Counted from the stretch's first letter, positions 1 through 64,000 are shown. The stretch is DNA of 64,000 nucleotides from Sulfuricurvum sp. 17-40-25 (GCA_002282015.1 NCIJ01000001.1:124001-188000); one strand, 5' to 3'. Program-made: numbers and translations. The notes: generated by a model from the letters alone, not told the origin.

Positions 1-69
1 ATGCCAAAATCTAAAAACCTTGATGAAGTCAAAAAATTGATAAAATCTTCATCAACTGTTAAATTCTAG
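1..69 (+). CDS. C-terminal end of the upstream gene, probably the iron-sulfur subunit of succinate dehydrogenase/fumarate reductase (partial)
   Basis: Frame 1 is open from the first base to a TAG at 67-69 and encodes a lysine-rich tail ending in STVKF. The next gene starts 8 bases later with an AGGAG ribosome binding site overlapping this stop, so the two are co-transcribed. The downstream gene is an HdrB-like SdhE/MfrE subunit, which in Campylobacterota normally follows the flavoprotein and iron-sulfur subunits. The identity as SdhB/MfrB therefore comes only from context; the 22 visible residues carry no diagnostic motif. The ATG at position 1 is internal, not a start. Confidence 0.5.
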   Translation: MPKSKNLDEVKKLIKSSSTVKF

Positions 70-77
70 GAGTAACA

Positions 78-956
78 ATGGAAAAGCTTAGATACGCACT
101 ATATACCGGCTGTACTGCTCGCGAAAGTACTCCTGAACTTCTCAAGTCAACGTTGGCAGTAGCTGAAAAATTAGGCATTGAACTGATCTTATTGGACGAA
201 GCGACCTGTTGCGGTGCTTCTCACCTACAAGATTACGATGACATGTTATCGTTGGTACTCAATGCTCGTAATATTTGTTACGCTGAAAAATTGGGGCTTA
301 CCATGGTTACAATCTGTAATACATGTCAGCTCAATACCGCTATGACCAAGCACCGTCTTGATACCAATCCTGCACTCAAAGCAAAAGTCAATGAAAAGCT
401 TGCAGAAGTAGGATTAGAGTACAAAGGTACCTCTGAAGTTACTCACTTTTTATACGCGATTATTCAAGACTACGGCTTGGATAATCTATCACAAAAGGTC
501 AATGTACCTCTTAGCCAATTTAACATTGCACCGTTTTACGGGTGTCATAACATCCGTCCATCAGAGCTTCAAAATATCTCCAATGGCGGTGAAAACCCAT
601 ACAACCCTACATCACTTGATGATCTTATCATCGCGTGTGGTGGAAACAACGTTGATTACGATGCTAAAAACAAATGTTGCGGATTCCATGCAGAGCTCCA
701 ATCTCCGCATACTGCGGCTGTCTTGACAGGAAATGCCCTCTCAGGTGCAATCGATGCCAATGCAGACTGGATGGTAACCCCTTGCCCTCTGTGTCATCTA
801 AAACTTGATGTACAACACCACAGTGCTTCAAAAGCAATTGGTCGTGAAGTTAAACTCCCTGTTTTGCATATGCCACAAATGGTAGGACTTGCACTTGGTT
901 GTACTCCTGCTGAGCTTGGATTACAACACCACGTTACCAGAGTTAATTTCGTTTAA
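78..956 (+). CDS. sdhE: HdrB-like CCG-domain subunit SdhE/MfrE of succinate dehydrogenase or methylmenaquinol:fumarate reductase
   Basis: 292 residues with two cysteine-rich CCG domains. The first has C12, C44-C45 and C80-x-x-C83; the second has C156, C200-C201 and C236-x-x-C239, the pattern that binds unusual Fe-S clusters in heterodisulfide reductase HdrB. In Wolinella and Campylobacter this subunit (SdhE/MfrE) replaces the usual haem-bearing membrane anchor and passes electrons between the quinone pool and the SdhAB/MfrAB core. A strong AGGAG site precedes the ATG, and a hairpin follows the stop, so this is the last gene of its operon. Whether the complex oxidises succinate or reduces fumarate with low-potential menaquinol cannot be decided without the catalytic subunits. 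Confidence 0.85.
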   Translation: MEKLRYALYTGCTARESTPELLKSTLAVAEKLGIELILLDEATCCGASHLQDYDDMLSLVLNARNICYAEKLGLTMVTICNTCQLNTAMTKHRLDTNPALKAKVNEKLAEVGLEYKGTSEVTHFLYAIIQDYGLDNLSQKVNVPLSQFNIAPFYGCHNIRPSELQNISNGGENPYNPTSLDDLIIACGGNNVDYDAKNKCCGFHAELQSPHTAAVLTGNALSGAIDANADWMVTPCPLCHLKLDVQHHSASKAIGREVKLPVLHMPQMVGLALGCTPAELGLQHHVTRVNFV

Positions 957-965
957 TTACTGCTC

Positions 966-994
966 TTTAGAGAGGGACTTTTCTCCTCTCTAAA
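966..994. terminator. Bidirectional hairpin between the convergent sdhE and mog genes
   Basis: A perfect 10-bp inverted repeat (TTTAGAGAGG, 9-base loop, CCTCTCTAAA) lies between the two stop codons. It probably terminates both the sdhE operon and the long minus-strand operon. The U-tracts are weak, so its efficiency is uncertain. Confidence 0.55.
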
Positions 995-1006
995 AATCTC
1001 CTTCTT

Positions 1007-1534
1007 TTACCCTTGTTTTGGACGAAATACCTTGATCACTTCTTCATTACACTCTAAATAAGGTCCTTCAATCAAATCAATACAGTACGGAACCGCGGGA
1101 AAAACAGCGTCTAAACACTCTCTAATCGACTTTGGTTTACCGGGAAGATTGATAATCAGGGATTGCCCACGAACCCCCGCAGTCTGTCGTGAAAGAATTG
1201 CAGTAGGGACGTACTGTAAGCTAACAGAGCGCATCAACTCACCAAACCCTGGCATCATCTTCTCGCAAACGTTTTGAGTGGCTTCAGGGGTAACGTCGCG
1301 TAATGCAGGTCCCGTTCCTCCTGTTGTAACTACCAAACAACACCCTTGCACATCACACAACTCTATCATCGTAGCTTCAATCGTATTTTGGTCATCAGGG
1401 ATACAGCGATACACAATCTCATGTTCGGATGTTAGATAATCTTTCATCGTATCTTGAATGGCTGCCCCTGAAATATCCTCATAAATTCCTGCACTGGCAC
1501 GATCAGATGCCGTGATAACTCCAATTTTAATCAT
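1007..1534 (-). CDS. mog: Molybdopterin adenylyltransferase (MogA/MoaB family)
   Basis: 175 residues, the normal size of MogA/MoaB proteins. The family adenylylates molybdopterin ahead of molybdate insertion in molybdenum-cofactor synthesis in the cytoplasm. The nucleotide/pterin-binding motif TTGGTGPALRDVTPEA lies mid-protein, followed by LSRQTAGVRGQSLIINLPGKP, both characteristic of the MoCF fold. It is the last gene of the minus-strand run and overlaps the bioV stop by 4 bases, so it is translationally coupled. Molybdoenzymes such as nitrate reductase or formate dehydrogenase are expected elsewhere in the genome. MogA and MoaB cannot be separated with certainty by eye. Confidence 0.85.
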   Translation of the reverse strand: MIKIGVITASDRASAGIYEDISGAAIQDTMKDYLTSEHEIVYRCIPDDQNTIEATMIELCDVQGCCLVVTTGGTGPALRDVTPEATQNVCEKMMPGFGELMRSVSLQYVPTAILSRQTAGVRGQSLIINLPGKPKSIRECLDAVFPAVPYCIDLIEGPYLECNEEVIKVFRPKQG

Positions 1535-2046
1535 TTACACTCCTGTAAAAAATGGTTTGCGTTTGGTAAAGATGTCACTGTTGCATAGTTAAGAAAAAAA
1601 TCACGTGCTTCAGCAGCATTAACAATGCGGTCTTTCAGTCCCACATAGACTTCTATGCGAATCCCTTTGTCTAAGATTTTTTGCACTAGAGACTCATCCC
1701 ATACAAACTTCAATAACTCATTAAGCTCTTCTATTGTCCCAATATTGACATCCACGTCTTGTATTTCACCTGGAGCAAAACAGCCTTGAATAAAACGTTT
1801 GCAATAGTTTTCTGGATCTGAAAAAAAACTGGCAAGCTGTAATCGCTGAAAGGAACTTTTAGTATTTTGAAAAAAAGCGGGTGAAAATAGCTGTAAAGTA
1901 TCGATACGGCTATTCGTATTTACAGCATGGAGAGCTGCTTTTATTGCTCCATAACTAAATCCAGCTACCGTATAATCGCTATGTGAAATATAAGCATCAA
2001 AAAAATGCTTATCATTCGTGAGCGAAAACCCACTATAAAATGTCAT
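1531..2046 (-). CDS. bioV: Pimeloyl-ACP methyl ester esterase, BioV type (biotin synthesis)
   Basis: 171-residue alpha/beta hydrolase matching the short BioV esterases of Helicobacter and Campylobacter, which replace BioH in releasing pimeloyl-ACP from its methyl ester to start biotin ring assembly. The nucleophile elbow GFSYG places Ser at residue 31; likely partners are Asp139 (in GLKDR) and His165 (in NANHF). BioV is much shorter than BioH (about 255 residues). The ORF overlaps the end of the FtsH-like gene by 14 bases and the start of mog by 4, so all three appear co-translated. No other biotin gene is in the window, so the assignment rests on family resemblance and the triad. Confidence 0.75.
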   Translation of the reverse strand: MTFYSGFSLTNDKHFFDAYISHSDYTVAGFSYGAIKAALHAVNTNSRIDTLQLFSPAFFQNTKSSFQRLQLASFFSDPENYCKRFIQGCFAPGEIQDVDVNIGTIEELNELLKFVWDESLVQKILDKGIRIEVYVGLKDRIVNAAEARDFFLNYATVTSLPNANHFLQECK

Positions 2047-3697
2047 TCATCGTCTCTTTTGCCAATGCTTTTGAAATCTGCTCATATTCGCTTAAAATAG
2101 ACTCAAGTTTATCAACCTGGCTGCTATGACGTTCTAATATCATCTTGATCTCTGCATATAACCGTTGCAATAAATCACTGCAAGCATTTTCAGTCGGTAG
2201 CAGTGATGTTCCCATTCCATAGTCGTAAATCATCGCATGAACCAATTCACGTGCGGACGTGAGATCATGAGAGGCATTAGATGCATGCTCTCCGAATTGG
2301 AGATCACATGCAGCTATTCCTGCTAAGTGTATGCGAATTTGAGACTCTATTTCGTGTTTTAATAATGGCTCGGCACTTGGTGGTGTAATCGAATCGTTAC
2401 TCAAAGTGATTTTTTCATACGGTAAATCTGTCCAAGTTGCTGCAAATACCTTACCTGCTTGATAACGGGCTTGATAGTGGCGTTGCTGTTCTGATAGCAT
2501 CGCTATTTTTTTCTTCCCAAACATCACTTTGTCTTTTACCGCTAAAAAGTGCTCCATTTTAACTTGGAACTCATTTTTTCGCAAACATAATAATGCCGCT
2601 TCATTTGCCAATGCTGCAAGTGAGGCACCGTTGAACCCTACTGTCATTTTTGCTATTTCATCAATCGAAAGTTCGTTTGGGATATTGTGAAGATACTTTT
2701 CCAATATCGAAGCACGTTCACTCGCGGTTGGAAGCTCTACAAAAATACGGCGATCAAATCGTCCTGCCCGCAACAGCGCATTGTCCATGACCTCAATATT
2801 GTTAGTAGCGGCAATGACAATAATACCAGCGGTATCTTCAAATCCATCCATCTCGGTAAGGAGTTGGTTAAGTGTCCCCTCACGTTCATCATTGCGTCCG
2901 CCATCACGCTTTTTACCTACTGCATCAATTTCATCGATAAAAATAATAGAAGGAGCATTCTTTTTGGCGGCGGCAAAAAGTTCATGGACTCTTTTTGCTC
3001 CCATTCCCACATATATCTGGACAAAAGAAGCACCGCTTTGATAGAAAAAAGGGACATCCGCTTCTGCGGCCACTGCTTTGGCTATCATCGTTTTACCCAC
3101 ACCCGGAGGTCCTACGAGTAAAACACCACGCGGCATTCGTGCACCAAAGTTGTAATAACGTTTTGGATTGCGTAAAAAATCAATAATTTCTTCGAGTTCT
3201 TCTTTTACGTCACTAATCCCGCCGATATCACTAAAGCGTACATTTGATTTTACAGGTACAACGGATGTGTTGCTAACACTCTCTGGCTCATTTGATTTTG
3301 CGGGAATGGGTTCTTCAGTACGCTGTATAGAATCTAAACCAAAACGCCCTTTATACACCCATCCCAATGTACCAAGAATACCCCCAACCATCACGATAAA
3401 AACAATCCAGCCATAACTGGATTTTTCTTCGAGTCGTAACTGTGCAATAAGCTCCTGAGATAGCTGTGCAGACTGTATTTTTACAACACCGTAATCACGC
3501 GTTGTAAGATACGTATACTCACCATCCATAACAGCACTATCAACTGTTCCTGCACTAATGAGATGAGACGCTTCTGCTAAAGATACCGTATCCGTACTGT
3601 CACGTAGTAACGCATACATCAATAGAAGAACAATGATCCCCCCAGAGACAAGAAGAATAAGTTGATTACGATTAAAATTGGGCCACGTTATGTTCAT
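2033..3697 (-). CDS. FtsH-like AAA+ membrane protein lacking the zinc-protease motif
   Basis: 554 residues with the FtsH layout: membrane segments at about 12-31 and 95-116 with a short periplasmic domain between, then an AAA module with Walker A GPPGVGKT (196-203), Walker B IIFIDEID (251-258) and an SRH ending GRFDRR (312-317). The C-terminal region aligns with the FtsH peptidase domain and keeps the Asp corresponding to the third zinc ligand (D478, in SHDL). However, the HEAGH zinc motif reads YQAGK (412-416), losing both histidines and the catalytic Glu. It should therefore be an ATPase/unfoldase or chaperone, not a protease. It resembles H. pylori HP0286, which sits beside the same MtaB, MscS and AroB genes. 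The start overlaps mtaB by 26 bases. Confidence 0.85.
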   Translation of the reverse strand: MNITWPNFNRNQLILLVSGGIIVLLLMYALLRDSTDTVSLAEASHLISAGTVDSAVMDGEYTYLTTRDYGVVKIQSAQLSQELIAQLRLEEKSSYGWIVFIVMVGGILGTLGWVYKGRFGLDSIQRTEEPIPAKSNEPESVSNTSVVPVKSNVRFSDIGGISDVKEELEEIIDFLRNPKRYYNFGARMPRGVLLVGPPGVGKTMIAKAVAAEADVPFFYQSGASFVQIYVGMGAKRVHELFAAAKKNAPSIIFIDEIDAVGKKRDGGRNDEREGTLNQLLTEMDGFEDTAGIIVIAATNNIEVMDNALLRAGRFDRRIFVELPTASERASILEKYLHNIPNELSIDEIAKMTVGFNGASLAALANEAALLCLRKNEFQVKMEHFLAVKDKVMFGKKKIAMLSEQQRHYQARYQAGKVFAATWTDLPYEKITLSNDSITPPSAEPLLKHEIESQIRIHLAGIAACDLQFGEHASNASHDLTSARELVHAMIYDYGMGTSLLPTENACSDLLQRLYAEIKMILERHSSQVDKLESILSEYEQISKALAKETMNDIL

Positions 3698-4916
3698 CTT
3701 CTACCTCATATTTTTCGATTTGAACCCAATTTCCGGATAAATCTTCATTTGAATGGATCAATATTTTATTAAAAAACTGATCCAATCCACTGTATATTCC
3801 ATCGTTTTCCGATTCTACCAAAACATCCAAAGGAATCTTTACGTTTTGACGAAATGCACGATTATTTGTTTCAATCATGGCCGTTAATTCTCGCATACGG
3901 GCACTCGAAACAGCACCGTTAACCTCAGGTTTCATCGTGGCACTTGGCGTTCCATCACGCTTAGAGTACGTAAAAGGGTGAAGATGCGTCAAATGCAGCT
4001 GTGCGGCGTTTCTCATCGCTTCTTTCCACAGTTCGTCGGTCTCACCGGGATGTCCTACAATAAAATCGGTACCCAGCGCAAAACCTTTGGAGTGGAGTAA
4101 ATCAAATAACTGCACATCGCTCTCAAAACGGTTACGGCGATTCATGATTTTGAGCATTTCATTCGAACTGTGCTGAATGGCAATGTGTAAATGACGTTCC
4201 AACCATGGCTCATCCAAGATCTCACGAAATGCATCATTGATTTGGATGGGCTCTAGACTCCCTACTCGAATACGGCGAACCCCTCGGATCATTGACATCT
4301 TTTTCATCAATTCCGCGATGTTTTTTCCCTCACCTTGCCCATAGCTTCCAACATTAGTACCGGTAAGGACAAACTCCCCAAAACCATTTCCAGCTAAACG
4401 ATTGACCTGCTCTAAAATCTTTGTTTCATCCATATTGCGTGAATCACCGCGAACGAAGGGAATAATACAATAGCTGCATCGGAAATTACAGCCCTCTTGT
4501 ATTTTAATAAATGCTCTGGATTTTCCGATAAATTCATCTACAATGGCATCATCGATGTAATTCAAATCCCCTATTTCATAAAACCGTTCTTCTTGAGAGA
4601 GCAGTGTATCGATTTTCATTTTTTCAGACTGACCGAAGACCCCATGAACTTTGTTAGCACCAAAAAGGCTTTCCCCTTTGGTATGCGCTCCACATCCGGT
4701 CAAAAAAAGCTTTTTACCTTGTTTTTCAATACTGTTTATGTAGCCGCGTACACTGACATCGGCACCGTTAGTCACGGTACAAGAGTTTACAACCACAATG
4801 TGGGCATCACTCTCATTTTCCGTTACCTCATACTGTGTCAATGCACCCATCATCACCTGAGAGTCGTAAACATTGGTTCGGCACCCGAAGGTTTTGAAAT
4901 AGACTTTTTCTTTCAT
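3672..4916 (-). CDS. mtaB: tRNA t6A37 methylthiotransferase MtaB (radical SAM)
   Basis: 414 residues. It adds a methylthio group to N6-threonylcarbamoyladenosine at position 37 of ANN-decoding tRNAs. The N-terminal UPF0004 domain carries the auxiliary-cluster cysteines C12, C46 and C75; the radical SAM triad is C143-x3-C147-x2-C150 (CNFRCSYC); a TRAM-like C-terminal region follows. The sequence fits MtaB better than MiaB. Its substrate modification depends on the t6A pathway, to which TsaE in the same gene run belongs. It overlaps mscS by 4 bases and the FtsH-like gene by 26, indicating one transcript. Confidence 0.85.
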   Translation of the reverse strand: MKEKVYFKTFGCRTNVYDSQVMMGALTQYEVTENESDAHIVVVNSCTVTNGADVSVRGYINSIEKQGKKLFLTGCGAHTKGESLFGANKVHGVFGQSEKMKIDTLLSQEERFYEIGDLNYIDDAIVDEFIGKSRAFIKIQEGCNFRCSYCIIPFVRGDSRNMDETKILEQVNRLAGNGFGEFVLTGTNVGSYGQGEGKNIAELMKKMSMIRGVRRIRVGSLEPIQINDAFREILDEPWLERHLHIAIQHSSNEMLKIMNRRNRFESDVQLFDLLHSKGFALGTDFIVGHPGETDELWKEAMRNAAQLHLTHLHPFTYSKRDGTPSATMKPEVNGAVSSARMRELTAMIETNNRAFRQNVKIPLDVLVESENDGIYSGLDQFFNKILIHSNEDLSGNWVQIEKYEVEDEHNVAQF

Positions 4917-6532
4917 GCATCGTCCATAACAGGCTGCTGTTTTTTCTCAATTGGACCCGTATAAAACGTTTGTGTAGGGTAAGCAATAGCAATGTCATAT
5001 TCGGCATTAAATGCATCTATAATCTCAGCTGAAATCGTACTGCGTAAGGTTAATGTAGCATAGGCATTCGTTAAATACCATCCACTCACTTTTAAGCCAT
5101 TTGGTTCAATAAACGTAAAAATCCTCGGCTCAACATTAGCATTTTTCAAACTGTAACGATCCCGTAGCTTATTGATTTGCTTACGCGTCATTTCGGTATA
5201 CCCTTTGGAATACTTTCGACATATCTCTTTGACAATAAGCGTCGCTTTTTTGTGATTAGAAGCAAACGTAATTGTAATATCCACCCCATCCCATACTGTA
5301 CTAAGTGTACCATGACTGTAGTTGGCGATCAAAGAGGTGAAAATGTAATTATTAGGGATAAATATAATCCGACCCGCACGTCTGTTTTGCATTACTGTCG
5401 TCAATGTTATATCTTCATGAATGGTAATACGTTGAAGTGAAATATCAAGGACATCTCCTACGTAAACCATACCATCCTTTTCAACACGGATACGATTGCC
5501 TACATGAATGGATCCCCCAAATACGATAACAAACCATCCGATAATGGACATAAACCAGTCACGTAGGGCAATTGCAAGACCCGCAGATGCAAAACCAAGC
5601 ACGGTCGCTATGTATCCAACGTTGTCCATAAAGGTGAAGATCAAGACAATAATGACCAAAGTAACGGTTACAAATGTCAGAATTTTATTCGCCATGTAAA
5701 AACGTTCATTATCCGTAATGTACCGCTTCACAATCCGTTTGATCAAAAATGCAATCACAAACAGTACGATAATCACCCAACCGATATTTAACAGTTTATA
5801 GAGTTGATCTTTAATCTCTTTATTTATTTTTGCTTCGATGGACTCTATGCGTTTACCATACACATCTGCTGTAGAGGTCAAGGTATCAAGAGCCAGTTTG
5901 AACTTTTCTATTTGCAGGAGCGTAGCATCCAGCTCTACTTCATAATCTACTTTTGGATCAAGCTTCATCAGTTGGCGATATAGCGCCACTTGACGTTCCA
6001 TAATATCGGTAAGCTCTCTAAGTTCGTCTGCTTTTACTTCATAATCTTTATATTGACCATCAAGGCGCTTGATATACGACAATCCCGTAATAATGGCAAA
6101 TGGATTGCTTATTTTAGGAGTCTCTTCAACCGTATCGGGTTTTAACAAGCTAGCAAATGGTGAAGGTCCTTGTGATCTAAACCCATCAATCTGATCCAAT
6201 AGCACTTTTTCTTTTGCTTGTAAAGCCTCAATTTCCAATCGTAGTTCGCTCGTCATACGGCGATTCTTTAACTCACTAATACGGCGATGTACCTCACGTA
6301 GGCTTTTACGTGAAGCCTGATATGCCATATAAGAGTTATAGCTTTTAGTCCATATACTGCTGTCTTTTGTCAGCTCTTTTTTTATTTTTTCCAGTTCATG
6401 CTGGAGATTTTGAATCGTTACTTCTTTGGATTCGCCATCAATGAATTTGCTGTCCTTTTTAGGTGCTGCGTATACACTGCTAACAAGAAGAAAAGAAGTG
6501 AATATAAACGTAAAAAACCATTTCATGCTCAT
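4913..6532 (-). CDS. MscS-family mechanosensitive ion channel with long periplasmic coiled coil
   Basis: 539 residues: signal peptide (1-22), a long charged coiled-coil region (about 30-240), then three hydrophobic segments ending in VLGFASAGLAIALRDWF, the pore-lining TM3 signature of MscS, and a beta domain beginning HVGNRIRVEKDG. Such channels sit in the inner membrane and release solutes under hypo-osmotic shock; the large periplasmic extension resembles MscK/YbdG-type or Helicobacter HP0284-type proteins. It overlaps aroB and mtaB by 4 bases each. No potassium-dependence motif can be read, so the exact gating class is open. Confidence 0.85.
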   Translation of the reverse strand: MSMKWFFTFIFTSFLLVSSVYAAPKKDSKFIDGESKEVTIQNLQHELEKIKKELTKDSSIWTKSYNSYMAYQASRKSLREVHRRISELKNRRMTSELRLEIEALQAKEKVLLDQIDGFRSQGPSPFASLLKPDTVEETPKISNPFAIITGLSYIKRLDGQYKDYEVKADELRELTDIMERQVALYRQLMKLDPKVDYEVELDATLLQIEKFKLALDTLTSTADVYGKRIESIEAKINKEIKDQLYKLLNIGWVIIVLFVIAFLIKRIVKRYITDNERFYMANKILTFVTVTLVIIVLIFTFMDNVGYIATVLGFASAGLAIALRDWFMSIIGWFVIVFGGSIHVGNRIRVEKDGMVYVGDVLDISLQRITIHEDITLTTVMQNRRAGRIIFIPNNYIFTSLIANYSHGTLSTVWDGVDITITFASNHKKATLIVKEICRKYSKGYTEMTRKQINKLRDRYSLKNANVEPRIFTFIEPNGLKVSGWYLTNAYATLTLRSTISAEIIDAFNAEYDIAIAYPTQTFYTGPIEKKQQPVMDDA

Positions 6533-7578
6533 GCTCCTTCGTAACGTTTCAATACGTTCTTAACCTTATCAGAAGGAACGGTATCTATGATTTTAACGTC
6601 GCCAATAGAGTTAGGAAGTATAAAGGTAATGGACGCATCTGAACTTTTTTTATCCAGAAAAAAAGTTTGATAAAATTTTTCACAGTCCGCAATTGGATAG
6701 GTTAATGGTAGGTCATAACGCTGTAGTACGTCCCGAACACGCTTGGCTTCATCACTGCTCATCAACCCCATATCGCACGCCAGGTCATTCGCCATCATCA
6801 TCCCTATTGCGACACTCTCACCATGCAAATACGTCTCATAACGCGTTTCATTTTCGATAACATGACCAAAGGTGTGCCCATAATTAAGTGCCGCACGAAG
6901 ACCCTGCTCTTTTTCATCGGCTTCTACAACACGCGCTTTAGTCTGCACCGCTTGAGTAATCGCCTCTATAAGATTGTCTCCCTCGCGCAAATCATTGTTC
7001 TCTAACCATTTAAAAAACTGAGCATTAAAGGTCACTGCCATTTTTACGATCTCTGCAACGCCTGCTCCAAATTCTCTCGCAGGTAAAGTTTCTAAAAAAG
7101 AAGGATCAATATGAACCGCTTTAGGCTGATGAAAAGCACCAATTAAATTTTTGCCGTATTTATTGTTAATCCCTGTTTTTCCACCGACACTCGCGTCGAC
7201 TTGAGAAAGAAGTGTTGTAGGTATTTGGATAAAATCGATACCACGATTGTAAAGACTCGATGCAAATCCGCCCATATCACCGATCACACCTCCACCAAAT
7301 GCCACCAAAAGAGATTTTCGGTTTAAACGGTGATCAAACATACGATCCAAAATGAACTCAATACTTGCCCAGTTTTTATACTGTTCACCATCTGCAACGG
7401 TAATGATATATACTTCTTTGGCCTTCAGTTTTGAAAGTAGCGTTTGCAAATGCAGACCCGCTACTTTTGGATTGGTTAAAATCGCGACTTTTCCGTCATA
7501 TTTGATTTCGTTTAAAGGTCCAATATGAATTGGATAAGAGTCGTCAATGGTTCGATTAAGGGCAATATTGATCGTCAT
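6529..7578 (-). CDS. aroB: 3-dehydroquinate synthase
   Basis: 349 residues, the expected size for AroB, which converts DAHP to 3-dehydroquinate in the shikimate pathway using NAD and a divalent metal. Visible family motifs are AFGGGVIGDMGGFASSLYNRG (NAD-binding and active-site glycines), PTTLLSQVDASVGGKTGIN (substrate-binding lysines) and the metal ligands in LNYGHTFGHVIE. It heads the overlapping aroB-mscS-mtaB-FtsH-like-bioV-mog set; a 69-base gap separates it from the upstream TrkA-like gene. The order aroB-mscS-mtaB-ftsH-like also occurs in H. pylori. Confidence 0.95.
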   Translation of the reverse strand: MTINIALNRTIDDSYPIHIGPLNEIKYDGKVAILTNPKVAGLHLQTLLSKLKAKEVYIITVADGEQYKNWASIEFILDRMFDHRLNRKSLLVAFGGGVIGDMGGFASSLYNRGIDFIQIPTTLLSQVDASVGGKTGINNKYGKNLIGAFHQPKAVHIDPSFLETLPAREFGAGVAEIVKMAVTFNAQFFKWLENNDLREGDNLIEAITQAVQTKARVVEADEKEQGLRAALNYGHTFGHVIENETRYETYLHGESVAIGMMMANDLACDMGLMSSDEAKRVRDVLQRYDLPLTYPIADCEKFYQTFFLDKKSSDASITFILPNSIGDVKIIDTVPSDKVKNVLKRYEGA

Positions 7579-7623
7579 GCGGAGCCTAAATAATAAGTTA
7601 ATAATAGGCGTATAGTGTACTTC

Positions 7624-7647
7624 AAAGTCTCTTAAAAATAAGACTTT
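7624..7647 (-). terminator. Possible hairpin after the TrkA-like gene
   Basis: A 7-bp stem (AAAGTCT/AGACTTT) with a 10-base A-rich loop lies directly after the stop of the minus-strand TrkA-like gene. The stem is short and a downstream U-tract is poor on the minus strand, so it may only attenuate transcription into aroB. Confidence 0.3.
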
Positions 7648-9057
7648 TTAGATCTGAGTAGGGATAAATAGCTGATGATATGAATCGAGTTTTGTGTACA
7701 AAGTCTCCGAATCGGTTGCAAAAAAACGCTTCAAAGAATTTGCAAACATTTTTTCAGTAAAAGGTAAACACTGCAAGAAATTATCGTCCTCTTTTAAGAG
7801 ACGTATCGGGTTTTCTTCGGTTTCAATCACATGAATGGATTTTGAAAAAATATCAGAAAGATTGTTAAAATGCTCAATTACCTGTAAATTATTCGTTCGG
7901 TCGTCAACCACATAATCAATGAGTTCCAAGTCAAATCCTAACTGAGAAGCTACATCAAAAACGGTGGTAGAAATATGCTCAACATGATTTTCTTCACCCA
8001 ATATGACTACCGATTTGTCCAAAGCACCAAAAGAGCGTTCTGCAAATTTTAAAACGGGGACATTGCTCTTATAGAGACTGGAGCGAATTGCTTTTTGACT
8101 AAACATCTTTTGCGACACAATAAATAAGCCAATGTGATGTTTTTTAATGTCTTTGAGCATGATCTCATTATCAATAGCTGTATCGTATACAATTTCCACT
8201 TCAATATTCGTATCGATATACGATTTAATATGTTGCAAGCTGTCAATATTGCCAGGATTAACCACTTTTATGAGTAAAGGTTTGTTCAGTTTTTCATGAA
8301 TATAGACACTGCGACGTACCAATTCATGAATGTTTTTTGTTTTTTCAATTTCCATATCGATGTACAAATAAAGTTTGCTTCCAAATGGAGCTGGAAACTG
8401 CCCAAGTTCACGCTTAATGGCACGATATACTGATTTTAAAACATTGGGTTCTCCCACCAATACAAGCGTATCATTGGGTTGAATCATTTTTTGATCCGTT
8501 GGAATAATGAGCTGGCGATTACGGTAAATTGCGGCTATTTTCCAATTCTTTTGCTCAATAGCACCCAGATGGCGATACACAAAAGAGCTTCCAAAAGGGA
8601 CCAAAACCTCCATTATCTCACCATTTCCCAGGCCTATATTTTGCGCAAAAACAGGAATATTTGGGAGAAATTTAATCAAATTCAGACCAATGATTTGATG
8701 CATATTAACCCATTCAATCCCATCATCTTCATTTTTGGCATTCCATAAATCAAGTGCGATAATACGCATATTGGATTGAAAAAGACGGATATTTTTAATG
8801 GTATTTTCTAGGTCCGAAGGGTTTTCCATCACTAAAATAGTTTGAGAAAAATCCATTTTTAAGAGATTGGAAATTTTATAATTACTGGTAGGATCAAAGT
8901 TGAAAAATTTAAAACGTGCTGAATCATAACCCTCAAAAGACTCTTCTTCTTTGGATTGAACGACATAATAAACATTTTCACTCGTTTGAGTACCAACGAC
9001 ACTCTGGATAAAATGCCGTCCAATAATCCCATCGACAACGATTAAAATCTTTTTCAT
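7648..9057 (-). CDS. TrkA-like protein with nucleotide-binding and RCK-type domains
   Basis: 469 residues, no signal peptide. The N-terminus (IKILIVVDG-type start and VVGT) suggests a Rossmann-like fold. Residues about 140-215 contain NGEIMEVLVPFGSSFVYRHLG and PNDTLVLVGEPNVLKSVYRAI, typical of a TrkA-C/RCK regulatory domain that binds nucleotides or ions in potassium-transport gating subunits. The C-terminal half is a second alpha/beta region without a motif I recognise. The closest match in my knowledge is a Campylobacterota family annotated as TrkA-C-domain proteins (COG3400-like). Its partner channel is not next door. It has its own likely promoter upstream. Confidence 0.6.
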   Translation of the reverse strand: MKKILIVVDGIIGRHFIQSVVGTQTSENVYYVVQSKEEESFEGYDSARFKFFNFDPTSNYKISNLLKMDFSQTILVMENPSDLENTIKNIRLFQSNMRIIALDLWNAKNEDDGIEWVNMHQIIGLNLIKFLPNIPVFAQNIGLGNGEIMEVLVPFGSSFVYRHLGAIEQKNWKIAAIYRNRQLIIPTDQKMIQPNDTLVLVGEPNVLKSVYRAIKRELGQFPAPFGSKLYLYIDMEIEKTKNIHELVRRSVYIHEKLNKPLLIKVVNPGNIDSLQHIKSYIDTNIEVEIVYDTAIDNEIMLKDIKKHHIGLFIVSQKMFSQKAIRSSLYKSNVPVLKFAERSFGALDKSVVILGEENHVEHISTTVFDVASQLGFDLELIDYVVDDRTNNLQVIEHFNNLSDIFSKSIHVIETEENPIRLLKEDDNFLQCLPFTEKMFANSLKRFFATDSETLYTKLDSYHQLFIPTQI

Positions 9058-9085
9058 TCTTTATTGACCACCTAATATTGACGTG

Positions 9086-9091
9086 ATTGTA
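9086..9091 (-). promoter_or_regulatory. Candidate -10 box (TACAAT, with upstream TG) for the TrkA-like gene
   Basis: On the minus strand TGGTACAAT lies about 28 bases before the ATG at 9057, in the 47-base gap after the TIGR02757 gene. This fits an extended -10 element; no clear -35 is visible, as is normal in Campylobacterota. Confidence 0.45.
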
Positions 9092-9104
9092 CCATACACA
9101 AACC

Positions 9105-9851
9105 CTAAATACGAATTCCCTCTTGCCCTAAACGATAAAGGGCAAAATCGTACTTGATTGGATCATTGGGGTCAAAAGAGCGCAATGTATCTGTAAGTTC
9201 CAATGCCGCTGTAAGATCACACTGTTTACGTTGCAATAAGCCCAGTTTTTTAGACAAAGTGAAGGTATGGGTATCCAGTGGCATGATAAGTTCACGAGGA
9301 CTCATAACCTTCCATAAACCCATATCCAGTGAATCCTCGCGTATCATCCAGCGTAAATACATCATCCAACGCTTCATCGCTGATGTTCCGGCAATGCGCT
9401 TGATCGGTTTTCCAATGAGAAACGTATAGCCTTGAGAACGATAAGCATTAAGATCATACAGGGTTTCAATCACACTGCTTATTCCTCCTAATACACCATC
9501 ATTACGATATCCTCGTTCAAATGTCGCTTCAACGCCCCCTTGTGCTTTTAAACGCCCCAAGGTTATATGCCATTGTGCGATATCCTGAGCTGTTTGAAAA
9601 CGATAATATTTCCCCAGCGTTGCACGTCTAATATCTTCTTCATTACTATCAATCCATGAGGGCTGTAAGGATGTTAAAAAGGCAACAATAGACTGGACAT
9701 TACCATACGCAAACAGTGCACACGTCAGCGCATGGCATTCATCTCTTGTTGTACGTGCTATCATGAGGGGATCGGGCTTTTGCGCGGAGAGTTCGCTACT
9801 GCTGTTACGTAAGGCTACCTCAGCATCCAGTCGCGCTTGCAGTGCTGTCAT
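9105..9851 (-). CDS. TIGR02757/DUF2400 family protein
   Basis: 248 residues. The second half carries the family signature: KRWMMYLRWMIR, then GLWKVMSPRELIMPLDTHT, and the ending FDPNDPIKYDFALYRLG. The helix-rich fold with an HhH-like core has been likened to DNA glycosylases, but no biochemical function is established for the family, so none is assigned. It overlaps rpoN by 4 bases and is probably translated with it; the link to sigma-54 may be only positional. Confidence 0.75.
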   Translation of the reverse strand: MTALQARLDAEVALRNSSSELSAQKPDPLMIARTTRDECHALTCALFAYGNVQSIVAFLTSLQPSWIDSNEEDIRRATLGKYYRFQTAQDIAQWHITLGRLKAQGGVEATFERGYRNDGVLGGISSVIETLYDLNAYRSQGYTFLIGKPIKRIAGTSAMKRWMMYLRWMIREDSLDMGLWKVMSPRELIMPLDTHTFTLSKKLGLLQRKQCDLTAALELTDTLRSFDPNDPIKYDFALYRLGQEGIRI

Positions 9852-11119
9852 CGACCTAACTGATAGAGTTTTTTTCGCTCTGATGAACCCGCGATATTGA
9901 GCTGTGCCCGGTATTTAGCAATCGTACGGCGTACCATCGTAATTTTAAATTTGTTTTGAACCATATCCAGTAATTTCATATCACTCAGCGGTTTTTTATG
10001 CGGTTCACCCTTTACTAATTCACTGACATACTCTTTGATGGCGGCATTGGAGACATCCTCATCAATTGCCGTCGTAAAAAAGTCTTTCATAGGTAATGTT
10101 CCACGATCACACGCGATGTATTTGTTGGCAATAGCACGTGAAATGGTAGAAGGGTTATGTCCGAATTCATCGGCTAAGGTTTTCAGGGTTAGAGGTTTGA
10201 TCGCGCCGCCGGTAAAAAAGTCATACTGATATTCCACGATCATCAGCCCCACTTTGTACAGTGTCGCTTTACGCATTTCCAACGCGTCGATGAGACTTTT
10301 AGCTTCTTTGATCTTGTCACGGACAAATGCATGATCCACCCCATACGCTGAATCAATAGAGATCGTCGGGTAATAGCGATCGTTGAGACTCACTTCAATC
10401 CCTGTTTCGGGATCATTGTAGATCATCAGGTCAGGGATGACTTGCGCTGAGTCTTCCATGTAGTCAATGCCAGGAGGATTTTTAAAACTCCCGATAATGT
10501 GCATGACCTCAGCAAATTGAGATTCTTTGTGAAAACGGTTCAATCCGTCCAAATGCTCGATCATTTCTATGGCTAAAGGATATGCTTCATCACTGATTGC
10601 GGTATGATCAAGCTGAAATAAAAAAGATTCTTTGAGATCACGCGCACCGATACCTACTGGATCCACATGACGAAAACGTCCCCGTATCTGCTCAAACTGC
10701 GCATGAGTGATTTCCTCTTTGGCACAAAACCCTTCGCTGTCGCCCTCATAGTATCCGCCTTCATCGAGGTTCTCGATAACATGACGTGCGACCGCTTGTG
10801 AAATAGGCGTTGGAAACAGAGGTGCTTCCATCTGTTCTTCTAAAACATCGTACAAACTTCGATACGCAACGGTCAAAGCTTCTATCGCCTCTGAATGAGA
10901 GTTTTGGACGTAACCGTATTGGATTTTACGTGGTATTTTCGCATCAAAAGATTCTTCATAACCTGAGCGAATTTCAATGAGAGGATTGGACTCCACAAAC
11001 GGAGACATCGCATCCCCCAAATCGCTCAGGCTTGAATGTAAAATTGGAAGCCAATTACGCAATGTGTTTGAAAGCTTGTTCTTTAGCTCAACGTTAGTCC
11101 TAACCCGTAGTCCTGCCAT
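9848..11119 (-). CDS. rpoN: RNA polymerase sigma-54 factor
   Basis: 423 residues. The C-terminal RpoN box reads VRRTIAKYRAQLNI, which recognises the -24 promoter element; ahead of it lies the helix-turn-helix LADEFGHNPSTISRAIANKY. The core-binding region occupies the middle. The N-terminal activator-interacting region is short. In Campylobacterota sigma-54 drives hook and basal-body flagellar genes together with the FlgS/FlgR two-component system; an FlgS-like kinase is encoded at 52091-53071. rpoN follows lptB after 3 bases and overlaps the TIGR02757 gene, so all share a transcript. lptB-rpoN adjacency is widespread in Proteobacteria. Confidence 0.92.
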   Translation of the reverse strand: MAGLRVRTNVELKNKLSNTLRNWLPILHSSLSDLGDAMSPFVESNPLIEIRSGYEESFDAKIPRKIQYGYVQNSHSEAIEALTVAYRSLYDVLEEQMEAPLFPTPISQAVARHVIENLDEGGYYEGDSEGFCAKEEITHAQFEQIRGRFRHVDPVGIGARDLKESFLFQLDHTAISDEAYPLAIEMIEHLDGLNRFHKESQFAEVMHIIGSFKNPPGIDYMEDSAQVIPDLMIYNDPETGIEVSLNDRYYPTISIDSAYGVDHAFVRDKIKEAKSLIDALEMRKATLYKVGLMIVEYQYDFFTGGAIKPLTLKTLADEFGHNPSTISRAIANKYIACDRGTLPMKDFFTTAIDEDVSNAAIKEYVSELVKGEPHKKPLSDMKLLDMVQNKFKITMVRRTIAKYRAQLNIAGSSERKKLYQLGR

Positions 11120-11122
11120 GGT

Positions 11123-11857
11123 TTACAGCTTAAACGATTCGCCAAGATAGTGTTCACGCACATCACTGTTATGCGCTATTTCATCGCTCGTTCCTGAGGC
11201 CAGTAATTCACCGCTTTTGATAACATAGGCACGATCACAGACGGCCAATGTCTCACGGACGTTATGATCGGTTATCAACACCCCGATACCGTATTCGACC
11301 AATTGAGCGATAACATTTTGTATGTCTGTCACCGCAATCGGGTCTACTCCTGCAAACGGCTCGTCCAAAAGTAAAAATCGCGGCTTGTTAACCAAGGCAC
11401 GTGCGATTTCTGCACGGCGTCTCTCGCCACCGCTGAGATTAATCCCGCGACGATTACGAATAGGCTCGATGTTAAACATCTCTAGTAGTTCTTCTATACG
11501 CTGTTGGGCTAACTCCTTGGAAAGCTTTCCCGCTTCTGCCGCTATAATCAGATTCTCTTCTACCGTTAGATCTTTGAAAATGGATGCCTCTTGAGGCAAA
11601 TAGCCAATCCCCATGCGCGAACGCTGATGCAACGGTAGATTGGAAACATTTTCTCCATCAATATAAACTTCACCCGCTGTAGCTTCCACCAAGCCGCAGA
11701 TCATGTAAAACGTGGTTGTTTTTCCTGCCCCGTTTGGTCCTAACAGTCCAACAACCTCACCTGTTCGAAGTTCCAAACTGATACCGCGTACGATCTCATG
11801 CTTTTTAATCGTCTTTACCAGATTGTTTATCTTTAGCTCATGTATGTGTTCAGTCAT
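11123..11857 (-). CDS. lptB: LPS-transport ABC ATPase LptB
   Basis: 244 residues, a single ABC ATPase domain. Walker A is GPNGAGKTT (40-48), the signature is LSGGERRRAEIARAL, and Walker B is FLLLDEPFAGVDPIAV. The SGGERRR form and the FAGVDP switch are typical of LptB, which powers lipopolysaccharide extraction from the inner membrane with LptFG. It overlaps the end of tsaE by 8 bases and is followed by rpoN, the standard lptB-rpoN pair. Confidence 0.93.
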   Translation of the reverse strand: MTEHIHELKINNLVKTIKKHEIVRGISLELRTGEVVGLLGPNGAGKTTTFYMICGLVEATAGEVYIDGENVSNLPLHQRSRMGIGYLPQEASIFKDLTVEENLIIAAEAGKLSKELAQQRIEELLEMFNIEPIRNRRGINLSGGERRRAEIARALVNKPRFLLLDEPFAGVDPIAVTDIQNVIAQLVEYGIGVLITDHNVRETLAVCDRAYVIKSGELLASGTSDEIAHNSDVREHYLGESFKL

Positions 11858-12260
11858 TATTTACCTCATAGAGTCGTGTTTCGTTGTCGCACTTGGTGAT
11901 CTTTACGACCACATATGCAAACCCTGCTTTTTTCAAAAATGTAATCAAGCTTTCATCACCCCATTCAATCAAATGGTATCCTGGTTTTTCCAACTCTTCA
12001 AGCATTCCCATCGATACAAATTTCTCAAACCCGTAGTTATACAAATCATAATGATATAAGTGTTCTCCATAACGCTGCTGCAATGAAAAGGTAGGCGACG
12101 TCACCGCATCCTCAAGCCCTAAAAAACGGGAAAATGCTTGGGTAAAGGTTGTTTTTCCACTCGCAAGATCTCCCTGCAGTACCATCACACCACCATCAGG
12201 CATCTGACCCCTGATATGCTCACACAACTGCGGCAACTGATCCAATGAAAGCTGCATCAT
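11850..12260 (-). CDS. tsaE: tRNA t6A synthesis ATPase TsaE
   Basis: 136 residues, the usual size. It holds a P-loop GDLASGKTT (30-38), the TSPTFSLQQRY segment and the late motif HLIEWGD that mark TsaE, the ATPase that works with TsaB and TsaD to make threonylcarbamoyladenosine at tRNA position 37. MtaB, encoded about 7 kb downstream in the same run, modifies this product further. The start overlaps the trpD stop by 4 bases and the stop overlaps lptB. Confidence 0.92.
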   Translation of the reverse strand: MMQLSLDQLPQLCEHIRGQMPDGGVMVLQGDLASGKTTFTQAFSRFLGLEDAVTSPTFSLQQRYGEHLYHYDLYNYGFEKFVSMGMLEELEKPGYHLIEWGDESLITFLKKAGFAYVVVKITKCDNETRLYEVNND

Positions 12261-13237
12261 AATTTTGACGAGACCATGATAATCTGTGAAAGTTTTTGGG
12301 ATGCTTTACCGCTTAGCAATCCATCACGGGCAATCTCAAGCCCTTCTTGCACATCGCGAGCCATTCCCTCTGCGATGAGTGCGTATGCCGCATTAATGAG
12401 AACAATGTCGCGCTGTGCATCCGTAGCACGGTTAGTAAAAAGATCCAACATTATTTGAGCGTTTTGAGGTGCTTCGCCTCCCAATATCGCTTCAAAGGGG
12501 GCTTTTTTGATCCCGTAGCTTTGAGGATCTATCTCAAATGTTTTAATCTCGCCGTTATGCAGTCGAGCCGCATAGGTTATATCACTGATACTGATTTCAT
12601 CCATCTTCTCACGTGAACTTACGACTACTGCTGATTCCATTTTCAAGGTGAGCAAGACCTGAGCAATTTTTTCAACGAAGACTTCATCAAAGACACCCAG
12701 TAAAATACGCCCTACTCCCGCAGGATTTGTCAATGGTCCCAATACATTGAAAATCGTTTTTTCAGGGATACTGCGACGTATTGGCATGATAAACTTCATA
12801 GCAGGATGATGGTTTTGCGCAAACATAAATGTAAACCCTGTCTCTTCAAGCAATCGTGCACTTTTATCCAATGGTAGATCCAAACGAATACCCAAATGTT
12901 CCAGTACATCCGCACTTCCGGATTTCGAAGTAATCGAACGATTACCGTGTTTTGCCACATACGCCCCACACGATGCTAATAAAATAGAAACCGAAGAGGA
13001 GATGTTAAAGCTGCCGCTTTTATCTCCGCCCGTACCAACAATATCAATGAGTTTTGGGGACAGTGAGGGATTGACTTCCAATGCCGTTGCATGAGAGCGC
13101 ATTACTGCTGCCGCATCCGAAATCACCGATACGGGAGTATGCTCATCCAATGTGAGGGCAAGCAACAATTCCCTCATGTGTTCATCGCTCAATCGGTGTT
13201 CAAACAGCGCTTCAAAATCATTTTTTGTCGGATTCAT
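12257..13237 (-). CDS. trpD: Anthranilate phosphoribosyltransferase
   Basis: 326 residues. It transfers phosphoribose from PRPP to anthranilate in tryptophan synthesis. The PRPP-binding GTGGDKSGSFNISS, the AKHGNRSITSKSGSADVLEHLG segment and FNVLGPLTNPA are all clear family motifs. It is not beside other trp genes; it sits between an S4-domain gene (4-base overlap) and tsaE (4-base overlap), so it is transcribed with translation and envelope genes. Confidence 0.95.
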   Translation of the reverse strand: MNPTKNDFEALFEHRLSDEHMRELLLALTLDEHTPVSVISDAAAVMRSHATALEVNPSLSPKLIDIVGTGGDKSGSFNISSSVSILLASCGAYVAKHGNRSITSKSGSADVLEHLGIRLDLPLDKSARLLEETGFTFMFAQNHHPAMKFIMPIRRSIPEKTIFNVLGPLTNPAGVGRILLGVFDEVFVEKIAQVLLTLKMESAVVVSSREKMDEISISDITYAARLHNGEIKTFEIDPQSYGIKKAPFEAILGGEAPQNAQIMLDLFTNRATDAQRDIVLINAAYALIAEGMARDVQEGLEIARDGLLSGKASQKLSQIIMVSSKL

Positions 13238-13482
13238 GAGAGCTCCTTGACGTAAAGGTTCTGTTGACTTTTAGGAGTTGATTTGATGGTAGGAAGTACT
13301 AATACTTCATAGCGCAACGTCATTTCAAGATAGACCAAGGTGATCACATCCCCAACGGCTACGTTTTTAGAGGCTTTCACGACTTTGTCGTTGATTTGAA
13401 CGACACCCTCGGTAATCATGTCTTGAGCAATGGCTCTGCGCTTGGTTAGGTTAACGGCATTTAAAAATTTATCGATACGCAA
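13234..13482 (-). CDS. S4-domain RNA-binding protein (HslR/YabO-like)
   Basis: 82 residues; nearly all of it is one S4 domain: MRIDKFLNAVNLTKRRAIAQDM, then GVVQINDKVVKASKNVAVGDVI. HslR (Hsp15)-type proteins bind rRNA or stalled 50S subunits; the substrate of this short form is unknown. The start is TTG (13480-13482); the conserved MRIDKFL beginning supports it despite a poor ribosome binding site. It is the first gene of the minus-strand run and overlaps trpD by 4 bases. Confidence 0.85.
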   Translation of the reverse strand: MRIDKFLNAVNLTKRRAIAQDMITEGVVQINDKVVKASKNVAVGDVITLVYLEMTLRYEVLVLPTIKSTPKSQQNLYVKELS

Positions 13483-13621
13483 AAATAGTCCATAATATTA
13501 ATTTGAGGTCTCAATTGTAGGTTATCAAAGCTAAAACCCACATAAGGGCGCAATAAATGTTCCACAATTGTAAATACAAAGTAAAAGTCTTCCAATAACA
13601 ATCTCAAAATATAGAACAGGG

Positions 13622-13627
13622 TATACT
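13622..13627 (+). promoter_or_regulatory. Candidate -10 box (TATACT) for the 30-residue membrane peptide gene
   Basis: TATACT lies 35 bases before the ATG at 13657, followed by an AAGGA ribosome binding site at 13644-13648. The gap 13483-13656 otherwise shows only AT-rich sequence with two CAATTGT motifs (near 13512 and 13564) and the expected upstream region of the S4 gene. Confidence 0.45.
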
Positions 13628-13656
13628 TACACAATGTATAAATAAGGACACACAAA

Positions 13657-13749
13657 ATGGAAACCCTAACTCAAAGTACCGTTAATATTATTTTAATGCT
13701 TACAATTTTAGGAGTTGTATTTTTCGTTTTGAAGTCAAAAAAGAGATAA
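13657..13749 (+). CDS. Predicted 30-residue single-span membrane peptide
   Basis: ATG with an AAGGA ribosome binding site 8 bases upstream and a TATACT box before that. The product begins METLTQSTVN, has one hydrophobic stretch (about residues 9-25, rich in I, L, V and F) and ends in the basic KSKKR, a layout giving an N-out/C-in inner-membrane peptide. I do not recognise a family. It lies 70 bases before galE/pel on the same strand, so it could be part of, or regulate, that operon, but a TATAAT box between them suggests separate promoters. At this length, chance cannot be excluded; the complete set of signals argues for a real gene. Confidence 0.5.
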   Translation: METLTQSTVNIILMLTILGVVFFVLKSKKR

Positions 13750-13756
13750 ATAAAGA

Positions 13757-13762
13757 TATAAT
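13757..13762 (+). promoter_or_regulatory. Candidate -10 box (TATAAT) for the galE-pel operon
   Basis: A perfect TATAAT lies 58 bases before the galE ATG at 13820, just after the small membrane-peptide gene. The leader contains a weak 5-bp repeat (AATGT/ACATT near 13780-13795). No convincing -35 or sigma-54 element is seen. Confidence 0.5.
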
Positions 13763-13819
13763 AATAAACTACTCAACGAATGTACGAAACATTGAGAAAT
13801 TCATAGATTCAGGCTGCTA

Positions 13820-14824
13820 ATGAAAATATTTATCACTGGTGGAGCAGGCTATATAGGTTCGCATACGTGTGTTGAATTTTTAAACCTTGATCACGACGTG
13901 GTTGTATACGATAACTTTTGTAATAGTAATTACGAGACACTTCAACGTGTTGAAAGTATTACACATAAAACGGTAACGCTCGTTGAAGGCGATATTCGAG
14001 ATGAAGATGCGCTATGCAAAGCAATGGTTGGATGCGATGCAGTTATTCACTTTGCAGGACTCAAAGCCGTTGGTGAATCAGTTGAAAAACCGTTAGAATA
14101 CTATGATAATAACGTCCAAGGTACACTATGCTTACTTCGTGCGATGCGTACCAATAACATCAAGAAGCTGGTTTTTAGTTCTTCAGCAACGGTTTATGGT
14201 AATCCCCAAAAGCTTCCGCTTACTGAAGATCATCCTCTCACAACAACTAATCCTTACGGACAAACAAAGCTGATGGTTGAAGAGATACTACGTGATCTTT
14301 ATAAAAGCGATTCAACGTGGTGTGTTTCAATTTTACGCTATTTTAATCCCATAGGGGCACACGAAAGTGGTTTGATTGGTGAAGACCCTAAAGATATGCC
14401 TAATAATTTAATGCCCTTTATAGCTCAAGTCGCTGTGGGTCGTCGCGATTATTTGAGTGTTTATGGGGATGATTACGCAACTCCCGACGGTACTGGAATT
14501 CGTGATTATATTCATGTGGTTGATTTAGCACAAGGCCATGTAAAGGCGTTAGAGTCGTTGGTTGTCCCACAATATACGGTAGTTAATCTAGGAACAGGTA
14601 TGGGATATAGTGTGCTTGATATGGTGAAAGTTTTTAGCGAAGTAAGTGGAAAAGAGATTCCTTATCGAATTGTTCCACGTAGAGAAGGGGATATAGCATC
14701 GTGTTATGCAGATCCTACGCTTGCCAAAAAAACGTTAGGTTGGCAAGCTTCTCGAACCTTTAAGCAAATGTGTCAAGACAGTTGGAATTTTCAATCCAAA
14801 AACCCTCATGGGTTAAATGTATAA
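13820..14824 (+). CDS. galE: UDP-glucose/UDP-GlcNAc 4-epimerase (GalE; PelX-like role)
   Basis: 334-residue extended SDR. NAD-binding TGGAGYIG (6-13), catalytic S121-S122 region in SSSATVYG, and Y146-x3-K150. At the position of E. coli Tyr299, the gatekeeper that bars N-acetylated sugars, this protein has Cys295 (context IASCYAD), as in human GALE, which accepts UDP-GlcNAc. It is therefore likely able to make UDP-GalNAc, a precursor for Pel. It is first in the operon; pelC follows at once. A comparable epimerase, PelX, belongs to some Pseudomonas pel clusters. Substrate range is inference. Confidence 0.9.
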   Translation: MKIFITGGAGYIGSHTCVEFLNLDHDVVVYDNFCNSNYETLQRVESITHKTVTLVEGDIRDEDALCKAMVGCDAVIHFAGLKAVGESVEKPLEYYDNNVQGTLCLLRAMRTNNIKKLVFSSSATVYGNPQKLPLTEDHPLTTTNPYGQTKLMVEEILRDLYKSDSTWCVSILRYFNPIGAHESGLIGEDPKDMPNNLMPFIAQVAVGRRDYLSVYGDDYATPDGTGIRDYIHVVDLAQGHVKALESLVVPQYTVVNLGTGMGYSVLDMVKVFSEVSGKEIPYRIVPRREGDIASCYADPTLAKKTLGWQASRTFKQMCQDSWNFQSKNPHGLNV

Positions 14825-14848
14825 ATGATATTACACCAAGGAGTTAAA

Positions 14849-15340
14849 GTGCGATTTTCAATATTGATAGTTTTCATGCTACTACTAGCAGGATGTTCAA
14901 GTGTGACGTTAACAACATCGGATGCAAAATTAGACAAGACACGTGTAATGGCGGTTGATTCGTTTGCAAATTATACAGAGGTTCCAATGGCGGGCTACAG
15001 AGCAGCAGCTATGGTTGATGCTGCATTACTGAATCGTGGCTATACCAGCAAAACGATTTATACATCTCCTAATGAAGAGTATTTAAAACCAAATGCACCC
15101 TTGAGCGATAGACTCGATAGAGCTCGAAAAATATCTGCAGATTATCTCATGAGTGGAGAGGTCATAGAGTGGAGATACAAGACAGGGATTGATGGCGAAC
15201 CCGCAGTAAGTCTTGTAATACGGGTGTATGACGTCAATACGGGGGCAATTGTGTACAGTGCAACCGCGAGTAAAAGTGGGTTTGGCTATAGTTCAGTGGG
15301 TGTTGCAGCTCAAGATGTCATCACATCTATGATCCATTAA
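14849..15340 (+). CDS. pelC: Outer-membrane lipoprotein PelC
   Basis: 163 residues when started at GTG 14849, which has an AAGGAG site 5 bases upstream and gives a classic lipoprotein signal ending in lipobox LLAGC (Cys16). An ATG at 14825 would add eight polar residues and abuts the galE stop, without its own clear site. In P. aeruginosa PelC forms a dodecameric ring under the outer membrane that guides Pel to PelB. The body (VMAVDSFANYTEVPMAGYRAA, then DYLMSGEVIEWRYK) fits the PelC fold. It precedes pelD by 10 bases. Confidence 0.85.
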   Translation: MRFSILIVFMLLLAGCSSVTLTTSDAKLDKTRVMAVDSFANYTEVPMAGYRAAAMVDAALLNRGYTSKTIYTSPNEEYLKPNAPLSDRLDRARKISADYLMSGEVIEWRYKTGIDGEPAVSLVIRVYDVNTGAIVYSATASKSGFGYSSVGVAAQDVITSMIH

Positions 15341-15350
15341 TATTTTAACT

Positions 15351-16628
15351 ATGGATTGGCTACGTATTGTTTTTTTAGGGTTATTAAAAAAGCGTTTAGA
15401 AACTCTGACCGATTATATCATTTGGATTGAAATTGTTGGCTGGACTACCGCTTTTATATTGTTTGGCTACTTACTGCGACCAACTGATCCTTTCTTTTTC
15501 ACTGGAAGATATGATGTTTTTTTAATTTTTATGACCATATTCACCCTTTTTTATGGGACAGTTGTCGGAATTATTATGCTAGGTATCTCTTATGTGGTAT
15601 CCCTCAACTTTTATACCGATATTCCTTATATGGAAATAATGGAATACCTTGTTTTTGTTCTCATTTATGGAGAATTCCATTATCATTGGAATCGAAAAAT
15701 AAATATTGCTAATGAAAACAATTTGTACACCAGAAATCGTCTTAGAATGTTAGGGAATGCTTTTTTCTTGGCAAAAATATCGCACGATCAGCTTGAAAAA
15801 ACCTATATCATGAAACCAATGAGCTTACGAGGAGCTATCGTTTCTTTGGCGGATGAGCCTAAAGAGAATCGGACAACCTTGTTGCTTGAGCGATTGTCTC
15901 ATTATTATGGGATTGAGAATGCTGCCTATTACCACGTTGAGGGAGAGAGTGCGATAAAGCTAGCAGAGATTGGTGATAGTACCATTGTGTATGATAAAAA
16001 TCATCCTATGATTGATAAAATGCTTAGCAGTCTTGAATCTATTTACGTGTCCGATATAGAGACGCATGATCGGGATAGTTGGTTGGCTGTTTTACCTTCT
16101 TTTAATTATTTAAATGAGTTACGAGGTGTTTTGATACTTAAAAAAATGCCATTTATGACGTTTAATATTGATAATATTTTAAAAATAGAAGTGATTCTTA
16201 ACTATTTTGAGCAAGAAGAGAATCAACATATTGATCTTCATGTTCCCCAGACATACCGAGTTTGTAAGGATGGTTTTTTATTTGAGCTTATGAGACTCCT
16301 TAAACTAAAACGTAGCTATGGTGTTCAAAGTTCATTATTTGCTATTCATGCTACTAAACCAGCATCGATTGGTATGTTGGACCATTTTCTTCTAAACAGC
16401 CTTCGTGTTTTAGATCTCTTTGAACGTATTGAAATCACCAATGACGAGTGTTACTATATTTTTCTTTTACCGTTTGAAAATATTAGTGGTACGTTAAGTT
16501 TTGAGAAGCGTATTATGAACAAAGTTCACTTGAGTGATGACACCAACCTCCAAAGAATGGTAGTTAGTATTGATGCAGCAAATCAGATTTTTGATTGGAT
16601 TTCAACATCAAGCCAGCGTAGATCATGA
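15351..16628 (+). CDS. pelD: c-di-GMP-binding inner-membrane protein PelD
   Basis: 425 residues: four hydrophobic segments (about 25-125), a GAF-like domain (about 150-280) and a degenerate GGDEF domain (about 290-415). The inhibitory-site motif R352-VL-D355 is intact and sits five residues before the remnant of the active site, which reads EITNDEC instead of GGDEF. This is the P. aeruginosa PelD arrangement, where the domain binds c-di-GMP and switches on polymer synthesis but cannot make it. It overlaps pelE by 4 bases (ATGA). The pel operon should thus respond post-translationally to c-di-GMP. Confidence 0.85.
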   Translation: MDWLRIVFLGLLKKRLETLTDYIIWIEIVGWTTAFILFGYLLRPTDPFFFTGRYDVFLIFMTIFTLFYGTVVGIIMLGISYVVSLNFYTDIPYMEIMEYLVFVLIYGEFHYHWNRKINIANENNLYTRNRLRMLGNAFFLAKISHDQLEKTYIMKPMSLRGAIVSLADEPKENRTTLLLERLSHYYGIENAAYYHVEGESAIKLAEIGDSTIVYDKNHPMIDKMLSSLESIYVSDIETHDRDSWLAVLPSFNYLNELRGVLILKKMPFMTFNIDNILKIEVILNYFEQEENQHIDLHVPQTYRVCKDGFLFELMRLLKLKRSYGVQSSLFAIHATKPASIGMLDHFLLNSLRVLDLFERIEITNDECYYIFLLPFENISGTLSFEKRIMNKVHLSDDTNLQRMVVSIDAANQIFDWISTSSQRRS

Positions 16629-17629
16629 TTTATATACTCCTTTGTATTCTTAGTTTTTTGCTGGAACTGTATGCTTTAGGGGCTGGGGAAATTACCCATT
16701 TTGCACAATGGAATATCTATAGATATTTCTTGTTACACACAATAGCATCTGCCTTGTTGTCATGGTGTCAGGTGAAATGGCTAGAGTCACGATATCCCGA
16801 TGAGCGATTAAAAGTTTTTCTTTTTTTCTTTGTTTTCATGGTAGTCACCTTAAGTTTTGGGCTTCTTTTGAGCTTGTTAATTGTCATATTTGGTCTACTG
16901 CATGTAAAAGTGATTGAAAAAACTCAAACACTAGACAAAATTAGCTTTAATGCTATTAGTGATGATTTTCCAGAAATTAAAAGAATCTTTGGAGAAGCAT
17001 CTCTGGCACATACCTTGAATCAATCCGATGCGAGAATGCAAACAAAAATTAAAGTTTTATCTGCATTAAGTGAGATTAATACTCCTGAAGCAATTACCCT
17101 TATCAAGCAGGCACTTTCAGATGAAAGTGATGAAGTTCGGCTTTATAGTTTTAGTTTAATAGACCATTTTGAAAAAGAGCTAAACAAAAAAATCCATATC
17201 GCTTTGGATGCACTTCATCAAAGCAAAGAAATTTCACACAAGGTTCAAAGGTATAAAACATTAGCCTTATTGTATTGGGATATGCTTTATTATGAATTGG
17301 CCGATGATAATCTCAAACACTATTTTTTAACTAAGATACAATCCATTATGAGTGAGAGTCTACTTTTGGCACCACATGATGAAGATTTAATTATGCTTCA
17401 GGGAAGGCTTTATTTATTTAATGGTGATATTAATAATGCAGAACTTTTATTACATGATACTCTTGAATACAGTGGCACCTATACGAAAGCTATATGTTCA
17501 TATTTAGCGGAAATTGCATTTTTAAAACAAGAATATTGGAAAATTCCTTCATTAATTGCACTTTATCCCAGCGCTTCTTTGGATTTAAAAATGTATGGAA
17601 TGCAGCAAGTGTGGAATCATAAAAAATGA
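16625..17629 (+). CDS. pelE: Inner-membrane Pel synthase-complex protein PelE
   Basis: 334 residues: hydrophobic segments at about 1-20, 30-50 and 62-90, then a cytoplasmic helical-repeat region (from about 110) with TPR-like pairs near the end (LLLAPHDEDLIMLQGRLYLFNGDINNAE). In P. aeruginosa PelE joins PelD, PelF and PelG in the membrane complex. Sequence conservation of PelE is low and the call leans on size, layout and position between pelD and pelF, with 4-base overlaps on both sides. Confidence 0.75.
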   Translation: MIYILLCILSFLLELYALGAGEITHFAQWNIYRYFLLHTIASALLSWCQVKWLESRYPDERLKVFLFFFVFMVVTLSFGLLLSLLIVIFGLLHVKVIEKTQTLDKISFNAISDDFPEIKRIFGEASLAHTLNQSDARMQTKIKVLSALSEINTPEAITLIKQALSDESDEVRLYSFSLIDHFEKELNKKIHIALDALHQSKEISHKVQRYKTLALLYWDMLYYELADDNLKHYFLTKIQSIMSESLLLAPHDEDLIMLQGRLYLFNGDINNAELLLHDTLEYSGTYTKAICSYLAEIAFLKQEYWKIPSLIALYPSASLDLKMYGMQQVWNHKK

Positions 17630-19146
17630 AATTTCTAATTGATAAACATAATAAAGTGGATATTTTATTTATCGCCGAGGGGACGTATCCCTATGTGAGA
17701 GGTGGAGTTTCTTCGTGGATTCACCAGCTTATTAGCGGTTTAAAGCATTATCGATTTGGTGTTGTTTTTATGGGAAGCCGTCCTGAGGATTATGGAGAAA
17801 TTGCGTATGAATTCCCTGAAAACCTTGATCTTTTGGTGGTTTCGTATTTATTTGACGATCCATCAAGACCAAAGATTCAATCCATAGAGGGTGATCAAAA
17901 GAGCATTGAAAACGTAGAGTACATTCACGAATGGTTTAAAAATCATGAGGACTCTTTACCTCAAGAATTGCAAAAGCTTAATTTTTATACGGATAAAGTG
18001 AGTGAATCTTTCTTTTTGTATGCTCATCGTTCATGGGAATACATTGAAAAAAAATACAATGAACGTGCTTCTGATATCCCTTTTATTGATTATTTTTGGA
18101 CGGTTAGAAATATTCATAGCCCAATTTGGGTTATAGCGAGAATAGCAAAATTGTTAGAAGGGCGTTGTACTACGGTCCATTCTCCATCAACCGGATATGC
18201 TGGTTTTGCTGGGGCACTGTTGGCGTTTAACGACAAGATACATTACGTCCTTACGGAACATGGGATTTATACTAAAGAGCGTAAAATCGACTTGCTGACT
18301 AATGATTTTTTAAGTTATCGAAAATTTGATATTTTTAAAAAACCGGATGAAAATGATGTTATAAAAGAGATGTGGGTTCGTTTTTTTGAGGGGATAGGTC
18401 GATTTAGTTACAAAAGAGCTGATGTTATCTTATCATTGTTTGCTGGTGCTCAATCGGTTCAGATTGTCTATGGAGCTAGTGAGTCAAAGTGTCGTGTTGT
18501 TCCCAATGGTGTTGATGTTAAAAAACTAGGAAGTGTGATTGAGAAGCGCCCTTTTATTATTCCTAATGTTATTACTTTGATAGGACGAGTGGTCTCGATC
18601 AAAGATATAAAAACATTCATTCGTGCTATTCGTATTGTTCAGCGAGATATCCCCGATATTCAAGGGTGGATTGTAGGTCCAACTGATGAAGAAGAGCAAT
18701 ATGCACAAGAATGCATGGATATGATTCAAACGTTCAGTTTGAGTGAGAATATTAAATTTTTAGGATTTCAAAATATTTTGGATGTACTTCCTAAGAGTGG
18801 GATATTAACATTGACCTCTATTAGTGAGGGGATGCCGTTAGTGGTCTTGGAAGGGTTTGCGGCTGGATTACCTGCGGTGACGACCGATGTTGGCTCATGT
18901 AAAGAACTCATTTACGGTGGATTAGGTGAGGAAGATCTGGCTCTTGGGGCGGCAGGGGAAGTGGTGTCTATTGCTAACCCAAGTGCACTTGCAAAAGCTT
19001 ATTTAAAACTATTACAAAATAGCGACTACTGGCATGCTTGTCAACAAACAGCTCTGGCTCGGGTCAATCAATATTATACGCAAGAATTATTCTTTAAAAC
19101 CTATGATGAAATTTATCAAAAAGCGATGCAACCGTGGCAGGAATAG
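17626..19146 (+). CDS. pelF: Pel polysaccharide glycosyltransferase PelF
   Basis: 506-residue GT4-type glycosyltransferase, cytoplasmic. The PelF N-terminus has AEGTYPYVRGGVSSW (17-31). R321 and K326 (RVVSIK) and the E401-x7-E409 pair (EGMPLVVLE) match residues reported as essential in P. aeruginosa PelF. It polymerises UDP-activated GalNAc-type sugars under control of PelD. It overlaps pelE by 4 and pelG by 13 bases. Confidence 0.93.
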   Translation: MKFLIDKHNKVDILFIAEGTYPYVRGGVSSWIHQLISGLKHYRFGVVFMGSRPEDYGEIAYEFPENLDLLVVSYLFDDPSRPKIQSIEGDQKSIENVEYIHEWFKNHEDSLPQELQKLNFYTDKVSESFFLYAHRSWEYIEKKYNERASDIPFIDYFWTVRNIHSPIWVIARIAKLLEGRCTTVHSPSTGYAGFAGALLAFNDKIHYVLTEHGIYTKERKIDLLTNDFLSYRKFDIFKKPDENDVIKEMWVRFFEGIGRFSYKRADVILSLFAGAQSVQIVYGASESKCRVVPNGVDVKKLGSVIEKRPFIIPNVITLIGRVVSIKDIKTFIRAIRIVQRDIPDIQGWIVGPTDEEEQYAQECMDMIQTFSLSENIKFLGFQNILDVLPKSGILTLTSISEGMPLVVLEGFAAGLPAVTTDVGSCKELIYGGLGEEDLALGAAGEVVSIANPSALAKAYLKLLQNSDYWHACQQTALARVNQYYTQELFFKTYDEIYQKAMQPWQE

Positions 19147-20510
19147 GATTTCAATTAAAAAAAATTGCAAATAGAGGAACGCTTACTTCATTGCTCAAGG
19201 CGTATGGCTATTCAGCAGCTCTCAGTAGTGGTCCTTGGGTTATCTCGATGATTGTAATTTTTTTAATTGGATTCATAAATATTTATTTTTTTCATTCAGG
19301 TGCAAATACAATTAAATTTCAAATTATCGTTACTTATGCCCTGATGATGGCATCCAGTCTTATTTTTACAGGTTTTTTACAGCTTCCTTTTACTCGTTAC
19401 GTTGCAGACAGGGTATTTGAGGGGAGAGAAGATAAAGTATTGCCTAACTACTTTGGACTGTTATTTATAATCTCATTATTGGGTTTCTTTATTGCATTTC
19501 CTTTGAGTCAATGGTTGTTTTATGATCAAAGTGACTTTTTTGTCACTTTAGTTGTTTCTACTTTTTTGGTTCTAAGTTGTGTATGGATTTCTAATATTTT
19601 AGCGGTAAGTCTAAGGTTTTACAAATATGTCATATTGGCATATTTTATTTCGTATATTATAATCTTATTCCTCTCTTTATTACTGCAACCTTATGGAATA
19701 GAAGGGCTACTGTTTTCTTTTTTAGCTGGCAATCTTCTTTTGTTATTGTTACTGATGATTGCGATTGTAAAACACTACCCATCTCCCTATTTCATACAGT
19801 TTGATATGTTTAAAAAACAAAATTTTTATTGGACATTAGCTATTGCTGGATTGGCGTATAATTTGGGAGTTTGGGCAGATAAAATTATATTTTGGTATCA
19901 CCCTTTGACCGGGACAAATGTTATTGGTCACCTTAATAGCTCTATGGTGTATGATATGCCTATATTTCTGGCATATTTGTCTATTATTCCGGGAATGGCA
20001 GTTTTCTTCTATCGTTTAGAGGTTGAGTTTGCTGAACAATATGACTTATACTACTCTTCGGTTCGTCAAGGAGGGGTGTTGGATCAAATTGATCGTCATC
20101 GAAATGGGATGATTGATGTTGTGCGAACCTCGATTCGTGAAATTTTAACGATTCAGGGAATTTTTAATATTGGAATTTTAATCATCTCTGAACCTCTCTT
20201 TGAGGCACTTAAGATGCCCAAATTATTTTTGCCCTTATTTTATATTGATCTCATCGGAACACAAATACAGCTTGGGTTCATGTCTATTTTAGCATTTTTA
20301 TTTTACATTGATCGGCGCAAGGAAGCAATGATTCTTTCGATTTTATTTTTTGTTGGTAATGTACTTTTGACATTTGTTTCGATTGAACTTGGACCGTATT
20401 TTTTTGGTTATGGATTTGCTGTTTCACTGCTTATTGTATTCGTCGGAAGTTTATTTTATCTTCGAAAAGTTCTAAAAAGGTTAAACTATGAAACATTCAT
20501 GTTGCAATAG
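19134..20510 (+). CDS. pelG: Inner-membrane Pel export protein PelG
   Basis: 458 residues, about twelve hydrophobic segments, no soluble domain. The N-terminus AGIGFQLKKIANRGTLTSLLKAYGYSAALSSGPWV is typical of PelG, an MOP/Wzx-type membrane protein thought to carry the polymer across the inner membrane with PelD and PelE. The start is GTG at 19134, inside the end of pelF. The stop lies 23 bases after the start of pelA. Confidence 0.92.
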   Translation: MAGIGFQLKKIANRGTLTSLLKAYGYSAALSSGPWVISMIVIFLIGFINIYFFHSGANTIKFQIIVTYALMMASSLIFTGFLQLPFTRYVADRVFEGREDKVLPNYFGLLFIISLLGFFIAFPLSQWLFYDQSDFFVTLVVSTFLVLSCVWISNILAVSLRFYKYVILAYFISYIIILFLSLLLQPYGIEGLLFSFLAGNLLLLLLLMIAIVKHYPSPYFIQFDMFKKQNFYWTLAIAGLAYNLGVWADKIIFWYHPLTGTNVIGHLNSSMVYDMPIFLAYLSIIPGMAVFFYRLEVEFAEQYDLYYSSVRQGGVLDQIDRHRNGMIDVVRTSIREILTIQGIFNIGILIISEPLFEALKMPKLFLPLFYIDLIGTQIQLGFMSILAFLFYIDRRKEAMILSILFFVGNVLLTFVSIELGPYFFGYGFAVSLLIVFVGSLFYLRKVLKRLNYETFMLQ

Positions 20511-23220
20511 TATGGGAATAAAACTATTTCTATTACTCCTCTTAGTCACATCTTTACAGGCTAAAAAGAGTCATGATATCGCACTTTATTATGGGACAAA
20601 TCCCAGTCAAACATTTATGCAATATTTTGATTGGATTGTAGTTGATCCTGACGTGATTAATCCTGCTGTTAAAAAACGATTTGAGAAAAAATTATTTGCT
20701 TATGTCAGTGTTGGAGAAATCGAACCATGGAGAAAATCAAATGCTCCTTATGATAAAAAATGGATTATAGCCAGCAATAAAGCATGGGATTCGAAAATTG
20801 CCGATTATACACAACTCGATTATCGGAACTATGTGTTGGCACGGATGAAACGTTTATATGCACACGGATATAGAGGATTTTTTTTAGATACGTTGGATGC
20901 TCCATTTGGCTCAATAGCACCCAAAGATGAGATAGTGTATAAAGAAGGACTTTCAGAGCTGCTTGTTCAGATACGTACAACATTTCCAGACGCTAAGATT
21001 ATTGCCAATCGTGGATTTGAAGTTCAAAAGACATTATGTTTAAATGTGGATGCTGTAGCAGCTGAATCTCTGTATCAAAAAATTGACACCAAAGACTTTA
21101 CTTACAAAGAGGTTTCAAAAGAGGACCGAGACTGGCTACGAAATCAGCTGAAAGCTGTTCAAAACTGTAATCTTGAAGCAATTTCGATTGATTACGTTTC
21201 CCCTAAAAATAAAAAGCTTCAAAAAGAAACGGTCGATAAAATTGTATCTGAGGGTTTTACCCCTTATGTGACCGATTATAAACTTTTGACTCATGGGATG
21301 GGGGAGAAAGCTCTTTTAAGTAGAGAAGTGTTGATCTTATATGATGGTTCTACATTAACTAAAGACGATATCATTCGTTCAGAACCTCATCTTATTCTTT
21401 CGACACCTTTGGAGTATTTGGGATATATTCCAAAACTACATGATATTAGAGAAGGCTTTCCTGAACTTTCACAAGAAAATTTAGCCGGTATTATTGTATG
21501 GGATGGTGGAGAAAATGAAACAGAGCTTTTTAGCTTTATTGAAGAAGTAATACATAGTAATATCAAAGTTCTTTTTTTAAATAGTTTTGGTTTTACTATA
21601 ACACCACAAAAAGCCAAGTTCCTTGGTTTATCAATGATTGACAATCCTAGTCACCTACTTGATCCTATTACGATAACTCATCGTGATGCGATAGTAGGTT
21701 ATGAAACACAACCTTTTTTGAAAAATCAATCACCTATCATTGAAGTAGTTGAAGGAAACCCACTGATTAGGGCACAAAATAGTTTGGGACAACCATTTGT
21801 CCCTGCCGCACTCACGCCATGGGGTGGTTATGCATTGGATCAAAGCTTTATGATCTCCTCTAGTAATACTTCGATATGGGCAATTGACCCAGTTGAATTA
21901 TTTAGACTCGCTTTACAGTTACCTCCCATTCCTGCTCCTAATGTGACAACTGAAAACGGCAGTCGACTATGGATGACACATGTTGACGGGGACGGTATGA
22001 TTGAAAAAACACGCTTTAAACCTGATGAATATGCTGTCGAAACCCTTTATAATGAAGTTTTTAAACAGTATAAAATACCTCAGTCTGTATCAGTTATTGT
22101 AGGTGAAGTTGCTCCAAACGGTATTGCACCACTATTATCCAATCGAATGATAAAGGGTGTGAAAGAGATATTCAAACTCCCTTATGTAGAGCCTGCTAGT
22201 CACTCTTTTTCACATCCCTTTCAGTGGAAAAAAATTGTTGAAGCCCAAGGAGATTCGGAGGGATATAATCTGCCAATCAAAGGTTATACTTTTTTGCTGA
22301 ATACGGAACTCCAAGGAAGTATTGACTATATTAATACCAATTTAACACCACCATCAAAAAATGCATCTATGTTATTTTGGACAGGCGGTTGTAATCCACC
22401 CGAAGAAGTGCTAAGAGAAGCCCAAGAGGCAAATATTCTTACAATCAATGGTGGTGATACAACAATCCAAAAAAATGCTCCTTGGCTATCTCTTGTCTCT
22501 CCGATTAGCATAAAAAAAGGAGATTACCGACAAATCTTAGCGCCAAACCAAAATGAAAATGTTTACACTGGAAATTGGATTTTTCCAAAATGGGGATACA
22601 AGCGTGTCATTGAAACCTTTGAAATGACGGATAAGCCAAGACGTTACAAACCTATTGATCTTTATTATCACTTTTATTCTGCATCATTGAGTTCCTCGTT
22701 AGCATCATTAAAAAGTGTCTATGATTATGTACTTACACAAAAGACGCTTCCGTTGTATATTTCAGACTATATTCGGATTGCTGATGATTTTTACAATACT
22801 TCTATTGCTACTATTGAGAATGGATGGGAAATCCGAAATGCAGGAGAGTTAAAAACATTAAGGCTTCCAAAAGATAATCACTACCCAGATTTTACTAAGA
22901 GTGATGGGATTGTTGGATTTTATGATGATGCTGATGGACGTTATATCCATCTTAATGGACAGGGTGTTTATACTTTAGTCATGAGTGACAAAGTTCCTCT
23001 GGTCCCTTATCTTATCCAAAGTAATGGTCGTGTTATAACGTCTCGCAATAGTACATTAGTACTTAAGAGTTATGTTCCTTTTCAATCTAAATGGAACCTC
23101 CCTTCTGGATGCGAAATAAAAACGAATCAAAAAATGACCATTTCAAAAATCAAAGAGGGTGTAGTTAGTGTTACGTCCAGCTTTCCAACTGAGGTAAAAT
23201 TTGAATTTATTTGCCACTAA
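20488..23220 (+). CDS. pelA: Periplasmic Pel hydrolase/deacetylase PelA
   Basis: 910 residues with signal peptide (1-25, ending LQA). The N-terminal glycoside hydrolase domain holds FFLDTLDAP (131-139) and E193 (VAAESLY), matching the catalytic Glu218 of P. aeruginosa. The deacetylase domain has D500/D502 (HVDGDG) and H572/H576 (HSFSH), each exactly 28 residues before the Pseudomonas catalytic set, so both activities look intact. PelA cleaves GalNAc-rich polymer and removes acetyl groups, giving Pel its positive charge. The start at 20488, inside pelG, is preferred because it has an AAGG site; the ATG at 20512 has none. It overlaps pelB1 by 20 bases. Confidence 0.92.
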   Translation: MKHSCCNSMGIKLFLLLLLVTSLQAKKSHDIALYYGTNPSQTFMQYFDWIVVDPDVINPAVKKRFEKKLFAYVSVGEIEPWRKSNAPYDKKWIIASNKAWDSKIADYTQLDYRNYVLARMKRLYAHGYRGFFLDTLDAPFGSIAPKDEIVYKEGLSELLVQIRTTFPDAKIIANRGFEVQKTLCLNVDAVAAESLYQKIDTKDFTYKEVSKEDRDWLRNQLKAVQNCNLEAISIDYVSPKNKKLQKETVDKIVSEGFTPYVTDYKLLTHGMGEKALLSREVLILYDGSTLTKDDIIRSEPHLILSTPLEYLGYIPKLHDIREGFPELSQENLAGIIVWDGGENETELFSFIEEVIHSNIKVLFLNSFGFTITPQKAKFLGLSMIDNPSHLLDPITITHRDAIVGYETQPFLKNQSPIIEVVEGNPLIRAQNSLGQPFVPAALTPWGGYALDQSFMISSSNTSIWAIDPVELFRLALQLPPIPAPNVTTENGSRLWMTHVDGDGMIEKTRFKPDEYAVETLYNEVFKQYKIPQSVSVIVGEVAPNGIAPLLSNRMIKGVKEIFKLPYVEPASHSFSHPFQWKKIVEAQGDSEGYNLPIKGYTFLLNTELQGSIDYINTNLTPPSKNASMLFWTGGCNPPEEVLREAQEANILTINGGDTTIQKNAPWLSLVSPISIKKGDYRQILAPNQNENVYTGNWIFPKWGYKRVIETFEMTDKPRRYKPIDLYYHFYSASLSSSLASLKSVYDYVLTQKTLPLYISDYIRIADDFYNTSIATIENGWEIRNAGELKTLRLPKDNHYPDFTKSDGIVGFYDDADGRYIHLNGQGVYTLVMSDKVPLVPYLIQSNGRVITSRNSTLVLKSYVPFQSKWNLPSGCEIKTNQKMTISKIKEGVVSVTSSFPTEVKFEFICH

Positions 23221-24160
23221 ACAACAAAAAGAGATCGTTAGCAAAAAGGAACTCCTTGGGATTTTTGTTCTATTTACCTTTTTGCTAGTGATGTTTTTCC
23301 CAAAAGATAAGATTGTAAGTTTGGTAGCTCAAGAGGGATCCAACTATGATTTAAGTACAAAATATCTCATTAATATCATCCACTCCTATCCAGATGACAA
23401 TCAACCTAAAATAATACTCGTGAATATGTATCTTAAGATGCAGCGTTTTGATGATGCCAGTAAGCTTTTAAAAACATTTTCGGCAGATTCACACTATGTA
23501 AATCGCATTGATCATTTGAAATACGATATTGCCAAAGCACATTTTTTTAACAATACATCTTCTTTGAATAAAGCTGTTTTAATTTCTGATATGGAAAATA
23601 TTCTCTACGGTATGATCCCTCATGCAAAGCGAGTTGAAGATTTTGAATTTATTCGGATGCAAGCACAACGGATGAATTTTCAAAAATTAAAAGTGATGGT
23701 TGAAATAGAGATGATAAAGCAAGACCTTTTAAATGTCAGTGAAGTATTTAAAATCTATAAAGATGCTCTGTATTTAAAAATGGATAAACAAGCCAATACG
23801 ATATTGGAACATGAATTACATCATAGCACTGATCCGAAGTGGCGTCTTTTATTAGCACAAAAAGAATTTAATACTAAAAACTATGCAGCTTCTGTAAAAA
23901 ATTTTGAATTTGCTTTTAAACATGCCAAAACACAAAAAGAGAAAGTGAAGATTTTTAAAGAACTTATCAATTTTCATATGGCGCTTAAACATAAAAAGGA
24001 TATTTTAACGTTGATTGAAAAAAATGAATCATTGATAATGAATAACGACGAGCTTATCAAAATAGTTATTTCATATTATTTAGGCAATGACATGCTCGCT
24101 GATGCTAGAAATTTTAGTCTGAAACTGTTTAAGTATCACCACAAGCCACTTGGAGAATAA
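23201..24160 (+). CDS. Membrane-anchored TPR protein, N-terminal half of a split PelB
   Basis: 319 residues: one membrane anchor (about 18-34) followed by TPR-type helical repeats (from about 45), with no barrel. The TTG start at 23201 has a GAGG site 6 bases upstream and overlaps pelA by 20 bases. P. aeruginosa PelB is one 1,193-residue chain: N-terminal anchor, many TPRs that bind PelA, and a C-terminal barrel. Here the anchor and first repeats are a separate gene, followed at once (TAA then ATG) by a second gene with further repeats and barrel. It is intact, not a frameshift product, because the downstream gene has its own signal peptide and GGAG site. Confidence 0.75.
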   Translation: MNLFATKQQKEIVSKKELLGIFVLFTFLLVMFFPKDKIVSLVAQEGSNYDLSTKYLINIIHSYPDDNQPKIILVNMYLKMQRFDDASKLLKTFSADSHYVNRIDHLKYDIAKAHFFNNTSSLNKAVLISDMENILYGMIPHAKRVEDFEFIRMQAQRMNFQKLKVMVEIEMIKQDLLNVSEVFKIYKDALYLKMDKQANTILEHELHHSTDPKWRLLLAQKEFNTKNYAASVKNFEFAFKHAKTQKEKVKIFKELINFHMALKHKKDILTLIEKNESLIMNNDELIKIVISYYLGNDMLADARNFSLKLFKYHHKPLGE

Positions 24161-27100
24161 ATGCCTATTTTTATACTCATTATTTTGTTTAATTTTTTGG
24201 CATTTTCCAGTGAAAACATCTGCTATTCTGTACAACTAAATTCATTTAAAGATAATGATATTGCAGAAAATACGTTAAGTGTAGATGGGTATCCTCAAGA
24301 ATGTAGATGGTTACAGATTAATAAGGCGTATGCTCTTCGATGTGGCTGTGAAGATACTTATAAAAAAGCTGCTAATTTGGTTAAAAATTATAAAAATTAT
24401 GCATCCGATGCTCTTGTAGTATCTACGTCTAAATATCATTTTGAAGCTAATCAAACCACTTCTACTACGAAGAAGATATTCACACCTCCCATAGAAATTG
24501 CTACTGAGAAATATCTCTCAAGCAGTAACCTCTCTCCTGATGTTTTGAAGCTTACTTTGGATGTTATGCTTTACAGTGGAGACCTGACAAATGCTTATTT
24601 GATTGCAAAACGAGGAGTACAACGATTTAGCAATAATCCATGGTGGAATGAAAAAATGGCCCAAATATCATTATGGACTAATCGTCCATCTGAGGCTTTG
24701 GACTATTATGTCAAATCCTATCAGCTTCACTCATCGCAAGAGCTCCGTAAAAAAATACAAATGTTAGCAGCACAAACTGAAAACCAGAATATTGCTATTA
24801 CGATGTTAGAAGATTCTATACGTGAGGGGGAGGAAACCAATACGACAAAATTAGTGCAAGCTTACAAGGTCACTGGACGTATAGATGATGGTGTTCACTT
24901 TTTTAATAGCTTAAATACCAAACATCCTTCAGCTGATTTTCAAAAAAATATCATCGATCTTTTATTGGTTAATCAAAACTATGACAAAGCAGAAGAGCGA
25001 TATGTTATTTTTATTAGACAATACGGTAATTTAGATACCTTTGACCTGGAATTTGCAAAAGCAGCTTTTTTACAAAAGAATTTACCTAAAGCATTAATCT
25101 ATTTACAGCGTAATGCTACGACTGTCTCTCATGATAATAAAAAATATTGGGAATTTTATATTGATATGTTATGGTTGAATCGTGATTTTGATACCTTATA
25201 TACGGTTTTAACAAAGCGTTGGGAACTAGATCTACTTCGGGAATATGATCGGGAAATACTAGGGACTGTAGCTTCAAATCGAGATAAAAAGGTGGCCGCT
25301 AAAATCGCATTAGAATCATTTACGAAAGATACAAAAGTATATGGCTTTTTCAAATTTGCGTATATTTCCAAAGAACTACACGACACAGTATCTATTTTAG
25401 AAGCATTATCAAAGCTTACCCCTACACAAGAAAAACTGCTCGAAACTCAATCTGAATACTGGATTATTTTAGCAGATCTTGAAATGGAAAAAAAGGATGA
25501 CGAAAAAGCGAATGCTTTTTATCTTAAAGCATTGAGTTTGAATCCAAACAGCGTAGCAGTCAATCAAACATATGGATGGTTTCTTCTTGATAGTGGAAAG
25601 TTGTCTTTGTTGCGCACATGGTTAGCTAAAATAGATAATTTACAAACCAATCGTAGTGATTATGCCATGATTGCAGCGACAGCTTATTTACGTTTACAAA
25701 ACAGTAAAAAATCAAAAATGTATTTTGATATGATTGCGCACGACATCAATACAGATCCTCAACTTTATCTTTTGTACAGTGATATATTGACGCTTATGGG
25801 TGAAAAAGAAGCCAGCAATAAATATCAGTTTATCGCATGGAAAAAATATGCTTTAATGGTACAAAAAGAGGGCAAGAAGGGGCTAAATACTGAAGGATTG
25901 CAAGCTTATTTACGCCTTGGGATGAAGTTTGCACCAGAAAAAAGTTTTGAATGGACAGCCATGGCACATGAGTATCTAACTCAAGATCAGTATCAAAACT
26001 TTTTATTAGGTGTTTCTACCATGGAATCTAACGAAGAAGCGACTTTACATGTTAAGCATTTTCTTCGTAAAAGTGAACCGTGGTTGGACTTTTATTTAGC
26101 GTTTGTTCAAAATGACACGGAACAAATGAACGCAACCTTGCAAAAGCATTTTGATGAACTTCCAATTGCAGACAGAGTGCAAGCTTCCTATCAATCAGGT
26201 AATAGACCATTGGGCGAAGAGCTTGGTTTTCAAGGGCTGGAGGAAAATCCTATGAATGATGATTTGGCAGGCTTAATGCATATTAAATGGATGGAAAATG
26301 CTAATAAATTTAGAATTCAAAATGACTATCAAGACAGGGATGGATTATTTGGAAAACATGTTTCTGTGTTGGCAACGCATGAGATTTCAAAAGGATGGGA
26401 ACTTCAAGCAAATGGACGAAAAAGATGGCAAAACAGTGATGAAACAGATACATATAAAAAAATTCCAGATGATGAAGTATATTCTGTTGGTTTAACAAAA
26501 ACATTTGATTCCTTTAGCGTATTGACGGCTTTAGGGAGACATGAAAATATTGATGACTTTTTGTTTGGAGAACTTTCAGGTGCATATACTATGGGAAGAT
26601 TGATCTTATCCGGGGGATATTTTTACCACAAAGATGCGGACGAGAGCACCTACACCATGTTGGCTGGATACAAAAACTCAATTGAGTTGGAATCCACCTA
26701 TCAGCTTACTGGCTCATTACAGTTAGCATTGAGTACACAGCAACATACCTATTTTGGTTCGGATGGTGTTGAATTTGCTAAAGGCTCGCAATATTCACTT
26801 TCTACCATTAAAAGATTTCGCAGTGCCTATCCTGATTTAGGGATTCAAGGGGCGCTCAATTATTATAGCTACAGAGAAGATACACTCAAAAAAGGGGTTA
26901 TTCTCGATGTTCTTCCTGCAAATGATATTGCAATATTACCCAAAGACTATCTACAACCAAGCATTAATGTATTTTATGGATTATCAGGCAAAGAGATTGT
27001 AACAAAACGCTGGCGACCTTATGGGATGGCTGGTTTGTCATATGATAACAATACTAATGACATAGGATATAACTTTTCAGCTGGGATTTGCGGAATGCTT

Positions 27101-27208
27101 ATCGGGCAAGATGCTCTATGTTTTGAGGGAGAATATGCTTCATCCTATAATGGTATTGCAGGTAAAACCCAAAAATATTCATTGATTTATAATCTATATG
27201 GATGGTAA
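24161..27208 (+). CDS. pelB: TPR and outer-membrane barrel protein, C-terminal half of a split PelB, with SPOR-like N-terminus
   Basis: 1,015 residues: signal peptide (1-17), a SPOR-like module (about 20-97: CYSVQLNSFKD ... YALRCGC ... DALVVST), a linker, many TPR-type repeats (about 110-700) and a C-terminal stretch of alternating strands (about 715-1015) ending in Trp, as expected for an outer-membrane barrel. In Pel systems the PelB barrel exports the polymer. SPOR modules bind denuded peptidoglycan, which would place the periplasmic part near the cell wall; this module is not part of Pseudomonas PelB as far as I know. It is the last operon gene; no strong terminator follows before the convergent HIT gene. 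Confidence 0.8.
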   Translation: MPIFILIILFNFLAFSSENICYSVQLNSFKDNDIAENTLSVDGYPQECRWLQINKAYALRCGCEDTYKKAANLVKNYKNYASDALVVSTSKYHFEANQTTSTTKKIFTPPIEIATEKYLSSSNLSPDVLKLTLDVMLYSGDLTNAYLIAKRGVQRFSNNPWWNEKMAQISLWTNRPSEALDYYVKSYQLHSSQELRKKIQMLAAQTENQNIAITMLEDSIREGEETNTTKLVQAYKVTGRIDDGVHFFNSLNTKHPSADFQKNIIDLLLVNQNYDKAEERYVIFIRQYGNLDTFDLEFAKAAFLQKNLPKALIYLQRNATTVSHDNKKYWEFYIDMLWLNRDFDTLYTVLTKRWELDLLREYDREILGTVASNRDKKVAAKIALESFTKDTKVYGFFKFAYISKELHDTVSILEALSKLTPTQEKLLETQSEYWIILADLEMEKKDDEKANAFYLKALSLNPNSVAVNQTYGWFLLDSGKLSLLRTWLAKIDNLQTNRSDYAMIAATAYLRLQNSKKSKMYFDMIAHDINTDPQLYLLYSDILTLMGEKEASNKYQFIAWKKYALMVQKEGKKGLNTEGLQAYLRLGMKFAPEKSFEWTAMAHEYLTQDQYQNFLLGVSTMESNEEATLHVKHFLRKSEPWLDFYLAFVQNDTEQMNATLQKHFDELPIADRVQASYQSGNRPLGEELGFQGLEENPMNDDLAGLMHIKWMENANKFRIQNDYQDRDGLFGKHVSVLATHEISKGWELQANGRKRWQNSDETDTYKKIPDDEVYSVGLTKTFDSFSVLTALGRHENIDDFLFGELSGAYTMGRLILSGGYFYHKDADESTYTMLAGYKNSIELESTYQLTGSLQLALSTQQHTYFGSDGVEFAKGSQYSLSTIKRFRSAYPDLGIQGALNYYSYREDTLKKGVILDVLPANDIAILPKDYLQPSINVFYGLSGKEIVTKRWRPYGMAGLSYDNNTNDIGYNFSAGICGMLIGQDALCFEGEYASSYNGIAGKTQKYSLIYNLYGW

Positions 27209-27229
27209 ATCAATGAGCATCAAAATCCG

Positions 27230-27721
27230 CTAAAGATATTCAAAAGTAATTGATTTTAATTTTTTAAAAATCTTCTCAAAGTCAGTTGAATACACACGTG
27301 TTTTCGCAATTGCAGTGATAAAATTGGTATCACGTTCCCATCTGGGTACAAGATGCATATGAATGTGTTCTGCAATCCCAGCACCTGCTTCACGACCTAG
27401 ATTCATACCGATATTCACTGCATGTGCACCAAGCCCCTCTTTGAGCATTCTAACCCCTTTTTGAGCCAGTGCACTCATATGCAGCCAAACTGCAGGATCA
27501 AGCGCTTCAAGAGCATCTGTATGATAATGAGGAATGATCATGAAATGACCTGGAGTATAGGGATAACGGTTCATCACCACAAAACAATGCTCATCACGAT
27601 ATAGAACATGATGCTCTTCGTCCATAGCTTCATTTTCACTGATATGGCAGAATACACACCCCTCACATTTTGCCCCTGCTACGTACTCATTTCGCCATGG
27701 GGCATATAAAATATCATTCAT
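27230..27721 (-). CDS. HIT-family nucleotide hydrolase
   Basis: 163 residues. The histidine triad reads HIHMHLV near residue 119, after the family N-terminal motif FVVMNRYPYTPGHFMIIPHYH. Two zinc-type cysteine pairs (CEGCVFC) sit near residue 20, as in Fhit/HINT-like bacterial proteins. Members cleave dinucleoside polyphosphates or AMP-lysine type bonds; the substrate here is unknown. It touches murF (shared base 27721) and ends the minus-strand envelope cluster, in the same order as H. pylori HP0741-HP0738. Confidence 0.85.
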   Translation of the reverse strand: MNDILYAPWRNEYVAGAKCEGCVFCHISENEAMDEEHHVLYRDEHCFVVMNRYPYTPGHFMIIPHYHTDALEALDPAVWLHMSALAQKGVRMLKEGLGAHAVNIGMNLGREAGAGIAEHIHMHLVPRWERDTNFITAIAKTRVYSTDFEKIFKKLKSITFEYL

Positions 27722-29160
27722 CAGATAAAATTCGGTGCATCATTGGCAAAGAGTATGATATCTCCGGCGCTTGTCACCTCTCCCAATTTTTGTACCATCA
27801 AAGATTTATCAGAGAGCATAATGACTTGGTTAACCTTCAACTCAGACTCAAATTGAGCAGCATTAAGCTTTCCCGTGATGATAGCAATGTCAAAAACACC
27901 ATTAATAGCGGTAATCAGCTGGCTATTGAGTTCTGCCGTACTTTCAACCAATCCAGGAGTAACAATAACTTTTCTTCCTGAGTGTAAAGAACACAATCGT
28001 ATCCCCTCAAGCATCCCGTCAATATTACCGTTGTAACCATCATCTAAAATAATCTTTCCACCCGCATCAATACGTTCTAATCGATGTTCAACACTTTTGA
28101 GATGATAAATAGCTTTTTCGATCTCTTCTACACTCATTCCCAACTCATGTGCGATCAAAATCGCCGCATTTATGTTCATCGTTTGAAATCCACCCAAAAT
28201 CGAGGTATGAAAGTGGTGTTCCTTCCCATCTAGGGAGAGATCAAAATCAGTCCCCTCCAAAGTGGCCACGAGGTTACGTATATCATCACCGAAGAATGTC
28301 ATTTTGTCGTGTAAAACGTCCGTTGCAGAGGTATGAATAAATGCTTTTTGAAGTCGATTTGAATGAATAATCTCAAGCTTAGTTTGCTTAATACGTTCCA
28401 CTGTTTTAAAATACTCAATATGCTGAGGCCCTATTTTTCCCACCACAACAATCTGAGGATTAAGCATCTGACTGATCGCTGAAACATCGCCCATTTCACG
28501 GGCACCTGCTTCACAAACATAAATTTGTGTATTAGATGGCAGTGACTCATTGACATCTTTAATAATACCGCCTAATGTATTCACACTTCGCGGTGTTGCA
28601 TACACACTAAATTTATGGGATAAAATCTCTGCAATGAAATTTTTCATCGACGTCTTGCCATAACTTCCGGTTACACAGACAATGATCAAGTCATTCATCG
28701 AAGCTATCTTGTTTTTCGCTTCGCGTTTGTACACCATAAATAAAAACTTCTCTATCCCCCACGAGGAAATATAAGCAAATGCCAATGGTAAAAAGAGACT
28801 GTAGATTCCACTCACAGATCTAAGCGTCCAAAGAGTATCTAAAATAATGGTCATAAAAAGCAAAAGAATTAAAAAACGCTTCACACGCCATGTCAAGACC
28901 AGTTTTTTGTCCAGTTTAGCATGCCAAAGGTATAAAAATGGAAGATACGCAACCAACACAAACGATCCATACACACCAAGTACATAATAAAGTAAAAAAG
29001 GAAGCATAAAATAAAGAACATGCCACGATGTCTTATGATGACGCATAATAACGCGTTCTAGACTGTAGTTGTACCACTGCAAATTAGTGATTAAATACCA
29101 CCCCAATGCAAACACAAAAAGAAAATTGCTCCCCAAAGCGATCATCTGTGTTACTTCCAT
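27721..29160 (-). CDS. murF: UDP-MurNAc-tripeptide:D-Ala-D-Ala ligase MurF with membrane-embedded N-terminus
   Basis: 479 residues. The Mur-ligase core has P-loop GSYGKTS (165-171), the NTLGGIIKDVN region and DDGYNGN near residue 380. It adds D-Ala-D-Ala to the peptidoglycan precursor. Unlike E. coli MurF, where the P-loop follows a soluble substrate-binding domain of about 90 residues, here about 145 residues with four hydrophobic segments (7-25, 46-78, 95-110, 118-136) precede it. This looks usual for Campylobacterota and should tether the step to the inner membrane. ddl, which makes its substrate, is two genes upstream. Confidence 0.88.
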   Translation of the reverse strand: MEVTQMIALGSNFLFVFALGWYLITNLQWYNYSLERVIMRHHKTSWHVLYFMLPFLLYYVLGVYGSFVLVAYLPFLYLWHAKLDKKLVLTWRVKRFLILLLFMTIILDTLWTLRSVSGIYSLFLPLAFAYISSWGIEKFLFMVYKREAKNKIASMNDLIIVCVTGSYGKTSMKNFIAEILSHKFSVYATPRSVNTLGGIIKDVNESLPSNTQIYVCEAGAREMGDVSAISQMLNPQIVVVGKIGPQHIEYFKTVERIKQTKLEIIHSNRLQKAFIHTSATDVLHDKMTFFGDDIRNLVATLEGTDFDLSLDGKEHHFHTSILGGFQTMNINAAILIAHELGMSVEEIEKAIYHLKSVEHRLERIDAGGKIILDDGYNGNIDGMLEGIRLCSLHSGRKVIVTPGLVESTAELNSQLITAINGVFDIAIITGKLNAAQFESELKVNQVIMLSDKSLMVQKLGEVTSAGDIILFANDAPNFI

Positions 29161-29892
29161 TTATACTTCCTTTGTATCCATACTTTGTTCTATCTCTCGC
29201 GCTATTGAACCACCCTCTTTTAGAAGAAAATAGTGATCTCCACTAAAAGCCACCAGTCGTGAATCGTGAATCAGTCTTGCCATGATCTGTCCGCTCCATA
29301 ATGGAGTAGCCGTATCTTTGTCCCCAAAACAAAGCAGTACTTTACCCTCATAATCCCTAAAAATATCACTGAAATCTTCATTGATGACATTTTTGAATGT
29401 TTGATACATGCACTCCGATAACCCTTGTGCATCAGGTGCTACAAACAGTGAGCGTAAGCGTGAAAGACCTGTAAATTTAAACAGCTTAAAAATGGCGATT
29501 TTCGTACGCACTTTCAATGATTTTGGAATAACGATCCCCGAAGATGCCACCAATACTAAAAGCTCAGGATTTAGTAACGTGGCAACTTTACCCCCAAATG
29601 AATGACCCAAAATAATATGTTTATGCGCATTGATCTCTTCTAAAAACAGTTCCATGATTGCTGCGTAATCGATGGTTTTAAGCTCTATATCACAATTACT
29701 GCCGCCAAATCCAGGCATATCGATGTAAATATGACGAAAAGAAGGCAATGTTTTAGAAAAAGCCTGTTTCATCAGGGCTTTATTCGAACCCCACCCATGT
29801 AAAAAAATAATATCTGATGATAGATGGGGATTGAGAATCTCATAACTCACACTAAACGCAGTATTTTTATACTGCACTGTTTTGACTGCCAC
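29161..29892 (-). CDS. Alpha/beta hydrolase, substrate unknown
   Basis: 243 residues, complete alpha/beta-hydrolase fold: oxyanion motif FLHGWGSNK (30-38), nucleophile Ser98 in GHSFGG, a likely acid in CFGDKDTATP and His in SGDHYFL. No signal peptide, so cytoplasmic. The gene lies between ddl and murF, with start and stop only 2 and 0 bases from its neighbours, the same place as HP0739 in H. pylori. Old annotations as an aromatic meta-cleavage hydrolase are based on fold only; a role linked to peptidoglycan synthesis is possible but unproven. Confidence 0.75.
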   Translation of the reverse strand: MAVKTVQYKNTAFSVSYEILNPHLSSDIIFLHGWGSNKALMKQAFSKTLPSFRHIYIDMPGFGGSNCDIELKTIDYAAIMELFLEEINAHKHIILGHSFGGKVATLLNPELLVLVASSGIVIPKSLKVRTKIAIFKLFKFTGLSRLRSLFVAPDAQGLSECMYQTFKNVINEDFSDIFRDYEGKVLLCFGDKDTATPLWSGQIMARLIHDSRLVAFSGDHYFLLKEGGSIAREIEQSMDTKEV

Positions 29893-29894
29893 TC

Positions 29895-30932
29895 TTATTT
29901 CCCCTTAGCTTGGGAAATAGAATGGATGTAATCGTACTTAATACGTATCTCTTTTTTAGCCGGTAATGACCCTAAAAGCGCATTGATCGCACCGCTAAAA
30001 TCTTCAAAAAGGTAGTTTGCCATCGATCCTGGAATCGGATTGATCTCATTGAGATACACGACGCCATCAATTTCAAAAAAGTCACATCGAATCAGTGCTC
30101 CTTCAAACAATGGTAGATACAGTGTTTTAAATGCTTCGCGCAGTTGTGTTACCAATGTATCTGACACTGCGGCTTCAGCTACTTTAGCTGATCGTGAAAA
30201 ATCAAGATACTTTTTTTCAAAATCTAAAAACTCTACTTTTTGAGGTTCTTCTACGATGGAGTAGGTAATCTCACCTCTACAGCTGTACCCTGCTAGATTA
30301 TATTCTTTGACACCTGCGATAAACGGTTCGATCAAAAGGACATTGTCAAACTCAAACGCAACATCAAGCGCATACGAAAGCTCGCTTTCTTGGCGTACAA
30401 TACTCACTCCAATAGAGCTTCCAAGGCACGATGGCTTAATAATAAAGGGATATGGCGTATTTAGTGTTTCTACTGTTTCTCTGGTAATCACTTGATACGG
30501 AAGCGTTTGTACTCCCAATGATTGTGCGAACCACTTGGTATAGTGCTTATCAAAACTAAGAATCGATGCCTCTTTACGTGGTCCAATAAAAGAAACCCCG
30601 TAGAAATCCAAAAGGGCAGCAATCGAACCGTCTTCTCCATCGCCACCGTGAATAAGGTTTAAAATAGGCATCGTGTGTAATTTTGACCCCAATAATCCTC
30701 GTTGCTCAAATCCACCTTTTACCAACGTTAACTGAGGCATCTTTAGATGTTGCGCACGTGAAAATGTGGTCGCTTTCATTTTAGAGCCATCGATGAGATA
30801 AAAACGATGGTCCTGATCACAAAAAATAAAACTCAAATCAAAATTGGAGAGTTTTCCTTTTACTGTAATCGCACTGACGATGCTGATTTCATGTTCATAA
30901 CTGGCTCCGCCGAATAAAATCGCTAATTTCAC
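29895..30932 (-). CDS. ddl: D-alanine-D-alanine ligase
   Basis: 345 residues, ATP-grasp fold. Visible motifs are FGGASYEHEISIVSA at the start, LIHGGDGEDGSIAALLDFYGV, PFIIKPSCLGSSIGVSIV and the C-terminal EINPIPGSMANYLFE, which binds Mg and substrate. It makes the D-Ala-D-Ala that MurF, two genes downstream, adds to UDP-MurNAc-tripeptide. It lies 9 bases after ruvA. Confidence 0.95.
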   Translation of the reverse strand: MKLAILFGGASYEHEISIVSAITVKGKLSNFDLSFIFCDQDHRFYLIDGSKMKATTFSRAQHLKMPQLTLVKGGFEQRGLLGSKLHTMPILNLIHGGDGEDGSIAALLDFYGVSFIGPRKEASILSFDKHYTKWFAQSLGVQTLPYQVITRETVETLNTPYPFIIKPSCLGSSIGVSIVRQESELSYALDVAFEFDNVLLIEPFIAGVKEYNLAGYSCRGEITYSIVEEPQKVEFLDFEKKYLDFSRSAKVAEAAVSDTLVTQLREAFKTLYLPLFEGALIRCDFFEIDGVVYLNEINPIPGSMANYLFEDFSGAINALLGSLPAKKEIRIKYDYIHSISQAKGK

Positions 30933-30941
30933 TTATTTCCT

Positions 30942-31505
30942 TTAAAGTTTTTGTAATTGTTTTAAAGCCTCTTTTACCAAAGAAGCGGTATCCGTTGCAC
31001 TCGATGCACTTAATGCCTTGGCAATTTGCTCGCGCTTAAAACCAAGTGACTCAAGCGCCATGGAAGCTTCGGAAGATGCGTTACTTACTACCGTATCACC
31101 TTGTAAAAGTACAGCATCAAAACCAGCCAACTCCACCATAATACGCCCTGCACTCTTAGGCCCAATGCCTGGAACCTTTTTAAGTGCATTGACATCTTTA
31201 GACGTAATAATACCCGCAAACTGCTCCGGCGTAAAGGTACTGCAAATTGCTAGCGCTGCTTTTGGACCGATTCCATTGATTTTTAGCATCCCCTCAAAGA
31301 GTGTTTTTTCCCCTTTTTGAATAAAACCATACAGTTGTTGGGCATCTTCACGAATAATATGCGTGGTATGGACCCTAATACGCTCAGTACTCAATGCACT
31401 GTAGGTGTGCAAGGAAATAAAAACCTCATAAACCACCCCGTTTACGTCCAAGTGCATCGAAGACGGTTCTTTATAAACAATATTTCCTTCTAGTCCTATT
31501 ATCAT
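30942..31505 (-). CDS. ruvA: Holliday junction DNA helicase subunit RuvA
   Basis: 187 residues. N-terminal OB domain (MIIGLEGNIVYKEPSS), two helix-hairpin-helix motifs (KINGIGPKAALAI and KVPGIGPKSAGRIMVEL) and a C-terminal domain that binds RuvB (ALESLGFKREQIAKAL). It recognises Holliday junctions and loads RuvB for branch migration. The start overlaps the end of the FapA-like gene by 4 bases. Confidence 0.95.
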   Translation of the reverse strand: MIIGLEGNIVYKEPSSMHLDVNGVVYEVFISLHTYSALSTERIRVHTTHIIREDAQQLYGFIQKGEKTLFEGMLKINGIGPKAALAICSTFTPEQFAGIITSKDVNALKKVPGIGPKSAGRIMVELAGFDAVLLQGDTVVSNASSEASMALESLGFKREQIAKALSASSATDTASLVKEALKQLQKL

Positions 31506-33403
31506 TTTAGTAATACCTTAATTGAAAAAACTCCATCATCATCCACATGCAAACCGTATATCCCACCCTCAGTGTTATCAGGAGGAAAAAAGGTAATATC
31601 AACAGGTGGGTCTATTAATTTGAAAATAATCTTATTGTAGTTATGCCAACGGTCATGATTAATAACACGTGCTTCAAATATCTCATCTTGCAGTGCCCTA
31701 TGCCGTCCACTGATAAACGCATAATGGTCTAATTTATCTTGATACTCTTTTCGTAATGCATCGAGCTTCTTTTTGAATTCTTGAAACTGCTTGTATTTTT
31801 CTACATATGCAATCGGAATTTTTATTCCGTTATTTTTGTAATTAATAAGTTTTCGTTTAATATCTTCATAGGCAGGTGCCGTTTTTTTCATGGTTTCTTC
31901 ATAACCTTCAAGTTCTTTACCAACATCATGTATCACTTTTTTAACTTCAATCATCAGAGTTTGTTCATCCTCTAAAAATTCTGCTGATTCATTAAGTAAA
32001 GGATCGATGGTCAAAATATTTTCACCACCTTGTAACTTTTGAATTTCAATACGTCTGGATGCTGTCAATTTTGTATGTGAACCAAGTAACTCCACGTCAA
32101 TCTCTTGCGCATTGACTATTCCACCTGTTGCTTGGGCTATATGAACGTAATCACCGTCTACACTTCCATGTTCCAGCCTGGTTATATGAATCTCCTTACC
32201 GTAAGCCTGACCCTTGTGAACATTTATGGTCAAATCGTCCGCTGTAATAGTCGCACTGTTATGTACCTGCCCTTCTATAACAGCTTTGTGTGCAGTGACT
32301 TTTGCATCTGGTCCTACATTTCCATCAACATTAATGACGTTAACCGTCACTTCCATCCCTGTCCCGATCGCATCTTTGAGCGGATCTTTTTCTTTTACGT
32401 TGATCGATACATCGGAGTCCAGATGTGTTTCAATTGAGCCAGTCGAACGAAAACTGATTTCAGTGACGTCCATTTCGGTTTTAATGTCATACATACCACC
32501 CTCGAATGTTACATAACCTCCCGTTTTAGCACGAAATTCAATATGCATATCATCTTCATTGCGAAGTATGTTTTCACCTATTGTAAAGGTAGGTTCGTTT
32601 TTGACAATCGGTTCTCTTGGTGTAATAAATTCTCCTCTGCAATTACGCCCACATGTCCCTTTTTGCGGTTTAATATATTCAATCAGTAAATCATTGGCCA
32701 CGACGCTTATAATATAACCACGTTTTGCATAATCCATACGCCCTGCCTCATCCAGACCATTTTGCTTATTGTCATAATGCATAATTAATTGATCATTTAT
32801 AGTTGCTATAGGTTCAAAACTTTGCGCAACGATAAAACGTTCCTGCCCCTCAACCTGGTATGATCCGTTCACTTTTAGTTTTGCAATAAGCTCCGCTAAG
32901 TTTTCACGCATCATCGAATCAAAAATTCCGACCATCAAGTTCGCTCGCAACTTTTTCTTTTTGATAAGTTCAAAAAAGTCTTCTTCAAAAGTAGGATAAT
33001 AGACGAGTTCACTACCTGGTTTGATCGTTAAAAATATTTTTGATAAACTTGGGTTTCCGGCAATAGACAACTCAATATGATCCAGTTTACTGGTCTGCTT
33101 TATCGAAAATATTTCAATCTCATACGTTTGCTTGAGCTCAAACTTGGGGTTTAAATACTGTTCAGTGGATATCTCAGCAATATCGGCTTTTGAAAGTTCA
33201 ATCCACGTATCAGCTTCTGATTTCGTCTCACCTGTCTGAAAACTCAATGTTTGAACTTCCATAATTCTAAAATCAAGCGAATGTACCGAGACCTTATAAT
33301 TGCTTGCAGCTTGCATTAGTTCTTTTGCTATATTATTGGTACGAACTATAAATGAGGGAATCACTGTTGAACTGCCAACCGTATCATGCGATAATGTTAC
33401 CAT
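31502..33403 (-). CDS. FapA-like DUF342 beta-helix protein
   Basis: 633 residues, no signal peptide. The central part (about 280-470) is a run of short beta repeats (GYVTFEGGMYDIKTEMDVTEI, STGSIETHLDSDVSINVKE, GPDAKVTAHKAVIEGQVH), the DUF342/FapA polymer-forming fold. A charged coiled coil (about 480-590) and a short beta end follow. Family members have been linked to flagellar assembly in Vibrio, and C. jejuni has one at the same place (Cj0800). It is the first gene of the minus-strand cluster; a strong AGGGGGA ribosome binding site lies upstream. The function here is not established. Confidence 0.7.
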   Translation of the reverse strand: MVTLSHDTVGSSTVIPSFIVRTNNIAKELMQAASNYKVSVHSLDFRIMEVQTLSFQTGETKSEADTWIELSKADIAEISTEQYLNPKFELKQTYEIEIFSIKQTSKLDHIELSIAGNPSLSKIFLTIKPGSELVYYPTFEEDFFELIKKKKLRANLMVGIFDSMMRENLAELIAKLKVNGSYQVEGQERFIVAQSFEPIATINDQLIMHYDNKQNGLDEAGRMDYAKRGYIISVVANDLLIEYIKPQKGTCGRNCRGEFITPREPIVKNEPTFTIGENILRNEDDMHIEFRAKTGGYVTFEGGMYDIKTEMDVTEISFRSTGSIETHLDSDVSINVKEKDPLKDAIGTGMEVTVNVINVDGNVGPDAKVTAHKAVIEGQVHNSATITADDLTINVHKGQAYGKEIHITRLEHGSVDGDYVHIAQATGGIVNAQEIDVELLGSHTKLTASRRIEIQKLQGGENILTIDPLLNESAEFLEDEQTLMIEVKKVIHDVGKELEGYEETMKKTAPAYEDIKRKLINYKNNGIKIPIAYVEKYKQFQEFKKKLDALRKEYQDKLDHYAFISGRHRALQDEIFEARVINHDRWHNYNKIIFKLIDPPVDITFFPPDNTEGGIYGLHVDDDGVFSIKVLLK

Positions 33404-33486
33404 TTACTTGTTCCCCCTTTTTTTAGCTATTTTAATGACATATCGGTTAAACTCACGTAAAACTTAACAATAGGTCCTATTTTTCT

Positions 33487-34890
33487 ATGTTTAAATCGAT
33501 ATTTTCCAACTCATTTGGCATCCTTATCTCACGCGTTAGCGGTTTAGCGCGAGACATTTTAATGACTTCCGTATTGGGTGCCAATATGTGGAGTGATATT
33601 TTTCTAATGGCCTTTAAATTTCCAAACCTTTTTCGTCGTATTTTTGCCGAAGGATCTTTTACTCAAAGCTTTATGCCCTCATACATAGCTTCACGTCAAA
33701 AAAGTGTTTTTGCAGTCGCTATTTTCATCCGTTTTATGCTTTTTATCGTTGTATTTTCCTTTTTGGTTACTTTATTTCCTCAATTTTTCACCAAACTACT
33801 AGCGTGGGACTGGAATGCAGATCTTATTGCCAAAACAGCCCCTCTTACGATGATCAATTTTTGGTATTTGGATCTTATTTTTATCGTCACCTTTTTAGGA
33901 ACCCTCCTCCAACACAAAGAACATTTTTTCACTACTGCATTTTCAACCGTTTGGCTCAACATTGCTATGGTAGTTGCACTACTGCTTTTTAGTCATAGTG
34001 ATCCAAAAACTATTGTTTATGCGTTGAGTTTCTCCATTCTCATAGGCGGATTAATGCAGGTAGTTACCCATCTGTATTCCATACGTAATCAAGGGCTTTT
34101 AAAACTACTTATAGGAGGGTGGAAATACCGAAAAACAAAAGACATCAAAGAAGAAGAGCGTCAATTCAGCAAGCTGTTTTTCCCCTCGCTTTTGGGTAAT
34201 TCCACCGCACAGGTTGCCTCTTTTATCGATACCAGTTTGGCTTCTTTTTTGGCTGCGGGTTCCGTTTCGTATCTTTTTTATGCCAACCGTATTTTTCAAC
34301 TCCCTTTTGCAATCATTGCCCTAGCTATTACCACAGCACTTTTCCCCTCCATCGCCAAAGCAATCAAAAATGAAAATCATGCACTTGCCTATCGTAACCT
34401 CCATAAATCATTTTGGCTACTTAGCGCCTTATTAGGTGTATCAGTTTTGGGCGGGATGCTCCTGTCTGAACCCATTATCTGGCTTTTATTTGAACGGGGT
34501 AATTTTACAATACAAGACACCCATAACACCGCTGATGTTTTAATGATGTACATGGGGGGACTCGTCCCATTTGGACTGGCTAAACTCTTTTCTTTGTATT
34601 TATACGCCATGCACAAACACATGAAAGCTGCCAAAATAGCAGGTCTGTCCCTGATTATCAATCTTATCTTTTCTTTATTGTTAATGAAACCTATGGGGGC
34701 AGCCGGATTAGCACTGGCGGGGAGTATTGGAGGTATTGTTCAACTTATCCTCACTGCTCGAGAAATAGGGTTTGGAATCGTTTTTAATCTTTTAAAAAGT
34801 AAATATAGTTTTTACTTTATCCTTGGAGTTGGGATTTTTGGAGTATTATTTTACTCTCTAAACCATTTTTTACTCAACTTAATACGATAA
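33487..34890 (+). CDS. murJ: Lipid II flippase MurJ
   Basis: 467 residues, about 13-14 hydrophobic segments. The N-terminus SISRVSGLARDILMTSVLGAN and the RIFAEGSFTQSFMPSY motif are hallmarks of MurJ/MviN, which flips lipid II to the periplasmic face for peptidoglycan assembly. It is divergent from the FapA-like gene across an 83-base gap and lies 6 bases before cysS, the order found in C. jejuni (Cj0801-Cj0802). Confidence 0.95.
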   Translation: MFKSIFSNSFGILISRVSGLARDILMTSVLGANMWSDIFLMAFKFPNLFRRIFAEGSFTQSFMPSYIASRQKSVFAVAIFIRFMLFIVVFSFLVTLFPQFFTKLLAWDWNADLIAKTAPLTMINFWYLDLIFIVTFLGTLLQHKEHFFTTAFSTVWLNIAMVVALLLFSHSDPKTIVYALSFSILIGGLMQVVTHLYSIRNQGLLKLLIGGWKYRKTKDIKEEERQFSKLFFPSLLGNSTAQVASFIDTSLASFLAAGSVSYLFYANRIFQLPFAIIALAITTALFPSIAKAIKNENHALAYRNLHKSFWLLSALLGVSVLGGMLLSEPIIWLLFERGNFTIQDTHNTADVLMMYMGGLVPFGLAKLFSLYLYAMHKHMKAAKIAGLSLIINLIFSLLLMKPMGAAGLALAGSIGGIVQLILTAREIGFGIVFNLLKSKYSFYFILGVGIFGVLFYSLNHFLLNLIR

Positions 34891-34896
34891 AGAGAG

Positions 34897-36297
34897 ATGA
34901 TGTTTCTATACGACAGTGTACAAAAAACTAAATGCAAATTTGAATCACTTATTGAGGGAAAAGTATCTCTCTACGTTTGCGGGCCAACCGTTTATGACGA
35001 TGCTCATTTGGGGCATGCCAAGAGCGCATTGGCTTTTGACCTTCTGGTCAGAGTATTAGAAGCAAACGGCTACGATGTATTTTTTGCCCGAAACATCACC
35101 GATATAGATGACAAAATAATCAACAAAGCCAAAGAGCTTGGAACCACAACCAGCCAAATCGCTTCACGCTATACCCAAGCTTATCATCGCGATATGAAGG
35201 CAATCGGAGTGCGTCCACCAACACTGGAGCCTAAAGCAACCGAGTCCATCGACGCGATGGTCGAAATGATCCAAAAACTTCTGGACAAGAAACATGCCTA
35301 TGTGATCAGTAACGGTGATGTTTATTTTGATACTGCCAGCGATAAAGGTTATTTGAGTCTCTCTAACCGTCAAAGTACTGAAAATATCAGCCGTGTTGAA
35401 AAAATATCAGAAAAACGCAATGAAGGTGATTTTGCCCTTTGGAAAGCCGTGCATGACGAGAGTGTTTCGTTTGACTCACCTTTTGGCCCAGGACGTCCCG
35501 GATGGCATTTGGAATGTTCGGCGATGATTGAAAAATATCTCCCCAACAAAGGGATGTCATACGCCATAGACATTCATGGTGGAGGCGCTGACTTGTTGTT
35601 CCCTCACCATGAAAATGAAGCAGCACAAACCCGCTGTGCTACCAATCATGAACTGGCACGCTATTGGATGCACAACGGTTTTATCAATGTTGACGGGGAA
35701 AAAATGTCCAAAAGTCTGGGTAACAGTTTTTTCCTCAAAGATGCTCTTAAGGCGTATAATGGCGAAGTACTGCGTTTTTATCTGCTTAGTACCCATTACC
35801 GTGGTGATTTTAACTTTAACGAAGAGGACTTGATTGCTTCAAAAAAACGTCTGGATAGACTGTATCGTCTTAAAAAACGTATTTTTGGGCTTACTGCTGA
35901 AGTTATCGATACTGAGTTTAAAACGGCATTGCTTGAAGTACTCAATGACGATTTAAATGTCTCCAAAGCCTATGCCCTCATCGATGAACTCATCGCTTTG
36001 GCCAATGATGCGCTGGATGCTAATCCAAAAGACAAAACATTCCGCCAAACATTGCTCTCTTCTTTATCCATGATTGAAACTGTATTGGGATTTGGAGGGC
36101 AAAATCCATATGAATACTTCCAATTTGGTTTGGATGATGTCACAAAAAGCAAAATTGACAACTTGATTGAAAAGCGTACCCAGGCAAAAGCGCTCAAGGA
36201 CTTCGCGACATCCGATAGTATACGAGATGAACTGACCAGTATGAATGTCTCGATCATGGATACAGCCAATGGAACCTTCTGGGAGATCAGTAATTGA
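34897..36297 (+). CDS. cysS: Cysteinyl-tRNA synthetase
   Basis: 466 residues, class I synthetase. The HIGH-type motif reads HLGH within CGPTVYDDAHLGHAKS, the KMSKS motif is intact (GEKMSKSLGNS), and the zinc ligands include the Cys of CGPTVYD, the Cys of WHLECSAM and the histidines of FPHHENE. ATG 34897 and ATG 34900 are adjacent; either could serve. The stop overlaps the TTG start of the ABC gene. Confidence 0.96.
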   Translation: MMFLYDSVQKTKCKFESLIEGKVSLYVCGPTVYDDAHLGHAKSALAFDLLVRVLEANGYDVFFARNITDIDDKIINKAKELGTTTSQIASRYTQAYHRDMKAIGVRPPTLEPKATESIDAMVEMIQKLLDKKHAYVISNGDVYFDTASDKGYLSLSNRQSTENISRVEKISEKRNEGDFALWKAVHDESVSFDSPFGPGRPGWHLECSAMIEKYLPNKGMSYAIDIHGGGADLLFPHHENEAAQTRCATNHELARYWMHNGFINVDGEKMSKSLGNSFFLKDALKAYNGEVLRFYLLSTHYRGDFNFNEEDLIASKKRLDRLYRLKKRIFGLTAEVIDTEFKTALLEVLNDDLNVSKAYALIDELIALANDALDANPKDKTFRQTLLSSLSMIETVLGFGGQNPYEYFQFGLDDVTKSKIDNLIEKRTQAKALKDFATSDSIRDELTSMNVSIMDTANGTFWEISN

Positions 36298-38000
36298 AAG
36301 AGATCTATCAACGCTATTGGCCCTATATCAAAGGATACAAATTTCATTACGCAATGGTTCTTATCGGTATAGTTCTGACCGTTACTACGACAGCGGCAAC
36401 AGCCCATATTATGCAACCGATCATGGACGATATGTTTATCAAAAAAGATCCAAAAATGCTCACTTATATTCCTTTATTACTCATCGGAATATACGTGCTA
36501 AAATCTCTGGGAAGGTACATGCAATCGGTCTACACCAACTACATCGGATTGCACATCATTTCACGCCTTCGTGAAGATCTACTTGAGAAGATCATGCACA
36601 TGGACATGCAGTTTCTCTACATAAATCGAAGCGGTGAGCTCATCTCCCGCATCACCAATGACCTCGCACGTGTCCAATACTTTGTTTCTTCCATGCTGCC
36701 TGAACTTATACGAGAAAGCATTACCGTAGTTGCATTGGTCGGTTACGTCATCTGGCTCAATCCTATCTTGGCATTTTGGTCCCTCATTGTCATGCCTGTT
36801 ATTATTGTCCCCCTAATCACAATTACCAAGCGGCTCAAAAAATTATCGCACCGTTCCCAAGAAAAAAATGCCGATGTTATGACCCGATTAACCGAAGTGT
36901 TCAATAACAGTGAGATCATTAAGTCCAATGCGACGGAATCGTATGAACTAACACGTTTTAAACAAGACAACGAACATTTTTTTAATATCAATATGAAATC
37001 AACCTACACTAATGAACTCGTTTCTCCTCTGATGGAAATCATCGCAGCCGTTGGGCTAGCAGCGGTCATCTATGTAGGTGGGCGCGAAGTTTATGACAAT
37101 AAAATGACGGTAGGCGAATTTACCGCATTTTTAACCGCGGTGGGTCTGGTGTTCCAACCGCTTCGTCGTGTCAGTTCTATCTATGGAAAAATCCAAGATG
37201 CCCTTGCCGCAAGCGAACGTGTTTTTCATATTTTTGATATTGATAATGCCATCATGGATGGACCAAAAGAACTGTCACAACCTATACAAAGCGTGCAGTT
37301 TGACAATGTGACTTTGAAGTTTGGGGATAAAAAAGCACTTGAGGACTTAAATCTCACTGTTCATGCAGGACAGAATATTGCCCTTGTCGGACAAAGCGGT
37401 GGGGGAAAAAGCTCACTTGTCAATCTATTATTACGCTTTTATGACGCAGATGAAGGCTCTGTCAACATCAACAATCTTAGTATCAAAGAATACACTCAAA
37501 ACTCCCTTCGACATCAAATAGCCAGTGTCTCCCAACGTGTTTATATTTTTCAAGACACCCTTGCTGCCAATGTTGCCTATGGCAGTCCTATTGATGAATC
37601 CAAGGTCATCGACGCATTACGAATGGCAGATGCACTCGATTTTGCCCAAAAACTACCTGAGGGCATCTATACCATGATGCAAGAGTTTGGAGCGAATCTC
37701 TCCGGAGGTCAACGACAACGTATTGCCATCGCACGAGCTATTTACAAACATGCATCCCTGCTAATTTTGGATGAAGCGACCAGCGCACTGGACAATGAGA
37801 GTGAAAAACGGATTCAAAATGCCCTTAACGCTTATTCCAAAGATAAGATAACCATCACTATCGCTCACCGCCTGAGCACCATTACCCATGCAGATGCCAT
37901 TTTGTATTTTGAAGCAGGAAGGATTATCGCACGAGGTACTCACCAAGAGCTTTTAGAAACCTCCGATGCCTACCGTCGTTTAGCCGGTGAAATGGTTTAG
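36294..38000 (+). CDS. msbA: MsbA-like ABC exporter (lipid A flippase family)
   Basis: 568 residues: six-helix membrane domain (about 15-300) and one ABC ATPase, with Walker A GQSGGGKSS, signature LSGGQRQRIAIARAI and Walker B LLILDEATSALD. The layout and the place between cysS and pyrD match C. jejuni Cj0803 msbA, which flips lipid A-core. Other half-transporters of this type export peptides or drugs, so the substrate is inferred. The start is TTG at 36294, overlapping the cysS stop by 4 bases. Confidence 0.85.
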   Translation: MKEIYQRYWPYIKGYKFHYAMVLIGIVLTVTTTAATAHIMQPIMDDMFIKKDPKMLTYIPLLLIGIYVLKSLGRYMQSVYTNYIGLHIISRLREDLLEKIMHMDMQFLYINRSGELISRITNDLARVQYFVSSMLPELIRESITVVALVGYVIWLNPILAFWSLIVMPVIIVPLITITKRLKKLSHRSQEKNADVMTRLTEVFNNSEIIKSNATESYELTRFKQDNEHFFNINMKSTYTNELVSPLMEIIAAVGLAAVIYVGGREVYDNKMTVGEFTAFLTAVGLVFQPLRRVSSIYGKIQDALAASERVFHIFDIDNAIMDGPKELSQPIQSVQFDNVTLKFGDKKALEDLNLTVHAGQNIALVGQSGGGKSSLVNLLLRFYDADEGSVNINNLSIKEYTQNSLRHQIASVSQRVYIFQDTLAANVAYGSPIDESKVIDALRMADALDFAQKLPEGIYTMMQEFGANLSGGQRQRIAIARAIYKHASLLILDEATSALDNESEKRIQNALNAYSKDKITITIAHRLSTITHADAILYFEAGRIIARGTHQELLETSDAYRRLAGEMV

Positions 38001-38025
38001 TTTTTAGCCTTAAACCATTTTAGAG

Positions 38026-38031
38026 TATAAT
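38026..38031 (+). promoter_or_regulatory. Candidate -10 box (TATAAT) upstream of pyrD
   Basis: TATAAT lies 33 bases before the pyrD ATG in the 63-base gap after msbA, preceded by a T-rich run as is common at Campylobacterota sigma-70 promoters. It may add transcription to the downstream pyrD-M16-dapA-fabL set. Confidence 0.5.
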
Positions 38032-38063
38032 CGCATCAATTTATCAAAAGAAGGCAGAACTCT

Positions 38064-39119
38064 ATGATCGATTACGAATCACTAAAACCGTGGTTATTCA
38101 AGCTTCAGCCCGAGAATGCGCATACTTTAGGGGCTATTGCATTACGCGGTGCCGGCTATTGTCCACCCCTTTTAAACCATTTTATAACTAAATATTTTGT
38201 AACTCACCCATCCTTGACCCAAGAAATTTTTGGACGTACTTTTCTCAATCCTGTCGGACTTGCCGCAGGGTTTGATAAAAATGCCACCATGATTGAGGGA
38301 ACCCTTGCTATGGGATTTGGTTTCACCGAAATAGGTACCCTTACTCCAAAACCTCAAGAGGGAAATCCGCGCCCACGGCTTTGGCGCCATATCGAAGAAG
38401 AGAGCTTGCAAAATGCGATGGGATTCAATAATGACGGATTATTTCGTATCTCTCATCGTTTAAAAAATATTTATCCGTTTAGCAGCCCAATCGGTGTCAA
38501 TATCGGAAAAAACAAACTCACTTCTGAAGAGAATGCACTCAAAGATTACACAACACTCATTAAAGCCCTTCATCCGTATGCGGACTATATGGTGATCAAT
38601 ATCTCTTCACCTAATACCCCAGGATTGCGTGATTTACAGAATGAGGAGTTTATTGCGCAGCTTTTTCAAACAGCCAAAACACTGACATCCAAACCGATTC
38701 TTCTCAAAATCGCCCCTGACATGTCTGAAGATCAAGCCGTAGCACTGTGCGTACATGCTGTGGCAAGCGGCGCAGATGGAATCATCGCTACCAATACCAC
38801 TATTGACTATTCACTACTTACCGATCCCGAAGATATCGGTGGGATCAGTGGTGAAGTCTTGCGAGAACGCAGTTTTTACATCTTTGACGCCATTGCACGC
38901 GAGCTGTATGGTAAAACCACGCTGATCAGCGTAGGCGGTATATCCACTCCCGAAGAGGCCTATCGCCGTATCCGTGCAGGAGCGTCTCTAGTCCAGTTGT
39001 ACAGTTCACTGATTTTTAATGGACCGGAAGTTGTCGAAGAGATCAACAGCGGTCTTATCGATTTACTCGCTCAAGATGGTTACACCTCTATCACAGAAGC
39101 TATCGGCGCCGATCGCTAA
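38064..39119 (+). CDS. pyrD: Dihydroorotate dehydrogenase, quinone-dependent (class 2)
   Basis: 351 residues. N-terminal helices for membrane/quinone contact (class 2) precede the FMN barrel; motifs include NPVGLAAGFDKNATMI, NVGKN-like VNIGKNK and NISSPNTPGLRDLQ, where class 2 enzymes use the Ser as base. It oxidises dihydroorotate to orotate in pyrimidine synthesis, feeding electrons to menaquinone. The stop overlaps the next start by one base. Confidence 0.95.
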   Translation: MIDYESLKPWLFKLQPENAHTLGAIALRGAGYCPPLLNHFITKYFVTHPSLTQEIFGRTFLNPVGLAAGFDKNATMIEGTLAMGFGFTEIGTLTPKPQEGNPRPRLWRHIEEESLQNAMGFNNDGLFRISHRLKNIYPFSSPIGVNIGKNKLTSEENALKDYTTLIKALHPYADYMVINISSPNTPGLRDLQNEEFIAQLFQTAKTLTSKPILLKIAPDMSEDQAVALCVHAVASGADGIIATNTTIDYSLLTDPEDIGGISGEVLRERSFYIFDAIARELYGKTTLISVGGISTPEEAYRRIRAGASLVQLYSSLIFNGPEVVEEINSGLIDLLAQDGYTSITEAIGADR

Positions 39120-40420
39120 TGAAATTACTCACGATACTATTTTTTATACTAGGAACTTTAATGGCTACCTCTTTACCTCATTACGAAACCAAAACGCTTA
39201 CCAATGGATTGCAAGTTGTTGCTATCCCCATGGACAACCATTCAGGTGTTATTTCTACCGACGTTTTTTACAAAGTAGGAAGCCGCAATGAAGTAATGGG
39301 TAAAAGCGGTATTGCCCACATGTTAGAGCACATGAACTTCAAATCAACCAAAAACCTAAAAGCAGGCGAGTTTGATGAAGAGGTCAAAAGTATCGGTGGA
39401 CTTAACAATGCATCTACAGGCTTTGATCACACCCACTACTACATCAAATCAAGCAGTGAAAATTTGGGGAAATCTCTTAGCCTTTTTTCAGAACTGATGC
39501 AAAATCTCAATCTAAAAGATGAAGAATTCCAGCCCGAGCGTAATGTAGTGGCTGAAGAGCGCCGTTGGAGAACCGATAATAATCCGATGGGATATCTTTA
39601 TTTTCGTCTTTTTAACAGTGCTTATGTGTACCACTCGTATCACTGGACTCCAATCGGATTTATGAACGACATACAGACATGGAGCCTCAAAGACATACAA
39701 GATTTTCATCAAATGTATTATCAACCAAAAAACGCTATTTTGGTTGTGACAGGTGACATCAAACCCGAAACGGTGTTTGAGCAAGCCCAAAAGAATTTCG
39801 AACATGTTCCTAATACGGTAGATATTCCTGCCATCAAAATCGTTGAACCCCAACAAGACGGAGCACGACGCGTCATCGTTCACAAAGAGAGTGAAGTAGA
39901 GATGCTTGCTATCTCTTTTCCAATTCCCAATTTTCAGCATGCTGACCAAGCTAAACTCTCTGCCATAAGCGAATTGCTAAGTTCGGGTAAAAGCTCACGC
40001 CTGTATCGTAAACTCGTCGATGAAAAACGTCTTGTTAACCAAATCCATGCCTACAATATGGAAACGATTGATCCGGGTGTCTTTTTATTTTTAGCCATTG
40101 CTAACAAAGGTGTCACCGCTGAAACTATCGAAAAAGAGCTTTGGAAAGAGATCAAAGCCCTGCAGACAAAGCCAGTCAAAAAAGCAGAGTTAGAGAAAAT
40201 AAAAATTAATACACGTGCTGAGTTCATTTATTCCCTAGAGAGTTCTACCTCTGTAGCGGAACTATTCGGAAGCTACCTTGCACGAGGCGATATTACTCCA
40301 CTGGAACGTTACGAGGCTTCGATCAATGCACTTACCCCTTCCGATATCCAAGAAACGGCTAAACGCTATTTTGACATAGACAAATCCACTACCATTATTT
40401 TACGAAAAGGTCAAAAATGA
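39119..40420 (+). CDS. Periplasmic M16-family zinc peptidase
   Basis: 433 residues with a signal peptide (about 1-18). The inverted zinc motif HMLEH (67-71) is intact and a Glu pair about 75 residues on (AEERRW, 145-150) supplies the third ligand. A second, inactive M16 half follows (about 200-430). These pitrilysin-type peptidases degrade small peptides; the natural substrate is unknown. Same place as C. jejuni Cj0805. Overlaps dapA by 4 bases. Confidence 0.88.
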   Translation: MKLLTILFFILGTLMATSLPHYETKTLTNGLQVVAIPMDNHSGVISTDVFYKVGSRNEVMGKSGIAHMLEHMNFKSTKNLKAGEFDEEVKSIGGLNNASTGFDHTHYYIKSSSENLGKSLSLFSELMQNLNLKDEEFQPERNVVAEERRWRTDNNPMGYLYFRLFNSAYVYHSYHWTPIGFMNDIQTWSLKDIQDFHQMYYQPKNAILVVTGDIKPETVFEQAQKNFEHVPNTVDIPAIKIVEPQQDGARRVIVHKESEVEMLAISFPIPNFQHADQAKLSAISELLSSGKSSRLYRKLVDEKRLVNQIHAYNMETIDPGVFLFLAIANKGVTAETIEKELWKEIKALQTKPVKKAELEKIKINTRAEFIYSLESSTSVAELFGSYLARGDITPLERYEASINALTPSDIQETAKRYFDIDKSTTIILRKGQK

Positions 40421-41310
40421 ATCTAGTAACAGGCTCGACCACTGCTCTGATCACTCCTTTCAAAAATGGAAAATTGGATGAAGAAAAATACGCCGACTTA
40501 ATCCAAAGACAAATCAAACATGGGATCAATGCCGTTTGTCCTGTAGGCACGACGGGCGAGAGTGCAACCCTTAGTTATGATGAAGACCGTATTTGTATGG
40601 AAATCGCAGTAGCCGTTTGTAAAGGTACCAATACCAAGGTTCTCGCAGGGGCAGGAAGTAATTCAACCAGTGAAGCGATAGAAGCCGCTAAAACCGCTCA
40701 AAAATGCGGTGTTGACGCCATTTTTTCCGTTGCACCTTATTACAATAAACCTTCTCAAGAGGGTCTGTATCAACACTACAAAGCAATTGCACAATCAGTT
40801 AGCGATCTGCCGTTTATGCTCTACAATGTCCCTGGACGTACCGTTGTTGACATCAGTGCCGATACGGTTATTCGACTCTTTGATGACGTTGAAAATATTT
40901 ACGGCATCAAAGAAGCAACAGGCAGTATTGAGCGAACCATCGAGCTTCTTTCTCGCCGACCTAATCTAAAAGTCTTCAGCGGTGATGATGCGATTGATTA
41001 CGCTATCCTCGCATGCGGCGGAGCCGGTATCACTTCGGTCACATCCAATCTTTTACCCGATATGAAGAGCGCTCTTGTTGCCAAAGCACTAAGTGGTGAT
41101 TTCAAAAGCTCAAAAGCAATCAATGATGCTTTGTATCCGATCAACAAAGCCCTCTTCTTAGAATCAAATCCCGTTATGATCAAAGCTGCTATGTACATAG
41201 CAGGACTGATCGATACACTCGAATATCGCCTTCCCCTCGTTGCACCAAGTACGGCCAACCTCAAAGCAATCGAAGAAGTCATGAAAAATTATACAATTCA
41301 AGGAGCATAA
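40417..41310 (+). CDS. dapA: 4-hydroxy-tetrahydrodipicolinate synthase
   Basis: 297 residues, TIM barrel. Schiff-base Lys165 (GIKEATGS), Tyr136 (MLYNVPGR) and the TTGES motif (45-49) mark DapA, which condenses pyruvate with aspartate semialdehyde on the way to diaminopimelate and lysine. It feeds the same wall-building pathway as murF and ddl. The next gene begins 3 bases later. Confidence 0.96.
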   Translation: MNLVTGSTTALITPFKNGKLDEEKYADLIQRQIKHGINAVCPVGTTGESATLSYDEDRICMEIAVAVCKGTNTKVLAGAGSNSTSEAIEAAKTAQKCGVDAIFSVAPYYNKPSQEGLYQHYKAIAQSVSDLPFMLYNVPGRTVVDISADTVIRLFDDVENIYGIKEATGSIERTIELLSRRPNLKVFSGDDAIDYAILACGGAGITSVTSNLLPDMKSALVAKALSGDFKSSKAINDALYPINKALFLESNPVMIKAAMYIAGLIDTLEYRLPLVAPSTANLKAIEEVMKNYTIQGA

Positions 41311-41313
41311 AGA

Positions 41314-42090
41314 ATGACAAATATGAAAGGCAAAACACTGGTAATAACCGGAGCCACAAAAGGAATCGGTCAAGCAATTGCTGAAAAATTTGCACAAAAT
41401 GGTGTTAATATCGCCTTTACATACAATTCAAATGCCGAGACAGCAGCCGTATTAGCACAAGGACTCGAAGAGAAATACGGTATCAAAGCACGTGCGTATC
41501 CCCTAAACATTTTAGAACCCGATGAATTTAAACCACTTTTTGAAGCGATTGATGCTGATTTTGACCGTGTCGATTTTTTCGTCAGCAATGCGATGATCTA
41601 TGGCCGTCCTGTTGTCGGCGGATACGGCAAGTTCATGCGCCTCAAACCACGTGGGCTTAACAACATTTACACCGCAACCGTCAATGCCTTCGTCGTAGGA
41701 ACCCAAGAAGCGGCAAAACGTATGGAAAAAGTAGGCGGCGGCGCGGTTGTCACGATGTCAAGTACGGGCAATCTTATCTACATCGAAAACTATGCGGGTC
41801 ACGGAACCAATAAAGCCGCAGTAGAAGCGATGAGCCGTTATGCAGCTGTTGAACTAGGAGAAATGAATATCCGTGTCAATGCTGTTTCAGGCGGGCCTAT
41901 CGATACCGATGCCCTCAAAGCGTTTACCAACTACGAAGAGGTCAAAGCTGAGACCATTAGACGCTCTGCTATGAACCGTATGGGTTCTCCTAACGATATT
42001 GCAGGTGCCGTTTATTTTCTCTGTACTGGGGAAGCCAGCTGGATTACCGGTCAAACGATCGTTGTTGATGGTGGAACCACTTTTAGATAA
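41314..42090 (+). CDS. fabL: Enoyl-ACP reductase of the FabL type (SDR family)
   Basis: 258-residue SDR. NAD(P)-binding TGATKGIG (12-19); the active site is Y160-x6-K167 (ENYAGHGTNK), the spacing found in enoyl-ACP reductases rather than the usual Y-x3-K. The segments SSTGNLIYIENY and NAVSGGPIDTDALKAF closely resemble Bacillus FabL, the NADPH-dependent, triclosan-tolerant reductase of fatty acid synthesis. C. jejuni has an SDR at the same place (Cj0807). FabL rather than FabI or a general SDR is judged from these motifs by eye, so biochemistry remains open. Confidence 0.7.
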   Translation: MTNMKGKTLVITGATKGIGQAIAEKFAQNGVNIAFTYNSNAETAAVLAQGLEEKYGIKARAYPLNILEPDEFKPLFEAIDADFDRVDFFVSNAMIYGRPVVGGYGKFMRLKPRGLNNIYTATVNAFVVGTQEAAKRMEKVGGGAVVTMSSTGNLIYIENYAGHGTNKAAVEAMSRYAAVELGEMNIRVNAVSGGPIDTDALKAFTNYEEVKAETIRRSAMNRMGSPNDIAGAVYFLCTGEASWITGQTIVVDGGTTFR

Positions 42091-42101
42091 AAATACGCAA
42101 A

Positions 42102-42136
42102 CAATATGTCAGGAGCAGTCAACTCCTCTTTATCCA
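42102..42136. terminator. Weak hairpin after fabL
   Basis: AGGAG (42111-42115) pairs with CTCCT (42123-42127) and is flanked by an outer AATATG/CATATT pair. It lies between the fabL-like stop and the convergent CopZ-family gene. The stem is short with internal loops, so terminator strength is doubtful. Confidence 0.3.
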
Positions 42137-42160
42137 TATTAAAAAAGTAAAAACTTTAAT

Positions 42161-42676
42161 CTAAACGTTAGAGAATCCTAAATCCTTCTGAATTTCTTTT
42201 ACAGCCTTGCCTACATCACCCAAGCAACATCCGCCACTTGGGTTAAGTGTCTCGCATGAACAGCCAGGGTTTTCCATCTTAGCTGTGATCTCCTCAAGAG
42301 CTACTGTTTCACCCTTTTCTGTAAGCTCTTTTTTTATCTTCTCTTTACTCCACTCAAAACAGTAACATACCGTTGCGGGATTCGCACCCACTTTGAGACC
42401 CACCACCACACTTAGATCTTTTTGTGTGAGGATCTCTTTATCTCTAAAATAGACTACCTCGCATGAGGGTGTTTTACAGTAGTAAAAGCCCTCAAAACAG
42501 CTAAGTTCTTTTTTTGCTTCGCCTGTTAGCAGGTGTTCTACTGTCTTTGCTAAAACTCCATTGGCCTTTTCATGACATTCAAGACATTCTTCCTTTCCTT
42601 TTGGTTGAGGTGCGCAACAATTTTGTGTACTACAGCTCTGAGTGTTTTCTTCTTTCTTTTTAAGTACGCTTAACAT
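42161..42676 (-). CDS. CopZ-family metal/iron-sulfur protein
   Basis: 171 residues from the ATG at 42674-42676, which has an AAAGG site 7 bases upstream; the longer start at 42712 has none. Cysteine-rich throughout: CSTQNCC and CLECH near the start, the CKTPSCEVVYF motif mid-protein, VCYCFEWSKEKI and the closing CSCETLNPSGGCCLGDVG. This pattern matches the N-terminal domain of Archaeoglobus CopZ, which holds zinc and a [2Fe-2S] cluster and is tied to copper handling. No HMA domain is fused; a separate HMA protein is encoded divergently at 42787. Likely role: metal binding or reduction in the cytoplasm. Confidence 0.75.
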   Translation of the reverse strand: MLSVLKKKEENTQSCSTQNCCAPQPKGKEECLECHEKANGVLAKTVEHLLTGEAKKELSCFEGFYYCKTPSCEVVYFRDKEILTQKDLSVVVGLKVGANPATVCYCFEWSKEKIKKELTEKGETVALEEITAKMENPGCSCETLNPSGGCCLGDVGKAVKEIQKDLGFSNV

Positions 42677-42725
42677 GACGTAACCTTTATTTTGAACTTC
42701 CGATGTCATCATATCTACTTATTTA

Positions 42726-42765
42726 TTTAATACTAAATTAATTAATTAATTGCTAAAGTATTTAA
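42726..42765. promoter_or_regulatory. AT-rich imperfect inverted repeat, candidate ArsR operator
   Basis: The 74-base gap between the divergent CopZ-family and HMA genes holds arms TTTAATACT (42726-42734) and AGTATTTAA (42757-42765), one mismatch, around an ATTAATTAATTAATT core. ArsR/SmtB regulators bind AT-rich dyads of this kind, and an ArsR gene is two genes away. Promoters for both directions must also lie here. Confidence 0.4.
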
Positions 42766-42786
42766 CTAATTACAAAAGGAAAAATC

Positions 42787-43056
42787 ATGATAAAGATAGC
42801 GTTCATCTTCTTAATAGTAGGTTATGTTGCTTTCGCTCAAAGTTTAGTGAAGTTTAAAATTGGGGGCATGTCTTGTAACAGCTGTGCCAATGGGATAAAT
42901 TCAAATCTTTCAAAGGACTTTCCAAAATATACTATGGATGTAGACTTTGATAGTGCTACCTTAACAGCACAATCAAAAGACGGTACGAATATAGATGTTA
43001 AAAAAGTGCAAAAGGCTTTTCAAACTATGGGCTATAAAGCTACTCTTATTAAGTAA
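42787..43056 (+). CDS. Periplasmic heavy-metal-associated (HMA) protein, MerP-like
   Basis: 89 residues: signal peptide (about 1-18, ending AFAQS), then a single HMA domain with GGMSCNSCA (27-35), the CxxC site that binds soft metals, and the closing hydrophobic GYKATLI. MerP carries Hg(II) and similar proteins carry Cu(I) in the periplasm; no MerT is present. It is the first gene of the plus-strand cassette, with an AAAAGGA site. Confidence 0.8.
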   Translation: MIKIAFIFLIVGYVAFAQSLVKFKIGGMSCNSCANGINSNLSKDFPKYTMDVDFDSATLTAQSKDGTNIDVKKVQKAFQTMGYKATLIK

Positions 43057-43070
43057 AAAAGGTGGAAGTG

Positions 43071-43442
43071 ATGGATGAAGCATTAGCGTGTTGTCGTCAA
43101 GAAGTTGATGAAAACACTTTGGTATTAGCGCAAAAAGTACTCGATAAAAAAGGAGTGTGGTTGCAAGAGTGCAGTGATGGTTTTGCGCTTTTAGGAAATA
43201 AAGTTCGACTGGATATTGTCTATTTACTTTTAAATTTTCCAAGACTATGTGTTTGTGATTTTTGTGATTTGCTCAAAATGTCTGCACCTGCCGTATCGCA
43301 ACACCTTCGTAAACTCAAAGACGGTAGGCTTCTTTTCTCAAAAAAAGAGGGTGTTACTGTTTTTTATGCCGTAAGAGAAGAGATTAAACCGAAGCTGGCA
43401 AACTATTTAGATATCCCCTACAATAAGGATGAATCATGTTAA
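43071..43442 (+). CDS. ArsR/SmtB-family metal(loid)-sensing repressor
   Basis: 123 residues from ATG 43071, chosen over GTG 43062 because a GGTGG site precedes it. Winged helix: ALLGNKVRLDIVYLLL, then LCVCDFCDLLKMSAPAVSQHLRKLKDGRLL. The helix before the recognition helix carries C60, C62 and C65, the ArsR-type sensor position, and there are further cysteines at 7, 8, 34 and 123, so thiol ligation of As(III), Hg(II) or similar is expected. It probably represses its own operon via the AT-rich dyad upstream. Overlaps the next gene by 7 bases. Confidence 0.85.
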   Translation: MDEALACCRQEVDENTLVLAQKVLDKKGVWLQECSDGFALLGNKVRLDIVYLLLNFPRLCVCDFCDLLKMSAPAVSQHLRKLKDGRLLFSKKEGVTVFYAVREEIKPKLANYLDIPYNKDESC

Positions 43443-43699
43443 ATATAGAAGTCTTTTCAGCGCCAGGATGCGCTAAATGTGTTCATGCGAAAGCAATTTT
43501 AAAACAGATTGTTGCCGAACATGAAGAAGATGTTCTTTCATGGCGCGAAGTTGATATTATGACAGAAATGGATTATGCTATTGATGTTGGTGTTATGAGC
43601 ACCCCTGCTATTGCGATTAATGGGATTTTGGCCTTCACCTCTCTTCCTTCTTTGGACAAGTTGCGAAAAGAACTTGAGAAAAGGATACAAGATGCTTGA
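43436..43699 (+). CDS. Small thioredoxin-fold protein (CxxC)
   Basis: 87 residues, no signal peptide. Active site GCAKC (11-15) and the cis-Pro motif STPAIAING mark a glutaredoxin-like thioredoxin fold of the small MTH895/TM0996 kind. It sits between an ArsR regulator and a double CcdA-like membrane protein, overlapping both (7 and 8 bases). The natural reading is that it exchanges electrons with the membrane protein, but it could also deliver or reduce the metal ligand. Confidence 0.8.
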   Translation: MLNIEVFSAPGCAKCVHAKAILKQIVAEHEEDVLSWREVDIMTEMDYAIDVGVMSTPAIAINGILAFTSLPSLDKLRKELEKRIQDA

Positions 43700-44990
43700 G
43701 CTAGGCCTAGCACTTCTCATGGGTCTTTTAGCTTTTTTAGAACCTTGCACAATAGCCACTTATAGCATTAATTCAGTTCGACTGCATCATGCTACTACTT
43801 CCGAAAAAACAGTGGCTATCGTCCAATTATTTATACTAAAATTTTTATTTTTATTAGTTCTATTTAGTCTTCTGATTTATCTTTTTGATGCAATGACAAT
43901 CTCAAACCTTTTTATTATTTATACTCTTTTAGTCTTTGCCTCAATGTTTTTTTTAGGAAAATTTATCTATTTTCATATTCCACATTTCGAATTTTTTCGA
44001 CTTTTACCCAATTCAGAAAAGTTCTCTCAATCATTGAAACTTTCATTAAGCATTCCAGCTTGTAACATCCCAATTATTATTTTGCTCTCTTTTCTGGTGA
44101 TTAATACACACTCATATGGCATCGCAGCATGGTCGGCGGCACTCTTTACTTTTTTTTACATTCTCCCTACCCTTTATTTTATACTAAGAGGATTCAGTAG
44201 TGTATCACGTCAGTTTTTAACCTCATTAGGGGGATTTATGCCGACATTTACCTCGGTACTGTTTTTATTTATATCCCTATATCTTGTAGCTGGGGAACTT
44301 TCAATTGATTTATATCAATTAAAACAAGCACTTAGCAAACCTACGACTTATGCAATCATTATTGGTTTTATTACGGGTTTTGTTTTTAGTTTTAACCCTG
44401 TCTCTTTCTCTGCAATCCCCATGATGTTAGCCTATGTTGTTAAGGGAAAGGACAAGGACAGAGCGCTTATTTTAGGTACATCTTTTATTGCAGGTATGCT
44501 GGTGACGCATATTCTATTAGGCGCAATTGCCGCACTAGGAGGAGAGTGGGTCAAGGGTATCATGGGAAGACATTGGGGTTTGATATTAGGACCTGCACTC
44601 ATTATCTTAGGGCTTATCTGGAGTGGTATAATTACTATTAGATTGCCTTGGATAAGCTCCAAGGGTTATAAGGTAGCCAGTATTGGTGGCGCTTTTTTAT
44701 TAGCCATTCCTTTTTCTATTGCTGTTTGTCCTTTTTGTACTCCAGCCTTATTGGTGATGCTTACTTCCAGTGCCGCTATTGGATCTATCGGTTTTGGAAT
44801 TGCTCTTTTGGGTGCTTTTGCTTTGGGTCGGAGTATTCCGATGGCCATCGGTGCGATTAGCATGTCACAGCTGGAAAAAATGCGTATCTTTAATCTGAAT
44901 CAAAAGTATTTTGAATATCTTGCGTCTATCATCCTAATTTTTGTCGGTCTCTATATGCTTAACGAATACTATTTTATTATAGGATATTAG
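43692..44990 (+). CDS. Tandem CcdA/DsbD-like membrane protein, possible thiol-electron or metal(loid) carrier
   Basis: 432 residues, about twelve hydrophobic segments forming two CcdA-like halves. The first half keeps both CcdA cysteines, C19 (LEPCTIA) and C124 (IPACNIP). In the second half the first position is NPV (235-237) instead of xPC, while the other has become a membrane CPFC pair (346-349). CcdA/DsbD pass electrons from cytoplasmic thioredoxin to the periplasm; a related family (ArsG) occurs in arsenical-resistance operons. The true start is ATG 43692, overlapping the thioredoxin-like stop; a longer upstream extension only shadows that gene. Substrate and direction are unknown. Confidence 0.7.
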   Translation: MLELGLALLMGLLAFLEPCTIATYSINSVRLHHATTSEKTVAIVQLFILKFLFLLVLFSLLIYLFDAMTISNLFIIYTLLVFASMFFLGKFIYFHIPHFEFFRLLPNSEKFSQSLKLSLSIPACNIPIIILLSFLVINTHSYGIAAWSAALFTFFYILPTLYFILRGFSSVSRQFLTSLGGFMPTFTSVLFLFISLYLVAGELSIDLYQLKQALSKPTTYAIIIGFITGFVFSFNPVSFSAIPMMLAYVVKGKDKDRALILGTSFIAGMLVTHILLGAIAALGGEWVKGIMGRHWGLILGPALIILGLIWSGIITIRLPWISSKGYKVASIGGAFLLAIPFSIAVCPFCTPALLVMLTSSAAIGSIGFGIALLGAFALGRSIPMAIGAISMSQLEKMRIFNLNQKYFEYLASIILIFVGLYMLNEYYFIIGY

Positions 44991-45023
44991 ACTATTTTCA
45001 TAATTTGGTGTCAGCATTTTAGC

Positions 45024-45029
45024 TATAAT
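45024..45029 (+). promoter_or_regulatory. Candidate -10 box (TATAAT) for pgsA-rseP-yggS
   Basis: TATAAT lies 39 bases before the pgsA TTG in the 77-base gap after the metal cassette, so pgsA need not depend on cassette transcription. Confidence 0.5.
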
Positions 45030-45067
45030 CACGAATATTAAATAGATTCATAGTCAAAAGGAAAATT

Positions 45068-45622
45068 TTGTTCAATATACCCAATCTCCTAGCCCTTTCT
45101 CGCTTGCTCATCGCTCCGGTGATGTTTTGGGTCATTCTCAATCCTCAAGTTTTTACCGACAACGGCTGGCATATCAGCTGGAGCTACTACACTGCTTCTT
45201 TACTCTTTGTCCTTGCTAGTGTGACCGATTTTTTTGATGGATATATTGCTCGTGAACTGGATCAAATCACCATTGTGGGGCAAATCCTCGACCCACTTGC
45301 CGATAAGATGCTTACATTGGCGGCCTTCTTAGGCCTGATGATGAACGGCGATGCTTCTGCTTGGGCTATTTATATCATCATAGGGCGTGAACTGTTTATC
45401 ACCGGCCTTCGCACTCTATCACTCTCTGAGGGGATCGATATCAGCGCATCATGGGCAGGGAAAGTCAAAACCGTTGTGCAGATGATTGCCATAGGCTTTT
45501 TATTAATGCATTGGATGGGTGGAGAGCTATTACTGTGGATTGCTGTTGCGATCACTCTGTACTCTGGCGGAGAATATCTTGCCGGATTCACAAAAGCATA
45601 CCGAATGAAGGAAACCGTATGA
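45068..45622 (+). CDS. pgsA: CDP-diacylglycerol-glycerol-3-phosphate 3-phosphatidyltransferase
   Basis: 184 residues, about five membrane spans. The CDP-alcohol phosphotransferase motif DG-x2-AR-x8-G-x3-D-x3-D is complete (DGYIAR ... GQILDPLAD). It makes phosphatidylglycerophosphate, the phosphatidylglycerol precursor. The start is TTG at 45068 with an AAAGGAAAA site; the family N-terminus FNIPNLLALSRL begins right there. Overlaps rseP by 4 bases. Confidence 0.93.
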   Translation: MFNIPNLLALSRLLIAPVMFWVILNPQVFTDNGWHISWSYYTASLLFVLASVTDFFDGYIARELDQITIVGQILDPLADKMLTLAAFLGLMMNGDASAWAIYIIIGRELFITGLRTLSLSEGIDISASWAGKVKTVVQMIAIGFLLMHWMGGELLLWIAVAITLYSGGEYLAGFTKAYRMKETV

Positions 45623-46671
45623 GTTGGATCATTGCGTTACTTATTTTATCTGCTCTCATCTTTTTTCATGAACTTGGGCACTACAGTGCTGCGCGATTTT
45701 TTGGGGTTTATGTCGAAGTCTTTAGTATCGGATTTGGCAAAAAGATCGCCTCTTTCAATTGGCTTGGAACCAAGTGGCAGATATCAGCTATTCCTCTTGG
45801 CGGTTACGTCAAAATGAAAGGGCAGGACGACATGGATCCGACGATTATCAGCAATGATAACGACAGCTACAATTCCAAAAAACCATGGCAACGCATTATC
45901 ATCCTCCTAGCAGGCCCTCTTGCGAACTTCCTACTTGCTTGGTTTTTATTTTATGCCATCGCACTTGGTGGACCAAAAGCACTCTCTCCTGTTATTGGGG
46001 CAGTTTCCCTCAATTCTCCAGCCAGTATCGCGGGTCTGCAGAAAAATGACCGAATTCTCTCTATAAATGGTGAAGCGATAACCCAATGGAATGAACTTTC
46101 CGATTTTATTATGTCCTCAAAAGGTCATTTAACACTGCAAGTACAGCGCGACAATACAGTGCAATTCATCATACTTTCCCCGCGTATCAGTGAATCTACC
46201 AATATGTTCAAAGAAAAAATATACAAACGGATGGTCGGTATCGCACCATCCGGCGAGACACATACTCTAAATTTAACGCTTATGCAAGGGTTTGCATATG
46301 CCTCAAAAGAGACGATTGCATCCTCATTGATGATTTTTCAAAGTGTTCAAAAACTCATTACCGGCGTTGTCCCTACCAAGGAACTTGGAGGGGTTGTCAG
46401 TATCGTCAAAATAACGGCGGATGCTACTGCTTATGGTTGGATGAGCCTCTTTTTCTTTGCGGCGCTTATCTCTGTCAATCTCGGCGTCTTAAACCTTTTA
46501 CCTATTCCTGCTTTGGATGGAGGGCACATTGTCTTTAACCTTTATGAGATGATTCGAAAAAAAGCACCCAGTGAAGCAGTCATAACTCAACTCACCATAG
46601 GCGGATGGGTGATCTTACTAGGCCTCATGAGTCTAGGACTCTATAACGATATAACGAGATTAATGCAATGA
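45619..46671 (+). CDS. rseP: Site-2 zinc metalloprotease RseP
   Basis: 350 residues from ATG 45619, which overlaps the pgsA stop; a longer in-frame extension upstream lies inside pgsA and is not used. The zinc motif HELGH is at about 19-23 in the first membrane span, one PDZ domain follows (about 110-200), and the third zinc ligand lies in LNLLPIPALDGGH near the end. It cuts transmembrane segments, for instance of anti-sigma factors or leftover signal peptides. Campylobacterota usually lack the RseA-sigma-E pair, so targets are open. Overlaps yggS by 4 bases. Confidence 0.93.
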   Translation: MSWIIALLILSALIFFHELGHYSAARFFGVYVEVFSIGFGKKIASFNWLGTKWQISAIPLGGYVKMKGQDDMDPTIISNDNDSYNSKKPWQRIIILLAGPLANFLLAWFLFYAIALGGPKALSPVIGAVSLNSPASIAGLQKNDRILSINGEAITQWNELSDFIMSSKGHLTLQVQRDNTVQFIILSPRISESTNMFKEKIYKRMVGIAPSGETHTLNLTLMQGFAYASKETIASSLMIFQSVQKLITGVVPTKELGGVVSIVKITADATAYGWMSLFFFAALISVNLGVLNLLPIPALDGGHIVFNLYEMIRKKAPSEAVITQLTIGGWVILLGLMSLGLYNDITRLMQ

Positions 46672-47345
46672 ATACAATAGAACAAAAACGTCATTTTGAT
46701 ACCATCATAGAGCGTATTGAACACGCCCGTATCCGTGTGAGTGAACATCATATAGTCAAAATAGTTGCAGCAAGTAAATATGTAGATGCGCAGGCTATTG
46801 CTGACTTATATGCCATCGGTCAACGTGCTTTTGGCGAAAACAAAGTACAAGATTTACACACAAAAGCAAATCTACTCGAAGAACTTCCATTGGAATGGCA
46901 TTTCATAGGAACCTTGCAGAAAAACAAGATCAACCAGCTTTTGAGTGTACGTCCACAGATGATACATTCCATTGACTCTCTTGAACTCGCCCATGCCCTC
47001 CAAGAACGTCTTGAGCGAGAGAGTATGACACTGCGGGCATTGGTTCAGGTCAATTCTGCGTATGAAGCAACAAAGTCAGGCTTTAGACCTGAAGAATTTT
47101 TAGATTGCTATGCTCAAATAGCTGAGCAATGTCCCAACCTACACCTTCAAGGAATAATGAGTATCGGTGCACATACAGATGACACTACAATCGTTCAAAA
47201 AAGTTTTGAAACAACTCACTCCTTATTTGAGCGACTGCCTAGTGCTACAACATGTTCCATGGGAATGAGCGGTGACTTTGAACTTGCCATAAAATGTGGT
47301 TCCAACCTCGTACGTTTGGGCTCTATTCTATTTAAAAAGTCATAG
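46668..47345 (+). CDS. yggS: PLP homeostasis protein YggS/PipY
   Basis: 225 residues. The pyridoxal-phosphate lysine is K37 (VAASKYVD); FGENKVQDL, WHFIGTLQKNKI and MGMSGDFELAI are the other hallmarks. The family binds PLP and keeps free PLP and amino/keto-acid balance in order; it has no known catalysis. Co-transcribed with pgsA and rseP by 4-base overlap. Confidence 0.93.
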   Translation: MNTIEQKRHFDTIIERIEHARIRVSEHHIVKIVAASKYVDAQAIADLYAIGQRAFGENKVQDLHTKANLLEELPLEWHFIGTLQKNKINQLLSVRPQMIHSIDSLELAHALQERLERESMTLRALVQVNSAYEATKSGFRPEEFLDCYAQIAEQCPNLHLQGIMSIGAHTDDTTIVQKSFETTHSLFERLPSATTCSMGMSGDFELAIKCGSNLVRLGSILFKKS

Positions 47346-47383
47346 TTATATAAAATTTAGATAAGAAATCAAATTTTTTATGC

Positions 47384-47389
47384 TACTAT
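47384..47389 (+). promoter_or_regulatory. Candidate extended -10 (TGCTACTAT) before the EAL gene
   Basis: TG at 47381-47382 and TACTAT at 47384-47389 lie about 30 bases before ATG 47418, in a 72-base AT-rich gap. Confidence 0.4.
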
Positions 47390-47417
47390 ACATACTCATG
47401 TTTTTATAGGATTATGA

Positions 47418-49625
47418 ATGGATAAAATACGGATTAGGGCTACACTGTTTGCGATGAGCATTGTCCTTGTCCTAGTAGGCTATTTTATCTATTCCCTTCT
47501 CCAAGATAAAAAACGGGTACTCAATGAAAAAACGCACGCACGCCAAATACTTCTTAAAAATACTTATGAACTCTCTATTTTAGATATCGAACAAGGACTC
47601 AATCGTTTTGCGTGTAAGATGATGTCGGATCATCATATCGTGGATGCATTTGAAGCACGTGACCGAGATGCTCTCTATGCCCTTACTCTCCCTTATTTTA
47701 ATGATGCACACATACGTGGTGATGTTGATTTAACTGGATTCATTCAAAACGACGGTTCTCATTTTCTTCGACTACAAGAGCCTCAAAAGTTTGGAGACAA
47801 TCTAACCGAACAACGCCCTATGCTCGCCCTTGCCCTAAAGACACAAAAACCCATAACCTCACTTGATGTTACCAAATACTATATATCCCTTGTTAGTATT
47901 ATCCCTATTTTTAAAGATCAGAGGTTTTTAGGGGTAGTGCAAGTATCCTCAAAAATAGATCGGATACAAGAACGACTCAATCAACGCTCCCACATAAAAA
48001 GCGCGTTGGCCTTTGATACCAAAGTACTGCATAAAATGTTACCCAATCACCGATCAAAACTATATGCTCACCACTCACTAATATCTTCCAATGACCCGCT
48101 ATTTGAAAAGTTACCTGACAATTATGCCTTTCATGACTCTCTACGTTATAAAATCAAAAACAAGACGTACATCATTACTTCTCGTGAATTAATGACCTAC
48201 ACGCACAAACCCTTAGCCCAAATGATTTGTGCGTTGGACATTACAGGCGATGAGCTCGCTTATAAAGAAGAAATTAAAAACCTCTTGTTCATCAGTCTTT
48301 TATTAGTAATACTCTTAGGAATCATATTGCATATTGGATTCAAATCACTCATAAATCGAATACATATTCTCTCCACCAAGCTTTCACAACAATTAGACAA
48401 TCAACTCCATACCGACAATCTTACAGGGCTTCCTAATCGTAAAGCACTGCTTGAAAATATTCAACAAAAACAGCATATTGCTGTGTTGCTCCTCAATATT
48501 GACAATTTCAAAGAGACCAATGATCTGTATGGTCATGAAATAGGCGATCAGATACTGCAAGAAGTGGCAAAATCCATCCAACTCATAATTGAAGAATACT
48601 CTCTAAAGTTATATAAGATGCACTCCGATGAGTACGCATTGGCACTTAGTGACTATATCAATGTTGAAAAGTTTGATACGATGTGTCAAACCATTTTGCA
48701 TCGTCTTCATTCCATGAATTGTGAGATTGACGGTATTACGATCTTTATCTCATTTAGTATGGGAGCTGATATCTGTTTTGATGAAGGCTGTGATTTAGTC
48801 GGACGTGCAGATATGGCACTTAAAACGGCGAAAAAACGCGGATATACTTTTGTAAAATACCATAGTTCATTGCACATCAAAGAAGAATATCAAAATAATA
48901 TTCTCTGGAGTAAGAAACTCCGAGATGCCATAAATAACAATCGGTTCGCTTTGTATTTTCAAGGTATCCATGAAGCTTCCACCAAAAATATTTATGAGTA
49001 TGAAGCTCTAATACGGATTATTGATGAAGATGGTACGGTTGTCAGTCCCGGATTATTTTTAGATATTGCCAAAAAGTCACGTCTTTACTCTCACATCACG
49101 AAGTTTGTTATTAAGGAGATTTTTAAACAATTATCGTCAACACCACACTCCTATTCGATCAATCTTTCCATAGATGATATACTCGATCCAAAAATTCAGA
49201 CTATCCTCTATGAACTTTTGGCTGAATATCCTGTTGGTAATCGTCTTATCTTTGAACTTCTTGAAGGTGATGGAATTGAGAACTATACCGAAGTCTCTGC
49301 GTTTATCTTACGGGTAAAAGAGTACGGATGTAAAATAGCAATTGATGATTTTGGAACCGGCTATTCCAACTTTGCTCATATTATGAAACTCAACGTTGAT
49401 TTTATTAAAATAGATGGTTCTCTCATAAAACGACTTGATCTTGATCTCAGTGCACAGGATATCGTACGTACGATTGTTGAATTTGCCCACCGTTTAAATA
49501 TTAAAACCGTTGCCGAATTCGTTTCAAGCAAAGATATCTATGACGAGTGTATCGAGCTTGGTATTGACTATGTTCAGGGATTTCATCTTAGTAAACCCGA
49601 GCCCATGACACTGCCGAATACTTAA
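47418..49625 (+). CDS. Membrane sensor with degenerate GGDEF and intact EAL domain (probable c-di-GMP phosphodiesterase)
   Basis: 735 residues: membrane spans at about 7-27 and 288-308 flank a periplasmic double-Cache-like sensor (about 30-285). The GGDEF domain (332-485) reads HSDEY (402-406) at the active site, so cyclase activity is unlikely. The EAL domain (about 500-730) keeps E529-A-L, N582, E613, D643-D644, K664, E700 and Q720, the metal and catalytic set. It should break down c-di-GMP in response to a periplasmic signal and could thereby oppose PelD-driven exopolysaccharide synthesis; that link is inference. Stand-alone gene between yggS and ppsA. Confidence 0.85.
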   Translation: MDKIRIRATLFAMSIVLVLVGYFIYSLLQDKKRVLNEKTHARQILLKNTYELSILDIEQGLNRFACKMMSDHHIVDAFEARDRDALYALTLPYFNDAHIRGDVDLTGFIQNDGSHFLRLQEPQKFGDNLTEQRPMLALALKTQKPITSLDVTKYYISLVSIIPIFKDQRFLGVVQVSSKIDRIQERLNQRSHIKSALAFDTKVLHKMLPNHRSKLYAHHSLISSNDPLFEKLPDNYAFHDSLRYKIKNKTYIITSRELMTYTHKPLAQMICALDITGDELAYKEEIKNLLFISLLLVILLGIILHIGFKSLINRIHILSTKLSQQLDNQLHTDNLTGLPNRKALLENIQQKQHIAVLLLNIDNFKETNDLYGHEIGDQILQEVAKSIQLIIEEYSLKLYKMHSDEYALALSDYINVEKFDTMCQTILHRLHSMNCEIDGITIFISFSMGADICFDEGCDLVGRADMALKTAKKRGYTFVKYHSSLHIKEEYQNNILWSKKLRDAINNNRFALYFQGIHEASTKNIYEYEALIRIIDEDGTVVSPGLFLDIAKKSRLYSHITKFVIKEIFKQLSSTPHSYSINLSIDDILDPKIQTILYELLAEYPVGNRLIFELLEGDGIENYTEVSAFILRVKEYGCKIAIDDFGTGYSNFAHIMKLNVDFIKIDGSLIKRLDLDLSAQDIVRTIVEFAHRLNIKTVAEFVSSKDIYDECIELGIDYVQGFHLSKPEPMTLPNT

Positions 49626-49685
49626 CCTTCTTTTTTATCCGTTTTTCCTCTCCATTATGGTACCCTATGTCATAAAGGAGACAAT

Positions 49686-52088
49686 ATGCCATTCATACTA
49701 TTTTTCGATCAAATTTCTAATACTGATGTTGCTGTTGTAGGTGGTAAAAACGCCAGTTTGGGTGAGATGTATCAAAACCTCTCTGCACAGGGGATACGTG
49801 TCCCTTTTGGTTTTGCAACCACGGCCCATGCGTATCAGACTTTTTTAACCGAGAACAAATTAACCCAACCGCTTACGCAGCTACTTTCAACACTTGATTA
49901 CGATGATGTAAACTCCCTTGCAGATGTTGCCAAAAAAATCCGTTCTCTTATTCTAAGTGTACCCTTACCCAAAACATTGACAGACACTATTACACAGGGC
50001 TATCGTACCTTAAGTGCTCATTATAATCTCCAAAACATTGATGTTGCCGTTCGCTCTTCTGCTACGGCTGAAGATCTTCCAGATGCCAGCTTTGCAGGAC
50101 AGCAAGAGAGCTTTTTAAATATTAGCGGAGAAGAGCGCCTCATTGAGCATGTACATCGATGTTATGCCTCTCTTTATACTGACCGCGCGATCAGCTATCG
50201 TCACCGAAATGGATTTGATCATATGCAGGTGAGCTTATGTGTTGGTATCCAAAAAATGGTTCGCAGTGATCAAGCCAGCAGCGGTGTCATGTTCACTATT
50301 GATCCCGATTCTGGGTCAGATTCTTTGATCATTATCAACTCTACCTGGGGATTGGGAGAAAACATCGTCGGTGGTAAGATCAATCCCGATGAATTTATTG
50401 TTTTTAAACCAACACTCAATACCCATACAACTATACTCAAACGTACATTGGGAAGTAAGCTCTTACAGATGATCTATGATCCCAATGATCTCTCACGTAC
50501 CTTGAACATTGACACCCCTGTATCATTGCAAGAACAATTTTGTTTGAATGATGAAGAGGTCATGACTCTCGCCCGTAACGGTCTGACCATCGAACAGCAC
50601 TATTCCACTCTTGCAGGATCTCAAACTCCAATGGATATTGAATGGGCCAAAGATGCTCTTGATGGGCAGCTGTATATCGTTCAAGCACGTCCTGAAACGG
50701 TACAAAGCCGTAAAGAAGATTCTTTTGTACTCCTTACCTATAAATTTGATACCCTACCACTTAACAAGATCCTATTAACAGGTACTGCAGTAGGCAATAA
50801 AATCGCTCATGGAAGAGTACGAGTCATCCATGATATCAGTGAATTTCATTTGTTTCAAGAAGGGGAAATACTCGTAACCGACAACACCGATCCGGATTGG
50901 GAGCCGGTCATGAAAAAAGCATCCGCCCTTATCACCAACCGGGGAGGAAGAACGTGTCATGCAGCCATCATCGCACGTGAGATTGGTGTCAGTGCCATCG
51001 TAGGTACGACCGATGCTACAACACAGCTACTAGATGGCCAAGAAGTGACCATCAGCTGTGCGCAGGGAGAAACGGGATATATTTATGAAGGAATTATCCC
51101 TTATCATGTAGATAGCCTCGATTTAAGTGATTGTGGAGAACCAAAGACCCGCTTGTATTTAAATATTGGTGATCCACAAAATGCCTTTCACTCTGCACAA
51201 CTACCCAATCACGGTGTAGGTCTGGCACGCATGGAATTTATCATCAACAACACTATTAAAGCTCACCCACTGGCACTCATCGATATTTTTGAAGGTAAAA
51301 GACCAAAAGGCTGTGAGGAAATCCACGCTCTGATGCATGGATATGATACTCCAAAAGAGTTTTTCCAAAAAAAGATCATGGAAGGAGTCGGAACTATATG
51401 TGCCACATTTTATCCCAAGCCAGTCATTGTCCGAACCAGTGATTTTAAAACGAATGAATACCGTCATATGATTGGTGGAGAAGCCTATGAAGAACACGAA
51501 GAGAACCCTATGATTGGATTTAGGGGGGCGTCTCGCTATAACTCGCAGCTTTATAAAAAAGCGTTTGAATGGGAGTGTGAGGCACTACGAATGGTTCGCG
51601 ATGAGATGGGGCTTAACAATATGCAGTTAATGCTTCCCTTTGTACGTACCCCCCAAGAGGGACGTGATGCCATTGCGATAATGAACACACAAGGGCTGGT
51701 TCAAGGGGTCAATGATCTGAAAATTTACGCTATGTGCGAAATCCCAAGCAACGTAATATTGGCCGATGAGTTTTTGAAAATTTTTGATGGATACAGTATC
51801 GGTTCCAATGATTTGACACAGCTGACACTGGGAGTTGACCGTGACAGCGCACAAGTAGCGTCTATATTTGATGAACGCAATGAAGCGGTAAAGAGGATGA
51901 TTAAAATGGCGATAGACGCCTGTCAAAAAGAGGGGAAATACATCGGTATTTGCGGACAAGCACCCTCAGACTATCCTGAGATCACCCGTTTTTTAGTGGA
52001 GGCAGGCATTGACTCCATCTCGTTAAATCCTGATTCCATCGTCAAGACATGGAAACACGTTGTAGAATTAGAAAATAGCCTCACGTAA
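49686..52088 (+). CDS. ppsA: Phosphoenolpyruvate synthase
   Basis: 800 residues. N-terminal ATP-grasp domain (KNASLGEMY; AVRSSATAEDLPDASFAGQQ), the swivelling phospho-His domain with H425 (GGRTCHAAIIAREIGV) and the C-terminal PEP/pyruvate barrel, with SIGSNDLTQLTLGVDRD and the CGQAPS segment holding the catalytic Cys. It makes PEP from pyruvate and ATP, needed for gluconeogenesis in an autotroph. An AAAGGAGA site precedes the ATG. It converges on the flgS-like gene with a 2-base gap and no visible terminator. Confidence 0.95.
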   Translation: MPFILFFDQISNTDVAVVGGKNASLGEMYQNLSAQGIRVPFGFATTAHAYQTFLTENKLTQPLTQLLSTLDYDDVNSLADVAKKIRSLILSVPLPKTLTDTITQGYRTLSAHYNLQNIDVAVRSSATAEDLPDASFAGQQESFLNISGEERLIEHVHRCYASLYTDRAISYRHRNGFDHMQVSLCVGIQKMVRSDQASSGVMFTIDPDSGSDSLIIINSTWGLGENIVGGKINPDEFIVFKPTLNTHTTILKRTLGSKLLQMIYDPNDLSRTLNIDTPVSLQEQFCLNDEEVMTLARNGLTIEQHYSTLAGSQTPMDIEWAKDALDGQLYIVQARPETVQSRKEDSFVLLTYKFDTLPLNKILLTGTAVGNKIAHGRVRVIHDISEFHLFQEGEILVTDNTDPDWEPVMKKASALITNRGGRTCHAAIIAREIGVSAIVGTTDATTQLLDGQEVTISCAQGETGYIYEGIIPYHVDSLDLSDCGEPKTRLYLNIGDPQNAFHSAQLPNHGVGLARMEFIINNTIKAHPLALIDIFEGKRPKGCEEIHALMHGYDTPKEFFQKKIMEGVGTICATFYPKPVIVRTSDFKTNEYRHMIGGEAYEEHEENPMIGFRGASRYNSQLYKKAFEWECEALRMVRDEMGLNNMQLMLPFVRTPQEGRDAIAIMNTQGLVQGVNDLKIYAMCEIPSNVILADEFLKIFDGYSIGSNDLTQLTLGVDRDSAQVASIFDERNEAVKRMIKMAIDACQKEGKYIGICGQAPSDYPEITRFLVEAGIDSISLNPDSIVKTWKHVVELENSLT

Positions 52089-52090
52089 AC

Positions 52091-53071
52091 TTATCGAAGG
52101 GTAATAATAAACCCTTTGCGTCCACTCTTACACAATTCAACCGTTCCACCGTGAGCGTTGGCAATATTTTTGGCCAGTACTAAGCCCAAACCATTGCCTT
52201 TTTCTTTGGTACTTCTAAACGCTTCAAACAGCATTTTTTCATTGACAATAGCAATACCGCTGTCATAAATAGCAAAACGATGGAAATCCTCTTCAAACGT
52301 ATAGACTATTTCTACGTTCCCCTCTTCATGATCATCATCCAGTTCAATCGCATCAATAGCATTAAAAATAAAATTGGTAAACAGCATGCCCAATAAATCA
52401 AGATCACCCTCTAACTCAAAATCATCTTCAGGAAAAACAAAATCGATCTCTTTGGCATAGCTATAGTAACCGATAGCATTTTTAAGATCATTACGAATAA
52501 CACTCCATTTGAGTGTCGATTTTTGGGTACTGACTCCCTTGGAAAACATCAAGGTAGCTTTGATGATCCGCTCAATACGATAAAGGGATTTTTGTATCTC
52601 CCCGACAATCGGCTTGTTCTCTTCTATGACCCGCTTCATCAGCGTCGATGCCAACAGGGCAATAGAACCAATTGGGTTACGGATCTCATGACTCAGATGC
52701 GCCGCCATCTGCCCCATGGTTGCCAAATTTTCTTTGCGTTTTTGCTCTGTGATATCGGTGGCACTGAAAAGCTGTTTTCCATTGTGTAACGCCGATTTAA
52801 TAAGATACGAGCGCTCTTGAAAGCTTACCTCATAATCTTGTTCATCCCAATACAGTGTTTCAAACAAACTTCCGAGCTCTTTTGCTTTAGAGTTTTGCAA
52901 AAAGATCGAACCATCTTCCTCTAGAATCCATATGGCATTGGGTAAAAACTCGACAACCTGTTCAATCGTCGACTGAAGATGATCATACGATTGACGTAGT
53001 GCTACGTATTCTTCTTCGACTTTATACGTTTGATCAATAAGAGCTTTAAGCTCATCAGCCGAGATCATCAA
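52091..53071 (-). CDS. flgS: Histidine kinase of the FlgS type
   Basis: 326 residues, soluble. N-terminal coiled coil, a PAS-like region (about 38-108), the dimerisation box with H128 (HLSHEIRNPIGSIALLASTL) and an HATPase domain with NAIDAIE, DSGIAI and GNGLGL. In Campylobacter and Helicobacter FlgS phosphorylates FlgR, the sigma-54 activator, when the flagellar export gate is assembled; rpoN is at 9848-11119. No response regulator adjoins it, as is also true for flgS in those genera. The H-box resembles FlgS as I know it; another soluble PAS kinase cannot be fully ruled out. Overlaps the M18 gene by 4 bases. Confidence 0.75.
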   Translation of the reverse strand: MMISADELKALIDQTYKVEEEYVALRQSYDHLQSTIEQVVEFLPNAIWILEEDGSIFLQNSKAKELGSLFETLYWDEQDYEVSFQERSYLIKSALHNGKQLFSATDITEQKRKENLATMGQMAAHLSHEIRNPIGSIALLASTLMKRVIEENKPIVGEIQKSLYRIERIIKATLMFSKGVSTQKSTLKWSVIRNDLKNAIGYYSYAKEIDFVFPEDDFELEGDLDLLGMLFTNFIFNAIDAIELDDDHEEGNVEIVYTFEEDFHRFAIYDSGIAIVNEKMLFEAFRSTKEKGNGLGLVLAKNIANAHGGTVELCKSGRKGFIITLR

Positions 53072-54306
53072 TACTCCCCAATATGCAGCAAGATCTGATA
53101 CAGACCATACGCATCCTCTGTTCCTGCCAGCTCTCGAATAGAGTGCATGGCCAGCGTCGGAACACCGACATCGATGGTTTCTACACCCAGTCGTGTTGCA
53201 CTAATAGGACCAATCGTTGAACCGCATCCCATATCACTACGCGTCACGAAAGTTTGGGTTGGAACAGCTGCAAGATTGGCACACTGAACAAATCGTCCCA
53301 TGGTACGCGATGATGTCGCATAGCGCTGATTTGAGTTGATTTTGATCGCAACGCCACGGTTTAATAGCGGAGCATGCTCACTCTCGTGTTTGGAGGGAAA
53401 ATTGGGATGCTGTGCGTGTGCATTGTCACACGAGACCATTAGTGATTGGCGCATAAGCGTTGAGAAATCCTCACCAGCGATACGGCGAAGCACCTCTTCG
53501 ACAAACGGGCCCCCTGCTCCTACATGTGAATCACTGCCTACTTCTTCGTGATCCATACATGCTAACATCATCGGATCATTCGTATGGATAAGCGCTTGCA
53601 GTCCTACATAACAACTCAACAGATTGTCCAAACGCGCGGAAGTGATAAACTCTTCATGAATCCCTAGAAACGACCCTTTTTGCACATCGTAAAAACTCAA
53701 CTCATGGGCAAGCAGTTTTCCCTGACTTTCTCCCGCTTCATTGAGTATCCACGATTCAAAATCAAATTCCTCACCGCATGCCATCAAAGGGACAATATCG
53801 GTTTGCGAGTTGATGGAATGACTCGTATTGGCCTCACGATCAAGATGAATTGCCAATGAAGAAACTACACCAATAGGTCGCTTTATATCCACGAGCTTCT
53901 CACGACGTACACCCGCCTCATCCAAATAGACAATCCGCCCTGCCAAACTCAAATCACGGTCAAACCACGGATTGAGCAACACTCCGCCATACGGTTCTAC
54001 CCCAAAACGAATCGTCCCCGCGCTTTTACTTACCGGATTAGGTTTGAGGCGCAAATGGGGAGAGTCGGTATGAGCCCCCACAATCGTATACCCTTTGTCA
54101 AAATACGGGGGATAGGTAAATGCTACGATCGAGGAATCATTGCGAGTGACGTAATATCCTAAGCCCTCTTGCAACTCCCATTTTTCACGTTCATCAAGCT
54201 TGATATAGCCTACGGCTTCCAACTGTCCTTCCATTTGTGCCACGGCATGAAACGGTGTCGGGGACGCGTCTATAAATTGGATCAGTTTTTCGTTAAATTC
54301 TCGCAT
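53068..54306 (-). CDS. M18-family zinc aminopeptidase
   Basis: 412 residues, cytoplasmic. Metal ligands can be seen in GAHTDSPHLRLKP (His, Asp), in CMDHEEVGSDSHVGAGG (Asp, Glu-Glu) and in the late THSIRELAG-like AMHSIREL. M18 enzymes (DAP, ApeB) remove N-terminal, often acidic, residues and form dodecamers. It lies 9 bases after dnaE and overlaps the flgS-like gene, so all three may share a transcript. Confidence 0.92.
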   Translation of the reverse strand: MREFNEKLIQFIDASPTPFHAVAQMEGQLEAVGYIKLDEREKWELQEGLGYYVTRNDSSIVAFTYPPYFDKGYTIVGAHTDSPHLRLKPNPVSKSAGTIRFGVEPYGGVLLNPWFDRDLSLAGRIVYLDEAGVRREKLVDIKRPIGVVSSLAIHLDREANTSHSINSQTDIVPLMACGEEFDFESWILNEAGESQGKLLAHELSFYDVQKGSFLGIHEEFITSARLDNLLSCYVGLQALIHTNDPMMLACMDHEEVGSDSHVGAGGPFVEEVLRRIAGEDFSTLMRQSLMVSCDNAHAQHPNFPSKHESEHAPLLNRGVAIKINSNQRYATSSRTMGRFVQCANLAAVPTQTFVTRSDMGCGSTIGPISATRLGVETIDVGVPTLAMHSIRELAGTEDAYGLYQILLHIGEY

Positions 54307-54315
54307 GATTATCTC

Positions 54316-57300
54316 CTAAAGTACATCCACATTTTCTAAGCCGCTTAACTCTTCTAGCACCTTATTATCTATCCGTATCGCCGAATCGATCACAACATCG
54401 GCGAGTTTTGAGACGATGATGAGTTTGAGTGCACGACGTCCTGGATTACGACGCACTAACGTATAAAGCTTTTCAAGCGGTTCGAGGTTATCGCTTAGAC
54501 GGATACGTAATACCAACGGTTCTTGCGGTGCTTCAACGATTTTTGTCTCAACTTTTTTGGCCTCTTTTTTGGCTTCGGAAAGGGTCATGATCTTCGTGAC
54601 ACTGATACGGGTGAACATCTCCGTATGGGTTACTTTGACCTTGAAAGCAATGGGTTCGTCTTGATCCATCTTCTCTAGTTGTTCGAGCTTATCGGTAAAA
54701 AGCATCATCTCAATATTGCCGTGAAAGTCCATGAGACTTACCAGTCCAAACTGCGACCCTTTTTTCGACATTTTGACTTTGATCTCTTCGACTTTTCCGA
54801 TGAAGATTGCACTCGAACCGTCTGCGATATTTTCCAACTCGGATGAGAGAGTGTAGTTTATACTGTCAATCGCTTCTCGGAAATTATCAAGAGGGTGCCC
54901 TGATACGTAAAAGCCTAAAGTATCTTTTTCAAATTCTAAGAGTGCCTTGAGGTCGTATTCCTCATAGTTTTTGAGGGTTAACTCAACCGTCATAACCGCT
55001 TCATCATCCCCAAAAAGACTAAATTGCGCATCTTTTTGCAATGTAGAGCTTTTTTTGGCTGTTTCCACCATCATCTCGACTTGTTCCAAGAGGGCACGAC
55101 GTGAGTAGCCAAAACTATCAAATCCGCCTGCTTTGATAATACACTCGATCACGCGCTTGTTTACTTTTTGAGGCTCTATGCGGTTGATGAAATCCTGAAT
55201 GTCTTTAAATTCACCCTGGGATCTGGCTTCTAGCATCGACTCTACGGCAGCTTCTCCAACCCCCTTGATCGCACCCAAACCGAAAAGAATCTGATCCTGC
55301 CCGTCTTTATTGATGGCTGAAAATTCAAGTTGTGAATGATTAATATCAGGCGCTCCCAAAAAGATTTTCATCCGTTTAGCTTCATCGATGTATTTGACGA
55401 CTTTGTCCGTATTGTCTTTTTCACTTGTTAGCAATGCCGCCATGAATTCTTGTGGATAGTAAGTCTTGAGCCATGCTGTTTGAAACGTGATCATCGCATA
55501 CGCAGCAGAGTGGGATTTATTGAACCCGTATCCCGCAAATTTTTCGATCAGATCAAAGAGCTCCGAGGCTTTTTTATAATCTAAACTCTGCTTTGCCGCA
55601 CCTTGGCTAAACTCATCGTTATACGCAGAGAGGTCTTTTTTCTTACCCATCGCACGACGAATAATGTCCGAGTAGCCCAGACTAAATCCACCGATGGTTT
55701 GAACGATCTGCATGACCTGCTCTTGATAAACGATGACCCCATAAGTAGGTTTTAAGATCGCTTCCATCGCAGGGAATGTATAGCTGATCGCTTGACGCCC
55801 GTGTTTACGCTCGATAAAGTCATCTAGCATCCCGGACTCCATCGGTCCCGGACGATACAGTGCCAAGACCGCGATCAAATCCTCGAATGAACTGGGCTTT
55901 AGACGTTTATTGAGGTCTTGCATACCTGAACTCTCGATTTGAAACATTCCGATGGTATCACCGCTTTGGATTACCTTGTACACTTCAGGATCATTTTCAT
56001 CGATAGCGTGCCAATCAACCTCTTTTTCATAGCGGTTTTTAATCAGCTTGATAGCACTGTCGATGACGTCGAGTGTTTTAAGCCCCAAGAAGTCGAACTT
56101 GATGAGATCAACGTCTTCGAGATAGTTCAACGAATACTGCGTAATGTAGTTCTCTTCCCCCGATGGTTTATAGATAGGAGTCTTTTTCCATAATGGCTCG
56201 TTAGAGATAACAACCCCTGCCGCGTGCATTCCGGCATTACGCTTTAGACCCTCGAGCTTTTTAGCAAATTCCCAAACACGCATAGCAGACGCATCACCCT
56301 CGATGAGTTCTCGAATCTTCGGCTCTTTTTGATACGCTCCATCTTCGCTCTTGCCCCCTTTGGTTTTACCGTTGAGAGTAATACCCAATTCATCAGGAAT
56401 CAGTTTAGCCATGATGTCCGCTTGGGAGAGAGGCATGTCCAAAACACGCGCAACGTCACGGATAACCCCCTTGGCAAGAAGAGAACCAAAAGTGATGATC
56501 TGCGCCACCTGCTCACGCCCATATTTACGTACCACATAGTCAATAATCTCACCACGACGTGCTTGCATGAAGTCCATATCGATATCGGGCATCGATACAC
56601 GCTCAGGATTGAGAAAACGCTCAAAAAGTAGATCGTATTTCATTGGATCGATATCCGTGATCTCTAAACTGTATGCAACCAGGCTTCCCGCTGCTGATCC
56701 ACGACCAGGCCCTACTGCAATCCCCATTCGTTTAGCCTCACGGACAAAATCCCAAACGATAAGCATATACCCCGGAAACTTCATCTGATTGATGACCCCT
56801 ATCTCAAATTCAAGGCGATCACGATACTCTTGATACCGTTCTTGCGGAACGTGTTTGAGTCGCTCTTCCAAACCGACACGGCAACGGTGGATAAAATACT
56901 CAGAATCTTCTTCAATAACCAATCCCTCTTCGAGGGCATATTCGGTCGTAAATTTAAAATTAGGAGGGGTAGGATTACCGAGGTTAAGTTCCAGCTGACA
57001 CTTATCCGCAATTTCTTGTGTGTGGTAAAGTGCTTCAGGGATATCCGCAAACAACAACGCCATTTGTTCAGGGGATTTGACATAAAACTCATGGACCGAG
57101 TGACGCATACGCTTGGGATCATCGTAGAGTTTATTCATCCCGATACACATAAACGCTTCGTGATACTGTGCATCACCTGGGAACGTATAATGTGTGTCGT
57201 TGGTAGCTACGAGCTTGATTCCTGCTTCCTGAGAGATACGAATAACCTGCTCATCGATAAACAGCTGATCAGCAATTCCGTGACGCATGATCTCTAGATA

Positions 57301-57840
57301 AAAATCATCCCCAAAGATATCTTTGTACTCCAATGCAATACGTTTTGCTTCATCGTATCCAAGCGCGCCATTTTTGACATTACGCTCACTGTTGAGATTG
57401 AGATGCCAGTTTACTTCTCCCTGCAAACATGCCGAGGTACAAATGATCCCCTCAGAGTTTTCACGTAAAAGCTGTTTATTGATACGAGGGAAATAGTAAA
57501 AACCGTTGATGTACGCTTGCGAAGAGAGATACATCAGGTTTTTATACCCAACCTCATTTTTAGCAAATAAACAGACATGAAAACGCTGTTTAATACTCTT
57601 ATCCCCTAGTTCTTCACCGTTATGAATATACGCTTCCATCCCGATGATCGGTTTAATCCCAGCATCACGCATCTGATGGTAAAAATCAATCGCTCCAAAC
57701 ATGTTTCCATGGTCACTCATCGCCACCGATGTCATTCCCAGTTCTTTGACTCGTGCTGCCAATGCTGATATTTTATTGGCACCGTCAAGAAGAGAATATT
57801 CGGTATGTAAATGCAAATGGGTAAACGGAGGAATGCTCAT
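54316..57840 (-). CDS. dnaE: DNA polymerase III alpha subunit
   Basis: 1,174 residues, full length for DnaE1. PHP domain (from HLHTEYSLLDG at 8-19), palm with catalytic D419 and D421 (PDIDMDF), fingers, the tandem HhH region (KVNKRVIECIIKAGGFDSFG) and an OB fold (about 985-1070). It is the replicative polymerase. A TATAAT box lies 27 bases upstream. Downstream M18 and flgS-like genes follow closely. Confidence 0.97.
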   Translation of the reverse strand: MSIPPFTHLHLHTEYSLLDGANKISALAARVKELGMTSVAMSDHGNMFGAIDFYHQMRDAGIKPIIGMEAYIHNGEELGDKSIKQRFHVCLFAKNEVGYKNLMYLSSQAYINGFYYFPRINKQLLRENSEGIICTSACLQGEVNWHLNLNSERNVKNGALGYDEAKRIALEYKDIFGDDFYLEIMRHGIADQLFIDEQVIRISQEAGIKLVATNDTHYTFPGDAQYHEAFMCIGMNKLYDDPKRMRHSVHEFYVKSPEQMALLFADIPEALYHTQEIADKCQLELNLGNPTPPNFKFTTEYALEEGLVIEEDSEYFIHRCRVGLEERLKHVPQERYQEYRDRLEFEIGVINQMKFPGYMLIVWDFVREAKRMGIAVGPGRGSAAGSLVAYSLEITDIDPMKYDLLFERFLNPERVSMPDIDMDFMQARRGEIIDYVVRKYGREQVAQIITFGSLLAKGVIRDVARVLDMPLSQADIMAKLIPDELGITLNGKTKGGKSEDGAYQKEPKIRELIEGDASAMRVWEFAKKLEGLKRNAGMHAAGVVISNEPLWKKTPIYKPSGEENYITQYSLNYLEDVDLIKFDFLGLKTLDVIDSAIKLIKNRYEKEVDWHAIDENDPEVYKVIQSGDTIGMFQIESSGMQDLNKRLKPSSFEDLIAVLALYRPGPMESGMLDDFIERKHGRQAISYTFPAMEAILKPTYGVIVYQEQVMQIVQTIGGFSLGYSDIIRRAMGKKKDLSAYNDEFSQGAAKQSLDYKKASELFDLIEKFAGYGFNKSHSAAYAMITFQTAWLKTYYPQEFMAALLTSEKDNTDKVVKYIDEAKRMKIFLGAPDINHSQLEFSAINKDGQDQILFGLGAIKGVGEAAVESMLEARSQGEFKDIQDFINRIEPQKVNKRVIECIIKAGGFDSFGYSRRALLEQVEMMVETAKKSSTLQKDAQFSLFGDDEAVMTVELTLKNYEEYDLKALLEFEKDTLGFYVSGHPLDNFREAIDSINYTLSSELENIADGSSAIFIGKVEEIKVKMSKKGSQFGLVSLMDFHGNIEMMLFTDKLEQLEKMDQDEPIAFKVKVTHTEMFTRISVTKIMTLSEAKKEAKKVETKIVEAPQEPLVLRIRLSDNLEPLEKLYTLVRRNPGRRALKLIIVSKLADVVIDSAIRIDNKVLEELSGLENVDVL

Positions 57841-57867
57841 GAAAAAACCTTGGGAAAATATGAGAAG

Positions 57868-57873
57868 ATTATA
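57868..57873 (-). promoter_or_regulatory. Candidate -10 box (TATAAT) for dnaE
   Basis: On the minus strand CACTATAATCTTC places TATAAT 27 bases before the ATG at 57840, in the 58-base gap after the DUF188 gene. Confidence 0.55.
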
Positions 57874-57898
57874 GTGGTTCGAGGGTAAAGAGGAGCTT

Positions 57899-58348
57899 TT
57901 AAATTTTACGTTTAGACAATATCTTATTTAACCCATCCGCAAACTCACGAACAGTCTTAGCACCAATAGCAGCAGGACCACCCGTGATCTCACCTGAGTT
58001 ACGTAATTCTTCCATCAAATTGCGCATAGCAAGCAGATGCTTGATGTTGTTTTCATCGTAAATTGTCCCTCTAGGATCAAGGGCTACTGCACCGATTGTG
58101 ACGATTCGATCGGCTAATGGGATATCAGCCGTGATGACCAGATCCTCAGCCTCACAAAGCTCGGCGATACGGTGGTCCGCTTCATCAGGTCCCTGCTCCA
58201 CCACTTGCATAGAGACAAATGGGACATTGGGAATAGAAATATTTTTATTGGCGACGTAGATAGTGGTAATCTTGCGCTTAAGAACAGCACGCATCAACAC
58301 TTCTTTTAGCGCGTTGGGAAACGCATCGGCATCAACGAGGATTTTCAT
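57899..58348 (-). CDS. YaiI/YqxD-family protein (DUF188), function unknown
   Basis: 149 residues, usual family size. N-terminal VDADAFPNALKEVLMRA, then VVEQGPDEADHRIAELCEAEDLVITADIPLADR and the DPRGTIYDENNIKHLLAMR segment are family signatures. The aspartate-rich PIN/NYN-like core suggests a nuclease fold, but no activity is established. It follows rhlE after 6 bases, so it is likely co-transcribed with an RNA helicase. Confidence 0.85.
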   Translation of the reverse strand: MKILVDADAFPNALKEVLMRAVLKRKITTIYVANKNISIPNVPFVSMQVVEQGPDEADHRIAELCEAEDLVITADIPLADRIVTIGAVALDPRGTIYDENNIKHLLAMRNLMEELRNSGEITGGPAAIGAKTVREFADGLNKILSKRKI

Positions 58349-58354
58349 CGTCTT

Positions 58355-59680
58355 TTATCTACCTCTACTGCCTTCGCGACGCTGAGCATTACTGCGCCCT
58401 TCGCCACGATTTCCCTCAGATCTACGGCTTGAACTGTCACGCTTTTGCCCTTGTGGTTTACCGCTTGGTGAGTGTCCTCCACCACCGTTTCCACGTCCGC
58501 CTCCGCCGCCACGTCCTTGCATGATCGGCATTGCCATGATGGATGGATCAGGCTCAAATCCAGGGATCACATCACGATCGAGCTTACGGTTGATAAGACG
58601 CTCGATTCCTTTGAGGTAATCATACTCATCCACACATACCAGTGAGATCGCTTCACCCTCGTTACCCGCACGTCCAGTACGTCCGATACGGTGAACATAG
58701 TCTTCCGCGATGTTTGGTAATTCGAGATTGACAACGTGTGGAAGCTGATCAATATCAAGCCCACGCGCCGCGATATCGGTTGCAACGAGAATTTTCACCG
58801 AACCTGATTTAAAATCAGCCAATGCTTTGGTACGGGCCGCTTGGCTTTTGTTACCATGAATAGCAGCTGAACTAACACCGATTTTTTGTAAATAGTCGGA
58901 GAGTTTATTAGCTTGGTGCTTGGTGCGGGTAAAGACCAAAACCTGCTCCCATTTGTTTTCTTTAACCAAATGACCAAAAAGAGCACTTTTCTTGGCACAG
59001 TCGACCAAGATAACCCGTTGAGTCACAAGCTCGCTTGAGGTGTTACGACGTGCTACTTCAACGATGGCAGGATTGCGTAAAATAGACTCACACAAGGTCT
59101 TGATGTCATCCGAATACGTTGCAGAGAAGAGAAGGTTTTGTCGTTTTTGTGGCAAGATTGATATTACACGGCGAATGTCTTTGATAAATCCCATGTCTAA
59201 CATACGGTCTGCTTCATCAAGAATCAACATCTCTACGTGACGTAAATCTACTGTCCCTTGTGACATGTGGTCAAGCAATCGGCCAGGAGTAGCAATCAAA
59301 ATATCCACACCGTTACGCAATGTGGTGATTTGAGGCTGGATACCGACACCACCAAAAACTACCGCACTTTTATACGGTAAATATTTACCATAGGTCTTAA
59401 CACTCTCACCCACTTGTGCCGCAAGTTCGCGTGTCGGAGTCAAAATAAGTACACGAACGTGACGAGGGCCTTTAGTGTTTTTAGTGCGTGAAAGTATTTC
59501 CAACATAGGCAGAGTAAAGCCCGCTGTTTTACCTGTACCCGTTTGAGCACCTGCGAGCATATCACGCCCCTCAAGGATAAACGGAATGGCTTGCGCCTGG
59601 ACAGGAGAGGGAGTTGTGTAGCCTTGATCAGCGACCGCTTTTAAAATCGGTTCTGACAGTTTAAGATCTGTAAATAACAT
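58355..59680 (-). CDS. rhlE: DEAD-box RNA helicase, RhlE type
   Basis: 441 residues. All helicase motifs are visible: Q motif (TPSPVQ), [10 protein letters not shown] (43-52), [26 protein letters not shown] and HRIGRTGR. The last 55 residues are a low-complexity Gly/Arg/Ser tail ([11 protein letters not shown] onward) that should bind RNA non-specifically and may promote condensates. RhlE-type helicases remodel rRNA and mRNA, often in cold. The gene has a leader of roughly 100 bases with a promoter and hairpin described separately. Confidence 0.93.
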
Positions 59681-59754
59681 TAGTGATGTTCCTTTGGGTA
59701 GTTCAAGCAGACAAACAATGCAAAGGAAGTGAAAACCAAATGTGCAGATATTGA

Positions 59755-59787
59755 GCGGCTTACGGAAATATCCGTTTTGATAGCCGC
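59755..59787 (-). promoter_or_regulatory. Nested inverted repeat in the rhlE leader
   Basis: GCGGCT ... AGCCGC (59755-59760 and 59782-59787) encloses ACGGA-AATA-TCCGT (59762-59775). The structure abuts the rhlE -10 box, so the inner hairpin would sit at the very 5' end of the transcript. The remaining leader, to the rhlE ATG at 59680, shows only an AGGAA ribosome binding site. Function is not known. Confidence 0.4.
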
Positions 59788-59793
59788 ATTATA
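59788..59793 (-). promoter_or_regulatory. Candidate -10 box (TATAAT) for rhlE
   Basis: On the minus strand CGCTATAATGCGGC gives a perfect TATAAT; the start point would be near 59781, about 100 bases before the rhlE ATG. Confidence 0.6.
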
Positions 59794-59829
59794 GCGAAAT
59801 TTAACCTAAGATATTGTGCTGTGTGGAGG

Positions 59830-60261
59830 TTAGATTATTTGAGTATGATCGATGACTTGCTGATTAATATTATTGGCGATAGCAAAATCAAGCAAATGGA
59901 ATAGTTCTCGTATCATTGTTTCAGAATTTGAATAATTACTCGCCGTAACAATAGCTGAGTACAGTGGAATATCAAATGCACTACCTTGAAATTTTGTGAG
60001 TAGATTATTAGCTGCTTTGATACCAGATTCATCATTTGCATTGTCAAGGATAATAGCACACGTATTATCGTTAAGCACGATAAATTTGTCTGTATTTCTA
60101 ATAAAATTAGACATCGGTACTAAATCAATCTCCATTGGCGAATATCCTAGTGCAATAGAGTAATCAGTATTATATCGTTCGTAACGATAACTAAATTCCT
60201 TAGCATTTTCTAGTAGTTGCTTTTGGTATATAGCGTATTTTTCATTAGAGAACTGGCGCAA
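59830..60261 (-). CDS. Small protein resembling part of a GGDEF domain, function unknown
   Basis: 143 residues, soluble, TTG start at 60259-60261 with a modest AGG site. The middle (DKFIVLNDNTCAIILDNANDESGIKAANNLLTKF) has the hydrophobic pattern of the strand-helix around a GGDEF active site, and the end (LFHLLDFAIANN) resembles the domain's last helix, but the GGDEF residues themselves are absent. It has its own extended -10. I do not recognise a named family. It could be a worn diguanylate-cyclase remnant or a nucleotide-free partner protein; no c-di-GMP activity should be assumed. Confidence 0.6.
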   Translation of the reverse strand: MRQFSNEKYAIYQKQLLENAKEFSYRYERYNTDYSIALGYSPMEIDLVPMSNFIRNTDKFIVLNDNTCAIILDNANDESGIKAANNLLTKFQGSAFDIPLYSAIVTASNYSNSETMIRELFHLLDFAIANNINQQVIDHTQII

Positions 60262-60292
60262 TTGTTAAAACCTGTTAAATTTAAGCTGACAA

Positions 60293-60298
60293 AGTATA
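60293..60298 (-). promoter_or_regulatory. Candidate extended -10 (TGATATACT) for the small GGDEF-like gene
   Basis: On the minus strand TATACT, preceded by TG one base away, lies 32 bases before the TTG start at 60261. Confidence 0.45.
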
Positions 60299-60334
60299 TC
60301 ACATTTATGTCACAATTTAAACTATTAATGTTTA

Positions 60335-61399
60335 TTATATACTCCAGTCAAAACTAAAACAGTTTGGCAATGCATCCTTTTTATCCATATATTTAGCCGT
60401 AAAATACGCTGAAAGCATGATTGAGGTAATCGCTAAAAAAGAACTAAAGGCTAAGGTTGACATACCGCTAAGGCCTTGCCCAATCGTACATCCCATAGCC
60501 ATTATCCCCCCTACTCCCATCAACATGCCGCCGATAATACCGTTTCTTTGTTTATTGTTTTTTTGCGATATGACACACCCAAAACGGTATTTTTTATTGA
60601 AAAAAGACATAAAAAATGCCCCTATAATAATTCCAAAAACAACACTGACACTAAAGGAAAGCGTACTGCCGCTAAAAAACATCAAATATTCTAACGTCTT
60701 ACCCGATGGGAAAACAAAACTCAGCGCTTCGAGAGCAAGCGGTTCAAAATCATCAAATCCTAGTACGCCTGTAACATACCATGCACATCCGATCAGTAAT
60801 CCTACAAAAACACCATCCATACAGCTAATAAGATTTTTGAATCGTGGCACTATCTTCCACAATGCCCCTAATAAAAGTCCAATCATTATATAGATCGACA
60901 ATGATTGATTAGGAAACCATGCCGATACACCTAGCAACCACTCATTTTTTATAATCGGTTCCAAACCAATCGCCAAAATCCCTTTTGCACTCATGTATCC
61001 AAATACAGCAATAAAAATTATGGTTACCAAAGAGTATAAATCCCCTTGGGAAAATTTCACAAGATGACGACTACTACACCCATCCGCCAACATCATCCCT
61101 GTCCCGAACAATCCACCGCCTAAAAGAATAGAGAAATAATTAATGTCTGATTGCAAATAGATGCTCTTAGCTAAATCGATCTCATACATATGTGCCAAAA
61201 TCTGTGAAGTTATAATCGCTGTAATGATAGCCGTTAAGACAGAAGCAGCCCTGCGTGTTGATTTAGTAAGAACAAAGTCCTTAATAGCTCCGCTAAAACA
61301 AAACTGTGTCTTTTGAGCTACTAACCCGTAAATTAGACCAATCATAAATGCAAAAACATTCACCACCTGATAGGATTCTAATGCTTCAAGATAAGACAT
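60335..61399 (-). CDS. YeeE/YedE (TsuA-like) sulfur-compound transporter
   Basis: 354 residues, about nine to ten hydrophobic segments. Duplicated sulfur-transport halves carry cysteines typical of the family: C34 (QFCFSGA), the Cys of ADGCSSRHL, GCVISQK and MGCTIGQGLSG. TsuA takes up thiosulfate by passing it between such cysteines; other members serve selenium or persulfide sulfur. In a likely sulfur-oxidising bacterium, uptake of thiosulfate or sulfane sulfur is plausible. No TusA partner adjoins it. A possible TATACT box (61427-61432, minus) and an AGGTGG site lie upstream. Confidence 0.85.
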   Translation of the reverse strand: MSYLEALESYQVVNVFAFMIGLIYGLVAQKTQFCFSGAIKDFVLTKSTRRAASVLTAIITAIITSQILAHMYEIDLAKSIYLQSDINYFSILLGGGLFGTGMMLADGCSSRHLVKFSQGDLYSLVTIIFIAVFGYMSAKGILAIGLEPIIKNEWLLGVSAWFPNQSLSIYIMIGLLLGALWKIVPRFKNLISCMDGVFVGLLIGCAWYVTGVLGFDDFEPLALEALSFVFPSGKTLEYLMFFSGSTLSFSVSVVFGIIIGAFFMSFFNKKYRFGCVISQKNNKQRNGIIGGMLMGVGGIMAMGCTIGQGLSGMSTLAFSSFLAITSIMLSAYFTAKYMDKKDALPNCFSFDWSI

Positions 61400-61477
61400 C
61401 TGATTATTACCACCTTTTTTTTCGGAAGTATAATAAAGAAGTGTAAAAATATTATAAAAACTTATTTTATGAAAGTA

Positions 61478-62743
61478 TCAGCCTAAACGATTTGAGAGCT
61501 CTTTTTTATAGCTTTCCAAGTCAAAAGAATCAACACGGGCCACACCGCTTTTAACCGCTGCTTGAGCCACACTGCTGGAAACCTCTACAATCAGCCGTTT
61601 ATCAAATGGTTTAGGGATAATGTACTCTTTTCCAAATACCAGTTGTGTACCGTATATCTCATTGAGATACTCTGGTACTTCCGCACGAGCTAATGCGGCA
61701 AGGGCCATAGAAGCAGCCACTTTCATCTCCATATTGATCGTCTTTGCACGTACGTCCATCGCTCCTCGAAAGATAAACGGAAATCCCAGGACATTATTTA
61801 CCTGATTAGGAAAATCACTACGCCCTGTTGCCAAGATCGCATCGGGTCGTGCTCGTCTCGTATTATCAGGAAAGATTTCGGGTGTCGGATTGGCAAGAGT
61901 GAATATAATCGGGTTATCGGCCATTAGCATAATGTTTTCGATACTGAAACTGCCCGGTTTTGACAAACCGATAACCACATCTGCATCGTTAAAGATCTGA
62001 TCCAACGTAGTACCATCCGGGGCCATAAACTCTTTTTTATAATCATTAAGATCATTACGTCCAGAGTGGATTACCCCTTTTGAGTCGGTCATGAAAATAG
62101 TCTTAACTCCCGCGTGACGATACAGTCGTGCACAGCTCAATGCCGCCGCTCCAGCCCCGACAATCACAAGCTTGATATCCTGTAGTTCACGATTCGTTAA
62201 CATACATCCATTCGTAACAGCTGCCAAAGAAATAACGGCCGTCCCATGCTGATCATCGTGCATTACAGGAATATCTAAACGCTCAATCAAACGACGCTCT
62301 ATCTCAAAACACTCCGGGGCCTTAATATCCTCAAGATTAATCCCACCAAATGTCGGAGCAATCGCCGCAACTGTATTGCAAAACAGATCAATATCCGTCG
62401 CATCCACCTCAATATCATAGGAGTCTAAACCGCTAAATTTTTTAAATAAAATCGCCTTTCCTTCCATCACAGGCTTAGACGCTAGTGCCCCAAGATTACC
62501 CAGACCTAATACGGCTGTTCCATTTGAGATTACCGCGACTAGATTACCTTTAGCAGTATAACGATAGGCATCTTGCGGATTAGTTTGTATGGCCAAACAC
62601 GGAGCAGCAACACCAGGCGTGTATGCCATGCTTAAATCGTGTTGTGAAGAAAAAGGTTTGGAAATTTTGGTGGCTATTTTCCCCGGTTGTGGAAACTCAT
62701 GGTAACAAAGGGCTTCTTCATTGAGGGTGTTGTCCTGATTCAC
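61478..62743 (-). CDS. maeB: NAD(P)-dependent malic enzyme
   Basis: 421 residues, the short bacterial form without a phosphotransacetylase domain. Motifs: [47 protein letters not shown] (metal site) and the dinucleotide site [16 protein letters not shown]. It decarboxylates malate to pyruvate. With ppsA it would link malate to PEP and provide NAD(P)H. A possible -10 (TACTAT, minus, 62773-62778) lies upstream. Confidence 0.93.
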
Positions 62744-62799
62744 GAAAGTGCTCCAAAAAGTAAGTTACTCTCATAGTACTGCAATTTATCTTTAAAATC

Positions 62800-63366
62800 T
62801 TAAAGTGCCGTACAATATTCTGCCAATAACCCGCCACGAAGCCCTTCATAGGCTTCATCACCTACGAGCTTTTTAACAATAGCCAAACCAAAACAGATTG
62901 CCGTTCCGGGACCGCGTGACGTCATCACATTACCGCTTTGAACGACAGCACTTTTATTCCCTTGGTATCCCTCTACATCAATCTGCTCTTCAACACTTGG
63001 ATAACAAGTAAAGTCTTCTTTGAGCACACCCGCTGTATATAAAGCAAATGGGGCAGCACAGATCGCACCAATATTTTTACCCTTTGCATCCATTTCTTTG
63101 AGCAGTCCTTGAATAGTTGCACTCTCAGCCAACGCATTCGTACCGCCCCAGCCTTCAGGAAGAACTATCATATCAAGTTCATCTGCCGTGATTCCTGCAA
63201 TGGATTGATTCGCTTGAACCGTGATATTATTGGCGCCTGTCACCAAAAGCGTCTCATCAAGTGATCCCATAATAACCTCGATTCCAGCACGACGCATTAC
63301 ATCGATGATACACACCGCTTCTATCTCTTCAAAACCTGTTGCTATAGGGACAAGTACACGTGACAT
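62800..63366 (-). CDS. DJ-1/PfpI-family protein (YajL-like)
   Basis: 188 residues. The nucleophile-elbow cysteine is near residue 104 in GAICAAPFAL, with an upstream Glu in GFEEIEAV; the LPEGWGGTNAL segment is typical of the YajL/DJ-1 branch. Proposed roles are chaperone, glyoxalase or deglycase activity under carbonyl or oxidative stress; which applies is disputed. It has its own -10 and AGGAG site. Confidence 0.88.
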   Translation of the reverse strand: MSRVLVPIATGFEEIEAVCIIDVMRRAGIEVIMGSLDETLLVTGANNITVQANQSIAGITADELDMIVLPEGWGGTNALAESATIQGLLKEMDAKGKNIGAICAAPFALYTAGVLKEDFTCYPSVEEQIDVEGYQGNKSAVVQSGNVMTSRGPGTAICFGLAIVKKLVGDEAYEGLRGGLLAEYCTAL

Positions 63367-63390
63367 AGGACACTCCTGTTTGTTGATTCA

Positions 63391-63396
63391 ACTATA
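63391..63396 (-). promoter_or_regulatory. Candidate -10 box (TATAGT) for the DJ-1 gene
   Basis: On the minus strand AATCTATAGTTG lies about 25 bases before the ATG at 63366, followed by an AGGAG ribosome binding site. Confidence 0.45.
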
Positions 63397-63432
63397 GATT
63401 ATTTATGATAATAGATTCTGACTTTAAGAAGA

Positions 63433-63464
63433 TTAAAAAGAAGAGTTGCGGAACACGTCCGCAA
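63433..63464 (-). terminator. Rho-independent terminator after efp
   Basis: A perfect 7-bp stem TTGCGGA/TCCGCAA (63446-63452 and 63458-63464) with a 5-base loop lies 13 bases after the efp stop. Read on the minus strand it is followed by a T-rich run (CTCTTCTTTTTAATC). Confidence 0.7.
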
Positions 63465-63477
63465 ATGAAGAGAAGAA

Positions 63478-64000
63478 CTATTTAACTTTTTCCATGTATT
63501 CACCCTCAACGGTGTTAACACGAATGATATCACCCTCTAACACGTGATAAGGAACTTGTACAACAGCACCAGTTTCAAGTGTCGCCGGTTTTTTAGAGCT
63601 GCTTGAGGTATCACCCTTGAAGTTTGGAGGAGTATCAACGATTTTGAGTTCCATGATTTCAGGAGCATCAACGCTGATTGCTTTGCCATTGTGAAAAATC
63701 ATATCAACATTGGTGCCGTCTTTGATCCATTTCATCGCATCATCACATTGCTCATACGAAAGACCCAACTGCTCGTAGCTGTCGTTATCCATAAACTGAA
63801 GCATGTCGCCATCATCGTATAAAAACTGCATTGTTTTATGCTCAATATTTGGTACTTCAAACTTGTCACCAGCATGAATTGTTTTTTCGATTACTTTTCC
63901 GTTCATAAAGCTCTTAACTTTACAACGTACGAAGGCTGCACCTTTACCCGGCTTGACGTGTTGAAAATCTACTACTTTATACGGGACACCTGTGATTTCG
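63478..64000 (-). CDS. efp: Translation elongation factor P (5' end cut off by the window)
   Basis: The frame is open from the right edge to the stop at 63478, giving about 174 residues of a protein normally near 187, so only the first dozen residues are missing. The ATG at 63906 is internal (within SFMNGK). Visible are the [14 protein letters not shown] loop with the lysine (usually residue 34) that is modified in many bacteria, and the C-terminal OB domains ending [22 protein letters not shown] rescues ribosomes stalled at polyproline. Confidence 0.95.

Follow-up and report, generated by a model that had tools for sequence, protein, structure and literature searches.

What do five adjacent genes for metal-binding and thiol-redox proteins accomplish when neither MerT and MerA, nor ArsB and ArsC, nor a copper ATPase is encoded among them? 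The question is raised by a stretch of 64,000 nucleotides, hereafter the window, that comprises bases 124001-188000 of contig C1 in the 2.3-Mb draft genome (50 contigs) of Sulfuricurvum sp. 17-40-25, a member of the Campylobacterota (Epsilonproteobacteria).

Organization of the cassette

ORF calls on the window sequence confirmed that all five genes are present at 42161-44990 and are grouped around an AT-rich region, as had been proposed in the original prediction. The gene for a CopZ-like protein (42161-42712, minus strand) encodes 183 amino acids as called, and homologues indicate that the true start is probably M13, near position 42676. It is divergent from the other four genes across a common gap of 74 bp (42713-42786), in which only 11 positions are G or C (~85% A+T). 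On the plus strand follow the genes for a MerP-like periplasmic HMA protein (42787-43056; 89 amino acids, with a signal-peptide-like N-terminus and the motif GMSCNSC), an ArsR/SmtB-family repressor (P0003; 43071-43442; 123 amino acids), a small cytoplasmic thioredoxin-like protein carrying the motif GCAKC (Trx; 43436-43699; 87 amino acids), and a double CcdA-like membrane protein (dCcdA; 43692-44990; 432 amino acids). The ArsR ORF has an alternative in-frame start, a GTG at 43062. For dCcdA, the ATG at 43692 agrees with the homologues, and the start picked by the ORF listing was a TTG farther upstream, at 43611.

Because the HMA, ArsR, Trx, and dCcdA genes share a strand and are separated by successive distances of 14, -7, and -8 bp, such that the Trx gene overlaps both of its neighbors, they appear to form a single operon. 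Inverted repeats occur in the control region at 42713-42786, but DNA of 85% A+T yields such repeats readily and they do not constitute evidence for an operator. An operator prediction on this basis was therefore dropped. No consensus sigma-70 site that clearly drives either side was found in the same 74 bp. By inspection, the HMA protein carries a signal peptide and Trx does not, and the two are therefore expected to reside on opposite sides of the inner membrane.

The cassette lies within a lineage-specific insertion

The cassette is carried by a block of ~3 kb (42091-45067) located between an SDR gene (41314-42090) and pgsA (45068-45622). We read 29 loci from the same genus, and in 20 of these the SDR and pgsA genes are spaced by 0-140 bp with no cassette gene between them; in several loci the two genes overlap as ATGA (TTTAGATGA). 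Eight other loci have no SDR match adjoining pgsA within a stretch of 3-3.5 kb, and in the remaining one the SDR gene is ~1 kb from pgsA. Since these genes normally abut in relatives, we conclude that the block entered this lineage between them. The third-position GC content of the cassette genes (0.28-0.36) is mostly lower than that of their neighbors (0.33-0.50), which is a weak hint of foreign origin.

The block was seen in no other sampled genome of the genus, and a 397-genome sample of the phylum yielded no further full-length dCcdA. Three partial matches of 21-37 bits in this sample probably reflect general CcdA/DsbD similarity. An ancestral locus of the genus was ruled out by the absence of dCcdA from the other relatives searched and by the empty site in most same-genus relatives.

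Two further features of the region were recorded. An element (ACGTTAACACTG) is common to the SDR-pgsA gap of several relatives (at position 1409 in L165, 1400 in L167, 1399 in L170, and on the minus strand at 2114 in L168 and 2134 in L173), and CTCACGGCGC is found near it in some of them; insertions may have occurred repeatedly at this junction. Elsewhere, window positions 13820-27208, mostly AT-richer than their surroundings, hold a galE-like gene and, after it, ORFs similar to pelD, pelE, pelF, and pelG, as well as a PelA-like protein of 910 amino acids and large TPR/outer-membrane proteins. Judged by eye, this region looks like a Pel polysaccharide operon.

The soluble proteins and a possible link to thiophilic metals

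The CopZ-like protein matches zf_CopZ (53.2 bits), passes the curated cut-off of NF047645 (107.1 versus 100), and matches PDB entry 2hu9 (E = 1e-12). It comprises the N-terminal zinc/[2Fe-2S] domain of the Archaeoglobus fulgidus CopZ kind and differs from that protein in that no C-terminal HMA domain is fused to it; the window encodes a separate, periplasmic HMA protein. Homologues with 63-73% identity occur across other Campylobacterota, where they adjoin copper ATPases, Cus-like RND pumps, ars genes, or a MerT-like/HMA pair. On these sequence comparisons, the CopZ-like protein is a putative general soft-metal partner. A second copy, 66% identical, is encoded on contig C33 of the window genome. 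That region (locus L044, 4740-19068) is a metal-resistance island, in which the copy has as neighbors two RND metal-efflux sets, an MntP-like protein, and a heavy-metal P-type ATPase.

The HMA protein narrowly exceeds the cut-off for the HMA domain (25.7 versus 24.8 bits). Its layout, a signal peptide followed by GMxCxxC, is MerP-like, and its best NCBIfam similarity is to the MerP part of a MerTP fusion (E = 8.7e-8), far below the cut-off. It is not a MerP equivalog (TIGR02052, 18.4 versus 92.55 bits).

The repressor is assigned to the ArsR family by NF033788 (67.2 versus a cut-off of 55) together with its cysteine site, which consists of a CC near the N-terminus and the sequence RLCVCDFC, whose CVCDFC lies in the sensing helix. 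Its best match among solved structures is Lmo1102 (9t6r), CadC also matches, and it is 45% identical to the ArsR that adjoins a CopZ-like gene in L055. We take the N-terminal cysteines and the VD after them to resemble CadC-type sensors, and the third cysteine of CVCDFC to resemble ArsR. With features of both kinds, the repressor may sense Cd/Pb/Hg/Bi or As/Sb. Trx exceeds the cut-off of Thioredoxin_3 (44.4 versus 24.8), scores below that of TIGR00411 (55.2 versus 92.75 bits), and matches PDB entry 1nho (E = 1e-12).

The membrane protein appears to have two CcdA-like halves

The C-half of dCcdA (44307-44990), which contains FSFNP and CPFC (C346 and C349), matches DsbD_TM on its own with 42.5 bits against a gathering threshold of 27.1 (E = 5.9e-11) and also matches CcdA (PDB 5vkv, E = 9e-5). 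It is 46-50% identical to single-domain proteins on proteobacterial plasmids. For the N-half (43692-44306, 205 amino acids), we found neither a Pfam family nor a solved structure that matches, and its use as a query in the plasmid search returned nothing. In an alignment of 21 full-length dCcdA proteins with 42-62% identity, EPC, PAC, NP, and CPFC are invariant. The N-half cysteines of EPC (C19) and PAC (C124) occupy the motif positions expected for the two redox cysteines of CcdA. In the C-half, NPV and CPFC are found where the CcdA pair is expected, and the first cysteine is missing.

A comparison of the two halves with hhalign extends over 187 columns and places EPC over NPV and PACT over PFCT. 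The E value is 6e-4 but the probability is only 28%, and therefore duplication within dCcdA is likely rather than proven. Sequence comparison thus favors two CcdA-like halves, likely duplicated in one chain. The motif positions, the profile match of 28% probability, and a medium-confidence AlphaFold2 model (pLDDT 74, pTM 0.53) tentatively suggest a CcdA fold for the N-half. Separate genes, adjacent and 3-4 bp apart, encode the halves in Thiobacillus-type loci and in related ones, and several of the Thiobacillus-type loci adjoin merRTPA. A 561-amino acid ORF in L076 (5953-7638) combines dCcdA with a MerR-type regulator; the joining may be natural or an error of the assembly.

Relatives of dCcdA are accompanied by mercury-type partners

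A scan of 84,980 genomes recovered 132 relatives of dCcdA, and neighbors were analyzed for 80 of these. Our script classified 24 of the 80 loci as fused, 15 as split, and 41 as C-half-only; 13 of the split loci are true splits, and the other two (L082 and L092) are merely interrupted by a contig end. The other loci with fused, full-length dCcdA number at least 24, and most are from Gammaproteobacteria. Beside these 24 we counted Trx (22), HMA/MerP-like proteins (21), MerT-like proteins (16), MerR-type regulators (16), porin-like proteins (8), CopZ-like proteins (7), ArsR (5), MerA (5), and no P-type ATPase, with the proviso that the counts derive from simple script-based ORF calling on draft contigs and that several relatives are close kin. 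The Trx of L074 is visible in the DNA and was left out of the count through the choice of frame. "MerT-like" denotes a class recognized with profiles seeded with true MerT and its relatives, and is so named because representative members score 20.4 and 18.0, under the Pfam cut-off of 32.9.

These partners are concentrated close to dCcdA. Within 2 kb, 22 Trx, 22 HMA, 19 MerR, and 14 MerT genes were found in 108 kb, whereas beyond 3.5 kb the same classes are nearly gone (4 in 79 kb). This near/far comparison and the recurrence of the set across genomes rule out a chance grouping of the five genes. A 4-bp overlap joins the Trx gene to the dCcdA gene in most loci.

The nearest relative, with 62% identity, is from another member of the Campylobacterota (L059). 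The order on its contig is CopZ-MerC-MerA-MerT-HMA (MerP-like)-porin-Trx-dCcdA; MerA (550.5 versus a cut-off of 454.45) and MerC both score over their cut-offs, Trx is 67% identical to that of the window, and the CopZ-like protein, interrupted by the contig end, is 54% identical. All five kinds found in the window recur in L063, together with MerT-like and MerR proteins (MerT-CopZ-ArsR-MerR-Trx-dCcdA-HMA). The kinds present in L069 are those of the window with the regulator swapped (HMA-Trx-dCcdA-CopZ-MerR), and neither MerT nor MerA was found in that locus. From these compositions we conclude that the window holds one arrangement of a wider repertoire. The co-occurrence in other genomes on which the original prediction depended was therefore found, with MerT-like and MerR-type genes as added neighbors.

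The MerR-type regulators beside dCcdA mostly keep two of the three MerR cysteines, both of them C-terminal. Where MerR has Cys and CueR has Ser (S77), six of the 16 regulators have Cys and the others have Arg or Lys.

C-half-only relatives on plasmids form MerR-Trx-CcdA-MerT-MerP or MerR-Trx-CcdA-GDCCVxC operons, as in Nitrobacter hamburgensis plasmid 2 and Afipia pOC167. As in the window, Trx is followed by the CcdA C-half (38-44% and 46-50% identity, respectively). These operons differ from the cassette in the absence of the N-half, in their MerR-family regulator, and in the frequent presence of a P-type ATPase and an MFS protein. Heavy-metal P-type ATPases occur beside 23 of the 41 C-half-only relatives, and the subfamily models that match include copper.

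Core mercury and arsenic genes in the window genome

Inside the block, the reported lack of MerT/MerA, ArsB/ArsC, and a copper ATPase is correct; an ArsB-like gene lies in the same genome upstream of the window, ~82 kb from its start. Family searches of the whole draft genome detected neither MerA nor MerC. The best MerA match (300.6 bits versus a cut-off of 454.45) lacks the C-terminal Cys pair, lies beside a lipoate-synthase-like gene, and looks like a dihydrolipoamide dehydrogenase. No MerT-like protein was found in the draft genome with the MerT of L059 as query, which recovered a positive control of 62% identity in genome G428; this query replaced the PF02411 profile, which gave no signal even in controls.

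Comparison with known systems and alternative explanations

The cassette shares with mer operons (MerR-MerT-MerP-MerA, MerC) a MerP-like periplasmic HMA protein, the closest dCcdA relative lies on one contig with MerA, MerC, and MerT-like genes, and related loci adjoin merRTPA. It differs in the three mer proteins that were not detected in the genome, in an ArsR-family regulator in place of MerR, and in the addition of Trx, a two-half CcdA, and the CopZ-like protein. A precedent, by annotation only, is provided by actinobacterial proteins with CcdA and TrxA regions that are annotated as mercury transporters and by an ArsR-region protein annotated as a mer repressor (PMC12195606).

Could the genes instead handle copper or silver, with the CopZ-like and HMA proteins shuttling Cu(I) and Trx-dCcdA keeping their cysteines reduced? 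The copper ATPases and Cus-like RND pumps beside Campylobacterota CopZ-like genes speak for this reading, as do the heavy-metal ATPase and two RND systems beside the second copy on C33 and the MerR-type regulators near dCcdA, whose CueR and ZntR scores are good but stay under the cut-offs. We nevertheless consider it rather unlikely, as a P-type ATPase is near none of the 24 fused genes, the regulators have Arg, Lys, or Cys instead of Ser at the CueR S77 position, and MerT-like, MerC, and MerA partners point to Hg. Arsenical efflux of the ArsEFG kind, which would assign the role of ArsE to Trx, that of an ArsG-like permease to the C-half, and As(III) sensing to the repressor, is a doubtful candidate. 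A small Trx beside a DsbD/CcdA-like permease is common to both systems, ArsG (an ars-operon efflux transporter according to PMC9144182) is the best NCBIfam match of the C-half (43.5 bits, E = 2e-11), Trx resembles the ArsE family (TIGR00412, 39.9 bits), and the likeness of CVCDFC to the ArsR As(III) site would fit. An ars-type cluster in a same-family genome (L057, 8997-12572) contains such a pair, an ArsE-like Trx over the cut-off and a CcdA-like permease, with genes resembling ArsP, ArsC, and ArsB. These similarities are distant, however: the equivalog cut-offs are 200 for ArsG and 62 for ArsE. No cassette gene was recognized as ArsF, the repressor resembles CadC too, and among the 24 fused loci, where MerT/MerP-like partners dominate, ArsC-like genes occur only in L066 and L109 and ArsP-like genes only in L070 and L109. 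To our knowledge, an HMA protein has no role in ars systems.

Ordinary periplasmic thiol redox, such as cytochrome c maturation or disulfide control with metal genes nearby by happenstance, would account for the C-half as a CcdA/DsbD family member and for the generic fold of Trx. It strikes us as improbable given the specific clustering with metal proteins over several phyla. The cassette has no periplasmic thioredoxin partner of the CcmG/DsbC type, and dCcdA departs from CcdA/DsbD transporters in its apparent duplication and in the divergent cysteine pattern of its C-half.

On balance, we favor the interpretation that the block is a horizontally acquired, MerA-less resistance module of the mercury (thiophilic-metal) type, in which Trx is predicted to supply electrons via dCcdA to the HMA protein. 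The ArsR-family sensor would leave the DNA once its cysteines bind a soft metal ion. Cytoplasmic Trx would hand electrons to C19/C124 of the N-half, which would carry them across the inner membrane to the CxxC of the periplasmic HMA protein, either keeping it reduced and metal-competent or freeing metal from it. The C-half, through CPFC, might take the metal or pass electrons onward, and the CopZ-like Fe-S/Zn protein would bind metal in the cytoplasm. In most relatives the path would be completed by a MerT-like importer and sometimes by MerA.

The predicted substrate class is most likely Hg(II), with Cu(I)/Ag(I) or As(III)/Sb(III) as less likely candidates. Against mercury stands the presence of MerA near only five of the 24 fused copies, and, with no MerA or MerT-like protein in the window genome, Hg(II) would have no reductive sink. 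The ATPases beside many C-half-only relatives, the regulators that mostly keep two of the three MerR cysteines, and the weak CcdA similarity of the N-half also weigh against the favored interpretation. Because both MerA and a MerT-like protein are missing, the most likely role of the module here is to protect or buffer thiols, not to convert Hg(II) to Hg(0). Less likely, in our estimation, is a bolder reading of fused dCcdA as a redox-driven transporter, in which the N-half would relay Trx electrons and the CPFC of the C-half would move thiol-bound soft metal. If true, reduction and transport would be coupled in one protein, and we found no description of such metal handling.

The original prediction of a redox-coupled, thiol-metal gene set stands insofar as the set recurs and joins thiol redox with metal-binding proteins. 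Its supposed isolation from mer systems does not, since MerT-like and MerP-like proteins are among the commonest dCcdA partners elsewhere. Nor is a wholly new route favored, given the nearest relative on a contig with MerA, MerC, MerT-like, and MerP-like genes; the data are better explained by a new variant of mercury-type metal handling, or by an accessory arm of it. As to whether the set is a known operon family, the literature searched on mer, CcdA, and Trx operons yielded no paper that describes it.

Implications

Bacterial mercury resistance as described consists of Hg(II) import followed by cytoplasmic reduction. The gene set recurs, is apparently undescribed, and elsewhere lies in or beside mercury-resistance operons. 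A conserved Trx-dCcdA arm with MerP/MerT-like partners, often with no MerA near, would mean that cells spend reducing power across the membrane to keep metal-handling thiols functional. This prediction offers a testable function for a protein half that has no Pfam family, and also for many metal-island genes that are annotated merely as "cytochrome c biogenesis protein CcdA" or "thioredoxin family protein."
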